DNA of 64,000 nt from Bryopsis sp. KO-2023 (Eukaryota > Chlorophyta > Ulvophyceae > Bryopsidales > Bryopsidaceae): contig BSYQ01000006.1 of NCBI GenBank assembly GCA_030272585.1, positions 4,117,001 through 4,181,000 of the forward strand, written 5' to 3'. Positions 1-64,000 of this stretch are shown piece after piece. Position 1 is the first letter of the stretch; every line of letters begins with the position of its first letter. The position numbers and the translations under genes were made by a program. The notes below the pieces were generated by a model that was given only the letters and a program-made list of their open reading frames with translations, was not told where the DNA came from and searched no databases.

Positions 1-1507
1 TCCGTGTCGATGTGAAAAAGCCAGTCGACACCATCCTGCCGGGCTTGTTCGATGGCAACTGCAACCCAAAATGCAATCGACCTTGGTTTCTGCCTTTTGC
101 CACGGCTGCAAGGAATACAACCACTTGTTCGAAATCTTTCAATGTGTGCTGACACTCGCCCAGCAAATGATGACTATAGAATGTCCATTGCAGCATTCGA
201 CAACTCATCAAACTCCAAAAATTATCAGTATTGTCTGTGATTCAGGGAAAACAGGCCTCAGAACACTTGTTTTTAGGTGAGATTTGTGCTCAATCTGTGG
301 ACTGTTGGTCACCTTCCATATTCAAGCTCTGCATGACGAAGAGTTCGTGGTTGCAAGGCTTGTTGAAGAAAGATGCCAGCCAAGTTTCGTTCCACGCTCG
401 ACTGTGGGCTCTCTTGTGCTTCATTTTTTCATCATTCGGGAAGACCTTCCGCAAACACAAAACAGCTTTTAAATATGTTGGAAAAAGAATCTTGGTTTCT
501 AGATCATTGAAGAACAAGGTGACAAACCCCACTCTTTGTTTTCTGCTTTACAATAAGCAGTACTTCCAATCAGTGCTGTCTTTTTTCAGTTTTGGATTAT
601 TTTTCCATCGACGTAACAAAATTTTGCAGTGGGCTACCAACTCATTCATTCCTACTTGACTGCACTGTTGCAATGATACCCATTCTCACCTTAACAGATT
701 CGAATCTCTCGAAATCTTGTTTGGCCGAAGGGTGGTTCACTTGCCCATTCGTAAAAAGATAAAAGAGTGACACACCCAGAGATCGATGGTATCTCATCCA
801 CACTTTGATCATATCAGCTGGGGCTGCTGTGGTCGATGCGAATGCAATCTGTGGAAATACGAAATGGGTGGGTGGGTGTTTTCGAGAAGAGAATATCATA
901 GCAGAGTGGTAGAAACCCCTTCAGGTGGTTTGCTTGGTGGATATTTGCTACAAACATCCTCTTGGGGGATGAAACACTTTCAGGGAGGGAAAAAACACCC
1001 AGTGGTTTGGGAAGGGGTGGTACAGGTAAGAATACTCCACCTTGGGGCCATGTTTTTCCTTTGGCAGCTCTACACCTGTAGTCAGATCATCCGGGGTAGC
1101 CCAACCGCGCTCAAGTTCGGCTTGCGGACGTGTGTGGGTTGAAGGAATGCTGAAACATCACAAGGTATGAAAAAACTTGGAAGAACGCATTGACGACATC
1201 CCCTAGAACCAAAATAGATTCGAGAACACGCTTCGCGCGTTCGTCGACCGCACTGATCAGCAACTTGCCATACTTTGCCACTTCTGTTTCCACGTCCAAA
1301 AGGAAGTCTTCGTTCAGCCGAGCCGAGTCTTGTCGAAGCTGCAAGACGGGTGGTAACTGTCAATCGTCTTTTTCATTTTCCATTCTTTCGTCGTCATTTT
1401 TGTTCTCGCCCCCAAGTCACCTGCAGGATAGCGGACATGAGGCATAGCATGACCGGAGACAGAGCCAATGCTCTTATCGCGGTCGTGCTCAGGGTGACCC
1501 TTTTCAT
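1..1507 (-). CDS. KOBITO1-like plant glycosyltransferase, multi-exon, 3' end outside window
   Basis: Spliced host gene read on the minus strand. Proposed exon 1 is 1507-1421 (ATG at 1507, 29 codons, start MKRVTLSTTAIRALALSP, signal-peptide or anchor-like). An 82-bp GT-AG intron (1420-1339) leads to a helical exon from 1338 (LRQDSARLNEDFLLDVETEV). A further exon is likely at about 1149-1041; the junction near 1150-1190 is unresolved. Exon 848-690 (53 codons, acceptor TTTCCACAG, donor AAG|GTGAGA) encodes ADMIKVWMRYHRSLGVSLFY. Exon 445-313 encodes RAWNETWLASFFNKPCNHEL and QSLNME. Exon 58-1 continues in phase with VAIEQARQDGVDWLFHIDTD, a DxD nucleotide-sugar motif. The order WxxYHxxLGV, NETW.ASFF.KPCN.ELFV, QSLNME and HIDTD matches my knowledge of the plant KOBITO1/ABI8/ELD1 family, which acts in cellulose and cell-wall formation. 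Family assignment is from memory; the phases of exons 848-690, 445-313 and 58-1 join correctly. Confidence 0.6.
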
Positions 1508-1875
1508 CTTTGGTTGCGTCGCAGGCACGCGCAACCGTTGCAAAGACGAAGCGACCGTTCCACCAGAACACACTTCCGTCTACCACAACGGCGCCCGCGA
1601 CCTCCTTCGTGACTTATCCTGAGAGACACCGGACGACGCAAGCTCTGACAGATGCTCGTCACAAAAACAGTCACGAAATTTTTGGAATGAAGACAAGCAA
1701 AACACATTCTGCCCACACGGAACAGAGTGAACATCAGAACGCACGCGCGCAATGAAACGCAGGGAGCACATGAGCGGGAATCCCATTTTTGCCCACGTGC
1801 GTCACAGTGACCTGTGAGCGCCAAAGTGGTAGATGACTGAAATGAGGCAGTAGTGGACGAAAGGAAGTGGTGCTG
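1508..1875. other. Upstream region of the host gene; no gene seen
   Basis: This stretch lies between the proposed start codon of the minus-strand glycosyltransferase and the first LTR. It should hold that gene's promoter and 5' UTR. I see no convincing TATA box, long ORF or repeat. Confidence 0.3.
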
Positions 1876-2023
1876 TGTAACGTGGGGTAGTGCGATAGTG
1901 AGGGAATCTTGTGGACAGTTTGATTAGTCGTGGGAAGGTATAAAGTTCGACAGGGAAACTTGTAAACAAGAGACAGCGAACGTTTGTTCGCGTTGAGTTA
2001 GGTCTGCGCTCGAGTTTATTACA
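1876..2023 (+). repeat. Probable 5' LTR of element A (148 bp)
   Basis: The right end is well supported: TTTATTACA is followed directly by the primer binding site TGGTTTCGGAGC. The left end is a guess: TGTAACGTGG at 1876 pairs with the terminal TTACA as a short inverted repeat. A TATA-like GGTATAAAG lies near 1937. The partner LTR is not in the window, so neither length nor target duplication can be checked. Confidence 0.4.
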
Positions 2024-2035
2024 TGGTTTCGGAGC
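2024..2035 (+). promoter_or_regulatory. Primer binding site of element A
   Basis: TGGTTTCGGAGC lies directly after the LTR end. The identical 12-mer follows the 5' LTR of every element in this window whose 5' end is present. Confidence 0.6.
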
Positions 2036-2338
2036 TGTAATCGGTCTATTCAGTTGTTGAAAGTTCGCACGCTGGCTCGCTTAGGCGTTGAACTCGAAAA
2101 GCTCGACCTCGAACTATCCTTCAGCGATAGTTCGTTTGCAACCGCAAAAGGACAGCGAACCAGCGAGGACGCAGATACGCACTCTCACGACTTGGCACAA
2201 GGACGTGCTACTTCAGACACGTCGAGTGTGACAGACCTCGGCAAGCAAGCTAAGTGGCGTAACACGCCTTGGTTTGAAACTGACGAACACCTTTTTTTTC
2301 CGGACATATCGCGTCCTAGGAAGGACCGCAGGCACGAC

Positions 2339-2689
2339 ATGGCTGACGTTGAAAAGATACAGAGAGTGACGAAATGGACAAGGGAGACGGCAGACTGGCT
2401 CGTCCCATATGCCGAGGTCACAGAGGAAGAGACCACGGAGAGAGCACGTGTCATTCTTAAGCACGTTGCGCCGACCACACATGAAGGACGCGCAATCTAC
2501 AAAATGATCACTAATGCGCTGAAGGCTACAGAGTGGTTTATTCAGGACCCAGACAATCCAGAGCGAAGGATTCGACTGACTGACGAGGAACGCATAGAGA
2601 CTGCGTGCTGGGATTCTATCAAGGCGAATCTAAACAATCTCCTTCCAACGGAGAGTATTCTCAGTCCAGAACAAAGGATCTTGATATGA
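2339..2689 (+). pseudogene. N-terminal gag fragment of element A
   Basis: The first ATG of this open frame is at 2339 (MADVEKIQRVTKWTRETADW). The frame is also open upstream to 2054 but without an ATG. The position, about 300 nt after a primer binding site, suggests the start of a gag protein. No recognised gag motif is left, because the LTR of element B begins at 2682 and the last codons before the stop are LTR sequence. The remainder of element A is not in the window. Confidence 0.4.
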
Positions 2690-3138
2690 ACCTGGTTCAG
2701 CTCAGGCCGAACAGGTCCCCAGTCAGACCCAGGAGCACTCGGTGCGGTTCTGTAGAATCGCATCGATGCGACTGACTCTCTGATGACTCAGACTCAGGAC
2801 GGACAAGTCCTGGCCATTGACATGGCCGCGGGTCCTATCAAATCCACGGCTTAGATTCGCAGTACCACTCAGAGTTTCGCGTCCTGGAACAGATGGTGCC
2901 ATCTGTCCAGACCGCGTACCGCTGAGTGCCTCATGCATTATAGTCGGACAAGTGTCGTATGGCCAGAGAGGTTGAGACGCTCTGGACCATACAACTGGGA
3001 TTGTACACAGCCTCAGGTTACAGGCTGTCAGGTTGGACTGAATACTTATTCGGACCAGACCTTCTTGTAAAACAACTTGGACTCGAAGAAAGACTTAGTC
3101 TCCCTCTTCCTGAACTGTAGTGAAAGCATCTTTATATC
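2682..3138 (+). repeat. 5' LTR of element B (457 bp)
   Basis: The sequence starts TGATAT and ends ATATCA, a perfect 6-bp inverted terminal repeat. Two nucleotides (AC) separate the end from the primer binding site, the normal retroviral-type spacing. The 5 bp before it, GATCT (2677-2681), would be the target duplication, but the 3' end of B lies outside the window. Confidence 0.55.
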
Positions 3139-3141
3139 AAC

Positions 3142-3153
3142 TGGTTTCGGAGC
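3142..3153 (+). promoter_or_regulatory. Primer binding site of element B
   Basis: TGGTTTCGGAGC, two nucleotides downstream of the LTR end ATATCA. Confidence 0.6.
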
Positions 3154-3213
3154 CGACTTCGTTACTATTCCTTTCCGCATTTCCTTGCCGGACCACAAGA
3201 TTTCAGACCGCGC

Positions 3214-3507
3214 ATGTCCCACCAGGGCCAGACACTCTCTCAAGAGGACCGTGAGGCCGAAGACGAAACTGGCAGACCAGGACTTCATCAGCGCTGGCAC
3301 TACATCCCAAACGCCAAGTCGGAGTTTCTCAGGACGGCCTGCATTGACCTCTTGTCGTTCTACTACGGAGAGCCGCCCTACGTTTCACATCGATCGGACG
3401 GACCGCCAGGACCAGACGGTTTACCGCCCCAAGTGCCAAGGGAGGACCCACCGCCACCACCACCCTCAGACGTTTCCGAGACCGAGAGTGTGGGATCCTC
3501 AGCATGA
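3214..3507 (+). CDS. Element B ORF1, 97 aa, upstream of and overlapping gag
   Basis: Begins with ATG (MSHQGQTLSQEDREAEDETG) and ends with a proline-rich acidic tail (VPREDPPPPPPSDVSETESV). Its stop codon overlaps the gag start as ATGA at 3504-3507, the arrangement used for termination-reinitiation. I recognise no domain. Element D has small ORFs in the same place, which argues against chance, but 97 codons is short and translation is unproven. Confidence 0.45.
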   Translation: MSHQGQTLSQEDREAEDETGRPGLHQRWHYIPNAKSEFLRTACIDLLSFYYGEPPYVSHRSDGPPGPDGLPPQVPREDPPPPPPSDVSETESVGSSA

Positions 3508-5546
3508 ACCAGCACCATCAAATGATCGCGTACCAGGACGCGGAGAGCGAACCACCAGAGTATTCGGATCACATGAGCCTGGGAACTGCCGAAGGAGACC
3601 CGCCCGAAGGAGGAGGAAACATATATGTCCAGAACAACGTGGTGCACCACGAGAACGTACACAACGAGATGCTCCACGCCGAGGCCAACGACATCCGAGT
3701 GGCTCAACTCGAGCAGAACGCGGGCCAGTGGGCCGCAAATACAGTGGAAGGGCTTCGTGCCGCCCTGGACCAAATGCGAATGGAGCTAGCTCACGCACGG
3801 GCCGAGTCGGAAGAGCGTTTGCGCAACGCGACAGTGGCCCAGACCCACGAGTTCGACTCCAGGCTCGAGAGTCAGAGAGCCGAGTTTGCACGGTTAAACG
3901 CCGAACTGGAACACAGGCTCCAACTCGCCCAGGACCGCGTGGCGCAGCGCACAGAGCGCGACGTACGACACATTGGAGCACGAGCCGAGGCCCTCAAGCT
4001 CGAGATCACCGACAATCGTGCCGAGGTCGCCAACCTAGGACGCGTGGCCAAGGAGTTGAAAATGGACCAGCCCCGCGTGGAAGATCTCATCGCACGGTTC
4101 ACGGAGAAGATACCCGTGGCGCGACCAGCTGCCGCAGTAGGCATGGTCGGTACACAAACGGTTGCCAACCCTACCACGACCGCGGCACCGGATGCCACGA
4201 ACCAGGCCCAGGACGAAGGACCCTCGGCGCCACCTATTGCACCGTTGAGCCAACCCCCAGTACCCTTGGTTCCCCCATTCCAGCTCCATGGGCAGCCTCA
4301 CGTTCCCGTACCTCTGCTCGCACCACCTATCGCCATTTCCGGGAGTCACCGAGATCCATGGGCTCCACTGAACCAGCGCGTCGGTTTCGGTGGGAGCCGA
4401 GGAGTATCACGAGGACACCGAGATCCCTTCTCGGGAATGGGATCCTATGCCTCTGTGGGGCAACAGGACCCGGCGGGCCAACAGAATGCCGCCCCGCCAG
4501 GACGACCATTACGATCGAGTGGGAACCCCGGAGGAGGAGGCGGTGATGGAGGCGATGATGGGGACGGTGGAGGACCAGGACGAGGACCACCCAATGGACC
4601 AGGAGGACCGGGAGGACCGGGAGGACCAGGAGGGCCTGGAGGAGGACCACCCAATGGACCAGGAGGACCTGGAGGACCAGGAGGGCCAGGAGGACCCCCA
4701 GGAGTACCAGTTCCAGGGAATGATGGCGCACGAGTACTCCGACAACTCAAGCTACAGATCCCAAAAGCCTATTCAGGAGGGCCTGAACTTTCCCTCACAG
4801 AATGGGTGATGCAAATGGCGCGTTGGCTACGTGCCCAGGGCGTAGCAGAAGCCTACTGGTTGCAAGTGATGACGGCAAATACGGCCGGCGCAGCATCCCG
4901 TTGGCTCAATTTGCAGGAGCTGCGGATTGGAGAAGGAGCGCGCGCCCCATTCGCGGACTGGAGAGCCTGGGCAGATGAGGCCAGGCAGAAATTCGAACCG
5001 ACCACCACAGCGGAGAAAGCACGTACCATGCTGAGAACGCTCCGGCAACAGACCTCCGTATCCGATTACGTGCGTCGTTTCAACGACGTCTGTTTCAGGA
5101 TACCCGACATGACGGAGGCGGAGATGTTTTCTGCATTCGTCGCCGGTCTACGCGACCCTATCAGGACCAGCGTAGCCGGGTTCGTTCAGGGCGACCTGGA
5201 CGAGGCAATTTCCATGGCCGAACGACTGGACGGTGTCAAGCAGCTGCATCCGCAGTCAGGACAGCGCCCAGGACCGAGAAGATGGTTCAAAAAGAGCCGC
5301 ACAAATGCTATTGGCGGCAAGGAGGAACCAAGTCGCTCAGCGGCCATTGGAGGTGGCCGAGGCCGAGGAGGCTGGAAAGGAGGACGAGGCCGAGGAGGTG
5401 GTCGGGGAGGACGTTTTGGCAACAGGACCAATGGAACTGGACATGCGACGACAAATCCAAACGTGGAATGTTTTCTTTGTCACAAGCGAGGGCATATCGT
5501 GAAGAACTGCCCAAAATACGCTGAGACAAGGAATGCGGGAAACTGA
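3504..5546 (+). CDS. Element B gag polyprotein (680 aa)
   Basis: Structural protein of a Ty3/gypsy element. In order: a Glu/Arg/Ala-rich coiled coil at about residues 75-200; a Pro/Ala-rich region; a collagen-like Gly-Pro-Gly stretch at about 350-400; a retrotransposon gag (capsid-like) domain at about 415-575 (WVMQMARWLRAQGVAEAYWL, then RRFNDVCFRIPDM); an Arg-Gly nucleic-acid-binding segment; and one zinc knuckle, CFLCHKRGHIVKNC, near the C terminus. The start is the ATG that overlaps the ORF1 stop. The frame is intact and ends with TGA directly after a canonical slippery heptamer, so pol is expressed by -1 frameshifting. Architecture closely matches gag of element C. Confidence 0.85.
   Translation: MNQHHQMIAYQDAESEPPEYSDHMSLGTAEGDPPEGGGNIYVQNNVVHHENVHNEMLHAEANDIRVAQLEQNAGQWAANTVEGLRAALDQMRMELAHARAESEERLRNATVAQTHEFDSRLESQRAEFARLNAELEHRLQLAQDRVAQRTERDVRHIGARAEALKLEITDNRAEVANLGRVAKELKMDQPRVEDLIARFTEKIPVARPAAAVGMVGTQTVANPTTTAAPDATNQAQDEGPSAPPIAPLSQPPVPLVPPFQLHGQPHVPVPLLAPPIAISGSHRDPWAPLNQRVGFGGSRGVSRGHRDPFSGMGSYASVGQQDPAGQQNAAPPGRPLRSSGNPGGGGGDGGDDGDGGGPGRGPPNGPGGPGGPGGPGGPGGGPPNGPGGPGGPGGPGGPPGVPVPGNDGARVLRQLKLQIPKAYSGGPELSLTEWVMQMARWLRAQGVAEAYWLQVMTANTAGAASRWLNLQELRIGEGARAPFADWRAWADEARQKFEPTTTAEKARTMLRTLRQQTSVSDYVRRFNDVCFRIPDMTEAEMFSAFVAGLRDPIRTSVAGFVQGDLDEAISMAERLDGVKQLHPQSGQRPGPRRWFKKSRTNAIGGKEEPSRSAAIGGGRGRGGWKGGRGRGGGRGGRFGNRTNGTGHATTNPNVECFLCHKRGHIVKNCPKYAETRNAGN
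5537..5543 (+). promoter_or_regulatory. Slippery site G GGA AAC for -1 frameshift, element B
   Basis: Gag is read GCG GGA AAC TGA, so the heptamer G GGA AAC fits the X XXY YYZ rule in the correct frame and touches the gag stop. The -1 frame is open from 5525 through the protease. I did not fold a downstream stimulatory structure. Confidence 0.6.
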
Positions 5547-6186
5547 AGGTCCGCAGCACGCCACCGCGGGCTACGGATAAACATATACGCGGTGGAAAGG
5601 AGGGAGGAAGGACGAAAAGGAAGGAAACGAAGAACGGTCAAGAGGAGCAAGATTCGGATGGTCCGGACTTGCAGGAAGATGCTGATGGCTTTGAGCCGCG
5701 AGTAAATCCAACTCAGGATCGGCAGGGGCGGACTGATATCACGCCCCAGGATAAAGCCAGTCGACCGAGGGTCGGTCGACAACAAGATGAAGCCCCAAGA
5801 CAGTGGGGATCACCAGGGGATGGTGATGGGGAATCCTTTTCATCAAATTCGCCCAGGGAGGGCAAGACACCCAGGGAGGGTGGGGGAACAGTTCAAAATA
5901 AGGAAAGGAGTAATTTTTCTTTTGATTTTTTAGGCCGGACTGGGCCTAGGCACACTGATTCGAAATTTACAGGGTTTGAGCTTGAAGTAAAAATTGGGGG
6001 AGAACTTTTGATAGCTTATGTTGACAGTGGGAGTTGGGACAACTATATTTCAGCAGATGTTATGAAGCAATTTTCGTTGAGTACGGTTGGGCAACCGAAA
6101 AGATTGGTGATGGCTGACGGATCGACCCAAAAGACCTTAGGTCGAGTGACAAAACTTCAGTTTAGTTGTGGTCAAGCCAAGTTTTC
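5546..6186 (+). pseudogene. Element B pol, N-terminal linker and protease fragment
   Basis: This frame is -1 relative to gag and open from the gag stop. After a charged linker it encodes the retropepsin start FELEVKIGGELLIAYVDSGS, with the catalytic motif DSG. The fragment stops at 6186, where the LTR of element H is inserted; the stop reached at 6229 is LTR-encoded. RT and later domains of B would lie beyond H and are not in the window. Confidence 0.75.
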
Positions 6187-6453
6187 TGTTAGACTTGGGG
6201 GTGCAAGTCTAAGAAGAGCTAAAAACTAAAACTTATGAGTCCATGACCTTGAAGCCCATTAATACCATGACCCCCAAGGATCCTAGCGTCCCCGCATGGT
6301 ACCTAGGACAACCATCCTAGGTGGGCACCCGACATAGGTCTAGTCATCATGACTAGACCTGACTCACATGTCCACGTCAGCATGACTACGCATGACTGTA
6401 CATGACTGTACATGACTGGACCTGACTGGATGTAGCTCTTAACATCCCTAACA
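6187..6453 (-). repeat. 3' LTR of element H (267 bp)
   Basis: On the plus strand it runs from TGTTAGAC to CCCTAACA, a TG...CA element with the 6-bp inverted repeat TGTTAG/CTAACA. The minus-strand polypurine tract at 6454-6470 adjoins it, so it is the 3' LTR of a minus-strand element. It interrupts the protease of element B; TTTTC (6182-6186) is the candidate target duplication. Confidence 0.6.
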
Positions 6454-6470
6454 TTCCTCCCCCCCTAATC
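6454..6470 (-). promoter_or_regulatory. Polypurine tract of element H
   Basis: Minus strand reads GATTAGGGGGGGAGGAA, followed directly by the LTR start TGTTAGGG. It primes plus-strand synthesis. Confidence 0.6.
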
Positions 6471-6614
6471 AGTCTCCTCCTGGAGACTCCTTTCCTCACT
6501 TCTATATAGCCCATAGAATGATACAGAGCCCCACAACGAACCCCAACTCTTATCATTCAACTATATAAAGTGTTTCGATAACTTGGAGATGTTACCATAA
6601 GTGTATTCGTCAGA
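6471..6614 (-). other. Element H 3' untranslated region, distal piece
   Basis: Non-coding sequence between the H polypurine tract and the insertion site of C1. It continues on the other side of C1 at 16705. Nothing else is recognised here. Confidence 0.5.
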
Positions 6615-6619
6615 ATAAG

Positions 6620-7040
6620 TGATAGTGAAGCTTGTGGGTGACGCAATAGTGGTCGGCTGTGTTGGTTGGATTCGTGATAACTTGCTGGTTAACGCAAGTA
6701 TACTTGTGGGGTTTGTTGGTTTAGACAACTCTCTAGCTAGCGCGGTTGTGAACGCTACTAGAGCACTTGGTTGGATAAGTGATTGCGTCAGGCAAACACT
6801 TAGACACACACACACACAAACACACACACAAGCGGGAACACACCAATCCCACGAATCCCGAGTTCTTACAAAATAAAGTGAATGTCAAAACAACGAGTGG
6901 GCCTCTTAAGTACCCCTAAGTGTAGTACGCTGACGCATGCCCCAAACTCTGGGTCTAATCTGTCTTACTCGTGAACCCACATGCGTCAGCCACCCTCGGC
7001 TCTATCCCAAACTACCTCGTATAGCGCTAAAAGACTAACA
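6620..7040 (-). repeat. 3' LTR of C1 (421 bp)
   Basis: Minus strand TGTTAGTC...CACTATCA. It contains a CA/TG dinucleotide run near 6805-6835 and ACGCATG motifs. It matches 16280-16699 and 61068-61488. Confidence 0.92.
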
Positions 7041-7054
7041 TACGCCCCCCCCGC
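7041..7054 (-). promoter_or_regulatory. Polypurine tract of C1
   Basis: Minus strand GCGGGGGGGGCGTA directly before the LTR start TGTTAG. Confidence 0.65.
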
Positions 7055-7235
7055 AAAAAGTGGGCGCCCACGCACACCAAAACACAAAGAAAAACAAAAA
7101 CACAAAAACACAAACACAAAACTCACCCACTCCCATACCCACACCCAACTGTCTTGGACCTGTCTCTTGCTCTGACGTCTCTGACAGCTGCTGCACGCAC
7201 ACACTTGGTCGACGCTAACTCCTTTTCCCTCCTCC

Positions 7236-9050
7236 TTAACGCTGTTCCTGCGCTTGCGCTTGCTGGATAGCACGCTGCTCCTGCGCATGCGCTTGCTGCA
7301 CTGCACGATACCGGACACAGGGATCAAATGCGGCAGCCACCCTCTTGGACTTTAGGAATGGCAGATCCCTTGTGATGCCGGACACCTTGAGCTGCCGCTT
7401 CACACACATGTTGCAGTGTGGCAACTTCTCGTGCTCAGCCGGGAACGGAGGGATTTCTTCGAACGTCGAGCGTGTCAGCTTCAACATATGGGCAGGTAGA
7501 GAGAATGGGGAGACGGTGGCGATGGACTTGTTGTCCACTTCCGCGACTTTTTGGACCGCCGTGACGATGCGCCCCAGCATCGAGTATGCCAACCAGTGAG
7601 CATCACACACGAGGTGATACCCACAAGGAAGGACGGAATACTTCTTCTGCGTCAGCCGCTGAGCACTTGCTTGCATTGGGCTTCTCCCGCACCAAATGCA
7701 CATGGGCAACTCGTGAAAGTGCCGGTTGCCGCGGTAATTTTGCAAGGCTCGGTCCCTGGGGTTAGTATATTGGACCTTCGGCCATTTCTCTGACGCAGTG
7801 ATGGGGTTGCAAGCCTCCTCGATATCCTCCCGTGACAGGTTCACTTCGCTGGGTGCAGCATCCACTTTGTCCTGAGCAGCCGCCCTTAGTCTTCTGAGCT
7901 TAACCTTTTCTCGGAAAGCCCGAAGTGCTGCTTCTGTTGGAGCTAACTCCAACGGTGGATGGACCGCACGCTGAACCTCTGTCACCTGGCTTGGCCCTTC
8001 ATCATTCCTTATTTCCCCGTCCTCCAGTTCAGAACTAGGACCTTCGAGCCTAGGAGGTGGACTGCCGAAGTCAATTTCTTCGTTAAAATCCAAGTCCAAA
8101 AGCTCCTCCTCTCTCATGTCGAATAAGTCCTCCCCCGGTGCTATTGCGGTAGCCTCATCTCCGGGAGTCTGAACTGTTGGCGCTGGTTGTGAGGGTGCTG
8201 GAGTCTTTAATGCGGCAGCCTTTAACTTGAGTAACAAGTTGGCTCTTGCTGCATCTCCAGGCATACGATCCCTCGGTGGCTCACCACCTTCATCGTCACC
8301 GTCCTCTCGCCTTCTCTTTCCGTGTGGATCTTCATCCCTACACGGCGAGCTTGGGCGTTTGTTTTTCCCTTTCCCCTTGCCCTTGCTTGAGCCTCCCGCA
8401 TCATCGTCCTTGGACGGTTCCAGATCAAGTGTTGCGTTTGACAACAGAACTTGGACTTGGCGATCCAGTTCTTCGCGTACCCGTGGTGCTGGTACCGGCG
8501 GGTTCAAACGCAGCATCTTGTCCGTTGTTTCGCTCTGCACTTGAAGTTTTTCAGAGCCGTCTCTGAGGGACTCTCCCAGCAAATCGATCTGCAGCTCTTG
8601 TTCTGCCAATTCCTTCTTAAGGTTGTTGGCTGCTGCACTCCACGCGGTTGCTACAGCTCGCTGCAGCGTTTCCTCTACCGCGGTAAATCGATCCACCATT
8701 CCCCCGAGAGCTTGCTTGCGGAGGTCATTCTCACGATGGTTAGCCATCATGTGAGATTGGAACCGCTGCTTCTTCAGCTTCATGGCTTCCAATTTTTCTT
8801 CCAAGACCTTAGTCTTGTCCTCCGCTTCTTTCTTTTCCGCCTCCGCCTTTTCCTTGGCTTTCTCCGCTGCCTCCTTCGCAGCCTCAGCTGCTTTCGTCCG
8901 GTCACTCAACTCTGAGAGCTGCCGGGTTAAGGCCTCATTGTTCTGCAGCACTTCCTCTGCGGTCGACGTAAAGTGCTGCAGCTCCTCTTCTTTTTGAGCT
9001 ACCTCCGCTTCCAACCTCGCAATAATTGCGGCGGGTGTGTCGGCAGCCAT
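7236..9050 (-). CDS. C1 ORF3: coiled-coil plus Cys/His-cluster protein (604 aa)
   Basis: An extra ORF between pol and the 3' LTR, where env or accessory genes lie in some LTR elements. The first ATG is at 9050 (MAADTPAAIIARLEAEVAQK). Residues ~10-120 form a strong Glu/Lys/Ala coiled coil. A basic stretch (KGKGKGKNKRPSS) and a long acidic/proline middle follow. The C-terminal part has CIWC, then CGYHLVCDAHW, then HCNMC, a C-x2-C ... C-x2-H-x2-C ... C-x2-C pattern suggesting zinc binding. It ends in an AQAQEQR-type repeat. No signal peptide or membrane segment, so it is not envelope-like. Element D ORF3 shares the layout and the HCNxC motif despite little overall similarity. Function unknown; nucleic-acid or chromatin binding is a guess. 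Confidence 0.75.
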   Translation of the reverse strand: MAADTPAAIIARLEAEVAQKEEELQHFTSTAEEVLQNNEALTRQLSELSDRTKAAEAAKEAAEKAKEKAEAEKKEAEDKTKVLEEKLEAMKLKKQRFQSHMMANHRENDLRKQALGGMVDRFTAVEETLQRAVATAWSAAANNLKKELAEQELQIDLLGESLRDGSEKLQVQSETTDKMLRLNPPVPAPRVREELDRQVQVLLSNATLDLEPSKDDDAGGSSKGKGKGKNKRPSSPCRDEDPHGKRRREDGDDEGGEPPRDRMPGDAARANLLLKLKAAALKTPAPSQPAPTVQTPGDEATAIAPGEDLFDMREEELLDLDFNEEIDFGSPPPRLEGPSSELEDGEIRNDEGPSQVTEVQRAVHPPLELAPTEAALRAFREKVKLRRLRAAAQDKVDAAPSEVNLSREDIEEACNPITASEKWPKVQYTNPRDRALQNYRGNRHFHELPMCIWCGRSPMQASAQRLTQKKYSVLPCGYHLVCDAHWLAYSMLGRIVTAVQKVAEVDNKSIATVSPFSLPAHMLKLTRSTFEEIPPFPAEHEKLPHCNMCVKRQLKVSGITRDLPFLKSKRVAAAFDPCVRYRAVQQAHAQEQRAIQQAQAQEQR

Positions 9051-9499
9051 TATGTTCGTCGGAAAGAAAGAAATAACAACGGTTTGTGCGTCGTTAGACT
9101 CTTTTTCACTCAGGAGCTCGCTCCGTTTACACAAACACTAGGGCAAAATGGTTCGAGGGCTGCGCTTATAAGGCTGGGTGACTCGTACACTTTCCTCGTT
9201 GGGTTATTGGGGTGAGACACCAACGTTTCGCTCGGTTGGAGTCTCGTCAAGACCACCTCAACACGTCACTTGATAGGGGTTTTCTCGGAACAACCACACT
9301 ATCTCGAATGTGACATCGTTTGCCCGGTTTCTAAAGTACTACTGAAGCTACACTTACTGCGCCAGCCAAATAACTTAGGCACCTAACGCATTAAAGATAA
9401 AGAGTTGGTTTGGAAGTCGACAGAGCTTTTCTAAGGTATCCTTTTTCGCGCCCCCTTGCTATAAGGAGTTCCACCTTAGCCATCAAACACTCTGCTTCC
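9051..9499 (-). promoter_or_regulatory. C1 pol-ORF3 spacer with possible internal promoter
   Basis: About 450 bp without a coding frame. A minus-strand TATAAG (9170-9165) lies ~115 nt upstream of the ORF3 ATG, so a subgenomic promoter is possible. Splicing from the genomic RNA is the alternative. No experimental evidence. Confidence 0.25.
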
Positions 9500-12400
9500 C
9501 TATTCTCTTCCTTTCTGCAACTCTTTTCTTTCTTTCTCTTTAAATGCGCGAAGTATATCTGGTGCGTTAACCAGATTAGCTTCAGGTTCCCAAGTAGCGT
9601 CAAGTAGATCGTATCCTTTCCACAGCACTAGGTATTCACGATTGCGTTTACCTCTAGCCCTTAGGATATTTTCGACCTCATACTCTACTTCGCTACCAAT
9701 CAACTCTCCTTCTGGAGGTTGTATCTGCCTGCTGTTATCACTCGAGGCGTGATAACGCTTGAACTTAGAAACATGAAACACTGGGTGAATGAGCCATGTT
9801 TCCGGAAGTTGAACTCTGTAAGCCACCTTTGATATTTTCTCCACAATTTCAAAGGGACCCACAAATCGACGGCGCAGTTTGGGACTCACTTTGTTCAAGG
9901 CAGCCAACGGAATAAAACGGCTTTTTATCAGGACTTTATCCCCTTTCTCAAAAGCAATATCTTTCCTCTTCTTGTTTGCACTCACACACATTCTGTGTTG
10001 TGCTCTAGAGTAATATGCTTTTGCGGTATCTAAGTCCTGTGCCATCCGTGCTACCATAGTCTTAACTGCTTCCACTTGAAATTGCGTTGCCGTCCCACCA
10101 ATGTTTGGTGTTTCTGGATGGTACCCATACATCAAGTATGCAGGTGCGAACCCTGTACTCGCATTCACTGCATTGTTTGCTGCAAACTCTGCTGTAGGTA
10201 AATACTCAACCCACTTATGGGGATACCTCTCAGCATATGGCCTTAGAAAATTTTCCAGAGTACGTATGGTAACCTCACTCTGCCCATCCGTTTGAGGGTG
10301 GTAAGCTGTACTCATCCGAATCTCTGTACCCAGAGCTTTAAAAAGCGTCTGCCAGAACTTGCTGGTAAAGCGAGGGTCTCTATCAGACACAATCACTTTA
10401 GGTAGGCCATGGTTGCGGTAAACATGTTCGATAAAAAGTTGGGCGTATCCTGCAGCGGTAATCTCTTTAGTACATGGGGCGAAATGCACAAACTTGGTAA
10501 GTCTATCGACAAAGACAGCTACAGCACTAAACCCATTGGATGCTGGTAGATCTGTCACCAAGTCAGTGGTAATCTGCTCCCACTTCCGCTCAGGTATTGG
10601 CAGGGGTTGAAGTAAGCCCATAGGCTTCTGTGTGTCAGCCTTTATTTGTTGGCACACAGGGCATTCGCGCACAAATGCCTTCAACTCATTCATCCACCCC
10701 TTCCACCAATATCGCCGCGCTAGGATTTCTCCTGTTCGCGCTGGTCCTGTATGGCCTGCTGAAGGTGTCTCATGGCACTCCTTCATAATCTTATTGCGCT
10801 GGCCTTTAGGAACCACCACTTTCTCGACTAATCCTCTCTTTGGGACCGTCCAGAGTATTCCCTCTCTGAGGAAATATCCCTCAACTTCCTCGCCACTCTC
10901 AAGCTTCCGCAATATCTTCACCAAGGAGTTATCAGCTTGGAGGGCTTGTTTCCACTCGTCTTGGCTTGCTTGATGCACTTGCCAAGTGGAAATGTTCATC
11001 GCAGTTTCCACGGGCTTAGGAACACTGCGGGAGAGAGCATCTGCTAACACATTAGCCTTGCCTTTGATATAGGAGATCTTGGGGTTGATCGAAGTCAGGT
11101 ACCCCGCCTCAAGCCATCTTGCTTGGGTTCTAGAAAGGTTCCTCTGCGACAGAATATGCGTCAGAGGTTGGTGGTCAGTGAACACTGTTACTCCACCCGC
11201 ACAACCTTCTAGATAATGTCTCCACTGCACCATCGCATAACATATTGCACACAACTCTTTGTCGTATGGTGCATAGTTAAGCTCGGCAGGCTTGAATCTA
11301 CGTGAGAGGTAAGCTATTGGCTGTAGCCCCTCTCCGTGATCCTGTGTTAACACGGCACCGATGGCCTCATTCGACGCATCAGTGATCACAGTGTAAGGCA
11401 GTGACGCATCTGGAAAAATAAGGACGGGAGCTTGACTTAAACGCTTTTTCAGTTCATTGAATGCGCCACGCTCAACCTGTCCCCATCTCCAGGGATGGTC
11501 TTTTTTCACTAAGTCATGGAGTGGTCCAGCAACATGTGCAAACTGGGGAATGAATTTCCTGTAGTATGAAACCATTCCAAGGAAACTACGTACATCTCTA
11601 ACACTCTGTAGTTCCTTCCACTCCTTCACTGCCTTTACTTTTTGTTCCTGTGGTTTTAACCCACTTCCGCTAATGCGGTAGCCAAGATAGTCTACTGTTG
11701 CGACAGCCAGCTCACTTTTACTTGCCTTAGCAAAAAGCTGATATTCTGCTAGTCGCGACAGGACTTTCTCTAAGTGTTCGGCATGCTGTTCCATGTTTTC
11801 AGAGAAGATGAGTATGTCATCGATAAAGACAACAACAAAATCATCTAAAAACTCTGCGAGTAGGTCTTGCACTAGAGTTTGGAATTGCGCTGGGCAATTG
11901 GTTAGCCCAAACGGCGCTACCAAAAACTCAAAGTGACCGTATCTCGTGCGGAACGCTGTTTTATCTGTATCAGATGGCCTTACTGGAAATTGCCAATAGC
12001 CTGATCGCAGATCTAACTTCGAGAACACTTTGGCTTTAAACACTCTATCCATCAATTCTTCTGGCAGGGGTAAAGGATACCGGTTTTTCACCGTCACCTT
12101 ATTGATCCACCTGTAATCCACACACATCCTTAAGCCTCCATCCTTTTTCGGTACAAATAGGATTGGCGCGCCCCAAGGGGACTCGGATGGTTTGATTTTC
12201 TTCTGTTCCAGAAGGTAGTCCACTTGTGCTTTCACTTCATCCAGCTCTGCTGGTGAAAGCTTGTATATTGGACGATGGATAGGTGTCGGATCCTCCAGGT
12301 CTATCTTAAACTCATGACCTTTTCTCTTCGGAGGGATCCCTGGGGGTAAATCACGAGGGAACACACCACGGTGTGTTTCTACCACCTTTTTAATTTCGGC

Positions 12401-13240
12401 AGGGGTGTCTGAACGAATAAGTTTACCAATCTCATCCTCAGTGTTGAATGGCTGTGTTCGCTCTATTGCGTCAGGCAATTCATGTTGGCCTAAAGCTTTC
12501 TCTTCAGATTCTTGCACTACAACCATGAATGCTGTCTCTGTTTTGAGATGACGCATCATTCGTTTAGCTGAACACTCAGTCACTGGCACTTCTTGCAGTA
12601 TCGACTGTACTTTTCGTTCAGGTTCAATACTCTCTTGGGTTGGATGACGCAACGGGAGATGAAACACTTGGCTGTTTTTGCAAACTGAAATCTCATTTTG
12701 CTGAAAGTCTATGCGGGGGTTTTCTTTCTGCAACCAAGGCATGCCCAATATTAGGTCATAACCAAGGTCTGGAAACAGATCCGCTTTCATTTTGCACTTC
12801 AGCCCTCCTATCTTTACTCGGAGGTTGTTACAGCTGCCAGCCAGTTCTTTAATATCTCCGTTTGCCAACATTGCTCTCTTTGAGCTTGGTGTAATCGACA
12901 ACCCGAGATCACGCGCTACCTTATCATTGATATAGTTTGCGGTACTTCCACAATCAATGAATGCATAAAGGTCCGTGGTCTTGATCCGTGCTTTTACTTC
13001 GTACCCTCTCACAGGCACTTCTTGAATTTTTAACAGAGGGCATGTGTCACCCTTGGTTGACGAAGTTGATCGAACTTCTGACACATTAACTCGCTCTGTG
13101 GTAGACCGCTGGGTTGTTTCTGACCCACTATCGTCTACGTCTGCAGGCAGGGACTCCTGTAGACTACTCTGCGACTCCAATGAGCCCACAGATTCACTAA
13201 CAGAGGGAAGAGATGCAGATGACGCATGAGGCGCGTCCAT
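9500..13240 (-). CDS. C1 pol: protease, RT, RNase H, integrase, chromodomain
   Basis: Complete Ty3/gypsy pol. From the ATG at 13240: retropepsin near residue 95 (FIDCGS) with the conserved LILGMPWL; RT at about 330-500 with the catalytic FIDD (VVFIDDILIF); RNase H at about 590-710 (TDASNEAIGAVL, ADALSRSV); integrase zinc domain (H..H, CPVCQQ) and DDE core with D in TTDLVTDLP, D in SDRDPRF and E in DGQSEVTIRTLE; C-terminal chromodomain (YLVLWKGYDLLDATWEPEAN). The same frame is open upstream without a stop to the slippery site at 13506-13513, so the real product is a gag-pol fusion with an Arg-rich leader (RRKRRKRNRVRRRRKLRSK), probably a nuclear localisation signal. No internal stops: likely functional. 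Confidence 0.93.
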   Translation of the reverse strand: MDAPHASSASLPSVSESVGSLESQSSLQESLPADVDDSGSETTQRSTTERVNVSEVRSTSSTKGDTCPLLKIQEVPVRGYEVKARIKTTDLYAFIDCGSTANYINDKVARDLGLSITPSSKRAMLANGDIKELAGSCNNLRVKIGGLKCKMKADLFPDLGYDLILGMPWLQKENPRIDFQQNEISVCKNSQVFHLPLRHPTQESIEPERKVQSILQEVPVTECSAKRMMRHLKTETAFMVVVQESEEKALGQHELPDAIERTQPFNTEDEIGKLIRSDTPAEIKKVVETHRGVFPRDLPPGIPPKRKGHEFKIDLEDPTPIHRPIYKLSPAELDEVKAQVDYLLEQKKIKPSESPWGAPILFVPKKDGGLRMCVDYRWINKVTVKNRYPLPLPEELMDRVFKAKVFSKLDLRSGYWQFPVRPSDTDKTAFRTRYGHFEFLVAPFGLTNCPAQFQTLVQDLLAEFLDDFVVVFIDDILIFSENMEQHAEHLEKVLSRLAEYQLFAKASKSELAVATVDYLGYRISGSGLKPQEQKVKAVKEWKELQSVRDVRSFLGMVSYYRKFIPQFAHVAGPLHDLVKKDHPWRWGQVERGAFNELKKRLSQAPVLIFPDASLPYTVITDASNEAIGAVLTQDHGEGLQPIAYLSRRFKPAELNYAPYDKELCAICYAMVQWRHYLEGCAGGVTVFTDHQPLTHILSQRNLSRTQARWLEAGYLTSINPKISYIKGKANVLADALSRSVPKPVETAMNISTWQVHQASQDEWKQALQADNSLVKILRKLESGEEVEGYFLREGILWTVPKRGLVEKVVVPKGQRNKIMKECHETPSAGHTGPARTGEILARRYWWKGWMNELKAFVRECPVCQQIKADTQKPMGLLQPLPIPERKWEQITTDLVTDLPASNGFSAVAVFVDRLTKFVHFAPCTKEITAAGYAQLFIEHVYRNHGLPKVIVSDRDPRFTSKFWQTLFKALGTEIRMSTAYHPQTDGQSEVTIRTLENFLRPYAERYPHKWVEYLPTAEFAANNAVNASTGFAPAYLMYGYHPETPNIGGTATQFQVEAVKTMVARMAQDLDTAKAYYSRAQHRMCVSANKKRKDIAFEKGDKVLIKSRFIPLAALNKVSPKLRRRFVGPFEIVEKISKVAYRVQLPETWLIHPVFHVSKFKRYHASSDNSRQIQPPEGELIGSEVEYEVENILRARGKRNREYLVLWKGYDLLDATWEPEANLVNAPDILRAFKEKERKELQKGRE

Positions 13241-13494
13241 CTCATCCGGTGTGCTTTCCTCCTGTTCGTTTTTCCAATCGCAGTTGTCATGTGCCGATTG
13301 GGTAGATGTGGAGAGTGTCTCTGTTCTCTCTTCACGCGGTGTACTAGTCCGCGCCCCAGGTTTTCCGCTGTGAGTACAAACCTTTTTCGAGGCACCTACT
13401 TTTGATCTTAGCTTCCTACGCCGCCTACGAACTCTGTTTCGCTTACGACGTTTGCGTCGGCCAGGCTCAGACGAAGCAGTTTCCTGCCTGGCGG

Positions 13495-16134
13495 TCAGTT
13501 TAACATTTTTTTTACATCGGGGAGGTTTTTCACCTCCTCCAATCTAGGACATTGCCTCACAGGATGACCCTTCTTTCCACAAAGATAACAATGATATCCC
13601 CCTCCCCCCTGGGGGTTCTGTCTTCCCTGATTGGCTTGTCCTCTTCCACGGTTACCACCACCGCGTCCACGTCCACCACCACCACGTCCTTGTTGCTGTT
13701 GCTGCTGCTGTTGCACTCCTGCGGCAGCTTGTGGTGGTGCTTGGGCTGGTGGTGTAGGGTTCTGCTGCTGCTGACCCTGATTCTGGCCTTTCTTCTTTCT
13801 TCCACCACGCCAGACTCCTTTCTTTTTCTGATTGGTTTGCCCTCCTTGGCCTTGTGTTCCAACTCCAAGGGCTTCCAATCGTTCGGCGGATATGATGGCG
13901 GCCTCGACATCTCGAGGTACCGTTGCTGCGACTAACTTCTGAACTTCACTTTTAAGTCCATCCACGAAGAGCAAATACTGGTGATCCTCTTCGAGGTCTG
14001 GAATTCGCAAGACTAACCGCTGAAACTCTTTAACAAACTGTTTCACGGTTCCAGTCTGCTTGAGTTTGTGGAGGTCACGCCACGCTTCATCTCGATCACT
14101 AGAGAATTCGAAAGCTGTAGCTAAGCCATCCATGAAGTCCATCCAGTCACGGAAGGGTGGTCTTTCACCTCGGTGAATTTTCAACTCTTGCATCGTTAAC
14201 CAATCCGAGGCAGCCCCATAAAGGTTAGTGGCCATAATCGATTGCCACTGTGCTTCATGCACTCCGCAGGTTCTCAAGTACCGCGTCATGAGCACTTGCC
14301 ATTTACGGGCTTTTGGTTCTCCACTTCCGTTAAATGCACGAGGCATCTGCAACTTGACGGTGCTAGGCAACCACTGTCCTTGCCTAGGAGGTCCTGGCCC
14401 TGCTGGTCCAGCGCCACCTCCACCTCCACCTCCACCAGGAGGTCCACCGGGAGGTCCACCGCCTCCACCATCTCCACCGCCGCCACCACCTCCTCCGCCA
14501 TCAGGCGCACCTGGAATGCGGGAAGGTGGGCGGTTTCGTCTGTCGCGGTAATCATCACCGCCATCATCATCTGGGTCGTCATCACCAGGGTCTCCAAAGT
14601 TACCTCGCATGCGAGGAACTCGACTGGGTCCACCAGTAGACTCATATGAACCAAGTGCAGCAAAGGGATTATTTTCTACCCTTGCTCCCAAAGCACTTAA
14701 CCCAAGTCCCAATCTTCCAGTACGTGTGGGGATCTGCATAGGTTCTTTTCCTTTCTCTTCTCTGACCTGTGCCTTAGCACGCTCAAGGTCAATTTGATAT
14801 AACACTTCTGCTGAGGAGAGAACTCTTGGGTTAGTTCGTGTGGGTCTACGTGATCCATCGGCAGAGTCGGGTTCTGAGATGCGTACTCCAGGCTGAGCTC
14901 TTGTACTTGGAGGTATCAACTGAGGGAATGTGAAATCAACGTCTGGTGCGCTGTCCACTGCAGTGCATGGTGGTGCTTCTGCAGCAACAATTTCACCCTC
15001 CTCGACCTGTACTGCTGGAGGAGCCGGTATTGTTGAGGTTCCTGCCCCAACCATTCCTACCGCGAAGCTCTGGTCTAATGGCGGCCATGATGCAGCCAAC
15101 TGCTTTACTGATTTCTTCGGCAGTGGCATCCCAAAGGCTGAGTCCTCAGGCTCAGGGGAAGTTGATTCTTCACGCTCTGGTGATACTGCACGAGCATCAC
15201 TTCCGCTTTGGGCACTCTGACTTCCGCCACTCACATCCTCCATGCTTCGTTCCAGGCCAGATAATCTTAAGGCAACCACATCAGCTGCATCTTGCTGCTG
15301 ATCCCAGGTTTTGGATGCCTTTTTCTCCAAGGCAATCAAATCTTTTTGAATTGCTACTCTTGAGCTCTGCAAACGCTTCACCTCAGCACCTTGTTTGTGC
15401 AAGGACTCCCGAAACAATTCTAGAGTCCGTTCGACTTTTTCGTTGGAATCCGCAACAGTTCCTAATAAGCCTTCAATTCTCCGCCCTTGAACAAGGGATA
15501 ACTCGGAGAGTTGTTTTAACTGAAGTGCTGATGCTTCAGTTGCTTCTTTTAGGTCAGCAAAACGAGAGTCCGCTAGAATGTCTGCGGCATCCATTCTCCT
15601 CGTTATTGCATCCACAGAAGCTTTGATCTCGGCTCTTTCTTTCCTATGGTCGATATCTTGGCGTAATAGCCTCTGCTCGTATCGACTATGTTGAGCCGCT
15701 ACTGAATCCAGCTTCTGCTGTTGCGACACCACCGCATGCTGTGTGGCCTCAACCTGTTGCGCATGCTGGTGCTGTGTTTCCAGCGCCTGCCCGATCACCT
15801 CTGATGCGCCAGCCAGTTGGTTCGACACAGAGGCCTCAGTATGGGCGAGCCTCTGCCCCAGTGTCTGGTCAACTTGCTGCAGGTGACCCCTTAGCCCGTG
15901 GGCTAAATCGTCCACACGGTCATGGACCGCATCCACATCCTCTCTTAAGGCTTCCGCATCAGCTCCCATGTCTATGTCGACAGCTGCTTGCTGGACATTG
16001 TGGATGTTCTGGACGTTTATTTGTTGATACACAACATTGGGTGCGTCAGGCAATTCCTCATCGAACTCAGGTTCAATCCCTGGCTCTTCAACTTGAGGCT
16101 CGCGCACTGCCAATGCGTGTTCACGGTCAGCCAT
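13495..16134 (-). CDS. C1 gag polyprotein (879 aa)
   Basis: Starts MADREHALAVREPQVEEPGI. The N-terminal ~300 residues are mostly helical coiled coil with Gln/His-rich heptads. A Ser/Pro/acidic region and a poly-Gly/Pro tract (about residues 530-580) follow. The gag capsid-like domain comes next (WQVLMTRYLRTCGVHEAQWQ, WRDLHKLKQTGTVKQFVKEF). The C terminus has a poly-Gln run, Arg-Gly repeats and one zinc knuckle, CYLCGKKGHPVRQC. The start is the first ATG, ~130 nt after the primer binding site. Domain order matches element B gag, so B and C are related lineages. The long N-terminal coil and glycine tract are unusual for plant gag. Confidence 0.9.
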   Translation of the reverse strand: MADREHALAVREPQVEEPGIEPEFDEELPDAPNVVYQQINVQNIHNVQQAAVDIDMGADAEALREDVDAVHDRVDDLAHGLRGHLQQVDQTLGQRLAHTEASVSNQLAGASEVIGQALETQHQHAQQVEATQHAVVSQQQKLDSVAAQHSRYEQRLLRQDIDHRKERAEIKASVDAITRRMDAADILADSRFADLKEATEASALQLKQLSELSLVQGRRIEGLLGTVADSNEKVERTLELFRESLHKQGAEVKRLQSSRVAIQKDLIALEKKASKTWDQQQDAADVVALRLSGLERSMEDVSGGSQSAQSGSDARAVSPEREESTSPEPEDSAFGMPLPKKSVKQLAASWPPLDQSFAVGMVGAGTSTIPAPPAVQVEEGEIVAAEAPPCTAVDSAPDVDFTFPQLIPPSTRAQPGVRISEPDSADGSRRPTRTNPRVLSSAEVLYQIDLERAKAQVREEKGKEPMQIPTRTGRLGLGLSALGARVENNPFAALGSYESTGGPSRVPRMRGNFGDPGDDDPDDDGGDDYRDRRNRPPSRIPGAPDGGGGGGGGGDGGGGGPPGGPPGGGGGGGGAGPAGPGPPRQGQWLPSTVKLQMPRAFNGSGEPKARKWQVLMTRYLRTCGVHEAQWQSIMATNLYGAASDWLTMQELKIHRGERPPFRDWMDFMDGLATAFEFSSDRDEAWRDLHKLKQTGTVKQFVKEFQRLVLRIPDLEEDHQYLLFVDGLKSEVQKLVAATVPRDVEAAIISAERLEALGVGTQGQGGQTNQKKKGVWRGGRKKKGQNQGQQQQNPTPPAQAPPQAAAGVQQQQQQQQGRGGGGRGRGGGNRGRGQANQGRQNPQGGGGYHCYLCGKKGHPVRQCPRLEEVKNLPDVKKMLN
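13506..13513 (-). promoter_or_regulatory. A AAA AAA slippery site, C1 gag-pol -1 frameshift
   Basis: Gag ends GTA AAA AAA ATG TTA AAC TGA. The eight-A run contains the heptamer A AAA AAA in the correct phase. The -1 frame is the pol frame; I checked it triplet by triplet from 13241 to the site and found no stop. Confidence 0.7.
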
Positions 16135-16265
16135 GGTCTCTCAGCCACTATTTGGGAGTACTCAACAACCACGGTTGGAGTTTCTCTCTACCAAACAAAC
16201 AAACAAAAACGTTTGTTGCGCCACGTTCACAAGTTTCGATCTCAAGAACTTAAAGTTCTTGCCTC

Positions 16266-16277
16266 GCTCCGAAACCA
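16266..16277 (-). promoter_or_regulatory. Primer binding site of C1
   Basis: Minus strand TGGTTTCGGAGC, two nucleotides (AT) after the LTR end CACTATCA. Confidence 0.8.
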
Positions 16278-16279
16278 AT

Positions 16280-16699
16280 TGATAGTGAAGCTTGTGGGTG
16301 ACGCAATAGTGGTCGGCTGTGTTGATTGGATTCGTGATAACTTGCTGGCTAACGCAAGTATACTTGTGGGGTTTGTTGGTTTAGACAACTCTCTAGCTAG
16401 CGCGGTTGTGAACGCTACTAGAGCACTTGGGTTGGGAAGTGATTGCGTCAGGCAAACACTTAACACACACACACACAAACACACACACAAGCGGGAACAC
16501 ACCAATCCCACGAATCCCGAGTTCTTACAAAATAAAGTGAATGTCAAAACAACGAGTGGGCCTCTTAAGTACCCCTAAGTGTAGTACGCTGACGCATGCC
16601 CCAAACTCTGGGTCTAATCTGTCTTACTCGTGAACCCACATGCGTCAGCCACCCTCGGCTCTATCCCAAACTACCTCGTATAGCGCTAAAAGACTAACA
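16280..16699 (-). repeat. 5' LTR of C1 (420 bp)
   Basis: Minus strand TGTTAGTC...CACTATCA; partner of 6620-7040. The target duplication ATAAG follows at 16700-16704. Confidence 0.92.
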
Positions 16700-16704
16700 A
16701 TAAG

Positions 16705-17042
16705 CCCCTACTCTGATATAGGTCATCCGAGTCCTTCTCATACACGGAGTGCTTCTCGGATCTACCAAGACCATACACTTCTCTACACTGGTGGCGAACC
16801 AATGTACATCAACTGAAGTCTCGCAACTTCATCTACTTCCATTTATATTCTCATTTTGAATGGATCCCAACTCGAGTTCAAAATATAATATAGCGAGAAA
16901 TTCAACTTAGTTCACTAGTTCATTGAAAATGAGATATGTTCATAAACATGTCCTCACTTAGCAAGAACTTGATCTCGTTCACAAGATCTGGAACTCTTTT
17001 CATATCGATACTCGATCATGAAGAAACATTACCCCACACAAG
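16705..17042 (-). other. Element H 3' untranslated region, proximal piece
   Basis: Non-coding, AT-richer sequence between the H pol stop and the C1 insertion site. It joins 6471-6614 once C1 is removed. No ORF or repeat seen. Confidence 0.5.
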
Positions 17043-19504
17043 TCACGAACGAAGTCGCCTACTTCGACGTACCGGAATAGGGGGAATCAACGTTGATTTC
17101 TTTCTCTTCTGGTACTGCTCTACCAGCTCCCGAGCGTTCTCCAAATTCGCTTCAGGCTCCCAAGAGTTGTGCTCATGTGAGTATCCCGTCCACTTTACCA
17201 AGTATTGCGGAACTACTCGTCGACCGACCTTTACTTCACGGTAGTCGAGGAGGTCTTCTACCTCATACTCTAATTCTTCCTGTATATCCACAGGTGGCGG
17301 AGGAGGTTGTGTCTTTCCATGCGACCAATACCTCTTAAGTAAAGAAGCATGAAAGACTGGATGAATAGGAAGCGAATCAGGCAATTCCAACCGGAATGCT
17401 ACCTGTTCTGCCATCGGTTTTCGTTTTTGGACACCTTCCAAAACACGAAAAGGACCCAACCAACGTGGCAATAACTTCCTTGATCCAGGGTGTTTCAATT
17501 TGATATGTCGTGCATCCAGCAAGACCATATCGCCTACTTGAACATCAACTGGACACCTACGCACATCGGCATAAGTCTTCATCCTTTGCTGAGCACTTTT
17601 CAAACACCGCTTTGCTTTGACAATCGCCTCACGAATGTCTTCAGTCATCTTCTTCACCGCCGGTACTCCAATTTGTGTCCTTTGTCTACTTAGACCTCCA
17701 GGACCCATGACATTAGATGTCTTGGATGGAAGTTGTACCGTTAATGGTGTCCACGGATCTCTACCGTAGTTCAAGAAGAACGGTGTTTCACCAGTAGCCA
17801 TCGACTTAGAGTTGTTCAAGGCAAACTCTACCACTGGCAATAAGTCACTCCAATCTCTTTGACGAGGTCCTACGAAATGCCGTAAGGTATCTTCGAGGAT
17901 CCTATTCATTGCTTCAGTCTGTCCATCACTCTGTGGATGAAAAGCTGTCGACAATGCTTGAGTGACCCCTAAGGTCTTACAAAGCTCTCTAAAGAACTTT
18001 GAAGTCCACCTAGGATCTCTATCGCTTACGAGGTGCTTAGGAAGGCCGTGCAAACGGAAGACCTCAGTAACGAAGAGTTTCGCCGTTTGTACCGCATCAC
18101 ACGTAGTGTGCGTTGGTACGCATCGCACCATCTTTGTGAGTCGATCCACAAAAACTAAGATGGCATCAAATGCTTCTGCTCCTGATTTAGGCAAATCAGT
18201 AATCAAATCCATTGAAACTGATTCCCATCGACCATCAGGTATACGTAAAGGTTGCAAAGGACCAGGCACCTTGCCGCGTCGGTGTTTGTTCCTTTGACAT
18301 GCATCGCATCCTTTTACGAAGTTTGCGATATCTCCTTCTACGCCAGGCCACCAAAAGTATTTCAAGACTGTTCTTTGGGTCTTGCGGATCCCAAAATGTC
18401 CTGCATATACACTTGCATGGCTATCATGTAGGATATCTTCTCTAAGATTATCCCAATTTGGTACTACTACTCGTGCACCATTCCACCACAGGCCTGAGTG
18501 CTTTTGACAACCTGAAGCGGCGACATCTTCGGTTTCAAACCACTCATCCCTAGTGATCCCCTCAGTCAATCTTTCCCCAAGCATCGACGTACCGGTCCGG
18601 GGCGAGGACGGATCCCCTTTCCAAGTTGGTCGTTTCTGGCCACCTCCCAGCTCCGAGAGTATTCCGATCTGCTGAGAATACGACGGATATCGTGACAAGG
18701 GGTCTGCCACGTTCGTCCGACCCGGCCTGTATTCCCACTCGAACCGGAACCCCTGGAGGACTTCGAGCCAACGTGCCGACCTTCGAGAGAGAGTTTCCTG
18801 GGAATGGAAGTATGTGTTAGGCTGGTGATCACACACCACCTTAAACACACGCACGTCCAAGTAGCATCGCCACAACTTAAGAGCATGTACTACAGCGAAC
18901 ATTTCCTTGTCCCCTATGCTCCAATTAAGTTGGGCTCCTGATAACTTTCGACTTTCAAAAGCTATCGGATGTCCCTCTTGCAACAAGATTGCACCGATCG
19001 CGTAATCCGAAGCATCCGCGACAACTTCAAAATCTTTTTCGAAGTTAGGCATTGCCAAACAAGGTGCATGTGTTAAATTCTCTTTAACACCATCAAATCC
19101 TCTTTGACAATCCTCGGTCCAACTCCACTCTTTACCCTTCCTAAGTAAATTTGTGAGTGGGGCTACAAGCTTGCTGTAACCTTGCACAAATCTCCGGAAA
19201 TAGTTAGAGAGCCCTAAAAATGAACGCAATTCCGCAACGTTCTTTGGGACTGGCCACTCTACTACTTTCTCTGTTTTCCTCTTATCAGCGGAAATACCAT
19301 CTTGATTTATAACAAATCCAAGATAGTGAAGCTCTTTCTTAAAGAAATCACATTTTGATCTCTTCAAGAGCATTTTGTGCTCACGCAAGCGTTTCATCAC
19401 GGCTCGCAAATGTTGCACATGTTCCTCCGGAGTTTTGCTGAATACAAGTATGTCATCGAGGTATATTAGGACCGACTTCCCAATCATACCCGAGAATACC
19501 CGAT
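17043..19504 (-). pseudogene. Element H pol, C-terminal two-thirds (RT end, RNase H, integrase, chromodomain)
   Basis: The frame enters inside RT at YLDDILVFSKTPEEHV, then gives the RT thumb (ELRSFLGLSNYFRRFV), RNase H (VADASDYAIGAILL), integrase zinc domain and DDE core (SDRDPRW, DGQTEAMNR), and a chromodomain (QYLVKWTGYSHEHNSWEPEA). It ends with a basic tail, PIPVRRSRRLRS. The N-terminal part is missing because element D ends at 19505. The frame continues into D sequence up to 19634, but those residues are not H protein. A shorter inverted copy lies at 60360-61067. Confidence 0.85.
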
Positions 19505-19521
19505 TGTAACGAATGGACAGA

Positions 19522-19548
19522 TGTAACAGGTGGGGGGAGGTTACAGGG
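19522..19548. other. Filler at the D1 deletion junction
   Basis: A ~24-nt insert that starts TGTAACAGGTGGGGGG and ends AGGTTACA, plus GGG, lies between the truncated integrase and the LTR remnant. It combines a D LTR start, a polypurine-like G run and a GTTACA end. It is identical in the inverted copy. Confidence 0.55.
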
Positions 19549-22499
19549 TCCGGTAGACTCGTGAATGCTCGAATTATAGGCAAACTCCGCAGCAGAAAGG
19601 TGTAAATCCCAATCGCATCCAGTAGGCTGCACATAACTCCTTAGCACAGTTTGAACTGTCCGATTAGAACGTTCGGTTTGGCCATCAGTTTCTGGGTGGT
19701 AGGCACTCGACATAGCCAAGGTAGTGCCACAAAGTTGCCATAAGGCTCTCCAAAACGCTCCCGTGAACCGTGCATCTCTGTCAGAAGTGATGCTACAAGG
19801 TATGCCATGGAGCCGCACTATGTGGTCAAAGAAAAGTCGTGCCACCTCGGCTGCTGTGACAGTTTGCTGTGTGGGGATCAGATGTAGCATTTTGCTAAAG
19901 CGATCTACCACCACCAGGAGATAATTATGGCCTGCAGCAGTGGTGGGTAATGGACCCACGAAGTCTAACGCCACGTCTTGCCAACGTTCATCTGGAACAG
20001 GAAGAGGTTGCAACAAACCCATCGGTTTTTGAGTAGAGGGTTTATTGCGTTGACAAGCCAAACAAGTAGCCACATACCGCTGCACACTTGCCGATACTTT
20101 GGGCCAGAAGTAGTGTTGCTGCACCCGAAAAAGGGTACGGCGACGCCCAAAATGTCCAGCTAAGGCAGAGTCATGACACTCCTGTAAAACGGTTGCTTGC
20201 ATACTCCTGGGTATCCACCATTTCCAGGTTCCAGCGACGTGCCGCCACAACCGGACTCCATCCCACCGCACATGCGGTGGCTTGTGTGCTGCAACAATTA
20301 AAGTGTTGCAAAGCGGGTCCTCCATATATGCGTTCTTCACCTTTTCCTGGAAGACGGTAGCACCTGCTACTGTGGCAAAGAGCTCCTCCTTTCGGACCTT
20401 TTGGTGTGTGGCACGGCTTAGCGCGTCGGCTACTACATTCTCCTTTCCTGGACGATACTTAATTTCGTATTTAAACTCCTGCAACACCTCCATCCAGCGA
20501 GCTTGGCGCTTGGAAAGATTTGGTTGTGTCTGTAGATAACGCAATGGCGCGTGATCAGTATAGATCACAAACTCCTGAGCATCGAGGTAATGTCGCCAAG
20601 TCCTCAAAGCATGGATTATAGCAAGAAGCTCCTTTTCATGGGTAGCATAGTTTAATTCCGCGGGATTAAGTTTCCGGCTTTCATAGGCCACAGGTTGTTG
20701 TCCATGTCCTTGATCTTGGGTAAGCACCGCTCCTACTGCATGGTCGGAGGCATCGGTGGTCACCTCAAATTTGAGCGCTGGATTAGGAATCAACAAGACT
20801 GGTGCGTTGGCGAGGGCCTCCTTCAAACTCGCCATTGCAGTAGTCGCAGCCTCATCCCACTTCCACTCTGTGCTTTGTTTGAGTAAATGGGTCAAGGGCT
20901 GAGCTATGGCAGAAAAGCCTTTGATAAAACGGCGGTAGTAATTAGCTAGGCCCAAAAACGATCGGAGCTCCTTTAATGTTTGAGGTTCAGGCCACTCCCG
21001 AATCACCTGGATCTTTTCCTGTAATACTCCAACTCCCAAAGCACTGATCTCATGTCCGAGGAACTCCACCTTGGTATTGCCAATCTCACACTTCTTGTTA
21101 GAAACATAGAGTTTCTGCTCCCGTAGCACCTGGAAGATTTTCCGTAGATGCCCTTTGTGTTCCCGCCAACTCCGACTGTAAACTAGTATGTCATCCAAAT
21201 AGACAACACAGAAAACGTCCAAATACTCGTGCAACACATGGTGCATAGTATTCATGAACGTGGCAGGAGCGTTTGTGAGCCCAAAGGGTAGCACCACGTA
21301 CTCGTAGAGTCCATAGCGCGTGCGGAATGCCGTTTTCTCACAATCTTCAGGCTCGAGACGTACTTGGTGGTAACCAGAACAAAGGTCAATCTTACTGAAG
21401 ACCTTACACCCTTGTACCTGGTCCATGAGGTCCTCTATCCTTGGGATGGGGTAGCGATTTTTAATAGTGAGTTTGTTTAGGGCTCTATAATCGACGCACA
21501 TCCTTAGCTTGCCATTCTTCTTGGGAACAAAAATCACCGGTGCTCCCCATGGCGACTTGCTGGGTTGAATGAAGCCTTGTTCAAGCAACTCAACGAGTTG
21601 CTTCTTCAGTTCTTTCTGCTCCGTGATGCTGAGTCGATACAACCCTTTCTTCTGCGGGACGGCCCCTTCCACTAACTCTATCTTATGACGTACGCCTCGG
21701 TCCGGGGGTAGCTCGCTTGGTAACTCATCCCGAAATAATTCGCCAAACTCACTCCTAATTTGCTGCTCCAATCGTTGTGATTCCTCTTTCTTTTCCAGGC
21801 ATTTAGGAGCTCCTGCTAGTAGGTTATCCTCTTTTGCTGCAAACACTTGGACTAAGAAAGCAGGCTCTCCTTTTCTTATTACTGCCCGCATTTGTAATGC
21901 TGACAGCAACTCCGGTCCTTCTTGCTGCAACTCGGGGTCACAGCGTCGCATTTTTAGGCGGTGTCGGCACCCATTTTGTAGAAGGGTGACCATCTTTCTT
22001 TTCCAATCAATGACGGGGTTATGTTGCTGCAACCAGGTCATTCCTAGGATAAGGTCATAGTTGCCCATGGTGATCTCATGTAGCACCTCCACGGAGGTAA
22101 ACTGCCCTAGTGAGACCGTAGCTTCCAGCTGGCGACTGCTACATTCCGCAGTCTCTCCGTCAGCAAGAAGTACTTTCGTGGGATGCTGCGACTCGCTTGG
22201 GGTCACTTGGTTTTTAACCAACCATTCTTTGGATATGAAGTTGTTCGAGGCTCCAGAGTCGATCAGTATTTTGGCTTCTTTACCATCCACTGTTCCCACA
22301 GTCACCAACATCCCTTTTTCAGCATTGGTGGCATTCCCTAGCCTCATAGGTCTGACAGGTTCCAGGCCTCCTTGAGAACCCCTAGTACAAAACTTCTCCA
22401 TCACCTCCAGTGTCCATCCACTTCCAAATATTGTGGGTTCCTGTTGGATACTCCCATTGGAAAAATTTCCTAGTTCCTCTCGTGGAACCACACATACAT

Positions 22500-22760
22500 C
22501 AGGCTCCTCTTGGGTCTGCCTGCTACTGCTATCAACAGGCTCCTCTTGGGTCCGCCTGCTACTGCTATCAACAGGCTCCTCTTGGGGCTCCTCTTGGGTC
22601 TGCCTGCTACTGCTATCAACAGGCTCCTCTTGGGTCCGCCTGCTACTGCTATCAACAGGCTCCTCTTGGGTCCGCCTGCTACTGCTATCAACAGGCTCCT
22701 CTTGGGTCTGCCTGCTAGTGTTATCAACAGGCTCCTCTTGGGTCCGCCTGCTACTTGACA
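22500..22760 (-). repeat. 36-bp coding minisatellite in D1 pol
   Basis: About seven units of 36 bp (plus-strand core AGGCTCCTCTTGGGTC), one truncated, each encoding a 12-residue Ser/Arg/Glu-rich unit. Identical arrays are at 36003-36263 and 57107-57367. Confidence 0.85.
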
Positions 22761-23051
22761 GCACTTCTTTCTCTTCTTTCTGCAGATTCTTCACTCCCGC
22801 ACATCCGGCTACACTTGACTCCAGATTATGCAATTTGTCTTCTTCCACGCGAGTGGCCACTACTGGCACTGCTCCCGTCACTTGTGGTGAGGCTACACTT
22901 TGTCCTCGTCCACTCTTTCGTCCTTGGTCTTCTGCGACATGCCATTCTGCAGCCGCCTCATAAGAGTGGCTACACCGGGCCACCTCTGCTTTACTACTGT
23001 CCTCTTTCGCCAAAAGTCGCAGGCCAGGAACCCCTCCGGTTCCCGGCCATT

Positions 23052-24125
23052 TTAGTTTTCCCGGCATTGGGCCTTCAAATGGCCCATCTTCCCACAACGG
23101 AAACATCTTCGTCTCTCGGGTCGATCACGGCTGTTGCTGCGAGATCGATTTGGTACTGGGGTTCCTGACCTTGGTCTTCTTCGTTTCTGGTCCGCCCAGT
23201 GGACTCGTTTATGTTGGGTGCTCCCCATTTCCATTCGGTCTCCGCTGTAGTGCTGAGATGTAGCAGGAGTATAGTCGTAGGAGTAGTCCCGGTCCCTGCT
23301 CCTTCCTCGGCTGCCACTCCTGTGTCTGCTGCTACTTCGTCCCTTAGACTCTTCTCTTCGACGGCTCCCGCTTCTGCCCCTTTCTCGGCTTCGCCTGTAA
23401 TACTCCTGTGGTCCTTCCCATGTGGCCGCTAACTCCATAGCATGCTCGAGGTCTCGCGGAGCTTCTACCTCCACCTTCATTCGCAATCGCACATTCAACC
23501 CCTCCAAATAACGGAAGAGTTTCTCCCCGGGATTGCTGTCCTCTATTTGCAGCATGAGGCGACGGAACCTATGCGTATAGTCGGCCACGGATGTCTCTCC
23601 TTGTCGCAGTTGCGCCCAATCCCTTCGGAAATTTCGATTTTCGTGAGCTCTTCCGAATTGTTGCCGTAGGTCTCTAATGAGAGCCTCCAACGTGCCCGGC
23701 AATGCTCTATCTCCAGCCACCGACGCTTCAAACCGAGCACGCCACCAGGTTCCTGCTGCACCTCTCAGGTTCCCTGCAGCAACCAACACCTGTTGCTGTG
23801 GGTCATGCGTAGCCGTCACTTCGAAATAAGTTTGAAGCTGGACTTGCCATTCGTTTAACGGCAAATCCCTTGGCTCTCCATGCCAGGTTTCTGGTGGAGT
23901 AGCACGAGCCCTATTCAGTGCAGGGGCCGGCTGTTGCTGCTGTTGCACCACTTGGTGAATCGCTTGTTGTAGCTGAGCATTCCTGTTAGCCTCTGCGTGG
24001 TCTGCCGTCTGTCGTAGATGTTGCAGTTCGCCTTGGAGCTGTAGTATCGTTTGCTGCATAGCTTGTAGGTCGAAGGCTGCAGCTGGGTCCCCCCCATGTT
24101 GCCCTTGCTCATTGTGGTCGGCCAT
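23052..24125 (-). CDS. D1 gag (357 aa)
   Basis: The first ATG is at 24125 (MADHNEQGQHGGDPAAAFDL), inside the end of ORF1. A Gln-rich coiled coil is followed by the gag domain (NEWQVQLQTYFEVTATHDPQ, TWWRARFEASVAGDRALPGT, YTHRFRRLMLQIED), an Arg/Ser-rich segment and one zinc knuckle, CFRCGKMGHLKAQC, before the stop. Compact compared with gag of B and C. Intact; identical in translation to the copies at 36555-37628 and 55739-56812. Confidence 0.9.
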   Translation of the reverse strand: MADHNEQGQHGGDPAAAFDLQAMQQTILQLQGELQHLRQTADHAEANRNAQLQQAIHQVVQQQQQPAPALNRARATPPETWHGEPRDLPLNEWQVQLQTYFEVTATHDPQQQVLVAAGNLRGAAGTWWRARFEASVAGDRALPGTLEALIRDLRQQFGRAHENRNFRRDWAQLRQGETSVADYTHRFRRLMLQIEDSNPGEKLFRYLEGLNVRLRMKVEVEAPRDLEHAMELAATWEGPQEYYRRSRERGRSGSRRREESKGRSSSRHRSGSRGRSRDRDYSYDYTPATSQHYSGDRMEMGSTQHKRVHWADQKRRRPRSGTPVPNRSRSNSRDRPERRRCFRCGKMGHLKAQCREN

Positions 24126-24609
24126 GGAGATATTGGTACAAACGGTGGCAAGCGTGATCAAGGCACGGTATGTATCGGATTACGTCTCCCACTTGCAATC
24201 TAAAGTGTCCGTGGTAAGGGACTGGATAGTAGCCGTGCTGCCTCAATTCGTTCACGTGTCGGGCCAACTCTGCGCAATGAGGATTGCGGCACGGAACGTA
24301 GGTAACGGCAGGACCACCTGCACCTCGATGTCCTCCAAGGTAGAGTTCGTAGTGGTTGTGGAACGGTACAACCTCTAAATACTCCCGAGGTATATCCGGA
24401 ACAGGATCTCCCCAACGGTTCACAATATCCACGTGGTAGCTGAGCTGCACTTGCGGCCTAGGCGGTTGTCCTTGCAGCACCGCTGGCAGCAATGGGTTGT
24501 TGACTTGAAAGTCCGGTAGCGGGTCGATAGGTGGGTTCACGTTAGCCAGTGGGTGTAACTCCGCAGCGGTAGGAGGTTCAGGGAGGTCCAGAGGGAATGG
24601 TGGATCCAT
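24109..24609 (-). CDS. D1 ORF1, 166 aa, Cys/His-motif protein upstream of gag
   Basis: Starts with ATG (MDPPFPLDLPEPPTAAELHP) and overlaps gag by 17 nt (stop inside ATGGCCGACCACAATGAG). The N-terminal half is proline-rich. The C-terminal half has two similar units: HNHYELYLGG then YVPCRNPHCAELARHVNEL, and HGHFRLQVGD then YIPCLDHACHRLYQYL. Each carries C-x4-C with a neighbouring His, so an internal duplication and metal binding are plausible. No known domain recognised. Present intact in all three D 5' halves. Confidence 0.65.
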   Translation of the reverse strand: MDPPFPLDLPEPPTAAELHPLANVNPPIDPLPDFQVNNPLLPAVLQGQPPRPQVQLSYHVDIVNRWGDPVPDIPREYLEVVPFHNHYELYLGGHRGAGGPAVTYVPCRNPHCAELARHVNELRQHGYYPVPYHGHFRLQVGDVIRYIPCLDHACHRLYQYLHGRPQ

Positions 24610-24817
24610 ACAGTGTCGGGTTCAAAGAGAGCTCCCGCAACGGTTCCCTTACGGGCTCTTGCCTACGTTGGGTCGGCTCCTGCGGTGGAGGGGACGGCAA
24701 TCTTATCACCGTTTCTGGGAACCGCAAGGTGTGGGGTAGCGTAAACCTTCTCGGGTCTTCCTCGTGCTGTGTACTTCTTTCAGTCCTGCCCTCAACCGCA
24801 CGTTGTTCTGATTCCAT
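24578..24817 (-). CDS. D1 ORF0, 79 aa, leader ORF overlapping ORF1
   Basis: First ATG at 24817 (MESEQRAVEGRTERSTQHEE). Charged, Glu/Arg/Pro-rich, ends STIPSGPP, overlaps ORF1 by 32 nt. It lies 43 nt after the primer binding site. No domain. Three successive overlapping leader frames (ORF0, ORF1, gag) suggest a coupled or leaky-scanning translation scheme, but this one could be non-functional. Confidence 0.4.
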   Translation of the reverse strand: MESEQRAVEGRTERSTQHEEDPRRFTLPHTLRFPETVIRLPSPPPQEPTQRRQEPVREPLRELSLNPTLYGSTIPSGPP

Positions 24818-24859
24818 CCACGGTCCAACTTGATCTAGCACAATCTTGTCGTGCCCTAA

Positions 24860-24871
24860 GCTCCGAAACCA
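24860..24871 (-). promoter_or_regulatory. Primer binding site of D1
   Basis: Minus strand TGGTTTCGGAGC, one nucleotide after the LTR end CGTTACA. Confidence 0.8.
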
Positions 24872-24872
24872 A

Positions 24873-25094
24873 TGTAACGAATGGACAGAACGGAAAGGAA
24901 TAACCCGAAGGATAATACTGCTTACAAGATGTTCTCAACAACATATATACCCTAACCCACTCGTGCTGTGGGTTTGACAACTAGCATCCAGCAGCTAGCT
25001 AGCTAGTGATGCTAGCTGTCACTCAGAACATCTAAGTTTGACAAGATATGATTTGACATGATGTAGCCTTTCTGATTCGCTACAACCTGTTACA
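24873..25094 (-). repeat. 222-bp LTR shared by D1 (as 5' LTR) and D2 (as 3' LTR)
   Basis: Minus strand TGTAACAGG...CGTTACA. One side has a primer binding site (D1) and the other a polypurine tract (D2), so one LTR serves both units of a tandem. It contains a TATATATAC motif and a GCTAGCTAGC-rich palindromic segment. No difference from 38376-38597 seen by eye. Its sequence ...CAGCACGAGTGGG... is the empty site for the G insertion in the inverted copy. Confidence 0.9.
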
Positions 25095-25107
25095 TTCCTC
25101 CCCCTCT
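25095..25107 (-). promoter_or_regulatory. Polypurine tract of D2
   Basis: Minus strand AGAGGGGGAGGAA, directly before the LTR start TGTAACAGG. Confidence 0.75.
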
Positions 25108-25247
25108 AGTTTGTAGTAAGTCCCAACACTGCAACAAGGGAAATCTAAAATTCTCAGAAGAATTCCCAGACTAACAACCAAAACAACACAAAACAAAATA
25201 AAATAAACCGTTATTGTCTTTATTTGTCGTGAATATTTCATGCTCCT

Positions 25248-26435
25248 CTATGACTCCCCTGGAGCGGCCCCTTGAGCTGCTCCCTTTCTCACTCGCTTAG
25301 AAGGCTTACGCGCGACCTGATGGTGGACTAACTGGTGCTGACTGAAGTTCATATTTCGAGCTCCCTTGAAAGCGTACCCGTGTGCTTGCTCCACGACTAA
25401 GGTAGCATCTCTTACACGAGATGAGGTAACTGTCTTGGTCCACCTAACCTTGACCATTGCTGCTACATCTGCAGCATGACAGAGGTTACAATGTGTGAAG
25501 TTACCGACTCCCGGGTACCCCTTCTCCTTGTTCACTGATGTAGTAAAGCCCCAGTTGTTTTCATCGTCGCCTGCAGGATCCCTTTGCAACCCGTCAGCTA
25601 CCCAAGCTTTTCTCCAGCATTGCTCTTTGGTGCAAAGACGATGAGCTCTACAACTGAATTGTCGCACAGGAGCATCAACGTCGCGGAAGCACAAGCTACA
25701 AGTACTATGCACCTCCTCCAGCGGCCCAGAAACCAGACTAGCCACCACCACTTGCTGCTCTTCTGATGCTTCGTCATTCTCTTCACTTTCGTACTCCTCC
25801 TCCTCGCTATTCTCACAAGTATCTGGAGGTTCTGACTGGGTGGAATGGGTGTGAGATATGTCCTCCGAGGGCTCGAGTCCCCCACCCACACCACTTTCAG
25901 GCTCTTCAATCTTGGGGGCCATTTTCACCCAACGTCGGAATCGGTCCAGCTCCTTGCTTACCGTCTTGTCGTGCTCCTTTGTTCGCTGCAACTCTTGCTG
26001 CAATTCACGAATTTTAGCATCATACTCCTTTCTCGTTTTCGTTTTTTCTTGTTGCCGCGCTTCAGCCAGTTCTTGTGCTATTCCCTTCGCCGTCGCCTCC
26101 AAAACCGCTACCCTCTTCTCTGCCCTTTCCGCCCTTGCATATTCATTACGTCTATTGAGCTCTGCATAAAAAGCTGACTGCAGTGCAGACAACACATCAG
26201 GGGGTTGTCTTTGACCAGGCTCGGCAACCCTGGGAAATGCTGGTGGCGGAACTCCCATAGGCGTGAGAAGCATCGGTGTCTGTGTCGGAGGAACGGCCGG
26301 TGCTGACACTACAGGGGTCGTCGAGATAGTGGCTGTGAGAGGTGCTGCAGTCGTTGCTACCACTGGGGCTGACACCGACACGCGCATTCCCGATGCCGAA
26401 CGCCGGGTAGTAGGAGGCCTCGGAGGTTTGTCCAT
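25248..26435 (-). CDS. D2 ORF3: coiled-coil plus Cys/His-cluster protein (395 aa)
   Basis: First ATG at 26435 (MDKPPRPPTTRRSASGMRVS); the frame is open further upstream without an ATG. A Pro/Thr/Val-rich N terminus is followed by a coiled coil at about residues 95-190 (ERAEKRVAVLEATAKGIAQE onward) and an acidic Glu/Ser stretch. Then comes CSLC, CRAHRLCTKEQCW and HCNLC, i.e. C-x2-C ... C-x2-H-x2-C ... C-x2-C, and a basic tail. The layout matches C1 ORF3. The 1188-nt frame is intact, and the copy at 39450-40637 shows one synonymous change (GCT/GCC), so it appears constrained or very recent. Function unknown. Confidence 0.75.
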   Translation of the reverse strand: MDKPPRPPTTRRSASGMRVSVSAPVVATTAAPLTATISTTPVVSAPAVPPTQTPMLLTPMGVPPPAFPRVAEPGQRQPPDVLSALQSAFYAELNRRNEYARAERAEKRVAVLEATAKGIAQELAEARQQEKTKTRKEYDAKIRELQQELQRTKEHDKTVSKELDRFRRWVKMAPKIEEPESGVGGGLEPSEDISHTHSTQSEPPDTCENSEEEEYESEENDEASEEQQVVVASLVSGPLEEVHSTCSLCFRDVDAPVRQFSCRAHRLCTKEQCWRKAWVADGLQRDPAGDDENNWGFTTSVNKEKGYPGVGNFTHCNLCHAADVAAMVKVRWTKTVTSSRVRDATLVVEQAHGYAFKGARNMNFSQHQLVHHQVARKPSKRVRKGAAQGAAPGES

Positions 26436-26524
26436 CGTAGAGCGATTCCGTAACCACGCTTTTCCCCTCCAACTACCTCGTTGCTGATCCCTTCTGCTAA
26501 GCTGTTTCCCCGCCAAACTTACTT

Positions 26525-26705
26525 TAGTTTGGATTATCCGAGATGTCTTGTCACACCGTCACATCGCTTGTAGCACCTCTAGCTTCGCTGCTACCAAAGG
26601 CGTCTAAGGGCTTGCTACGCTGGGGCTTTCAGAGGTCTTGTCACAGCGTCACATCGCTTGTAGCACCTCTATCTTTGCTGCTACCGCTACCAAAGGCATC
26701 TAACC
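26525..26705. repeat. 96-bp tandem repeat, 2 copies, D2 pol-ORF3 spacer
   Basis: Units contain CTTGTCACAGCGTCACATCG and TAGCACCTCTA, with period 96 bp (one copy slightly shorter). The inverted copy at 39085-39330 has three units. Confidence 0.8.
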
Positions 26706-26715
26706 TTGCCAACCA

Positions 26716-27589
26716 CTAGCGCCTCCGGTGACGTCTCTTTTTGGTACACCCCTTTTCGAACTCCGCCACCTTTTCTTCCGCATTTTCCAAGTTCGCTTCC
26801 GGTTCCCATGAATCCTCCGAAACATCATATCCTTTCCATCTTACCAAGTACTGGGTTTGTCCCCTGGATATTCTCTTGTCTAAAATTTGTTCCACCTCAT
26901 ACTCTTCCTCTCCATCCACCAACTCTGGTCCGGGTTGCAGCAGTTGCTTTCTCCCAGGGAATTCATGTGGTTCCTCCTCTTGTGCTGATTTTAGTTTAGA
27001 GATATGGAACGCATTGTGCAACTTCCCAAATGCTTCAGGTAGGTCCAGCCTCACAGTGACGTCCGAAATGCACTCAGAGATGGTGAAAGGCCCACAATAC
27101 TTTGCTGTCAGCTTGCGACTCAACGTTGGTGACAGCTTCAAATCGTGCGTAGAAAGAAAGACTCTATCGCCGGGACAGTAGTGGCCTCCCCGCCGAAGAC
27201 GGTTAGCGGTCCTCCGCTGACGCTCCTGAGCTCGGAAGAGGCAAGCCCGGGCCGCGACGAGGGCGGTAGTCCACGTAGCCCACCAGTCATCGGCAGCAGG
27301 CGAGAGAGTAGGAGCAGCACGATCAATTGGGAGGCTAGGCTGATAGCCATAGACGAGGTAGAAAGGAGAAAATCCGGTAGACTCGTGAATGCTCGAATTA
27401 TAGGCAAACTCCGCAGCAGAAAGGTGTAAATCCCAATCGCATCCAGTAGGCTGCACATAACTCCTTAGCACAGTTTGAACTGTCCGATTAGAACGTTCGG
27501 TTTGGCCATCAGTTTCTGGGTGGTAGGCACTCGACATAGCCAAGGTAGTGCCACAAAGTTGCCATAAGGCTCTCCAAAACGCTCCCGTG
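26716..27589 (-). pseudogene. D2 pol 3' part: integrase core end and chromodomain
   Basis: From AFWRALWQLCGTTLAMSSAY (second half of the DDE core, with E in DGQTERSNR) through the integrase C-terminal domain (GDRVFLSTHDLKLSPTLSRK) to the chromodomain (QYLVRWKGYDVSEDSWEPEA) and a basic end KKRRHRRR. It is separated from the first catalytic half (33263-36609) by element E, inserted between the second Asp and the Glu of the catalytic triad. The frame runs on into E up to 27846, but those residues are LTR-derived. Confidence 0.88.
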
Positions 27590-27870
27590 TGTAACCCCAA
27601 ACCACGTCGCCTCCACCGATTTCGTCGTCCCTGCAGCGGGAGTAGGTGTGTTTGGTAGTAATCGGGAAGGACAAGACTTAGTTGGGCTAGATTGGGTTGA
27701 TCCGGCTTCGAGTAGACCTTGATTTGGATCAAGTACATTTGTGATGGGATGTGGGAAGATATATTGGACGAGTTTATGGACGTTGTGACCTTTTTGCTTT
27801 GGATTGTAAGTCTTCCTTTGGAGTGGGACTGTGGCGTGTGTGACAAGAGCGGTCAAGACGACGTTTTGGG
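27590..27870 (+). repeat. 5' LTR core of element E (281 bp)
   Basis: Starts TGTAACCCCAAACCACGTCG, shared with F and G, and ends GACGACGTTTTGGG directly before the primer binding site. It lacks the AGGTTACA found after the 3' copy. Confidence 0.9.
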
Positions 27871-27882
27871 TGGTTTCGGAGC
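27871..27882 (+). promoter_or_regulatory. Primer binding site of element E
   Basis: TGGTTTCGGAGC with zero spacing from the LTR core. Confidence 0.75.
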
Positions 27883-28000
27883 CAACAAGGAGACTTTTTA
27901 GCTCTCCTGATCCAAGGAAGAAGGCTTGCAACCCTTAGCAAGGGTCGAGACAAGTGCAAGGGAGGTCTTTCCCTAGTGGAAGTGAAGGGAGCACTTGCAG

Positions 28001-28154
28001 GAGTGAAGAGAAGGACCCACAGGGGTATTCGCTCCTCAAAAGAATACAAGAACGAGCTTGAGTCGCTCAAAAGGTTAAAGAGAAGGCGAAGAAGTTCTGT
28101 AGTTTTGGGGATCTGTGTTAGGTTAAGATCTTAACCTAAGGGTTGGTCAGGAGT
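28001..28154 (+). other. E leader block homologous to the G leader
   Basis: GAGTGAAGAGAAGGACCCAC and much of the next ~130 nt match minus strand 54144-54003 of element G. A short frame is conserved in both (KRRTHRG, then YK-EL-SL-R-KRRR). Likely a packaging or dimerisation leader, or a leader ORF; in E the frame stops after about 44 codons. Confidence 0.6.
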
Positions 28155-28194
28155 GCGCTTGCGCCGCTTTTGTCTTGTTTTTCTGTGAGTTGCG

Positions 28195-28542
28195 TGGTGG
28201 CGTTTTCAAAAGAAACGAGAGGCGAGAGTTGGTGCTGTGTAGCTACTGCCGAGGTTTTATAGGTTTTCGTTTCCAGTGGTGTTTCGCAGTAGGAGTGGTA
28301 TTGCCGTTTTGCAAAAGAAGCGAGAAGGCGAGACGGTGCTGTGTAGCGACTGCCGAGGTTTCATGGGTTTTCGTTTGCAGTGGCGTTTTTCGCAGTAGGA
28401 GTGTTGGCTGAGTAGAGATCTGTCGCTGAGAAAGAAGGCGAGAGTCAGTGTTGTGTAGCGACTGCCGAGGTTTTATAGGTTTTCGTTTGCAGTGGCGTTT
28501 TCCGAAGTAGGAGTGTTGACTGAGTAGAGGTCTGTCGCTGGC
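28195..28542 (+). repeat. Three imperfect ~108-bp direct repeats in E
   Basis: Each unit has GGTGCTGTGTAGC(T/G)ACTGCCGAGG (third copy GTGTTGTGTAGCG), then GGTTTTCGTTTGCAGTGG and GCAGTAGGAGTG. Units begin near 28222, 28328 and 28437. Confidence 0.7.
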
Positions 28543-28554
28543 GCGTACAGCAGG

Positions 28555-31528
28555 GTCGGCTGTTTTGTTTGGGGTGTTTTTCCTTTCACAGAGTCGCTCT
28601 TTTCTAAGAAACAAGATCTCCAGCGGTTTTCTTCGATCGTGTGAGGTGTCGTTCCAGTGTTTCGTAAAGTGGACGAGACTTCGTTTTGGATACTGCGCAA
28701 GGGACTTTTCGAAGTAGATCTGTAGGAGTCTGTTGTTTGTCTTGGAAACAGTGGAGACGGAAGTTTTTGCCGTTGAAGTGTTTGAGAAAGAACGACGAAA
28801 AAAAAAAAAAAAAGATCTCACTGCTCACACTCACACTTCTGTGGGTAGGAGTCGGCGACGGACAGAAAGAGGTTTTCTTTTGGGCGCACGTTGTTTTTCT
28901 TTTATACGAGGAAAAGAGTAAGACTGTCGTTACCCTAGTGGGGAGAGTGCGTGGCGTTACTGCTTAAAGCGATCTTTACAGGAAAAGCGAGGTTAATCTT
29001 CAACCTTTGGTTGGAGCGCAGCAAAACAGGTTGCCTGGGTCGAAAAAATCAGTGCACTGAGGTTGTTGGAGGAGTTGCGCTGTGCAGGGTTGCATAACCA
29101 GGCGACTAAAGTGAGGGTGCGCTACGAAGAAAGCAAAAGTGTGACAAGCGCGAAAACACGTCGACTGGGAACGTCGTGTGGATCGACTCACACAGAACAC
29201 GAGCAAATGGGAGGTCGGATCTCTTCCACCTGGTGCGCAAAGTCGTTGGAGTAGGAGTGGTTGCAACCACAACTTTTGTTTCATTGTCGCTGGTGGGGCG
29301 CGAGTGTGTCGGCCAGTTTCGCGGACTTATGATTTGTTTCACGAGGAAAGGTCTATTTTGAGAAGTGTTGGACGGAGTGTTTGAAATGTTGGTGTTTTGG
29401 GCTAGATTTATGACAAGATTTGCAGTGATCTACGAATAGTCCAGAAGTGCAGTGCAGCAGTATCATTTTTGTTGACTTGACATATCAGAACTGATTTTTA
29501 CATTATACAGTGGAGATTTTGCCACACCATTTCCTTTGGCAAAAGTCTTGGTTGAGAGGGAGAATTTCCATCACTTCTACAATGGAAATTCAGCAAGAGT
29601 AAAGAAAGAAAGAAAAAAAAAAAAAAAAAGGGAAGAAGATTATAGATGGAAAAAAAAAAAAAAAAAAAAAATCAAAATTCTAAAGAACAGCAAGAGATGG
29701 AAGAGTAGGAATGGTGTTTCTGAGTTGAAAGATGGAAGTATTTCCACTCAAGTGCGGCACTGTTTGATGACTTGCAGTTGGCATATGTGAGTGCTCCTGT
29801 TGATTTGCTTCTAGTTGTTTCGTTTGGCTGGGATCTGGAAAGAGTGATAAAAGTGTGTGGGCGAGAGCGTCTGGGAAGCGGTGATACTCGTTTGGGGTTT
29901 TAGACTCGGGAAGTAGGGTCGTGTTGGGTTTCTCCCATGTGGTTATTTTGGTACCACTTCTTGGGCGGTGTCGCAGTCCGCAGTATTACTGGGGTTTTCT
30001 TGTTTTCGAGTTTTGGTGAAACCTGTAGGAGAGAAACGAAAGTTAATGCGGAGTGTTTCTTATTAAAGCAGGTAATGATGCAAGATAGGGGCTTGTTTCA
30101 GGTCGCACCCATAGAGCGGATGCTCCAGTGTTTCTGGTTTTGACTTTCGGAGTATTCGCTGGGGGACGTTTTGACAGCGTAACTGTGGGTAGAAGGGATC
30201 GACAGAAATGCGGCAGGGAGTTTAAGGTCGAGTTTTTGGGCCTGTGTTTCTTTTTGGGAGAGTGAGTGTTGTGGACGCGGAAGTTCGACAGTGTTTCAAA
30301 AGAACAGAGTGAGTGTGTCTTCTTGGCAGTAATGAACTTTCTTGTGGAAGGGTAGACATTTTTGGTGAGTGGTGAACGTTCTATTGTCGACGGTAGTTGC
30401 GATACAATATCTTTTGGAAGAGGTGTTTCTTTTGCACAACAAGGATTGCGGGAAAAAAAAAAAAAAAAAAATGGCAGAAGTACTGATTGATACGGGAAAA
30501 GTCAAGGACCAGCAGTTTATCAAGGCGGGATTAGCTACCCCGAGTTTATAAGTTGCGGTGATTGAGCGGACCAGGGGTGAGTGTGTGTAGAGGGACTGGG
30601 AACGTGTTTTTAGATGGTTTGTTGGCGACCAATCAAGCGGCAGCCACGGAAAGTTCTGAGCATTATGGGGTGCTCTGTATTTCTGTTGGCGGTCGTGGGA
30701 TGAGAGCTGATTTATGAAATACTGTGGGTAGTATCTTTTAGGGGGATAGGAAATGGAAAACGGCTTTGAAACAGAAAGACCAGTCGTGATCAGAGGCAAG
30801 AACGACAGCAGTACTGAGCATCAAAAAGACAGCTCAGAATGGAAGGAGTACGCCCTAACAATATTGCCAAGGAGGTTGTGGGTGGTACCAACAGTATGAG
30901 AAGATAGAGGTACAAGGTTTTTCAGCTAAGGAAAAGATAAGGGAGCAGTTGAAAAATATATATATATATATGGTGTGTGGACGAAGAGAAGAAAAAAAAA
31001 AAAAAAAAAGAGGGGGCAAATATATGAAAGGAGTCTTTCAGGGATTGAGGTATTTGTTCTATCTCCAGTATTTCTGATAGGAACAGTGGCAGGTCTGCTT
31101 TTGCACTCAATAGTGACCTGTTGAGGGTATTTGAGGCTAGTGCTGGAGGTCACCATTTGGTTAAAATGGCCAGCAAAAGTCTGTTTACTAGCAAGAGTGA
31201 GAGTGGGCGTGAGTAAAGGGGTTTTTCTTGTTACCTCTGCGGTAGTGACGTTAAGAAGAAAGACGTTCTAACCTTTGTCAGATGGGAGTTGCGGAACAGC
31301 AGGTACAGAGTAAGGGGTACCTTGTCTGAAAGGGAAAAAGAAAGAGTGACAGCGTCAGGTAGACGTGCCTGGGCGACTCTAGAGTGGAAAAGTGCGTCGA
31401 CAGCAAAAGTGGTGCGACTGGAAACTACGTTTGCTGTTCAGGAGTTACAGTAAACGTGGTCAGGAAATGGAAGTAGCGTTTGGGACGTTGTTGAAGGAAG
31501 AGGATAATGGATATCAAGATACAAAGAA
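28555..31528 (+). other. Element E internal region with A runs; no gene seen
   Basis: Nearly 3 kb without a credible coding frame. Plus-strand runs of 13-20 A occur near 28799, 29617, 29650, 30453 and 30989, with two more near 32438 and 32699. There is also a short (TA)n at about 30959-30970. All long runs are A on the element's sense strand. Confidence 0.6.
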
Positions 31529-31928
31529 GAAAGAGTGATTGTGGAAGAGCCATGGCAGGTTCCAAGATGAGCCGGTGGTTATAAAAGCAAGCGAGGAGGA
31601 GTCCTCAAGGAAGAGTGATTGTTGAAGAGCCGTGGCAGGTTCCAAGATGAGCCGGTGGCCATAAAAGCAAGCGAGGAGGAGTCTTCAAGGAAGAGTGATT
31701 GTGGAAGAGCCATGGCAGGTTCCAAGATGAGCCGGTGGTTATAAAAGCAAGCGAGGAGGAGTCTTCAAGGAAGAGTGATTGTGGAAGAGCCATGGCAGGT
31801 TCCAAGATGAGCCGGTGGTTATAAAAGCAAGCGAGGAGGAGTCCTCAAGGAAGAGTGATTATGGAAGAGCCGGGGCAGGTTCCAAGACGAGCCGGCGGTT
31901 ATAAAAGCAAGCAAGAAGGAGTATACAA
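31529..31928 (+). repeat. 80-bp tandem array, 5 copies, in element E
   Basis: Units start near 31529, 31609, 31689, 31769 and 31849, period 80 bp. Each contains GGAAGAGTGATT, GCAGGTTCCAAGA and a TATA-like (T)TATAAAAGCAAGC (CATAAAAG in one copy). Outer copies are more diverged. Confidence 0.85.
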
Positions 31929-32950
31929 GAGACGACGCAGTTGTGGTTATGTTTATACAAATCAGACGATGGATTGAGGTACTGTGAAGATATTTTCGCT
32001 GCAGCGTAAATATTAGGTGGAAGTGTCGCTGTTCAGCAGCAAATGATGGAAGTAGCGCCACAGATGTAGTGTCCAGGTGGCAGCTCAGCTCAAAAGAAGC
32101 TTGGAAACCGCGCCACAGACGTGATGTCTGGATGGCTGCAACCTCAGCTTTTGGAGCTTACGAAGAGGAAGAGAGATGATGAAGAGAAAGAGAAAGCGTG
32201 GACAGGAGAGAGTCGCGTAAGAAAGAGGCACAGAGTGTGACCTGATGAAGAGAAAGAGAGACACTGGGTGTGTCCTGACGAAGAGAGAAGAGAGAAGAGA
32301 GAAGAGAAAGAGATATGCATATATGAGAATTGGTGTGCAGACGTGCCACCAGAAGAGAAGATACAAGCGCCGTATCCTGCGTGGTGGCGGCAGCTGAACT
32401 GGAGGTATCCATATGGTGTTGAGAATGGCGAGATCAAAAAAAAAAAAAAAGAATGACAACAATGGTTAGAGAGCCTTCCAAAGGTGTGAACTGGTATGGA
32501 GATTTAAGCGCTTTGGGAAGGGTGACCAACCCTGTAGCAGCTTGTCTTATTTGGGAAGATATGAGTGTGCGGAAAGATTGGTTTTTGGTAATGGAAAGAG
32601 TGGGTATCCTTGTTGAACGAGCGAAGATGCGCTGAGGGCAGAGAACTCTCGAGCAGCATTATTGCGAAAGTAATGAGCGGTATCGATTCGGGGAAGAAAA
32701 AAAAAAAAAAAGAAATTTGAGACAAATAGGATGGTGCATGTGCGTTTGTGGGCCAAATAGAGAGAAACCAGTGTTTGTGGCCGCACTGGAGGAGTCTCTT
32801 AAACGCAGAAGTGCTATTGTGTTTGCTTGAATTAGAAAAAGGTTTAGTTGGTTTCATCGATTTATGTTATATTGGTGACGTTTTTCTTATATTTTGCCTT
32901 TTTGTTTTTGTTAGTGTATTTTCTCCACACTTGGAGGGCCAAGTGTTGGT
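31929..32950 (+). other. Element E 3' internal region, no gene seen
   Basis: Purine-rich GAAGAGAAAGAG repeats near 32160-32320 and A runs at 32438 and 32699. No credible ORF. It ends in the G-rich tract before the 3' LTR. Confidence 0.5.
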
Positions 32951-32953
32951 TAT

Positions 32954-32963
32954 GGGGGGGAAA
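32954..32963 (+). promoter_or_regulatory. Polypurine tract of element E
   Basis: GGGGGGGAAA ends directly before AGGTTACAGC. If plus-strand DNA starts here, the cDNA left end carries AGGTTACAGC ahead of TGTAACC. Confidence 0.6.
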
Positions 32964-32980
32964 AGGTTACAGCTGTAACC
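32964..32980 (+). other. Joined-end palindrome before the E 3' LTR
   Basis: A then GGTTACAGCTGTAACC, a perfect 16-bp palindrome made of a right end (GGTTACA), the spacer GC and a left end (TGTAACC). Confidence 0.8.
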
Positions 32981-33262
32981 CCAAACCACGTCGCCTCCAC
33001 CGATTTCGTCGTCCCTGCAGCGGGAGTAGGTGTGTTTGGTAGTAATCGGGAAGGACAAGACTTAGTTGGGCTAGATTGGGTTGATCCGGCTTCGAGTAGA
33101 CCTTGATTTGGATCAAGTACATTTGTGATGGGATGTGGGAAGATATATTGGACGAGTTTATGGACGTTGTGACCTTTTTGCTTTGGATTGTAAGTCTTCC
33201 TTTGGAGTGGGACTGTGGCGTGTGTGACAAGAGCGGTCAAGACGACGTTTTGGGAGGTTACA
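32974..33262 (+). repeat. 3' LTR of element E (281-bp core plus AGGTTACA)
   Basis: The core matches 27590-27870. The final 8 nt AGGTTACA (33255-33262) are absent from the 5' LTR and equal 32964-32971. The target duplication CCCGTG follows. Confidence 0.9.
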
Positions 33263-36200
33263 CCCGTGAACCGTGCATCTCTGTCAGAAGTGATGCTACA
33301 AGGTATGCCATGGAGCCGCACTATGTGGTCAAAGAAAAGTCGTGCCACCTCGGCTGCTGTGACAGTTTGCTGTGTGGGGATCAGATGTAGCATTTTGCTA
33401 AAGCGATCTACCACCACCAGGAGATAATTATGGCCTGCAGCAGTGGTGGGTAATGGACCCACGAAGTCTAACGCCACGTCTTGCCAACGTTCATCTGGAA
33501 CAGGAAGAGGTTGCAACAAACCCATCGGTTTTTGAGTAGAGGGTTTATTGCGTTGACAAGCCAAACAAGTAGCCACATACCGCTGCACACTTGCCGATAC
33601 TTTGGGCCAGAAGTAGTGTTGCTGCACCCGAAAAAGGGTACGGCGACGCCCAAAATGTCCAGCTAAGGCAGAGTCATGACACTCCTGTAAAACGGTTGCT
33701 TGCATACTCCTGGGTATCCACCATTTCCAGGTTCCAGCGACGTGCCGCCACAACCGGACTCCATCCCACCGCACATGCGGTGGCTTGTGTGCTGCAACAA
33801 TTAAAGTGTTGCAAAGCGGGTCCTCCATATATGCGTTCTTCACCTTTTCCTGGAAGACGGTAGCACCTGCTACTGTGGCAAAGAGCTCCTCCTTTCGGAC
33901 CTTTTGGTGTGTGGCACGGCTTAGCGCGTCGGCTACTACATTCTCCTTTCCTGGACGATACTTAATTTCGTATTTAAACTCCTGCAACACCTCCATCCAG
34001 CGAGCTTGGCGCTTGGAAAGATTTGGTTGTGTCTGTAGATAACGCAATGGCGCGTGATCAGTATAGATCACAAACTCCTGAGCATCGAGGTAATGTCGCC
34101 AAGTCCTCAAAGCATGGATTATAGCAAGAAGCTCCTTTTCATGGGTAGCATAGTTTAATTCCGCGGGATTAAGTTTCCGGCTTTCATAGGCCACAGGTTG
34201 TTGTCCATGTCCTTGATCTTGGGTAAGCACCGCTCCTACTGCATGGTCGGAGGCATCGGTGGTCACCTCAAATTTGAGCGCTGGATTAGGAATCAACAAG
34301 ACTGGTGCGTTGGCGAGGGCCTCCTTCAAACTCGCCATTGCAGTAGTCGCAGCCTCATCCCACTTCCACTCTGTGCTTTGTTTGAGTAAATGGGTCAAGG
34401 GCTGAGCTATGGCAGAAAAGCCTTTGATAAAACGGCGGTAGTAATTAGCTAGGCCCAAAAACGATCGGAGCTCCTTTAATGTTTGAGGTTCAGGCCACTC
34501 CCGAATCACCTGGATCTTTTCCTGTAATACTCCAACTCCCAAAGCACTGATCTCATGTCCGAGGAACTCCACCTTGGTATTGCCAATCTCACACTTCTTG
34601 TTAGAAACATAGAGTTTCTGCTCCCGTAGCACCTGGAAGATTTTCCGTAGATGCCCTTTGTGTTCCCGCCAACTCCGACTGTAAACTAGTATGTCATCCA
34701 AATAGACAACACAGAAAACGTCCAAATACTCGTGCAACACATGGTGCATAGTATTCATGAACGTGGCAGGAGCGTTTGTGAGCCCAAAGGGTAGCACCAC
34801 GTACTCGTAGAGTCCATAGCGCGTGCGGAATGCCGTTTTCTCACAATCTTCAGGCTCGAGACGTACTTGGTGGTAACCAGAACAAAGGTCAATCTTACTG
34901 AAGACCTTACACCCTTGTACCTGGTCCATGAGGTCCTCTATCCTTGGGATGGGGTAGCGATTTTTAATAGTGAGTTTGTTTAGGGCTCTATAATCGACGC
35001 ACATCCTTAGCTTGCCATTCTTCTTGGGAACAAAAATCACCGGTGCTCCCCATGGCGACTTGCTGGGTTGAATGAAGCCTTGTTCAAGCAACTCAACGAG
35101 TTGCTTCTTCAGTTCTTTCTGCTCCGTGATGCTGAGTCGATACAACCCTTTCTTCTGCGGGACGGCCCCTTCCACTAACTCTATCTTATGACGTACGCCT
35201 CGGTCCGGGGGTAGCTCGCTTGGTAACTCATCCCGAAATAATTCGCCAAACTCACTCCTAATTTGCTGCTCCAATCGTTGTGATTCCTCTTTCTTTTCCA
35301 GGCATTTAGGAGCTCCTGCTAGTAGGTTATCCTCTTTTGCTGCAAACACTTGGACTAAGAAAGCAGGCTCTCCTTTTCTTATTACTGCCCGCATTTGTAA
35401 TGCTGACAGCAACTCCGGTCCTTCTTGCTGCAACTCGGGGTCACAGCGTCGCATTTTTAGGCGGTGTCGGCACCCATTTTGTAGAAGGGTGACCATCTTT
35501 CTTTTCCAATCAATGACGGGGTTATGTTGCTGCAACCAGGTCATTCCTAGGATAAGGTCATAGTTGCCCATGGTGATCTCATGTAGCACCTCCACGGAGG
35601 TAAACTGCCCTAGTGAGACCGTAGCTTCCAGCTGGCGACTGCTACATTCCGCAGTCTCTCCGTCAGCAAGAAGTACTTTCGTGGGATGCTGCGACTCGCT
35701 TGGGGTCACTTGGTTTTTAACCAACCATTCTTTGGATATGAAGTTGTTCGAGGCTCCAGAGTCGATCAGTATTTTGGCTTCTTTACCATCCACTGTTCCC
35801 ACAGTCACCAACATCCCTTTTTCAGCATTGGTGGCATTCCCTAGCCTCATAGGTCTGACAGGTTCCAGGCCTCCTTGAGAACCCCTAGTACAAAACTTCT
35901 CCATCACCTCCAGTGTCCATCCACTTCCAAATATTGTGGGTTCCTGTTGGATACTCCCATTGGAAAAATTTCCTAGTTCCTCTCGTGGAACCACACATAC
36001 ATCAGGCTCCTCTTGGGTCTGCCTGCTACTGCTATCAACAGGCTCCTCTTGGGTCCGCCTGCTACTGCTATCAACAGGCTCCTCTTGGGGCTCCTCTTGG
36101 GTCTGCCTGCTACTGCTATCAACAGGCTCCTCTTGGGTCCGCCTGCTACTGCTATCAACAGGCTCCTCTTGGGTCCGCCTGCTACTGCTATCAACAGGCT

Positions 36201-36609
36201 CCTCTTGGGTCTGCCTGCTAGTGTTATCAACAGGCTCCTCTTGGGTCCGCCTGCTACTTGACAGCACTTCTTTCTCTTCTTTCTGCAGATTCTTCACTCC
36301 CGCACATCCGGCTACACTTGACTCCAGATTATGCAATTTGTCTTCTTCCACGCGAGTGGCCACTACTGGCACTGCTCCCGTCACTTGTGGTGAGGCTACA
36401 CTTTGTCCTCGTCCACTCTTTCGTCCTTGGTCTTCTGCGACATGCCATTCTGCAGCCGCCTCATAAGAGTGGCTACACCGGGCCACCTCTGCTTTACTAC
36501 TGTCCTCTTTCGCCAAAAGTCGCAGGCCAGGAACCCCTCCGGTTCCCGGCCATTTTAGTTTTCCCGGCATTGGGCCTTCAAATGGCCCATCTTCCCACAA
36601 CGGAAACAT
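33263..36609 (-). pseudogene. D2 pol 5' part: protease, RT, RNase H, first half of integrase
   Basis: Same protein as the D1 copy up to SITSDRDARFTG, where E is inserted. ATG at 36609 in the -1 frame relative to gag. Protease DSGA, RT YLDD, RNase H and integrase zinc domain are intact. The ORF runs ~100 codons into the E LTR in antisense, which is not D protein. Confidence 0.88.
36003..36263 (-). repeat. 36-bp coding minisatellite in D2 pol
   Basis: Same array as in D1 at 22500-22760, with no copy-number difference seen. Confidence 0.85.
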
Positions 36610-37628
36610 CTTCGTCTCTCGGGTCGATCACGGCTGTTGCTGCGAGATCGATTTGGTACTGGGGTTCCTGACCTTGGTCTTCTTCGTTTCTGGTCCGCCC
36701 AGTGGACTCGTTTATGTTGGGTGCTCCCCATTTCCATTCGGTCTCCGCTGTAGTGCTGAGATGTAGCAGGAGTATAGTCGTAGGAGTAGTCCCGGTCCCT
36801 GCTCCTTCCTCGGCTGCCACTCCTGTGTCTGCTGCTACTTCGTCCCTTAGACTCTTCTCTTCGACGGCTCCCGCTTCTGCCCCTTTCTCGGCTTCGCCTG
36901 TAATACTCCTGTGGTCCTTCCCATGTGGCCGCTAACTCCATAGCATGCTCGAGGTCTCGCGGAGCTTCTACCTCCACCTTCATTCGCAATCGCACATTCA
37001 ACCCCTCCAAATAACGGAAGAGTTTCTCCCCGGGATTGCTGTCCTCTATTTGCAGCATGAGGCGACGGAACCTATGCGTATAGTCGGCCACGGATGTCTC
37101 TCCTTGTCGCAGTTGCGCCCAATCCCTTCGGAAATTTCGATTTTCGTGAGCTCTTCCGAATTGTTGCCGTAGGTCTCTAATGAGAGCCTCCAACGTGCCC
37201 GGCAATGCTCTATCTCCAGCCACCGACGCTTCAAACCGAGCACGCCACCAGGTTCCTGCTGCACCTCTCAGGTTCCCTGCAGCAACCAACACCTGTTGCT
37301 GTGGGTCATGCGTAGCCGTCACTTCGAAATAAGTTTGAAGCTGGACTTGCCATTCGTTTAACGGCAAATCCCTTGGCTCTCCATGCCAGGTTTCTGGTGG
37401 AGTAGCACGAGCCCTATTCAGTGCAGGGGCCGGCTGTTGCTGCTGTTGCACCACTTGGTGAATCGCTTGTTGTAGCTGAGCATTCCTGTTAGCCTCTGCG
37501 TGGTCTGCCGTCTGTCGTAGATGTTGCAGTTCGCCTTGGAGCTGTAGTATCGTTTGCTGCATAGCTTGTAGGTCGAAGGCTGCAGCTGGGTCCCCCCCAT
37601 GTTGCCCTTGCTCATTGTGGTCGGCCAT
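36555..37628 (-). CDS. D2 gag (357 aa)
   Basis: Translation identical to the D1 gag: Gln-rich coil, gag domain, Arg/Ser-rich region and zinc knuckle CFRCGKMGHLKAQC. ATG at 37628 inside the ORF1 end; 55-nt overlap with pol. Confidence 0.9.
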   Translation of the reverse strand: MADHNEQGQHGGDPAAAFDLQAMQQTILQLQGELQHLRQTADHAEANRNAQLQQAIHQVVQQQQQPAPALNRARATPPETWHGEPRDLPLNEWQVQLQTYFEVTATHDPQQQVLVAAGNLRGAAGTWWRARFEASVAGDRALPGTLEALIRDLRQQFGRAHENRNFRRDWAQLRQGETSVADYTHRFRRLMLQIEDSNPGEKLFRYLEGLNVRLRMKVEVEAPRDLEHAMELAATWEGPQEYYRRSRERGRSGSRRREESKGRSSSRHRSGSRGRSRDRDYSYDYTPATSQHYSGDRMEMGSTQHKRVHWADQKRRRPRSGTPVPNRSRSNSRDRPERRRCFRCGKMGHLKAQCREN

Positions 37629-38112
37629 GGAGATATTGGTACAAACGGTGGCAAGCGTGATCAAGGCACGGTATGTATCGGATTACGTCTCCCACTTGCA
37701 ATCTAAAGTGTCCGTGGTAAGGGACTGGATAGTAGCCGTGCTGCCTCAATTCGTTCACGTGTCGGGCCAACTCTGCGCAATGAGGATTGCGGCACGGAAC
37801 GTAGGTAACGGCAGGACCACCTGCACCTCGATGTCCTCCAAGGTAGAGTTCGTAGTGGTTGTGGAACGGTACAACCTCTAAATACTCCCGAGGTATATCC
37901 GGAACAGGATCTCCCCAACGGTTCACAATATCCACGTGGTAGCTGAGCTGCACTTGCGGCCTAGGCGGTTGTCCTTGCAGCACCGCTGGCAGCAATGGGT
38001 TGTTGACTTGAAAGTCCGGTAGCGGGTCGATAGGTGGGTTCACGTTAGCCAGTGGGTGTAACTCCGCAGCGGTAGGAGGTTCAGGGAGGTCCAGAGGGAA
38101 TGGTGGATCCAT
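37612..38112 (-). CDS. D2 ORF1, 166 aa
   Basis: Identical in translation to D1 ORF1, with the duplicated motifs YVPCRNPHC and YIPCLDHAC. Overlaps gag by 17 nt and ORF0 by 32 nt. Confidence 0.65.
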   Translation of the reverse strand: MDPPFPLDLPEPPTAAELHPLANVNPPIDPLPDFQVNNPLLPAVLQGQPPRPQVQLSYHVDIVNRWGDPVPDIPREYLEVVPFHNHYELYLGGHRGAGGPAVTYVPCRNPHCAELARHVNELRQHGYYPVPYHGHFRLQVGDVIRYIPCLDHACHRLYQYLHGRPQ

Positions 38113-38320
38113 ACAGTGTCGGGTTCAAAGAGAGCTCCCGCAACGGTTCCCTTACGGGCTCTTGCCTACGTTGGGTCGGCTCCTGCGGTGGAGGGGACGG
38201 CAATCTTATCACCGTTTCTGGGAACCGCAAGGTGTGGGGTAGCGTAAACCTTCTCGGGTCTTCCTCGTGCTGTGTACTTCTTTCAGTCCTGCCCTCAACC
38301 GCACGTTGTTCTGATTCCAT
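38081..38320 (-). CDS. D2 ORF0, 79 aa leader ORF
   Basis: Same as D1 ORF0 (MESEQRAVEGRTERSTQHEE), overlapping ORF1. No recognised domain. Confidence 0.4.
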   Translation of the reverse strand: MESEQRAVEGRTERSTQHEEDPRRFTLPHTLRFPETVIRLPSPPPQEPTQRRQEPVREPLRELSLNPTLYGSTIPSGPP

Positions 38321-38362
38321 CCACGGTCCAACTTGATCTAGCACAATCTTGTCGTGCCCTAA

Positions 38363-38374
38363 GCTCCGAAACCA
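38363..38374 (-). promoter_or_regulatory. Primer binding site of D2
   Basis: Minus strand TGGTTTCGGAGC, one nucleotide from the LTR. Confidence 0.8.
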
Positions 38375-38375
38375 A

Positions 38376-38597
38376 TGTAACGAATGGACAGAACGGAAAG
38401 GAATAACCCGAAGGATAATACTGCTTACAAGATGTTCTCAACAACATATATACCCTAACCCACTCGTGCTGTGGGTTTGACAACTAGCATCCAGCAGCTA
38501 GCTAGCTAGTGATGCTAGCTGTCACTCAGAACATCTAAGTTTGACAAGATATGATTTGACATGATGTAGCCTTTCTGATTCGCTACAACCTGTTACA
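38376..38597 (-). repeat. 5' LTR of D2 (222 bp)
   Basis: TGTAACAGG...CGTTACA on the minus strand; no difference seen from 24873-25094. The outer flank is scrambled filler, so no target duplication can be read. Confidence 0.9.
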
Positions 38598-38670
38598 TGG
38601 CTACATCAGAAAGGCTACATCATGTAGCGAATCAGAAAGGCTACATCATGTAGCGAATCAGAAAGGCTAC
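38598..38670. other. Inversion-centre filler made of repeated LTR fragments
   Basis: Three tandem pieces related to the D LTR start (GAATCAGAAAGGCTACATCA) precede the D3 integrase fragment. The last four bases CTAC are shared by filler and D3, a microhomology join. Confidence 0.75.
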
Positions 38671-39073
38671 CTCGTCTATGGCTATCAGCCTAGCCTCCCA
38701 ATTGATCGTGCTGCTCCTACTCTCTCGCCTGCTGCCGATGACTGGTGGGCTACGTGGACTACCGCCCTCGTCGCGGCCCGGGCTTGCCTCTTCCGAGCTC
38801 AGGAGCGTCAGCGGAGGACCGCTAACCGTCTTCGGCGGGGAGGCCACTACTGTCCCGGCGATAGAGTCTTTCTTTCTACGCACGATTTGAAGCTGTCACC
38901 AACGTTGAGTCGCAAGTTTATCCAGGGGACAAACCCAGTACTTGGTAAGATGGAAAGGATATGATGTTTCGGAGGATTCATGGGAACCGGAAGCGAACTT
39001 GGAAAATGCGGAAGAAAAGGTGGCGGAGTTCGAAAAGGGGTGTACCAAAAAGAGACGTCACCGGAGGCGCTAG
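38667..39073 (+). pseudogene. D3 integrase C-terminal and chromodomain fragment, internally deleted
   Basis: Begins mid-integrase (LVYGYQPSLPIDRAAPTLSP) and follows the D2 sequence to LSPTLSRK. It then loses about 240 bp (integrase tail and start of chromodomain) with two extra T at the join, and resumes at QYLVRWKGYDVSEDSWEPEA to the stop at 39071-39073. Not functional. Confidence 0.85.
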
Positions 39074-39084
39074 TGGTTGGCAAG

Positions 39085-39330
39085 GTTAGATGCCTTTGGT
39101 AGCGGTAGCAGCAAAGATAGAGGTGCTACAAGCGATGTGACGCTGTGACAAGACCTCTGAAAGCCCCAGCGTAGCAAGCCCTTAGATGCCTTTGGTAGCG
39201 GTAGCAGCAAAGATAGAGGTGCTACAAGCGATGTGACGCTGTGACAAGACCTCTGAAAGCCCCAGCGTAGCAAGCCCTTAGACGCCTTTGGTAGCAGCGA
39301 AGCTAGAGGTGCTACAAGCGATGTGACGGT
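39085..39330. repeat. 96-bp tandem repeat, 3 copies, D3
   Basis: Units begin near 39091, 39187 and 39283, one more than in D2. The last unit has the shorter GGTAGCAGCGAAGC variant. Confidence 0.8.
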
Positions 39331-39449
39331 GTGACAAGACATCTCGGATAATCCAAACTAAAGTAAGTTTGGCGGGGAAACAGCTTAGCAGAAGGGATCA
39401 GCAACGAGGTAGTTGGAGGGGAAAAGCGTGGTTACGGAATCGCTCTACG

Positions 39450-40637
39450 ATGGACAAACCTCCGAGGCCTCCTACTACCCGGCGTTCGGCATCGGGAATG
39501 CGCGTGTCGGTGTCAGCCCCAGTGGTAGCAACGACTGCAGCACCTCTCACAGCCACTATCTCGACGACCCCTGTAGTGTCAGCACCGGCCGTTCCTCCGA
39601 CACAGACACCGATGCTTCTCACGCCTATGGGAGTTCCGCCACCAGCATTTCCCAGGGTTGCCGAGCCTGGTCAAAGACAACCCCCTGATGTGTTGTCTGC
39701 ACTGCAGTCAGCTTTTTATGCAGAGCTCAATAGACGTAATGAATATGCAAGGGCGGAAAGGGCAGAGAAGAGGGTAGCGGTTTTGGAGGCGACGGCGAAG
39801 GGAATAGCACAAGAACTGGCTGAAGCGCGGCAACAAGAAAAAACGAAAACGAGAAAGGAGTATGATGCTAAAATTCGTGAATTGCAGCAAGAGTTGCAGC
39901 GAACAAAGGAGCACGACAAGACGGTAAGCAAGGAGCTGGACCGATTCCGACGTTGGGTGAAAATGGCCCCCAAGATTGAAGAGCCTGAAAGTGGTGTGGG
40001 TGGGGGACTCGAGCCCTCGGAGGACATATCTCACACCCATTCCACCCAGTCAGAACCTCCAGATACTTGTGAGAATAGCGAGGAGGAGGAGTACGAAAGT
40101 GAAGAGAATGACGAAGCATCAGAAGAGCAGCAAGTGGTGGTGGCCAGTCTGGTTTCTGGGCCGCTGGAGGAGGTGCATAGTACTTGTAGCTTGTGCTTCC
40201 GCGACGTTGATGCTCCTGTGCGACAATTCAGTTGTAGAGCTCATCGTCTTTGCACCAAAGAGCAATGCTGGAGAAAAGCTTGGGTAGCTGACGGGTTGCA
40301 AAGGGATCCTGCAGGCGACGATGAAAACAACTGGGGCTTTACTACATCAGTGAACAAGGAGAAGGGGTACCCGGGAGTCGGTAACTTCACACATTGTAAC
40401 CTCTGTCATGCTGCAGATGTAGCAGCAATGGTCAAGGTTAGGTGGACCAAGACAGTTACCTCATCTCGTGTAAGAGATGCTACCTTAGTCGTGGAGCAAG
40501 CACACGGGTACGCTTTCAAGGGAGCTCGAAATATGAACTTCAGTCAGCACCAGTTAGTCCACCATCAGGTCGCGCGTAAGCCTTCTAAGCGAGTGAGAAA
40601 GGGAGCAGCTCAAGGGGCCGCTCCAGGGGAGTCATAG
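39450..40637 (+). CDS. D3 ORF3: coiled-coil plus Cys/His-cluster protein (395 aa)
   Basis: Inverted copy of the D2 ORF3 with the same translation; one synonymous difference seen near 40143. Intact frame with CSLC, CRAHRLCTKEQCW and HCNLC. It follows a broken integrase, so if expressed it depends on a local promoter or splicing. Confidence 0.72.
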   Translation: MDKPPRPPTTRRSASGMRVSVSAPVVATTAAPLTATISTTPVVSAPAVPPTQTPMLLTPMGVPPPAFPRVAEPGQRQPPDVLSALQSAFYAELNRRNEYARAERAEKRVAVLEATAKGIAQELAEARQQEKTKTRKEYDAKIRELQQELQRTKEHDKTVSKELDRFRRWVKMAPKIEEPESGVGGGLEPSEDISHTHSTQSEPPDTCENSEEEEYESEENDEASEEQQVVVASLVSGPLEEVHSTCSLCFRDVDAPVRQFSCRAHRLCTKEQCWRKAWVADGLQRDPAGDDENNWGFTTSVNKEKGYPGVGNFTHCNLCHAADVAAMVKVRWTKTVTSSRVRDATLVVEQAHGYAFKGARNMNFSQHQLVHHQVARKPSKRVRKGAAQGAAPGES

Positions 40638-40777
40638 AGGAGCATGAAATATTCACGACAAATAAAGACAATAACGGTTTATTTTATTTTGTTTTGTGTT
40701 GTTTTGGTTGTTAGTCTGGGAATTCTTCTGAGAATTTTAGATTTCCCTTGTTGCAGTGTTGGGACTTACTACAAACT

Positions 40778-40790
40778 AGAGGGGGAGGAA
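40778..40790 (+). promoter_or_regulatory. Polypurine tract of D3
   Basis: AGAGGGGGAGGAA directly before TGTAACAGG. Confidence 0.75.
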
Positions 40791-40925
40791 TGTAACAGGT
40801 TGTAGCGAATCAGAAAGGCTACATCATGTCAAATCATATCTTGTCAAACTTAGATGTTCTGAGTGACAGCTAGCATCACTAGCTAGCTAGCTGCTGGATG
40901 CTAGTTGTCAAACCCACAGCACGAG
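40791..40925 (+). repeat. D3/D4 shared LTR, left part, split by G
   Basis: First 135 bp of the 222-bp LTR, ending with the target sequence CACGAG (40920-40925). The remaining 87 bp follow at 54905. Confidence 0.9.
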
Positions 40926-41547
40926 TGTAACCACAAATTGCGTCGTCCTGACCGCTGGGGTCACCCCTGCAGCGGGAGTAACGGTTGCAGAGTCGTTCTT
41001 TGCAGAAATGGAACGGAAGAAGTGGGGACAGCCCCTTTAAACGAAGCACTTGGGCACCCTCTCACAAGAAATGGGTAAACACGAGACCACACTCTTTCCA
41101 AAGATCTTACAAAGACCTCGAACCCAAAGAATACAACAGAAGAAGCAAAAGTCAGAAGTCCCTCCAATACCCTAAGATCAGCCACTTAAATAGGCTCTAG
41201 ACTGACTCATCCCTGTCCCATTGATCGTCCATGATCCTAATCCCCGAGTAGACAACCCAAGCTATCCCCGAGTAGACAACCCAAGCTATCAAACCCATCT
41301 GATCCTTCAAAAGTATCCCTAGTCTATTCATACAGCACCACTTCCTAGGACTGTCCAACCTAGTCACAGCTGTAGCCAAATTGCTACCCCTAAACTGTGG
41401 CGGAACTGCCATGGCAGAACTGTCCCGGGGTGACTGCTAGCCCTACGTAATCCGTCCGGGACTGCCTCAAGCAGCATTCCCTCCCCTGATATCACTCTAG
41501 CCCTGGAGGTGACAAAATTGGTCGAGGCGACGTGGTTTGGGGTTACA
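40926..41547 (-). repeat. 3' LTR of element G (615-bp core plus GGTTACA)
   Basis: Minus strand TGTAACCCCAAACCACGTCG...GACGCAATTTGT, then GGTTACA at 40932-40926. It includes a 24-bp direct repeat CCCCGAGTAGACAACCCAAG at about 41243-41290. Confidence 0.9.
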
Positions 41548-41558
41548 GCTGTAACCAC
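41541..41558 (-). other. Joined-end palindrome before the G 3' LTR
   Basis: Minus strand GTGGTTACAGCTGTAACC. GTGGTTACA equals the last 9 nt of the element at its far end. Confidence 0.8.
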
Positions 41559-41570
41559 TCCCCTCCTCCC
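41559..41570 (-). promoter_or_regulatory. Polypurine tract of element G
   Basis: Minus strand GGGAGGAGGGGA directly upstream of GTGGTTACAGC. Confidence 0.6.
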
Positions 41571-41630
41571 TTGACTTTTGTCCCCAAAAGTTAAACTCAA
41601 CCTCCCCCACTGAACTTCTTCTGTCCCTGG

Positions 41631-42188
41631 TGTAACCCCAAACCACGTCGCCGCCACCAATTTCGTCACCTCCACAGGAGGAGTGCTGCCACAGAACTGG
41701 GACTGTGGCAGCAGTGCAGAAAGGACTGTGGTGAAGGAGCAGTCCTGCCACAGCAAGACGGACGTTGTACGGGTTTTATGTTTTCTTTTATTCATTTTTG
41801 ATCCATTTTTGATCCATCCAAGTTGATGCAAAGGGGTGAAATGATGGGTGAATGAACCAAAGGTGGAGAGAGAGTAGGGGAGGTGTAGTCAAGATTAGTA
41901 AGGATGAGAACGGAATCCAGGGTAGCTAGGGTGTAGTTATGGGGAGTTTAGCGGGAAGCTATCGGGACCCTCTTTGGAAGGAGTGATTGGGGTTTAAAAG
42001 GGAGAGACCAAACGTTCTCATTGTAAGCTTGTTTTTGCTTGAGTTTTCTATCTTGTGTCTTCACACTTCTTGCCGTTTTCTTCCTACCAAAGAGCTTAAG
42101 CTCTCCCCCGTTTTATCCTTCTATTCTCCAAGCGTGGTGGTAACACCACTGTGGCGGGTGTGACGAAATCGGTGGCGACTACCCCGTT
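41631..42188 (+). repeat. 5' LTR core of element F (558 bp)
   Basis: Starts TGTAACCCCAAACCACGTCG. The end region GGTGTGACGAAATCGGTGGCG is an imperfect inverted repeat of the start region CGCCGCCACCAATTTCGTCA. Ends GACTACCCCGTT next to the primer binding site. Confidence 0.9.
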
Positions 42189-42200
42189 TGGTTTCGGAGC
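42189..42200 (+). promoter_or_regulatory. Primer binding site of element F
   Basis: TGGTTTCGGAGC with zero spacing from the LTR core. Confidence 0.75.
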
Positions 42201-42485
42201 TAGGACAACATTGATCCCGACGATCCGACCGGAGCCCGCCGACTTCGTGAGCAATTGGGATTACCCGAGTCTCATTTCGAGCATTTCAAGTCACTTCTTC
42301 GGCAAACGCGACGACGGTTAGGTGTGCTAACAAGTTCAAGCTCAAACTCAAGCTCGTGCGCTTCATTCCATTCCGTTGAGTCTCAGGTTGGAACCACTCC
42401 AAGCGCTACCGGAGCGCCTTCGGCCTCAACACCTTCTGCCGCAGGAACTCCTGCCACAGTACTTCCAACTGTAGTGGGAACAAGG

Positions 42486-44417
42486 ATGGTGGTGACCAAT
42501 ACAAGGAAGCAGCCATGTTTGGACAAATTTGATGGCGAATATGGGACGAAAGCCGCCAACTGGCTCGATCATGCACAAAGCACAAAAAGCTTGTGTAGTT
42601 GGTCCGCTGAAGAAATGGGACAAGAGTTGTTGAAGGCGATGAGAGGGAATGCGCTTTCGTGGCATCAAGCATGGATGGCCGACCGAGGTGGTACTTTTGA
42701 TGGTGCGACATGGGCGGCTTGGAGAACTGCATTTCAAACGCGTTTTGGATTATCTCAAGTGGATCTACTTCACCAGTTGCACAACTGCCGCCAAATGGCC
42801 GGAGAGCCAGTGATGACTTACCGGGATCGGCTACAGAGCTTGTTCCGCCAACTCACAACGGCACCTCACGCCGCAGAACAGGTCCAGTACTTCATCCAAG
42901 GAATACGCCAGGATTTTCGCCCATGGCTTTGCGTTCAGGCCTTCGCCAACCTCGAGGCTGTGGCGCAACGTGCGGCGGAGATGGAAATGTGGGCCCTTCG
43001 AGACGCGGGCCAGATCACACCGGCGGCACTCGCAATGCCAAGTATTGCCACCATGACCCCGCTTTTTGGACCGCCGCCACAGGCGTCGACAAGTGCAACA
43101 CCCCTGTTCACTCCACCGGCAACAATGCCGACACCCGAAAAACCAAATGCATCTACAGGATGGGAGGAACGTCTCCGTTTATTGGAGAAGCAACTCGCAG
43201 AGGTGACAAAAGATGTGCAAATGGCAGAAGCAGATGTTCTCGTGGGTGATAGGATGCAGGTCGATCAACGATCCCGACGGCCGATGAATCGAAGACCTTG
43301 GACTCCTTCAAGTGGTACCAGTGCCGCTACATCACCAATTGTCTTCAGTCCGGAAGGACTGTTGCGACAAGTGGTACAAATGCGTCTTCACGATTTATTC
43401 CGTTGGTCTCCCAAATTAAAAGAAGAATTTCTGAAGCGGATGACGACACCGGCACACATGGCAGAGCCGACATTTGACAACGGAGTACAAGACCTGATGG
43501 ATGAAATCAATACGAACATCATGGAGCAACCTGCCGTTTTGGCCATGCCGGAAGATGATTCTGCCCCCGAGTTCTTCCCTACTGTGGCGACTATGACACC
43601 GGAGCCAAAGAAGAAGAACACACGACTGACATGGGTGACTTGGGTTTCGACACTTTTGACCCTTGTTGTCGGTTTCGGATATTGGATTGGACAACAGTGG
43701 AATGCAAGTATTTCCACTATCGACGTGATGAATTGCGGAGCAAGAGCGACCCCCGCGATTGTGCAAATTCAAGGGATAAAGATTGGAGGAACTGCTGAGA
43801 AGGGCATTGTGGATACCGGTGCTGGTGTAACACTTCTCGCCACCAAAGCCGCAGAAAGGGCAGGAATTTTGCATCTCATACAGCCGTCAAAAGTGTGTTT
43901 CAGGACGGCCAACGGCAAACTCGCCGCTGCTCGTGGCGTTATTCCCGATTTTCCCGTGAAAGTTGGAGGAGCAACACATATGGTGGACATTCATGTTTCG
44001 GACACAGTGCCATACGCCATCCTTCTCGGGGTGGATTGGTTGCAGAAGGCTGAGGCGATCATTGATCTCGGCTTATCAGTCTTGCGATACAAAACATCAC
44101 AAGATGAATGGGGAGAAGTTCCGCTCCTCTCTGGAAAGCAGCAGAAACGAGTGCGGTTTACGGAAGGACTACCACAGCGGAAGAGCACCACGGAGGCAGC
44201 CAAATCAGGACGTATCCCGGCACACACAAGAGCGGCGGTGCCGGTACGTTTCCCGTCGGGACAAGTGGCCCAATGTCATTTGTTCAATCCGACGAATGCG
44301 GAGATTACCATCATCGCGGGCAACAATCTCGACAACCGCCTCCGTACACATGACGGCCGTGCCTTGCGCAAATTGAGTCCCGCCAGTGGCATTCCCGCCA
44401 CTGGCCAGTGCGTTTGA
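42486..44417 (+). CDS. F gag-protease with a predicted membrane helix and no zinc knuckle
   Basis: The frame is open from 42204 (just after the primer binding site), but the first ATG is at 42486 (MVVTNTRKQPCLDKFDGEYG), so a non-AUG start upstream is possible. Gag domain at about residues 10-165 (WRTAFQTRFGLSQVDLLHQL, MTYRDRLQSLFRQLTT). No CCHC motif is found anywhere, unlike gag of B, C, D and G. At about residues 380-405 a hydrophobic stretch, TWVTWVSTLLTLVVGFGYWI, looks like a transmembrane helix. The retropepsin follows near residue 440 (GIVDTGAGVTLLATKAAERA, later AILLGVDWL). Pol lies +1 relative to this frame and overlaps its end by 41 nt. Confidence 0.85.
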   Translation: MVVTNTRKQPCLDKFDGEYGTKAANWLDHAQSTKSLCSWSAEEMGQELLKAMRGNALSWHQAWMADRGGTFDGATWAAWRTAFQTRFGLSQVDLLHQLHNCRQMAGEPVMTYRDRLQSLFRQLTTAPHAAEQVQYFIQGIRQDFRPWLCVQAFANLEAVAQRAAEMEMWALRDAGQITPAALAMPSIATMTPLFGPPPQASTSATPLFTPPATMPTPEKPNASTGWEERLRLLEKQLAEVTKDVQMAEADVLVGDRMQVDQRSRRPMNRRPWTPSSGTSAATSPIVFSPEGLLRQVVQMRLHDLFRWSPKLKEEFLKRMTTPAHMAEPTFDNGVQDLMDEINTNIMEQPAVLAMPEDDSAPEFFPTVATMTPEPKKKNTRLTWVTWVSTLLTLVVGFGYWIGQQWNASISTIDVMNCGARATPAIVQIQGIKIGGTAEKGIVDTGAGVTLLATKAAERAGILHLIQPSKVCFRTANGKLAAARGVIPDFPVKVGGATHMVDIHVSDTVPYAILLGVDWLQKAEAIIDLGLSVLRYKTSQDEWGEVPLLSGKQQKRVRFTEGLPQRKSTTEAAKSGRIPAHTRAAVPVRFPSGQVAQCHLFNPTNAEITIIAGNNLDNRLRTHDGRALRKLSPASGIPATGQCV

Positions 44418-46023
44418 AACGCTCGTCAACAACCTTGGTGGCACTACAGCGGGTGCCCTACTGCCGCCAAGGAAAGAACAACGTGGGGCTGAGGTGGAAA
44501 CGAAAGGAAATACATTGGCGAAACTTCCACAAAAATTGGAGAAGGACTTCCATTGGAGCACTGGTGCACGTCAAGTCTTGGAAGACACACGGACAGCAGA
44601 AGAAAAGGTTCGTACCATTCCTCTTGGCGATCAATTGTCTTCGGCTCGTATATGGGGTTTGCGGAAGGTATTGCGGCAATACTTCTCACGGTTTGCTTGG
44701 ACGTTGAAAGAGACGACTGCGACTACTGCCACAACACATGAAGTGGATACCGGAGATCATCCCCCTATCCACCAACGGGGCCGTTACTTTTCGCAAAAGG
44801 AACATGAAGTGGCGGAAAGAGAAGTGGCGGATCTTTTGGACACCGGACTCATCCGCCGCAGCCAGAGTCCCTGGGCAGCACCGGTGGTACTAGTCCCGAA
44901 ACCCGATGGTCGTTTGCGATTCTGCATCGACTATCGCCGCCTGAATGCCATCACGCGGAGAGATCAGTACCCAATTCCCCGTGTCGACGAGGCCATTGAC
45001 CAACTCCGCCATGCCCGCTGGTTCTCGTCTTTGGATTTGAAGGCCGGATATTGGCAAGTGCCACTCTCCGCAGATGCCGCCGCCAAGAGTGCGTTTCGAG
45101 TCCGCTCCGGACTGTACGAATGGACACGGATGCCAATGGGGATGTGCAACAGCGGGAATACATTCCAGCGATTGGTGGACTCTATTCTCGGAGATTTGCT
45201 GTGGCAAGGTGTGTTGGTATATATTGATGACATCATCATATATGCCTCAACGTTCCAAGAACACCTTCGGTTGCTAACGGAAGTACTTCGACGTTTGGAA
45301 GAAGCAAACATGCGAGTTTCGCCGACTAAATCCATTTTCGGGACACAACACGTGGAGTATTTGGGACATGAAATCTTCAAGGGTCAAGTAGCGCCGTTAC
45401 AACGACACATCACGGCAGTGGAGAAACTACAACCACCAGAGTCTGTGGCAGAAGTGCGCCATTTCCTTGGTTTGACGGGATTCTATCGGCGTTTCATCCC
45501 CCGTTTCGCTGAACTCGCACGACCCTTGTACGAGTTATTGAAGAAAGCTGCCAGGTGGACTTGGACCAATGCCGCAGACCAAGCTTTCCGGACCCTCCAG
45601 AAGTTGTTAATCCAACGGCCGATCCTTACCCTTCCCGACTTCCGCCGTCCGTTCATTCTCACGACCGATTGGTCTGCCCACGCCGGAGCCGCCATTCTTT
45701 CTCAACCATATCCCGAAGGAGAGAGAGTCGTTGCATATGCATCGATCAAGATGTCTGGACCACAAATACATTGGAGTAGTGTTGAGGGGGAATGCTTCAC
45801 CGTACTCTGGGCTATTGAGAAGTTCCGTCCATATTTGCACGGCGTCCGTTTCGAGGTAAAAACCGACCACCGAGCCCTCGTGTGGTTACTAACGGCGAAG
45901 GATCTCGGCAGCAAGTTACTTCGATGGAGTCTCCGTCTGCAAGAGTACGATTTCTTCGTAACATACCAGTCCGGCGCGAAGCATCGACATATCGATGCCC
46001 TTTCACGCCTGCGGCGGAAGTGA
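44377..46023 (+). CDS. F pol: reverse transcriptase and RNase H only
   Basis: Open from 44377 with no ATG before the RT active-site region, so it is probably made by +1 frameshift (or -2) from gag-protease near GTT TGA (44412-44417). RT fingers/palm (SPWAAPVVLVPKPDGRLRFC, YPIPRVDEAIDQL), catalytic YIDD (VLVYIDDIIIYA), thumb (FLGLTGFYRRFIPRF). RNase H starts at TTDWSAHAGAAILS, has VEGECFTVLWAIEKF and TDHRALVWLL, and ends with HRHIDALSRLRRK and a stop. Gypsy pol normally continues into integrase here; the stop is at the natural RNase H end and the LTR follows 0.25 kb later, so integrase is absent rather than mutated. Confidence 0.9.
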   Translation, partial: VPPVAFPPLASAFETLVNNLGGTTAGALLPPRKEQRGAEVETKGNTLAKLPQKLEKDFHWSTGARQVLEDTRTAEEKVRTIPLGDQLSSARIWGLRKVLRQYFSRFAWTLKETTATTATTHEVDTGDHPPIHQRGRYFSQKEHEVAEREVADLLDTGLIRRSQSPWAAPVVLVPKPDGRLRFCIDYRRLNAITRRDQYPIPRVDEAIDQLRHARWFSSLDLKAGYWQVPLSADAAAKSAFRVRSGLYEWTRMPMGMCNSGNTFQRLVDSILGDLLWQGVLVYIDDIIIYASTFQEHLRLLTEVLRRLEEANMRVSPTKSIFGTQHVEYLGHEIFKGQVAPLQRHITAVEKLQPPESVAEVRHFLGLTGFYRRFIPRFAELARPLYELLKKAARWTWTNAADQAFRTLQKLLIQRPILTLPDFRRPFILTTDWSAHAGAAILSQPYPEGERVVAYASIKMSGPQIHWSSVEGECFTVLWAIEKFRPYLHGVRFEVKTDHRALVWLLTAKDLGSKLLRWSLRLQEYDFFVTYQSGAKHRHIDALSRLRRK

Positions 46024-46272
46024 GATTTGGAAAGGAGGGCTGAGCTGGTGCTGATTTCTCCCACGGAAGTGGCCTCTCACGGAAACGGTTTGATAAATGA
46101 CAAATAAACTTATTTTGATTTTGGTAGTACTTCCCTCCGCCTTTCTTTGGCTGTTTTATGGGGAATAGTTCATCGATCGGTTGCGTTTGCAGTTTTTCTA
46201 TCGTTTCATAAATCGGGTTTTCTTGTTTATCGCCTCGACTTTTTCTTGAGAGTGTCTCGGCTGGAGGGAGAG
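46024..46272 (+). other. F 3' untranslated region with polypurine tract
   Basis: Short non-coding stretch ending GGCTGGAGGGAGAG, the likely polypurine tract, directly before ACGGGTTACAGC. Confidence 0.6.
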
Positions 46273-46292
46273 ACGGGTTACAGCTGTAACCC
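46273..46292 (+). other. Joined-end palindrome before the F 3' LTR
   Basis: AC then GGGTTACAGCTGTAACCC, a perfect 18-bp palindrome. ACGGGTTACA is repeated as the last 10 nt of the element. Confidence 0.82.
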
Positions 46293-46852
46293 CAAACCAC
46301 GTCGCCGCCACCAATTTCGTCACCTCCACAGGAGGAGTGCTGCCACAGAACTGGGACTGTGGCAGCAGTGCAGAAAGGACTGTGGTGAAGGAGCAGTCCT
46401 GCCACAGCAAGACGGACGTTGTACGGGTTTTATGTTTTCTTTTATTCATTTTTGATCCATTTTTGATCCATCCAAGTTGATGCAAAGGGGTGAAATGATG
46501 GGTGAATGAACCAAAGGTGGAGAGAGAGTAGGGGAGGTGTAGTCAAGATTAGTAAGGATGAGAACGGAATCCAGGGTAGCTAGGGTGTAGTTATGGGGAG
46601 TTTAGCGGGAAGCTATCGGGACCCTCTTTGGAAGGAGTGATTGGGGTTTAAAAGGGAGAGACCAAACGTTCTCATTGTAAGCTTGTTTTTGCTTGAGTTT
46701 TCTATCTTGTGTCTTCACACTTCTTGCCGTTTTCTTCCTACCAAAGAGCTTAAGCTCTCCCCCGTTTTATCCTTCTATTCTCCAAGCGTGGTGGTAACAC
46801 CACTGTGGCGGGTGTGACGAAATCGGTGGCGACTACCCCGTTACGGGTTACA
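46285..46852 (+). repeat. 3' LTR of element F (558-bp core plus ACGGGTTACA)
   Basis: Core matches 41631-42188. The final 10 nt are not in the 5' LTR. The target duplication CCCTGG follows. Confidence 0.9.
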
Positions 46853-46858
46853 CCCTGG

Positions 46859-48237
46859 TCTTTAGTTGTTAGCTAGTTGTTCCCAGAACTTTTCCAAAAA
46901 GTATCAACAAGAAAATCTTTCTCTTAACTGCCTGACTGGCTACTATGTCTGTAGACGTAGTGCTCAGAAACACAAAACAAGTGCCCATTGTTACTGCAGA
47001 TCCATTTTATTTATTTTTTTCCACAGCAAAACTGTTCAAGGACATCAAAATGTAAACTAACAATGTTGTTCCTCAAACAGGTCCCCCCTTTTTTTTTTTT
47101 AATCACAGCCATCAGCTGTTCTTTAAACCCAGCAGGACTGTTCAAAGAGCACTCGAATGTAAACCAGTGGTGCTGCACTTCAATCAGTTTCCCCCCTTTT
47201 TTTTTTTTTTTCCTCATAGCTAACAGCTGTTCTTTCACCCCTATAGGTCAAAGTGACCAGTTTGTCCCTGTTTGTCCCTTGTTTACCCCCCTTTTCTTCC
47301 CCAGTTCTCTATTGAGCTCAAAAAGTATCAAAAGAAGAATCCTTTTATTTATCGACTGACTGAATACTACTCCTGCAGAAATAGTACCCAAGAACAAAAT
47401 AGAACCAAAAACAAAATAAAAACCCACCCACTGCTGCTGCAGAAATACAGCAATACCAAACAAAACAACAATACAAAACAAAACAAAACCAGAAAATACC
47501 ATATTGTATTTCGCGATCCATCCGTACCACTAGTCAATCGGTCTCCGAATGGTATAGTCGTCCTTTCCTTAGTTGAACGCCCGGCTTCTGTAGAAGTTCT
47601 GCCACTTCATTTCTTTCCCCTTTTTCCGCTGTTTTGTTTTCTCCCAAGCTCTCAACGGTATATGCTGCCGTAGTGGATGAAGTCCCTTAGGCGCTTTCTC
47701 TCTCTCATGCTGCCGTAGCGGATATAGTTCCTTAGGCGCTTTTTAACTCTCTCTGCAGTTATGGCACGTCTGCCACACTTGCTCTTCCTCTTTTGATATA
47801 TAACTCTTGCTGCTGTGCAGCTGCTGCACTCTTCTGGCTTAATCCTCTCCCGCCGATGTGCGCATTATGTCTGTGGATATCTCGAACCACAGACTATCGT
47901 TGTTCCTCATTTGGCACCTGTCACCATTCTCTTTCTCTGCTCAAGTACTTGAGTGGGTGAGCATCTCCTGCTACCCTTCAATATCGTCGACTTCTTCTGT
48001 GCACTTTTGCCTCAGCTTGACTCCCAGCAGGCAAATCCTTTCTTTCCAAATATTTCATTTGATCCTTATCCATCCATTGATCCACTTTTTCCCCCTTGAT
48101 CTCTTGCAACAACAATAGTAGGCAAGAAATATGCAAAAACCTCACAAAATTCAAGTGTCCCCTACCACTGTTGAGTACTTCCATTGGGACAACAATGGTT
48201 GCACCTTGTCAGCTCTGATCTGGGGTTCCATAGTAAA
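46859..48237 (-). other. G 3' non-coding region with repeats and sense-strand A runs
   Basis: No credible ORF. Two ~110-bp diverged direct repeats at about 47030-47245 each have AATGTAAAC, then CCCCCC, a T run of 12 or more (A run on the G sense strand) and CAGCTGTTCTTT. Looser repeats around 46895 and 47317 share AAAAAGTATCAA. Nothing resembling integrase in any frame. Confidence 0.6.
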
Positions 48238-50253
48238 TCATGGACGAAGCGCTGTGGAACCACTGACTATTGGATGGTCCAGCGGAACTGGAAGCCTTGT
48301 CAGTGCATCCGCATTTGCGTTACTCTTCCCAGCGCGGAACTCAATCGTAAAATCAAACTCTTGTAGGCGGAGTGCCCACCTCATCAGTTTCCCCGTCAGT
48401 TTGGTACCCGTCATCAACCATTGTAAGGCTCTTTGATCAGTCTGCAGCACAAATTCCGTTCCGTAGATGTATGGCCGAAATAAGGTGCAAGCCCACACCA
48501 CTGCTAGGCACTCCCCTTCCACTGCAGAATAATTCCTCTCAGCAGGATTGAGTCTTTTGCTGGCATAAGCCACCACATGCTCTCTCCCTTGCTCATCCTT
48601 TTGACAGAGTACTGCCCCCACAGCCTGGCTGCTCCAGTCTGTTTGCAGAATGTATGGTAGGTGTGGCTGTGGTGGAGCCAGGACTGGTTGATCGGTAATG
48701 CTTTTCTTCAGCCTCTCAAATGCTTGTTGGTGGCGTTCCCTCCATTCAAATGGCACATCCTTCTTCAACAACTCCGTCAGAGGTGCAGCGATCCTTGCAT
48801 AGTCGCGCACAAATCTCCTGTAGTAAGAAGTAAGGCCAAGGAAGGACCGCAGAGTAGACACATCCACCGGTGGCTCCTGCATCTCCACTGTGGCTACCTT
48901 CTTCGGGTTCATTTTGATTTCCCCTTTCCCCACGATGTGGCCCAAGTACAGCAGCTCCTCAAACCCGAAGTCCGATTTCCTCGGGCTGATCCTCAGGTTG
49001 GCCTCCTTCAACCGCTGCAGCACTTCTGCCAGGATCTCCTGATGCTTTTCCCAGGTCTCCGCATAGATGATAATGTCATCCAGGTACACGATCACCCCCT
49101 TCCACAGCATGGGTCCCAGTACCTCGTTCATCATCCTTTGGAAGGTCGCTGGGGCGTTACTGAGCCCGAAGGGCATCACTACGAACTCATACAGCCCCTC
49201 CTGGGTGATGAAGGCCGTTTTCTCCGCGGAGGCGGTGCTCATTCTGACCTGCCAATACCCCGATCGCAGATCGAGTGCCGTGAAATACTTCGCCTCCGAG
49301 AACTGATTGATTGCATCCTCAATCCTTGGGAGGGGGAAGCTATCCCGGGTGGTCACCTTGTTGAGCTTGCGGTAATCGACGCAGAACCGCACCGATCCAT
49401 CTGGCTTTGGGACTAGGACGATCGGTGAGGCCCATGGGGACTTCGACTTCCGCACCACTCCGTCCAGGAGCATCCTCGCCACCTCCGATTTCACCACCTG
49501 GTTCTCCGCAAAGCTGAACCGGTAGGGATTCTGCCTGATGGGGGAATGATCTCCGGTGGGGATCTCGTGGTATAGGATGTTGGTTTGCCCGACTTGATCC
49601 GAGGACCAAGCACAGGCATCCGGGTATTGCTGCAGAAGATCCAGCAGCTCTTTTTTTTGGTGGGGGGTAAGATGGGGACTAATTTTCAGTTCTTCCAATT
49701 TTTCTCTAAGTGACACCTTTTTCTCCTTTCTTTCCTTTTCTGTGGCAAACGTTTTATTTTCTACATCAGAAGTCCCAAGGGGAACCACCCCTGCCCAAAT
49801 CTGGTTTTCCTGCAGCTGAACTGCTGTCTGTCCCATTTCCTTCAACCCAAACTTTTCTTTTCTTCTTCCTTTTTCTTTCTTTTCTCTTCCCAATTCTTTT
49901 TCAGCTGCTTCCCCTTCCCTTGAATTTTCCCTTCTTTTCTTTTCTTCTTCCCCTTTTATCTCTTGTCTCACCAGAATTTCTGCTTCCACTGTTTTACTAT
50001 GGTTCAAACACTGCATGGCCCATGAGTCTGGCCACAGACTTCTGGCCCTTTCTACCTCTTGTGTTTGGCGTTGCATTCTCTCTTCCTGCTCCTTGATCCT
50101 CCTGCCTGCTCGACGCCACTGTTCTCGCCTACCCGCACGTTTGCCCCTCCTCCTTCTCCTCTTTCCCCTTTTATTTCTCCTCTCAGGACCGACCCACTCT
50201 CGCCACCCCTTCAGGTGTCGCCGAAGGAGGACGTCGGTGGCCGGCCCACTCAA
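48238..50253 (-). CDS. G pol: reverse transcriptase and RNase H only (671 aa)
   Basis: The frame follows gag-protease by -1 shift at a T5 run touching the gag stop. A Lys/Glu/Arg-rich linker spans about residues 15-190. RT follows: SPWASPIVLVPKPDGSVRFC, catalytic YLDD (VIVYLDDIIIYA), FLGLTSYYRRFVRDYARI. RNase H: TDWSSQAVGAVLCQ, VEGECLAVVWACTLF, TDQRALQWLM. It ends NANADALTRL plus ~17 residues, with no integrase. First in-frame ATG is ~60 residues in. Closest in this window to F pol, but clearly a different lineage. Confidence 0.9.
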   Translation of the reverse strand: MSGPATDVLLRRHLKGWREWVGPERRNKRGKRRRRRGKRAGRREQWRRAGRRIKEQEERMQRQTQEVERARSLWPDSWAMQCLNHSKTVEAEILVRQEIKGEEEKKRRENSREGEAAEKELGREKKEKGRRKEKFGLKEMGQTAVQLQENQIWAGVVPLGTSDVENKTFATEKERKEKKVSLREKLEELKISPHLTPHQKKELLDLLQQYPDACAWSSDQVGQTNILYHEIPTGDHSPIRQNPYRFSFAENQVVKSEVARMLLDGVVRKSKSPWASPIVLVPKPDGSVRFCVDYRKLNKVTTRDSFPLPRIEDAINQFSEAKYFTALDLRSGYWQVRMSTASAEKTAFITQEGLYEFVVMPFGLSNAPATFQRMMNEVLGPMLWKGVIVYLDDIIIYAETWEKHQEILAEVLQRLKEANLRISPRKSDFGFEELLYLGHIVGKGEIKMNPKKVATVEMQEPPVDVSTLRSFLGLTSYYRRFVRDYARIAAPLTELLKKDVPFEWRERHQQAFERLKKSITDQPVLAPPQPHLPYILQTDWSSQAVGAVLCQKDEQGREHVVAYASKRLNPAERNYSAVEGECLAVVWACTLFRPYIYGTEFVLQTDQRALQWLMTGTKLTGKLMRWALRLQEFDFTIEFRAGKSNANADALTRLPVPLDHPIVSGSTALRP

Positions 50254-50256
50254 AAA
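50250..50256 (-). promoter_or_regulatory. T-run frameshift site at the end of G gag-protease
   Basis: Gag is read GAT TTT TGA. A -1 slip on the five-T run gives TTT TTG AGT, the pol frame. Not a classical heptamer, so confidence is moderate. Confidence 0.4.
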
Positions 50257-53200
50257 TCCGAAGTGGTATAGCTTATCACCTCACTCCCTCCTTTCCCTCC
50301 GGTTGCGGCCGTTGCTGCTGGCACTCCTGCTGCAGGCACTCCTTTCGGTCTCCATGCTTGTGCACTCTCCCGGAAGTAATCCAAAAGCTTTTTGAGCTCC
50401 TCCTTTTCTTGTTGTTTCAGTGCCTCCCGCCTCCGCATGTATTCCTCTGTTACACCATTCCTTCTCCCCTGTTTTCCTTCCCTTCGCAGTGTTTCCTCCA
50501 AACTCCCTTCGTTCTCTTTTTGTATTTTCAAATGGTGCCCTCTTCTTGCATCCAGTAACTCCATCTCTTGCTGGTGGAGGTGTGAGGCTGCTGCCTCACT
50601 CATCCCGTTCTCCCGACGCATGGTGTAGCACTCTTGCAGCACCCTTGCTTGGTAGTATGTAAGCCGGAGGGTCGGTGGATGTCGACTGGCGGCGTTGGGC
50701 TGGTTCAGACCATCATGAGTCGTCCTTGAGTTTGGCTGCAAAAGTTCCCCGGTAGAAGGGGGTGGTTGTGCTGGTGCAGGACTGGGTTCTTCGATGTGGC
50801 GGAGGGTCTGGTAGACAGAGACGACTGCAGCCGTTGCAGGCGTTACAGAGTGGATGAACTCGATCGGCACGCCACCCATGCGCTGTCCCGCCACGTATGG
50901 AGTGAGCTTTTTGAGCCCGTAGTCAATCTCGGTGCCGGTTTTAGCCAACCATGGAGTCCCAATGATTAGGGACAAATGCTTGTTCTCCACTACATGGCAC
51001 GGTACCATTTGTTTGCATTGTCCAAGGGCAATGGGTAGAGCGGGGATGTACCCTACTGCCTGCCGAGTCTCTCCATTGCAGTCCCGGTAACGCCCTCTTG
51101 GTTCCTCCATAAGGTGTGCTAACCCCGTTTGTGTTAGGAGTTTTTTGGATATCACACAGGCACTCGCTCCGGTGTCAATGATCGCTCCTGGCACTTTGGT
51201 TTCCATCACTTTGGCTGTGGCTGTAGTAACTGCATATGAGCTTGTCTTGTCCACTTCTGCCATGGTGGTAACTGCTGGGACTTTCGCCATAGGCACCCGT
51301 AATGCCTTCAACCATGCGTCGATCAACTCCGGGTGGTGCTGACAAAGGTTTGCTACCGATACTTCTGCAGTTAGTCCTTCCACAAGCTTCTTGGCTTCCG
51401 CTGTAGTAAACATGCGCTTCTCCTGTGGCTTCACTGTTGATTTCTTGACCATCTTCTTCTTCTTTGCCATGGTATTTCTGGGCGATGGTACTTGCATCGG
51501 TCTATGCATCAATGGCGGCATCACAACTGGCTTGGATCCTTGTGGCACATCTTCTGGCTTCGGCAATCGCTTTGGAATCTCTTCTGGCTCTTTCTTTGAT
51601 TCAAGGTTTGGCTGCTCTTTCAGTTCCTCCATTACAACATCTTCTGCAGTAGTTGCTTGCGGTTCTGAGGGTATTGGGCTCGTATCCACAGGAGTCCCTC
51701 CATTGCTTCCTTGGGCACTGTCCATTGCTCCATTGTCGACATCCATAGCAGAGTACAAGATTGATGCCATGACTTCCTCTGGTTCCTTCATGGCTGCTGT
51801 CACTGGGTCGGTCTGCTCGAAATCCATAATCAACTGATCTTCCAGTTCTGCTTGGAAACTCTGCATTCGGTTGGGACAATTTCTTCTGTAATGTCCAAGG
51901 TCTAAGCAATGCCAACACGTGACTTCGCTCATGTCTATCCTTCCACTCCTTCTCCTCCATTCATTTCCTCTGTTCCTTCCCCGGCCTCTTTCTCCATTGG
52001 TAAGTATTCCATTCGCTCCAGCGTCTTCAGTAATGCCATGGCTCACCCCTGCCAGCTCGGGTTCTTCCGATTGTCGCATATCTGCTACCCTTTCTGTCAA
52101 GGCGGAGATCATCCTCCTGAGTTCGCTATACTGCCGCCCAGATATTCTCACTTGCTGCTCCACTCCTCGAAGTCTTGAATCCGTCACAATTTTGTGATCA
52201 CGCATTTCCTTCCTTAGGCTGTCAATTTGCCCATTTACTCTCCGATCCATAACGCCCACTTCTGCCAAAACAGGCTCCAATGCTGCATGCTCCTGCAGTT
52301 CTCCCATCAGTTCGGTTGCTGGGACCGTCACTTCCTTCTGGGTGGAACTGGGGTCCACTTGTCTCTTCTCAACTTGTCTGGCTCTGGCACTGACTCCCTC
52401 CAAAGTATCCTCCATGGGTGCATGAAGTATGGGTGTCAACTCCCCCTGAGCTCCGTCCTTGTTCAATCGAAGTAAGGACCCATCTGCCACGGCTGGATTG
52501 CCTGGTACTCTGTTCGCTTCCACTTGCTGTTGCCCTTGGGATGGCACAGATGTATACTCGTCCACTGTTTCATCACCCTTCCGGCTTTGCTCCAAGGTAT
52601 GGGCTACTGGTGTTGCTGGGGCAACTCCAAACCAGGCCAGCATGTCCGTTTGCAACTTCTGCCACGTCCTCAATGGGTTTGGCACTCCTTCCACAAGGGC
52701 TGGATGTCTGGATATCCAATTGTCAACCCATGACCGAGCCTCCCTGGTTGTATAGCGGACCAGTCTCTCTATCCTCTCGTCTTCGTGTGGCTGCACTGCT
52801 GGGGGTACGTTCCAGCCAGAGCCTTCAGCGAGGATCCCATAGGAACGTAACCTGGTGGCCACATCTTCTGCCTCTGCACCCGTAAATGCGGGTAAATGAC
52901 TGTTAGTCAACCGATTAGGAAGTCCTTCTGCTGGATGTATCATGGCGCCGCCACTGCCTGGAGTCGGTGGACAAACTGGTGGTGGAACAGGAGGTCTTGG
53001 TGGAACGGATGGAACAACTGGACCAGGTGGCACAATTGGAGGAATCTGGGGGAGACTGGCAGCAAAGGCAAATGGGTTCAGTGGTGGATGTACTGGGGGC
53101 ACAGGCTCTTCCTCGAAACTAGAGGATGTCTCCCTCTTGTCTCTTTCCCCTTCAGGTTTGTCTTCGTCGGAACTGGAACTCGAGGGCTCGTTGGTAGCGC

Positions 53201-53789
53201 CTCCATTTCCTCCGTTCCCTGCAGCAACACTGCTCTCTTCTTCCTCTTCTTGTTTGACTTCTTCCTTAACCACAACTTCTGGCTCAACAAAGGCTTCCTC
53301 CTCTTCTTTGGTCACTCGTCTTGCTTCGTCTTCTTCTTTTACTTCTTCCGCAAGCACTTCTTCCTCCTCTTGGACAACCTCGGCTTCTCCTTGGTCAGTA
53401 ACGCCAACGAGGTTTCCTTCTTGTACCTCCCTTCCAGTGGGGTCAACACTTGCTTGCTCTTCTTCTTCTTTAACGACAGCAACCACTTCGTCGTCTACCT
53501 CTGCCCTCGTAACCTCGTCTCCAGCAGCTCTGTCTTCTTGTCTTGCTTCACGTTCTTCAGGAACACTCTCGACCATCACAACCTCTTTCTCGTCAACCTC
53601 GTTCACTTCCTCGTTGTCCCAGCCGCCAAGAAAGTCTTCCTTCAACACCCCTTCGTCGTCAACAAGACCAGCCTCAGAAAAAGCACCAACACTTCCTTGT
53701 GCCTCAGAAACCTCAACGTTCACTCCTTCTGCACCACCAAGGCCTTCTTCCTCGTTTGGTTCTTCTTCCTCGTTCACTTTTTCCGTCAA
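50250..53789 (-). CDS. G gag-protease polyprotein (~1179 aa)
   Basis: The frame is open from about 53809 without an early ATG; the first is near 53576 (MVESVPEEREARQEDRAAGD), so a frameshift from the leader ORF or a non-AUG start is possible. The N-terminal ~240 residues are extremely Glu-rich. A Pro-rich region and gag domain follow (SHLPAFTGAEAEDVATRLRS, WQKLQTDMLAWFGVAPATPV). One zinc knuckle, CWHCLDLGHYRRNC, lies near residue 625. Retropepsin near 870 (GAIIDTGASACVISKKLL, LIIGTPWLAKTGTEIDYG). The C-terminal ~200 residues are charged and helical. The gag domain match is weak; knuckle and protease are clear. Confidence 0.85.
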   Translation of the reverse strand: MTEKVNEEEEPNEEEGLGGAEGVNVEVSEAQGSVGAFSEAGLVDDEGVLKEDFLGGWDNEEVNEVDEKEVVMVESVPEEREARQEDRAAGDEVTRAEVDDEVVAVVKEEEEQASVDPTGREVQEGNLVGVTDQGEAEVVQEEEEVLAEEVKEEDEARRVTKEEEEAFVEPEVVVKEEVKQEEEEESSVAAGNGGNGGATNEPSSSSSDEDKPEGERDKRETSSSFEEEPVPPVHPPLNPFAFAASLPQIPPIVPPGPVVPSVPPRPPVPPPVCPPTPGSGGAMIHPAEGLPNRLTNSHLPAFTGAEAEDVATRLRSYGILAEGSGWNVPPAVQPHEDERIERLVRYTTREARSWVDNWISRHPALVEGVPNPLRTWQKLQTDMLAWFGVAPATPVAHTLEQSRKGDETVDEYTSVPSQGQQQVEANRVPGNPAVADGSLLRLNKDGAQGELTPILHAPMEDTLEGVSARARQVEKRQVDPSSTQKEVTVPATELMGELQEHAALEPVLAEVGVMDRRVNGQIDSLRKEMRDHKIVTDSRLRGVEQQVRISGRQYSELRRMISALTERVADMRQSEEPELAGVSHGITEDAGANGILTNGERGRGRNRGNEWRRRSGRIDMSEVTCWHCLDLGHYRRNCPNRMQSFQAELEDQLIMDFEQTDPVTAAMKEPEEVMASILYSAMDVDNGAMDSAQGSNGGTPVDTSPIPSEPQATTAEDVVMEELKEQPNLESKKEPEEIPKRLPKPEDVPQGSKPVVMPPLMHRPMQVPSPRNTMAKKKKMVKKSTVKPQEKRMFTTAEAKKLVEGLTAEVSVANLCQHHPELIDAWLKALRVPMAKVPAVTTMAEVDKTSSYAVTTATAKVMETKVPGAIIDTGASACVISKKLLTQTGLAHLMEEPRGRYRDCNGETRQAVGYIPALPIALGQCKQMVPCHVVENKHLSLIIGTPWLAKTGTEIDYGLKKLTPYVAGQRMGGVPIEFIHSVTPATAAVVSVYQTLRHIEEPSPAPAQPPPSTGELLQPNSRTTHDGLNQPNAASRHPPTLRLTYYQARVLQECYTMRRENGMSEAAASHLHQQEMELLDARRGHHLKIQKENEGSLEETLRREGKQGRRNGVTEEYMRRREALKQQEKEELKKLLDYFRESAQAWRPKGVPAAGVPAATAATGGKGGSEVISYTTSDF

Positions 53790-54142
53790 GATCTTCTTTT
53801 TCCTTCAGCGCCGCCACAGATCTGAGTGGCAAGTCTCCCTTCTGGTCGTGATCCTTCTCTTTTACCCTCTGTTCTCCTCCAAACCTCGGATAAGTACTGC
53901 CCTTGCTTCTTTTTCCACCTTATGCAGTTCGTCACTCTTTCTTGTATTTGTTCTCGACCTTGCTGCAGCCCAAACAAGACAAAAGCGACCCAACAGCAGT
54001 TCTGACCTAACCTTAGGGTAAGATCCCACAAGATCCCGAAACCCACAAAGCTTTTTCGCCTTCTCTTCACCCTTGTGAGCGACCCAAGCTCGACCTTGTA
54101 CCCTTTTGAAACGTATCCACCCCTGTGGGTCCTTCTCTTCAC
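53786..54142 (-). CDS. G leader ORF (~118 codons), no ATG start
   Basis: Arg/Lys-rich frame (KRRTHRGGYVSKGYKVELGS) between the primer binding site and gag. Its stop lies ~20 nt inside the gag open frame, which is -1 relative to it. The first ~45 codons are conserved as protein in the leader of element E. Could be a pre-gag protein, a gag N-terminal extension by frameshift, or only a structured RNA leader. Confidence 0.35.
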   Translation of the reverse strand: MKRRTHRGGYVSKGYKVELGSLTRVKRRRKSFVGFGILWDLTLRLGQNCCWVAFVLFGLQQGREQIQERVTNCIRWKKKQGQYLSEVWRRTEGKREGSRPEGRLATQICGGAEGKRRS

Positions 54143-54271
54143 TCTTGAAAGAGCTTACTCCGCTTCTTTTCTCACTCTCAGGTCTTGCTCGTCCAGACTG
54201 CCCACTTATAACGACTGCCAGAGCCGTAGTGCACGTCTGCTGCAGCACAGCTAAAAAGTGTGCGCGCCTGG

Positions 54272-54283
54272 GCTCCGAAACCA
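54272..54283 (-). promoter_or_regulatory. Primer binding site of element G
   Basis: Minus strand TGGTTTCGGAGC with zero spacing from the LTR core ATTTGT. Confidence 0.75.
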
Positions 54284-54898
54284 ACAAATTGCGTCGTCCT
54301 GACCGCTGGGGTCACCCCTGCAGCGGGAGTAACGGTTGCAGAGTCGTTCTTTGCAGAAATGGAACGGAAGAAGTGGGGACAGCCCCTTTAAACGAAGCAC
54401 TTGGGCACCCTCTCACAAGAAATGGGTAAACACGAGACCACACTCTTTCCAAAGATCTTACAAAGACCTCGAACCCAAAGAATACAACAGAAGAAGCAAA
54501 AGTCAGAAGTCCCTCCAATACCCTAAGATCAGCCACTTAAATAGGCTCTAGACTGACTCATCCCTGTCCCATTGATCGTCCATGATCCTAATCCCCGAGT
54601 AGACAACCCAAGCTATCCCCGAGTAGACAACCCAAGCTATCAAACCCATCTGATCCTTCAAAAGTATCCCTAGTCTATTCATACAGCACCACTTCCTAGG
54701 ACTGTCCAACCTAGTCACAGCTGTAGCCAAATTGCTACCCCTAAACTGTGGCGGAACTGCCATGGCAGAACTGTCCCGGGGTGACTGCTAGCCCTACGTA
54801 ATCCGTCCGGGACTGCCTCAAGCAGCATTCCCTCCCCTGATATCACTCTAGCCCTGGAGGTGACAAAATTGGTCGAGGCGACGTGGTTTGGGGTTACA
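54284..54898 (-). repeat. 5' LTR core of element G (615 bp)
   Basis: Same length and apparently the same sequence as 40933-41547. The left end TGTAACCCC is at 54898 and the target duplication CACGAG is at 54899-54904. Confidence 0.9.
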
Positions 54899-54904
54899 CA
54901 CGAG

Positions 54905-54991
54905 TGGGTTAGGGTATATATGTTGTTGAGAACATCTTGTAAGCAGTATTATCCTTCGGGTTATTCCTTTCCGTTCTGTCCATTCGTTACA
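54905..54991 (+). repeat. D3/D4 shared LTR, right part
   Basis: Last 87 bp of the 222-bp LTR after the G insertion (135 + 87 = 222). Ends TCCATTCGTTACA. Confidence 0.9.
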
Positions 54992-54992
54992 T

Positions 54993-55004
54993 TGGTTTCG
55001 GAGC
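54993..55004 (+). promoter_or_regulatory. Primer binding site of D4
   Basis: TGGTTTCGGAGC, one nucleotide after the LTR. Confidence 0.8.
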
Positions 55005-55046
55005 TTAGGGCACGACAAGATTGTGCTAGATCAAGTTGGACCGTGG

Positions 55047-55286
55047 ATGGAATCAGAACAACGTGCGGTTGAGGGCAGGACTGAAAGAAGTACACAGCAC
55101 GAGGAAGACCCGAGAAGGTTTACGCTACCCCACACCTTGCGGTTCCCAGAAACGGTGATAAGATTGCCGTCCCCTCCACCGCAGGAGCCGACCCAACGTA
55201 GGCAAGAGCCCGTAAGGGAACCGTTGCGGGAGCTCTCTTTGAACCCGACACTGTATGGATCCACCATTCCCTCTGGACCTCCCTGA
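55047..55286 (+). CDS. D4 ORF0, 79 aa leader ORF
   Basis: Same as D1 ORF0; overlaps ORF1 by 32 nt. Confidence 0.4.
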   Translation: MESEQRAVEGRTERSTQHEEDPRRFTLPHTLRFPETVIRLPSPPPQEPTQRRQEPVREPLRELSLNPTLYGSTIPSGPP

Positions 55287-55755
55287 ACCTCCTACCGCTG
55301 CGGAGTTACACCCACTGGCTAACGTGAACCCACCTATCGACCCGCTACCGGACTTTCAAGTCAACAACCCATTGCTGCCAGCGGTGCTGCAAGGACAACC
55401 GCCTAGGCCGCAAGTGCAGCTCAGCTACCACGTGGATATTGTGAACCGTTGGGGAGATCCTGTTCCGGATATACCTCGGGAGTATTTAGAGGTTGTACCG
55501 TTCCACAACCACTACGAACTCTACCTTGGAGGACATCGAGGTGCAGGTGGTCCTGCCGTTACCTACGTTCCGTGCCGCAATCCTCATTGCGCAGAGTTGG
55601 CCCGACACGTGAACGAATTGAGGCAGCACGGCTACTATCCAGTCCCTTACCACGGACACTTTAGATTGCAAGTGGGAGACGTAATCCGATACATACCGTG
55701 CCTTGATCACGCTTGCCACCGTTTGTACCAATATCTCCATGGCCGACCACAATGA
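55255..55755 (+). CDS. D4 ORF1, 166 aa
   Basis: Same as D1 ORF1, with the paired motifs YVPCRNPHC and YIPCLDHAC. Overlaps gag by 17 nt. Confidence 0.65.
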   Translation: MDPPFPLDLPEPPTAAELHPLANVNPPIDPLPDFQVNNPLLPAVLQGQPPRPQVQLSYHVDIVNRWGDPVPDIPREYLEVVPFHNHYELYLGGHRGAGGPAVTYVPCRNPHCAELARHVNELRQHGYYPVPYHGHFRLQVGDVIRYIPCLDHACHRLYQYLHGRPQ

Positions 55756-56812
55756 GCAAGGGCAACATGGGGGGGACCCAGCTGCAGCCTTCGACCTACA
55801 AGCTATGCAGCAAACGATACTACAGCTCCAAGGCGAACTGCAACATCTACGACAGACGGCAGACCACGCAGAGGCTAACAGGAATGCTCAGCTACAACAA
55901 GCGATTCACCAAGTGGTGCAACAGCAGCAACAGCCGGCCCCTGCACTGAATAGGGCTCGTGCTACTCCACCAGAAACCTGGCATGGAGAGCCAAGGGATT
56001 TGCCGTTAAACGAATGGCAAGTCCAGCTTCAAACTTATTTCGAAGTGACGGCTACGCATGACCCACAGCAACAGGTGTTGGTTGCTGCAGGGAACCTGAG
56101 AGGTGCAGCAGGAACCTGGTGGCGTGCTCGGTTTGAAGCGTCGGTGGCTGGAGATAGAGCATTGCCGGGCACGTTGGAGGCTCTCATTAGAGACCTACGG
56201 CAACAATTCGGAAGAGCTCACGAAAATCGAAATTTCCGAAGGGATTGGGCGCAACTGCGACAAGGAGAGACATCCGTGGCCGACTATACGCATAGGTTCC
56301 GTCGCCTCATGCTGCAAATAGAGGACAGCAATCCCGGGGAGAAACTCTTCCGTTATTTGGAGGGGTTGAATGTGCGATTGCGAATGAAGGTGGAGGTAGA
56401 AGCTCCGCGAGACCTCGAGCATGCTATGGAGTTAGCGGCCACATGGGAAGGACCACAGGAGTATTACAGGCGAAGCCGAGAAAGGGGCAGAAGCGGGAGC
56501 CGTCGAAGAGAAGAGTCTAAGGGACGAAGTAGCAGCAGACACAGGAGTGGCAGCCGAGGAAGGAGCAGGGACCGGGACTACTCCTACGACTATACTCCTG
56601 CTACATCTCAGCACTACAGCGGAGACCGAATGGAAATGGGGAGCACCCAACATAAACGAGTCCACTGGGCGGACCAGAAACGAAGAAGACCAAGGTCAGG
56701 AACCCCAGTACCAAATCGATCTCGCAGCAACAGCCGTGATCGACCCGAGAGACGAAGATGTTTCCGTTGTGGGAAGATGGGCCATTTGAAGGCCCAATGC
56801 CGGGAAAACTAA
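55739..56812 (+). CDS. D4 gag (357 aa)
   Basis: Same translation as D1 gag; ATG at 55739. Zinc knuckle CFRCGKMGHLKAQC near the stop. Overlaps pol by 55 nt. Confidence 0.9.
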   Translation: MADHNEQGQHGGDPAAAFDLQAMQQTILQLQGELQHLRQTADHAEANRNAQLQQAIHQVVQQQQQPAPALNRARATPPETWHGEPRDLPLNEWQVQLQTYFEVTATHDPQQQVLVAAGNLRGAAGTWWRARFEASVAGDRALPGTLEALIRDLRQQFGRAHENRNFRRDWAQLRQGETSVADYTHRFRRLMLQIEDSNPGEKLFRYLEGLNVRLRMKVEVEAPRDLEHAMELAATWEGPQEYYRRSRERGRSGSRRREESKGRSSSRHRSGSRGRSRDRDYSYDYTPATSQHYSGDRMEMGSTQHKRVHWADQKRRRPRSGTPVPNRSRSNSRDRPERRRCFRCGKMGHLKAQCREN

Positions 56813-59800
56813 AATGGCCGGGAACCGGAGGGGTTCCTGGCCTGCGACTTTTGGCGAAAGAGGACAGTAGTAAAGCAGAGGTGGCCCGGTGTAGCCACTC
56901 TTATGAGGCGGCTGCAGAATGGCATGTCGCAGAAGACCAAGGACGAAAGAGTGGACGAGGACAAAGTGTAGCCTCACCACAAGTGACGGGAGCAGTGCCA
57001 GTAGTGGCCACTCGCGTGGAAGAAGACAAATTGCATAATCTGGAGTCAAGTGTAGCCGGATGTGCGGGAGTGAAGAATCTGCAGAAAGAAGAGAAAGAAG
57101 TGCTGTCAAGTAGCAGGCGGACCCAAGAGGAGCCTGTTGATAACACTAGCAGGCAGACCCAAGAGGAGCCTGTTGATAGCAGTAGCAGGCGGACCCAAGA
57201 GGAGCCTGTTGATAGCAGTAGCAGGCGGACCCAAGAGGAGCCTGTTGATAGCAGTAGCAGGCAGACCCAAGAGGAGCCCCAAGAGGAGCCTGTTGATAGC
57301 AGTAGCAGGCGGACCCAAGAGGAGCCTGTTGATAGCAGTAGCAGGCAGACCCAAGAGGAGCCTGATGTATGTGTGGTTCCACGAGAGGAACTAGGAAATT
57401 TTTCCAATGGGAGTATCCAACAGGAACCCACAATATTTGGAAGTGGATGGACACTGGAGGTGATGGAGAAGTTTTGTACTAGGGGTTCTCAAGGAGGCCT
57501 GGAACCTGTCAGACCTATGAGGCTAGGGAATGCCACCAATGCTGAAAAAGGGATGTTGGTGACTGTGGGAACAGTGGATGGTAAAGAAGCCAAAATACTG
57601 ATCGACTCTGGAGCCTCGAACAACTTCATATCCAAAGAATGGTTGGTTAAAAACCAAGTGACCCCAAGCGAGTCGCAGCATCCCACGAAAGTACTTCTTG
57701 CTGACGGAGAGACTGCGGAATGTAGCAGTCGCCAGCTGGAAGCTACGGTCTCACTAGGGCAGTTTACCTCCGTGGAGGTGCTACATGAGATCACCATGGG
57801 CAACTATGACCTTATCCTAGGAATGACCTGGTTGCAGCAACATAACCCCGTCATTGATTGGAAAAGAAAGATGGTCACCCTTCTACAAAATGGGTGCCGA
57901 CACCGCCTAAAAATGCGACGCTGTGACCCCGAGTTGCAGCAAGAAGGACCGGAGTTGCTGTCAGCATTACAAATGCGGGCAGTAATAAGAAAAGGAGAGC
58001 CTGCTTTCTTAGTCCAAGTGTTTGCAGCAAAAGAGGATAACCTACTAGCAGGAGCTCCTAAATGCCTGGAAAAGAAAGAGGAATCACAACGATTGGAGCA
58101 GCAAATTAGGAGTGAGTTTGGCGAATTATTTCGGGATGAGTTACCAAGCGAGCTACCCCCGGACCGAGGCGTACGTCATAAGATAGAGTTAGTGGAAGGG
58201 GCCGTCCCGCAGAAGAAAGGGTTGTATCGACTCAGCATCACGGAGCAGAAAGAACTGAAGAAGCAACTCGTTGAGTTGCTTGAACAAGGCTTCATTCAAC
58301 CCAGCAAGTCGCCATGGGGAGCACCGGTGATTTTTGTTCCCAAGAAGAATGGCAAGCTAAGGATGTGCGTCGATTATAGAGCCCTAAACAAACTCACTAT
58401 TAAAAATCGCTACCCCATCCCAAGGATAGAGGACCTCATGGACCAGGTACAAGGGTGTAAGGTCTTCAGTAAGATTGACCTTTGTTCTGGTTACCACCAA
58501 GTACGTCTCGAGCCTGAAGATTGTGAGAAAACGGCATTCCGCACGCGCTATGGACTCTACGAGTACGTGGTGCTACCCTTTGGGCTCACAAACGCTCCTG
58601 CCACGTTCATGAATACTATGCACCATGTGTTGCACGAGTATTTGGACGTTTTCTGTGTTGTCTATTTGGATGACATACTAGTTTACAGTCGGAGTTGGCG
58701 GGAACACAAAGGGCATCTACGGAAAATCTTCCAGGTGCTACGGGAGCAGAAACTCTATGTTTCTAACAAGAAGTGTGAGATTGGCAATACCAAGGTGGAG
58801 TTCCTCGGACATGAGATCAGTGCTTTGGGAGTTGGAGTATTACAGGAAAAGATCCAGGTGATTCGGGAGTGGCCTGAACCTCAAACATTAAAGGAGCTCC
58901 GATCGTTTTTGGGCCTAGCTAATTACTACCGCCGTTTTATCAAAGGCTTTTCTGCCATAGCTCAGCCCTTGACCCATTTACTCAAACAAAGCACAGAGTG
59001 GAAGTGGGATGAGGCTGCGACTACTGCAATGGCGAGTTTGAAGGAGGCCCTCGCCAACGCACCAGTCTTGTTGATTCCTAATCCAGCGCTCAAATTTGAG
59101 GTGACCACCGATGCCTCCGACCATGCAGTAGGAGCGGTGCTTACCCAAGATCAAGGACATGGACAACAACCTGTGGCCTATGAAAGCCGGAAACTTAATC
59201 CCGCGGAATTAAACTATGCTACCCATGAAAAGGAGCTTCTTGCTATAATCCATGCTTTGAGGACTTGGCGACATTACCTCGATGCTCAGGAGTTTGTGAT
59301 CTATACTGATCACGCGCCATTGCGTTATCTACAGACACAACCAAATCTTTCCAAGCGCCAAGCTCGCTGGATGGAGGTGTTGCAGGAGTTTAAATACGAA
59401 ATTAAGTATCGTCCAGGAAAGGAGAATGTAGTAGCCGACGCGCTAAGCCGTGCCACACACCAAAAGGTCCGAAAGGAGGAGCTCTTTGCCACAGTAGCAG
59501 GTGCTACCGTCTTCCAGGAAAAGGTGAAGAACGCATATATGGAGGACCCGCTTTGCAACACTTTAATTGTTGCAGCACACAAGCCACCGCATGTGCGGTG
59601 GGATGGAGTCCGGTTGTGGCGGCACGTCGCTGGAACCTGGAAATGGTGGATACCCAGGAGTATGCAAGCAACCGTTTTACAGGAGTGTCATGACTCTGCC
59701 TTAGCTGGACATTTTGGGCGTCGCCGTACCCTTTTTCGGGTGCAGCAACACTACTTCTGGCCCAAAGTATCGGCAAGTGTGCAGCGGTATGTGGCTACTT

Positions 59801-60411
59801 GTTTGGCTTGTCAACGCAATAAACCCTCTACTCAAAAACCGATGGGTTTGTTGCAACCTCTTCCTGTTCCAGATGAACGTTGGCAAGACGTGGCGTTAGA
59901 CTTCGTGGGTCCATTACCCACCACTGCTGCAGGCCATAATTATCTCCTGGTGGTGGTAGATCGCTTTAGCAAAATGCTACATCTGATCCCCACACAGCAA
60001 ACTGTCACAGCAGCCGAGGTGGCACGACTTTTCTTTGACCACATAGTGCGGCTCCATGGCATACCTTGTAGCATCACTTCTGACGGAGATGCACGGTTCA
60101 CGGGAGCGTTTTGGAGAGCCTTATGGCAACTTTGTGGCACTACCTTGGCTATGTCGAGTGCCTACCACCCAGAAACTGATGGCCAAACCGAACGTTCTAA
60201 TCGGACAGTTCAAACTGTGCTAAGGAGTTATGTGCAGCCTACTGGATGCGATTGGGATTTACACCTTTCTGCTGCGGAGTTTGCCTATAATTCGAGCATT
60301 CACGAGTCTACCGGACCCTGTAACCTCCCCCCACCTGTTACATCTGTCCATTCGTTACAATCGGGTATTCTCGGGTATGATTGGGAAGTCGGTCCTAATA
60401 TACCTCGATGA
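56758..60411 (+). pseudogene. D4 pol, truncated in integrase
   Basis: Same 1217-codon frame as D1 pol, with protease, RT (YLDD), RNase H and most of integrase. It is cut after HESTG with junction-derived residues at the end. One visible change: SITSDRDARF reads SITSDGDARF (GGA at 60085-60087), next to the second catalytic Asp. Confidence 0.88.
57107..57367 (+). repeat. 36-bp coding minisatellite in D4 pol
   Basis: Same array as in D1 and D2, with the same truncated unit (TQEEPQEEP). Confidence 0.85.
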
Positions 60412-61067
60412 CATACTTGTATTCAGCAAAACTCCGGAGGAACATGTGCAACATTTGCGAGCCGTGATGAAACGCTTGCGTGAGCACAAAATGCTCTTGA
60501 AGAGATCAAAATGTGATTTCTTTAAGAAAGAGCTTCACTATCTTGGATTTGTTATAAATCAAGATGGTATTTCCGCTGATAAGAGGAAAACAGAGAAAGT
60601 AGTAGAGTGGCCAGTCCCAAAGAACGTTGCGGAATTGCGTTCATTTTTAGGGCTCTCTAACTATTTCCGGAGATTTGTGCAAGGTTACAGCAAGCTTGTA
60701 GCCCCACTCACAAATTTACTTAGGAAGGGTAAAGAGTGGAGTTGGACCGAGGATTGTCAAAGAGGATTTGATGGTGTTAAAGAGAATTTAACACATGCAC
60801 CTTGTTTGGCAATGCCTAACTTCGAAAAAGATTTTGAAGTTGTCGCGGATGCTTCGGATTACGCGATCGGTGCAATCTTGTTGCAAGAGGGACATCCGAT
60901 AGCTTTTGAAAGTCGAAAGTTATCAGGAGCCCAACTTAATTGGAGCATAGGGGACAAGGAAATGTTCGCTGTAGTACATGCTCTTAAGTTGTGGCGATGC
61001 TACTTGGACGTGCGTGTGTTTAAGGTGGTGTGTGATCACCAGCCTAACACATACTTCCATTCCCAGG
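60360..61067 (+). pseudogene. Element H pol fragment, right arm
   Basis: Inverted copy of 18797-19504: RT catalytic region (YLDDILVFSK), thumb and part of RNase H up to NTYFHSQ. Cut there by the 5' LTR of C2; the rest of H would lie beyond the window. Confidence 0.85.
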
Positions 61068-61488
61068 TGTTAGTCTTTTAGCGCTATACGAGGTAGTTTG
61101 GGATAGAGCCGAGGGTGGCTGACGCATGCGGGTTCGCGAGTAAGACAGATTAGACCCAGAGTTTGGGGCATGCGTCAGCGTACTACACTTAGGGGTACTT
61201 AAGAGGCCCACTCGTTGTTTTGACACTCATAGTTACTTTGTAAGAACTCGGGATTCGTGGGATTGGTGTGTTCCCGCTTGTGTGTGTGTTTGTGTGTGTG
61301 TGTGTTAAGTGTTTGCCTGACGCAATCACTTCCCAACCCAAGTGCTCTAGTAGCGTTCACAACCGCGCTAGCTAGAGAGTTGTCTAAACCAACAAACCCC
61401 ACAAGTATACTTGCGTTAGCCAGCAAGTTATCACGAATCCAATCAACACAGCCGACCACTATTGCGTCACCCACAAGCTTCACTATCA
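61068..61488 (+). repeat. 5' LTR of C2 (421 bp)
   Basis: TGTTAGTC...CACTATCA, homologous to the C1 LTRs with several substitutions (for example GCATGCGGGTTCGCGAG versus GCATGTGGGTTCACGAG), so it is a separate insertion and not part of the inverted duplication. Confidence 0.9.
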
Positions 61489-61490
61489 AT

Positions 61491-61502
61491 TGGTTTCGGA
61501 GC
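61491..61502 (+). promoter_or_regulatory. Primer binding site of C2
   Basis: TGGTTTCGGAGC, two nucleotides after the LTR. Confidence 0.8.
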
Positions 61503-61633
61503 TAGGCAAGAACTTTAAGTTCTTGAGATCGAAACTTGTGAACGTGGCGCAGCAAACGTTTTTGTTTGTTTGTTTGGTAGAGAGAAACTCCAACCGTGGT
61601 TGTTGAGTACTCCCAAATAGTGGCTGAGAAACC

Positions 61634-64000
61634 ATGGCTGACCGTGAACACGCATTGGCAGTGCGCGAGCCTCAAGTTGAAGAGCCAGGGATTGAACCTG
61701 AGTTCGATGAGGAATTGCCTGACGCACCCAATGTTGTGTATCAACAAATAAACGTCCAGAACATCCACAATGTCCAGCAAGCAGCTGTCGACATAGACAT
61801 GGGAGCTGATGCGGAAGCCTTAAGAGAGGATGTGGATGCGGTCCATGACCGTGTGGACGATTTAGCCCACGGGCTAAGGGGTCACCTGCAGCAAGTTGAC
61901 CAGACACTGGGGCAGAGGCTAGCCCATGCTGAGGCCTCTGTGTCGAACCAACTGGCTGGCGCATCAGAGGTGATCGGGCAGGCGCTGGAAACACAGCACC
62001 AGCATGCGCAACAGGTTGAGGCCACACAGCATGCGGTGGTGTCGCAACAGCAGAAGCTGGATTCAGTAGCGGCTCAACATAGTCGATACGAGCAGAGGCT
62101 ATTACGCCAAGATATCGACCATAGAAAAGAAAGAGCCGAGATCAAAGCTTCTGTGGACGCAATAACGAGGAGAATGGATGCCGCAGACATTCTAGCGGAC
62201 TCTCGTTTTGCTGACCTAAAAGAAGCAACTGAAGCATCAGCACTTCAGTTAAAACAACTCTCCGAGTTATCCCTTGTTCAAGGGCGGAGAATTGAAGGCT
62301 TATTAGGAACTGTTTCGGATTCCAACGAAAAAGTCGAACGGACTCTAGAATTGTTTCGGGAGTCCTTGCACAAACAAGGTGCTGAGGTGAAGCGTTTGCA
62401 GAGCTCCAGAGTAGCAATTCAAAAAGATTTGATTGCCTTGGAGAAAAAGGCATCCAAAACCTGGGATCAGCAGCAAGATGCAGCTGATGTGGTTGCCTTA
62501 AGATTATCTGGCCTGGAACGAAGCATGGAGGATGTGAGTGGCGGAAGTCAGAGTGCCCAAAGTGGAAGTGATGCTCGTGCAGTATCACCAGGGCGAGAAG
62601 AATCAACTTCTCCTGAGCCTGAGGACTCAGCCTTTGGGATGCCGCTGCCGAAGAAATCAGTAAAGCAGTTGGCTGCATCATGGCCGCCACTAGACCAGAG
62701 CTTCGCGGTAGGAATGGTTGGGGCAGGAACCTCAACAATACCGGCTCCTCCAGCAGTACAGGTCGAGGAGGGTGAAATTGTTGCTGCAGAAGCACCACCA
62801 TGCACTGCAGTGGACAGCGCACCAGACGTTGATTTCACATTCCCTCAATTGATACCTCCAAGTACAAGAGCTCAGCCTGGAGTACGCATCTCAGAACCCG
62901 ACTCTGCCGATGGATCACGTAGACCCACACGAACTAACCCAAGAGTTCTCTCCTCAGCAGAAGTGTTATATCAAATTGACCTTGAGCGTGCTAAGGCACA
63001 GGTCAGAGAAGAGAAAGGAAAAGAACCCATGCAGATCCCCACACGTACTGGAAGATTGGGACTTGGGTTAAATGCTTTGGGAGCAAGGGTAGAAAATAAT
63101 CCCTTTGCTGCACTTGGTTCATATGAGTCCACTGGTGGACCCAGTCGAGTTCCTCGCATGCGAGGTAACTTTGGAGACCCTGGTGATGACGACCCAGATG
63201 ATGATGGCGGTGATGATTACCGCGACAGACGAAACCGCCCACCTTCCCGCATTCCAGGTGCGCCTGATGGCGGTGGAGGTGGTGGCGGCGGTGGAGATGG
63301 TGGAGGCGGTGGACCTCCCGGTGGACCTCCTGATGGAGGTGGAGGTGGCGCTGGACCAGCAGGCCCAGGACCTCCTAGGCAAGGACAGTGGTTGCCTAGC
63401 ACCGTCAAGTTGCAAATGCCTCGCGCATTTAACGGAAGTGGAGAACCAAAAGCCCGTAAATGGCAAGTGCTCATGACGCGGTACTTGAGAACCTGCGGAG
63501 TGCATGAAGCACAGTGGCAATCGATTATGGCCACTAACCTTTATGGGGCTGCCTCGGATTGGTTAACGATGCAAGAGTTGAAAATTCACCGAGGTGAAAG
63601 ACCACCCTTCCGTGACTGGATGGACTTCATGGATGGCTTAGCTACAGCTTTCGAATTCTCTAGTGATCGAGATGAAGCGTGGCGTGACCTCCATAAACTC
63701 AAGCAGACTGGAACCGTGAAACAGTTCGTTAAAGAGTTTCAGCGGTTAGTCTTGAGGATTCCAGACCTCGAAGAGGATCACCAGTATTTGCTCTTCGTGG
63801 ATGGACTTAAAAGTGAAGTTCAGAAGTTAGTCGCAGCAACGGTACCTCGAGATGTCGAGGCCGCCATCATATCCGCCGAACGATTGGAAGCCCTTGGAGT
63901 TGGAACACAAGGCCAAGGAGGGCAGACCAATCAGAAAAAGAAAGGAGTCTGGCGTGGTGGAAGAAAGAAGAAAGGCCAGAATCAGGGTCAGCAGCAGCAG
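61634..64000 (+). CDS. C2 gag, partial at window end
   Basis: Starts MADREHALAVREPQVEEPGI at the ATG at 61634 and stays open to the window end (789 codons of an expected ~875). Same domain order as C1 gag: coiled coil, Ser/Pro/acidic region, Gly/Pro tract (shorter than in C1), gag domain, and the beginning of the Lys/Gln-rich tail. Small differences from C1 (for example PGREES for PERREES-type residues and shortened Gly runs). The zinc knuckle and pol lie beyond the window. Confidence 0.88.
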   Translation, partial: MADREHALAVREPQVEEPGIEPEFDEELPDAPNVVYQQINVQNIHNVQQAAVDIDMGADAEALREDVDAVHDRVDDLAHGLRGHLQQVDQTLGQRLAHAEASVSNQLAGASEVIGQALETQHQHAQQVEATQHAVVSQQQKLDSVAAQHSRYEQRLLRQDIDHRKERAEIKASVDAITRRMDAADILADSRFADLKEATEASALQLKQLSELSLVQGRRIEGLLGTVSDSNEKVERTLELFRESLHKQGAEVKRLQSSRVAIQKDLIALEKKASKTWDQQQDAADVVALRLSGLERSMEDVSGGSQSAQSGSDARAVSPGREESTSPEPEDSAFGMPLPKKSVKQLAASWPPLDQSFAVGMVGAGTSTIPAPPAVQVEEGEIVAAEAPPCTAVDSAPDVDFTFPQLIPPSTRAQPGVRISEPDSADGSRRPTRTNPRVLSSAEVLYQIDLERAKAQVREEKGKEPMQIPTRTGRLGLGLNALGARVENNPFAALGSYESTGGPSRVPRMRGNFGDPGDDDPDDDGGDDYRDRRNRPPSRIPGAPDGGGGGGGGGDGGGGGPPGGPPDGGGGGAGPAGPGPPRQGQWLPSTVKLQMPRAFNGSGEPKARKWQVLMTRYLRTCGVHEAQWQSIMATNLYGAASDWLTMQELKIHRGERPPFRDWMDFMDGLATAFEFSSDRDEAWRDLHKLKQTGTVKQFVKEFQRLVLRIPDLEEDHQYLLFVDGLKSEVQKLVAATVPRDVEAAIISAERLEALGVGTQGQGGQTNQKKKGVWRGGRKKKGQNQGQQQQ

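Follow-up and report, generated by a model that had tools for sequence, protein, structure and literature searches.

Retrotransposons of four LTR families in the 91-Mb genome (28 contigs) of the green alga Bryopsis sp. KO-2023 carry, beyond the end of their 3′ LTR, a copy of the short string that stands just before that LTR. We consider it highly probable that the ends of their cDNA are joined and then cut by a DDE-type enzyme acting in trans, so that this string, hereafter X, goes to the right end. The anatomy is seen in the window, by which we mean the whole stretch of 64 000 nucleotides analysed here (C6 4117001-4181000), which contains retrotransposons nested within one another. Element E (27590-33262, + strand) is inserted into a Ty3-like element, of which an uninterrupted copy lies at 19549-20059; F (41631-46852, + strand) is inserted into G, and G (54898-40926, minus strand) into an LTR of the Ty3-like family A. 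In all three the 5′ LTR directly abuts the primer binding site (PBS), TGGTTTCGGAGC, a motif that also adjoins the LTRs of other, canonical families here, and the 3′ LTR carries X as additional nucleotides at its end: AGGTTACA in E, ACGGGTTACA in F and GGTTACA in G. An identical X precedes each element's own 3′ LTR, with GC between the two, and GGTTACA-GC-TGTAACC is a perfect palindrome. The features of E are as follows.

27584..27589, no strand: left target duplication, CCCGTG, with the identical 6 bp at 33263-33268
27590..27870, + strand: 5′ LTR, ending TTTTGGG, without CA and without GGTTACA
27871..27883, + strand: primer binding site, TGGTTTCGGAGCC, a motif common to other LTR families here
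32954..32963, + strand: polypurine tract, GGGGGGGAAA, before X, as read from the sequence
32964..32971, + strand: first copy of X, AGGTTACA, then GC, then the 3′ LTR
32965..32980, no strand: 16-nt perfect palindrome GGTTACA-GC-TGTAACC
32974..33254, + strand: 3′ LTR core
33255..33262, + strand: second copy of X, AGGTTACA, the right end of E
33263..33268, no strand: right target duplication, CCCGTG

Judging from where X starts, the plus strand of E probably begins at the end of the polypurine tract, and the palindrome at 32965-32980 would be the cut site once the ends are joined. Inside E there is also an array of direct repeats with 80-bp units (31527-31926). F and G have a comparable layout.

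41631..42188, + strand: 5′ LTR of F, ending CCCCGTT at the primer binding site (42189)
42255..44417, + strand: gag-protease open reading frame (ORF) of F, protease by Pfam
44386..46023, + strand: reverse transcriptase-RNase H ORF of F, by Pfam, integrase absent downstream
46273..46282, + strand: first copy of X in F, ACGGGTTACA
46285..46842, + strand: 3′ LTR core of F
46843..46852, + strand: second copy of X in F, ACGGGTTACA
46853-46858 and 41625-41630: target duplication of F, CCCTGG
54284..54898, minus strand: 5′ LTR of G, ending ATTTGT at the primer binding site
50250..53789, minus strand: gag-protease ORF of G, protease by Pfam
48238..50253, minus strand: reverse transcriptase-RNase H ORF of G
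41550..41556, minus strand (41556-41550): first copy of X in G, GGTTACA
40933..41547, minus strand: 3′ LTR core of G
40926..40932, minus strand (40932-40926): second copy of X in G, GGTTACA
Both sides of G: target duplication, CTCGTG

No stop-to-stop frame longer than 138 aa follows the reverse transcriptase of G in 46859-48237. Family A has LTRs at 24872-25094 and 40791-40925, each preceded by a polypurine tract; the former also has a PBS after it, like tandem arrays with one common LTR, and the latter contains the G insertion. Adjacent to family A pol, a 41-bp mini-unit with TGTAAC...GTTACA ends occurs twice (19505-19545 and 60319-60359).

The original prediction, made from the window, was that the 8 nt following the 3′ LTR of E are the nucleotides preceding it and that F and G behave likewise, three matches in three elements. 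This holds for E (AGGTTACA at 33255-33262 and 32964-32971) and for F (ACGGGTTACA at 46273-46282 and 46843-46852). G does have GGTTACA at both sites, but this is only the string shared by the families and is uninformative alone, so that all three elements match and only E, with one extra nucleotide, and F, with three, are informative.

Genome-wide, the 16-nt palindrome occurs at 123 sites, compared to 0 for its reversed control. The pattern [ACGT]GGTTACA-NN-TGTAACCCC retrieved 118 oriented joints (92 + 26), the spacer being GC in 117 of them. Three palindromes (C5:491413, C3:7938251 and C5:3886194), one of which reads TTTGAGGTTACAGC, are missing from the list of those followed by CC and perhaps represent more families with the same end design. 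Sequence was obtained for 104 of the 118 joints, and the right-end counts given below rest on these. According to the sequence preceding X they sort into four LTR families, E, F, G (which comprises two subfamilies, G1 and G2) and a fourth one, H, found beyond the window; two joints of an H copy that has undergone rearrangement fall outside this sorting. The four families have one end sequence in common, and their 22-nt left end is present in 220 exact genomic copies. On C1-C6, among the 100 of these 220 that were listed, left ends form a few tight clusters per contig, which may correspond to centromeres or to safe havens of another kind; on C2 (8.8 Mb) there are two, about 12.6 kb apart.

The right end could be read in 95 of the 104 joints, and every one consists of the LTR core, as defined by the 5′ LTR, followed by 0-3 nt and GGTTACA. 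Since the search demanded GGTTACA, ends without it could sit only among the nine unmatched joints. Four of these are tandem E or G elements in which a PBS follows an LTR common to both (C1:296042, C3:713529, C6:4709046 and C7:2402158), one is an E truncated by another, one is a G copy with a right end that is probably situated outside the stretch examined, and three belong to L025, the rearranged H copy. Comparison of each right end with the nucleotides before its own 3′ LTR, the check that had been proposed together with the prediction, gave an exact suffix of the pre-LTR string in 88 of the 95 cases; in the other seven, the border nucleotide is absent upstream of X. The many non-matching full-length copies that would have spoken against the prediction were thus not encountered. 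If only the informative right ends are considered, i.e. those with nucleotides beyond GGTTACA, 25 out of 32 match, and much of the weakness of a case built on three elements is thereby removed.

The families contribute unequally to this result. In E, GGTTACA is preceded by A in five of seven copies, by AA in one and by GA in one. In F, the single copy with ACG in its pre-LTR string has ACG at its right end and the three sequenced copies with ATG have ATG; a pattern search found four ATG right ends genome-wide, the fourth belonging to an unsequenced joint. G and H together provide 84 of the 95 right ends and carry mainly the shared GGTTACA: extra nucleotides are lacking in 52 of 72 G copies (T in 14 others, A, C, G or GT in six) and in 11 of 12 H copies (T in the remaining one). 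E and F supply most of the proof of copying, and G and H mainly attest to the presence of X. When the 11 right ends of E and F were compared with the pre-LTR strings of other families as a swap control, there were 0 matches.

Minus-strand synthesis begins at the PBS, and standard reverse transcription cannot pass on anything to the right of U5, that is, of the LTR core. That ordinary reverse transcription could not add X was part of the original prediction. Across the whole genome, an exact-pattern search for GGTTACA up to 8 nt ahead of the PBS, the other place where contrary cases had been anticipated, gave 0 matches. One might still suppose that nothing is regenerated, the right-end X being inherited from the parent element and GGTTACA being kept at both sites by selection for the integration enzyme. 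GGTTACA is indeed found in 95/95 right ends and selection may well act on it, but standard reverse transcription, with its minus strand starting at the PBS, has no means of transmitting such a sequence, F would require two matching mutations, and variation at the border of LTR and X recurs in both G subfamilies; we regard inheritance as very improbable. Another primer, with TGTAACC at its 5′ end, could start the minus strand and remain as the right end, which would put X there directly. However, TGGTTTCGGAGC follows immediately on the LTR core and is the motif found beside the LTRs of canonical families, and such a primer would have to differ between families in step with X. An unusual primer was consequently rejected, the PBS motif being the same as in canonical families, and its likelihood is in our opinion negligible.

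Additional bases at the LTR/X border are found in 13 of 42 G1 copies and 7 of 30 G2 copies. Of 111 columns examined in G2, the border is the sole one with indels; in G1, indels affect four further columns in 10-13 of the 42 copies, about like the border, so that only G2 presents a clean hot spot and G1 alone proves little. The border departs from its modal form 23 times; in 16 cases bases found upstream of X are repeated, and in 7 they are not. When a single base is added in G, it is T in 14 of 19 cases (binomial p ~1e-5 vs 1/4). This T, which is also the first base of the PBS, could have been left behind by the tRNA primer or come from upstream of X, and for the single H copy with T a tRNA leftover fits better than X. 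Altogether, these border extras resemble the scar that would be left by the joining of slightly ragged ends. L025:7926-9422 is the H copy rearranged by LTR-LTR and inverted joins. At two breaks other sequence is linked, in one case through 4 nt of filler, to a piece beginning exactly GGTTACAGC-TGTAACC; on the right the copy runs no further than the LTR core, plus or minus one T, and lacks X there. The ends seen at this single locus are those that the joining model predicts for cDNA before joining.

The reverse transcriptase could itself bring the ends together by jumping, when plus-strand synthesis ends, from the right end of a cDNA onto the left end of that cDNA or of a different one; this would be a variant of the joined-ends explanation and not an alternative to it, the joined molecule being a product of reverse transcription and not of ligation. 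The 7 untemplated extensions out of 23 fit terminal additions made before a jump, and fit end joining equally. No rule of microhomology emerges: the PBS and X share GGTT, but the borders of E (A) and of F (ACG/ATG) were formed without use of it, and we hold a jump to be rather unlikely. The data support joined ends, as far as sequence can tell, and would fit a circle or a concatemer, made by a ligase or by template jumping of the reverse transcriptase.

All copies examined are integrated copies. A 6-bp target duplication is present in 10/10 copies for which both flanks were available, and the right flanks are distinct in 95/95; this indicates that both ends, X included, were present at insertion. 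Integrated joints of the form LTR core-X-GC-LTR were looked for in the E, G and H types, and none appeared among the first 100 of 111 entries. Of the exact left ends, 70 of 220 listed, 68 are in a 3′ joint or in a 5′ LTR followed by a PBS and two in neither. In a rival route the cDNA would never be inserted on its own but would recombine into solo LTR units, each with GGTTACA and a target duplication, that were mobilised earlier as DNA transposons. An LTR with X is a unit bounded by terminal inverted repeats (TIRs), and the tandem joints (4/104) suggest that LTR recombination does occur; but solo units are few (the two among the 70 left ends listed), the 95 flanks are all distinct, and the match of X to the pre-LTR string is not predicted. 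Homologous recombination into solo LTRs was rejected for the scarcity of solo units, and we find this route hardly credible.

The model that we propose is drawn from sequence-based observations, namely the anatomy of the elements, the match of X, the border variation, the raw ends of L025, the 6-bp duplications and the absence of integrase by Pfam; from these we infer joining before insertion, the stagger and an enzyme acting in trans. The right integration site of E-H would not be encoded in the U5 end. The linear cDNA would have X-GC-TGTAACC... at its left end, the plus strand being initiated immediately behind the polypurine tract that precedes X, and its right end would stop at the LTR core by the PBS, without the CA required for insertion. 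Joining of the ends, in a circle or a head-to-tail concatemer, would give LTR core - X - GC - TGTAACC and thereby make GGTTACA-GC-TGTAACC a functional palindromic double end. A DDE-type integrase or transposase acting in trans would cut each strand after CA; the staggered cut would leave 2-nt 5′ overhangs, as on a processed retroviral end, GC would be dropped, and the element would insert with a 6-bp target duplication. At every cycle X would relocate from the pre-3′LTR site to the right end, and joining seems to be an obligatory step, there being no right site without it. The comparison of copies, the ACG/ATG tag of F, the border extras and the ends of L025 all agree with the predicted sequence of joining and then cutting on either side of GC. 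Two other parts of the original prediction stand in modified form. It proposed a circular or concatenated precursor, of which the joined ends are supported, circle and concatemer giving the same picture; and it opposed this precursor to the linear one, which holds for un-joined cDNA, but the species that inserts after the cut may itself be linear.

The prediction was silent on the lack of a recognisable integrase in these families, in view of which the cutting enzyme would act in trans. Pfam identifies protease and reverse transcriptase (RT)-RNase H domains in F and G and protease and RT in H; no integrase or recombinase domain was found in the ORFs of F, G and H or in six E ORFs (Pfam, E up to 0.001), and neither a tyrosine recombinase nor an own DDE transposase had a Pfam match in the tested frames of E-H. 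The six E ORFs have zero Pfam matches of any kind; E is non-coding and without RT. The RT-RNase H of F and G is of gypsy type, which assigns them to Ty3/gypsy (Metaviridae) by this character; identical 5′ and 3′ LTR ends with CA at the U5 end, another character of that group, are not found in E-H. In an RT tree of 43 rows, F, G and five database proteins lie on one side of a branch with support of 98/94. These five end at most 66 residues after RNase H, and 21 of 35 others examined do so too, which makes the relatives weak evidence for an old integrase-less clade. The RT of H (L028:5505-7007) gave two weak matches among 7,993 candidates scored and is extremely divergent: its identity with those of F and G is 22-28% over 194-197 aa, and it forms a very long branch of unsure placement. 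The H protease is 31-32% identical to the G and F proteases. The tree is compatible with F, G and H sharing one origin relative to A and B.

Concerning the source of the enzyme, family A is unsupported as a donor, having only 11 LTR-PBS places (≤1 mismatch) and an LTR that, by eye, is unlike those of E-H apart from TGTAAC. A search with PF13683 (rve_3) gave at least 62 matches (150 of 252 candidates scored), many of them in frames of 490-495 aa scattered over the genome (e.g. C1:2741357, C3:2653568 and C6:4012441), a family that is possibly a stand-alone DDE enzyme or a split pol. Only one of 35 matches on C1-C6 lies within 10 kb of the left ends listed (100 of 220), 2.9 kb outside a G copy. 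No stand-alone transposase with the TIR of E-H was found in that search (150 of 252 candidates scored, ends unread), and the 490-495-aa frame and IS3EU/GingerRoot-like transposases are to be taken as leads, not results. The GACGAC motif is absent from the 66 nt read in the families ending TTTGTTACA at the PBS (L098 and L099). A broader reading, on which we are evenly divided, is that of a guild of retrotransposons with very distant RTs (gypsy-type in F and G, extremely divergent in H, none in the non-coding E) that share an end module working only once the cDNA ends are joined and that are inserted by a foreign DDE enzyme like an IS3-type minicircle, the joining being obligatory.

Abutted LTR ends had been proposed as the integration substrate of retroviruses and were set aside in favour of linear DNA. 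The biochemistry of foamy virus and HIV-1 reopened the question, and X is a natural tag that records the route, informatively in 32 of 95 insertions, so that the matter can be addressed in genomic copies and in new insertions. It suggests how a retrotransposon can manage without its own integrase, and ties together LTR elements, DIRS-type elements and circle-forming insertion sequences. Among the papers surveyed by title and opening of the abstract, most subscription papers lying outside, we found none describing LTR elements that take their right end from the sequence preceding the 3′ LTR; a prior description is possible. The canonical families A and B of the window share the PBS motif with E-H and the gypsy-type RT-RNase H with F and G, but they encode integrase, and their CA lies at 0-2 nt from the PBS; the target duplication of the integrase-bearing B, with its CA near the PBS, is 5 bp (by eye).

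Outside LTR elements, IS3-type junctions have a similar build, with inverted ends that abut across a short spacer, and the original prediction had drawn this comparison of geometry. Ngaro and DIRS elements are not known to make a target duplication. E-H differ from them by 6-bp target duplications, TG..CA ends and the lack of a tyrosine recombinase by Pfam, and F and G also by a Ty3/gypsy-type RT and an aspartic protease. The repeat order is nevertheless the same: the Ngaro group of DIRS tyrosine-recombinase retrotransposons is described as A1-[ORFs]-B1A2B2 (PMC8547959), to be compared with LTR-[ORFs]-X-LTR-X in E-H. For DIRS-1, a circular intermediate was proposed as the integrating form and detected (PMC5633606). 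IS3EU and GingerRoot make 6-bp target site duplications (TSDs), with occasional TG..CA ends in GingerRoot (PMC10045372); E-H agree with the criterion of 6-bp TSDs with TA..TA or TG..CA ends, but those are DNA transposons encoding their own transposase, and E-H have none by Pfam. As for retroviruses, linear DNA is argued to be the main substrate of HIV and 2-LTR circles a possible back-up for integration (PMC4372172), whereas the right site of E-H would be nonexistent until joining and integrase was not found in them. HIV-1 integrase can cleave its own LTR-LTR junction in vitro (PMC1905944), and that of foamy virus cleaves its own palindromic LTR-LTR junction with the loss of two nucleotides (PMC1180852). 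The cut proposed for E-H, in a palindromic junction and after CA on both strands, is of the same kind, and the two nucleotides lost in foamy virus would have their counterpart in the GC of E-H.
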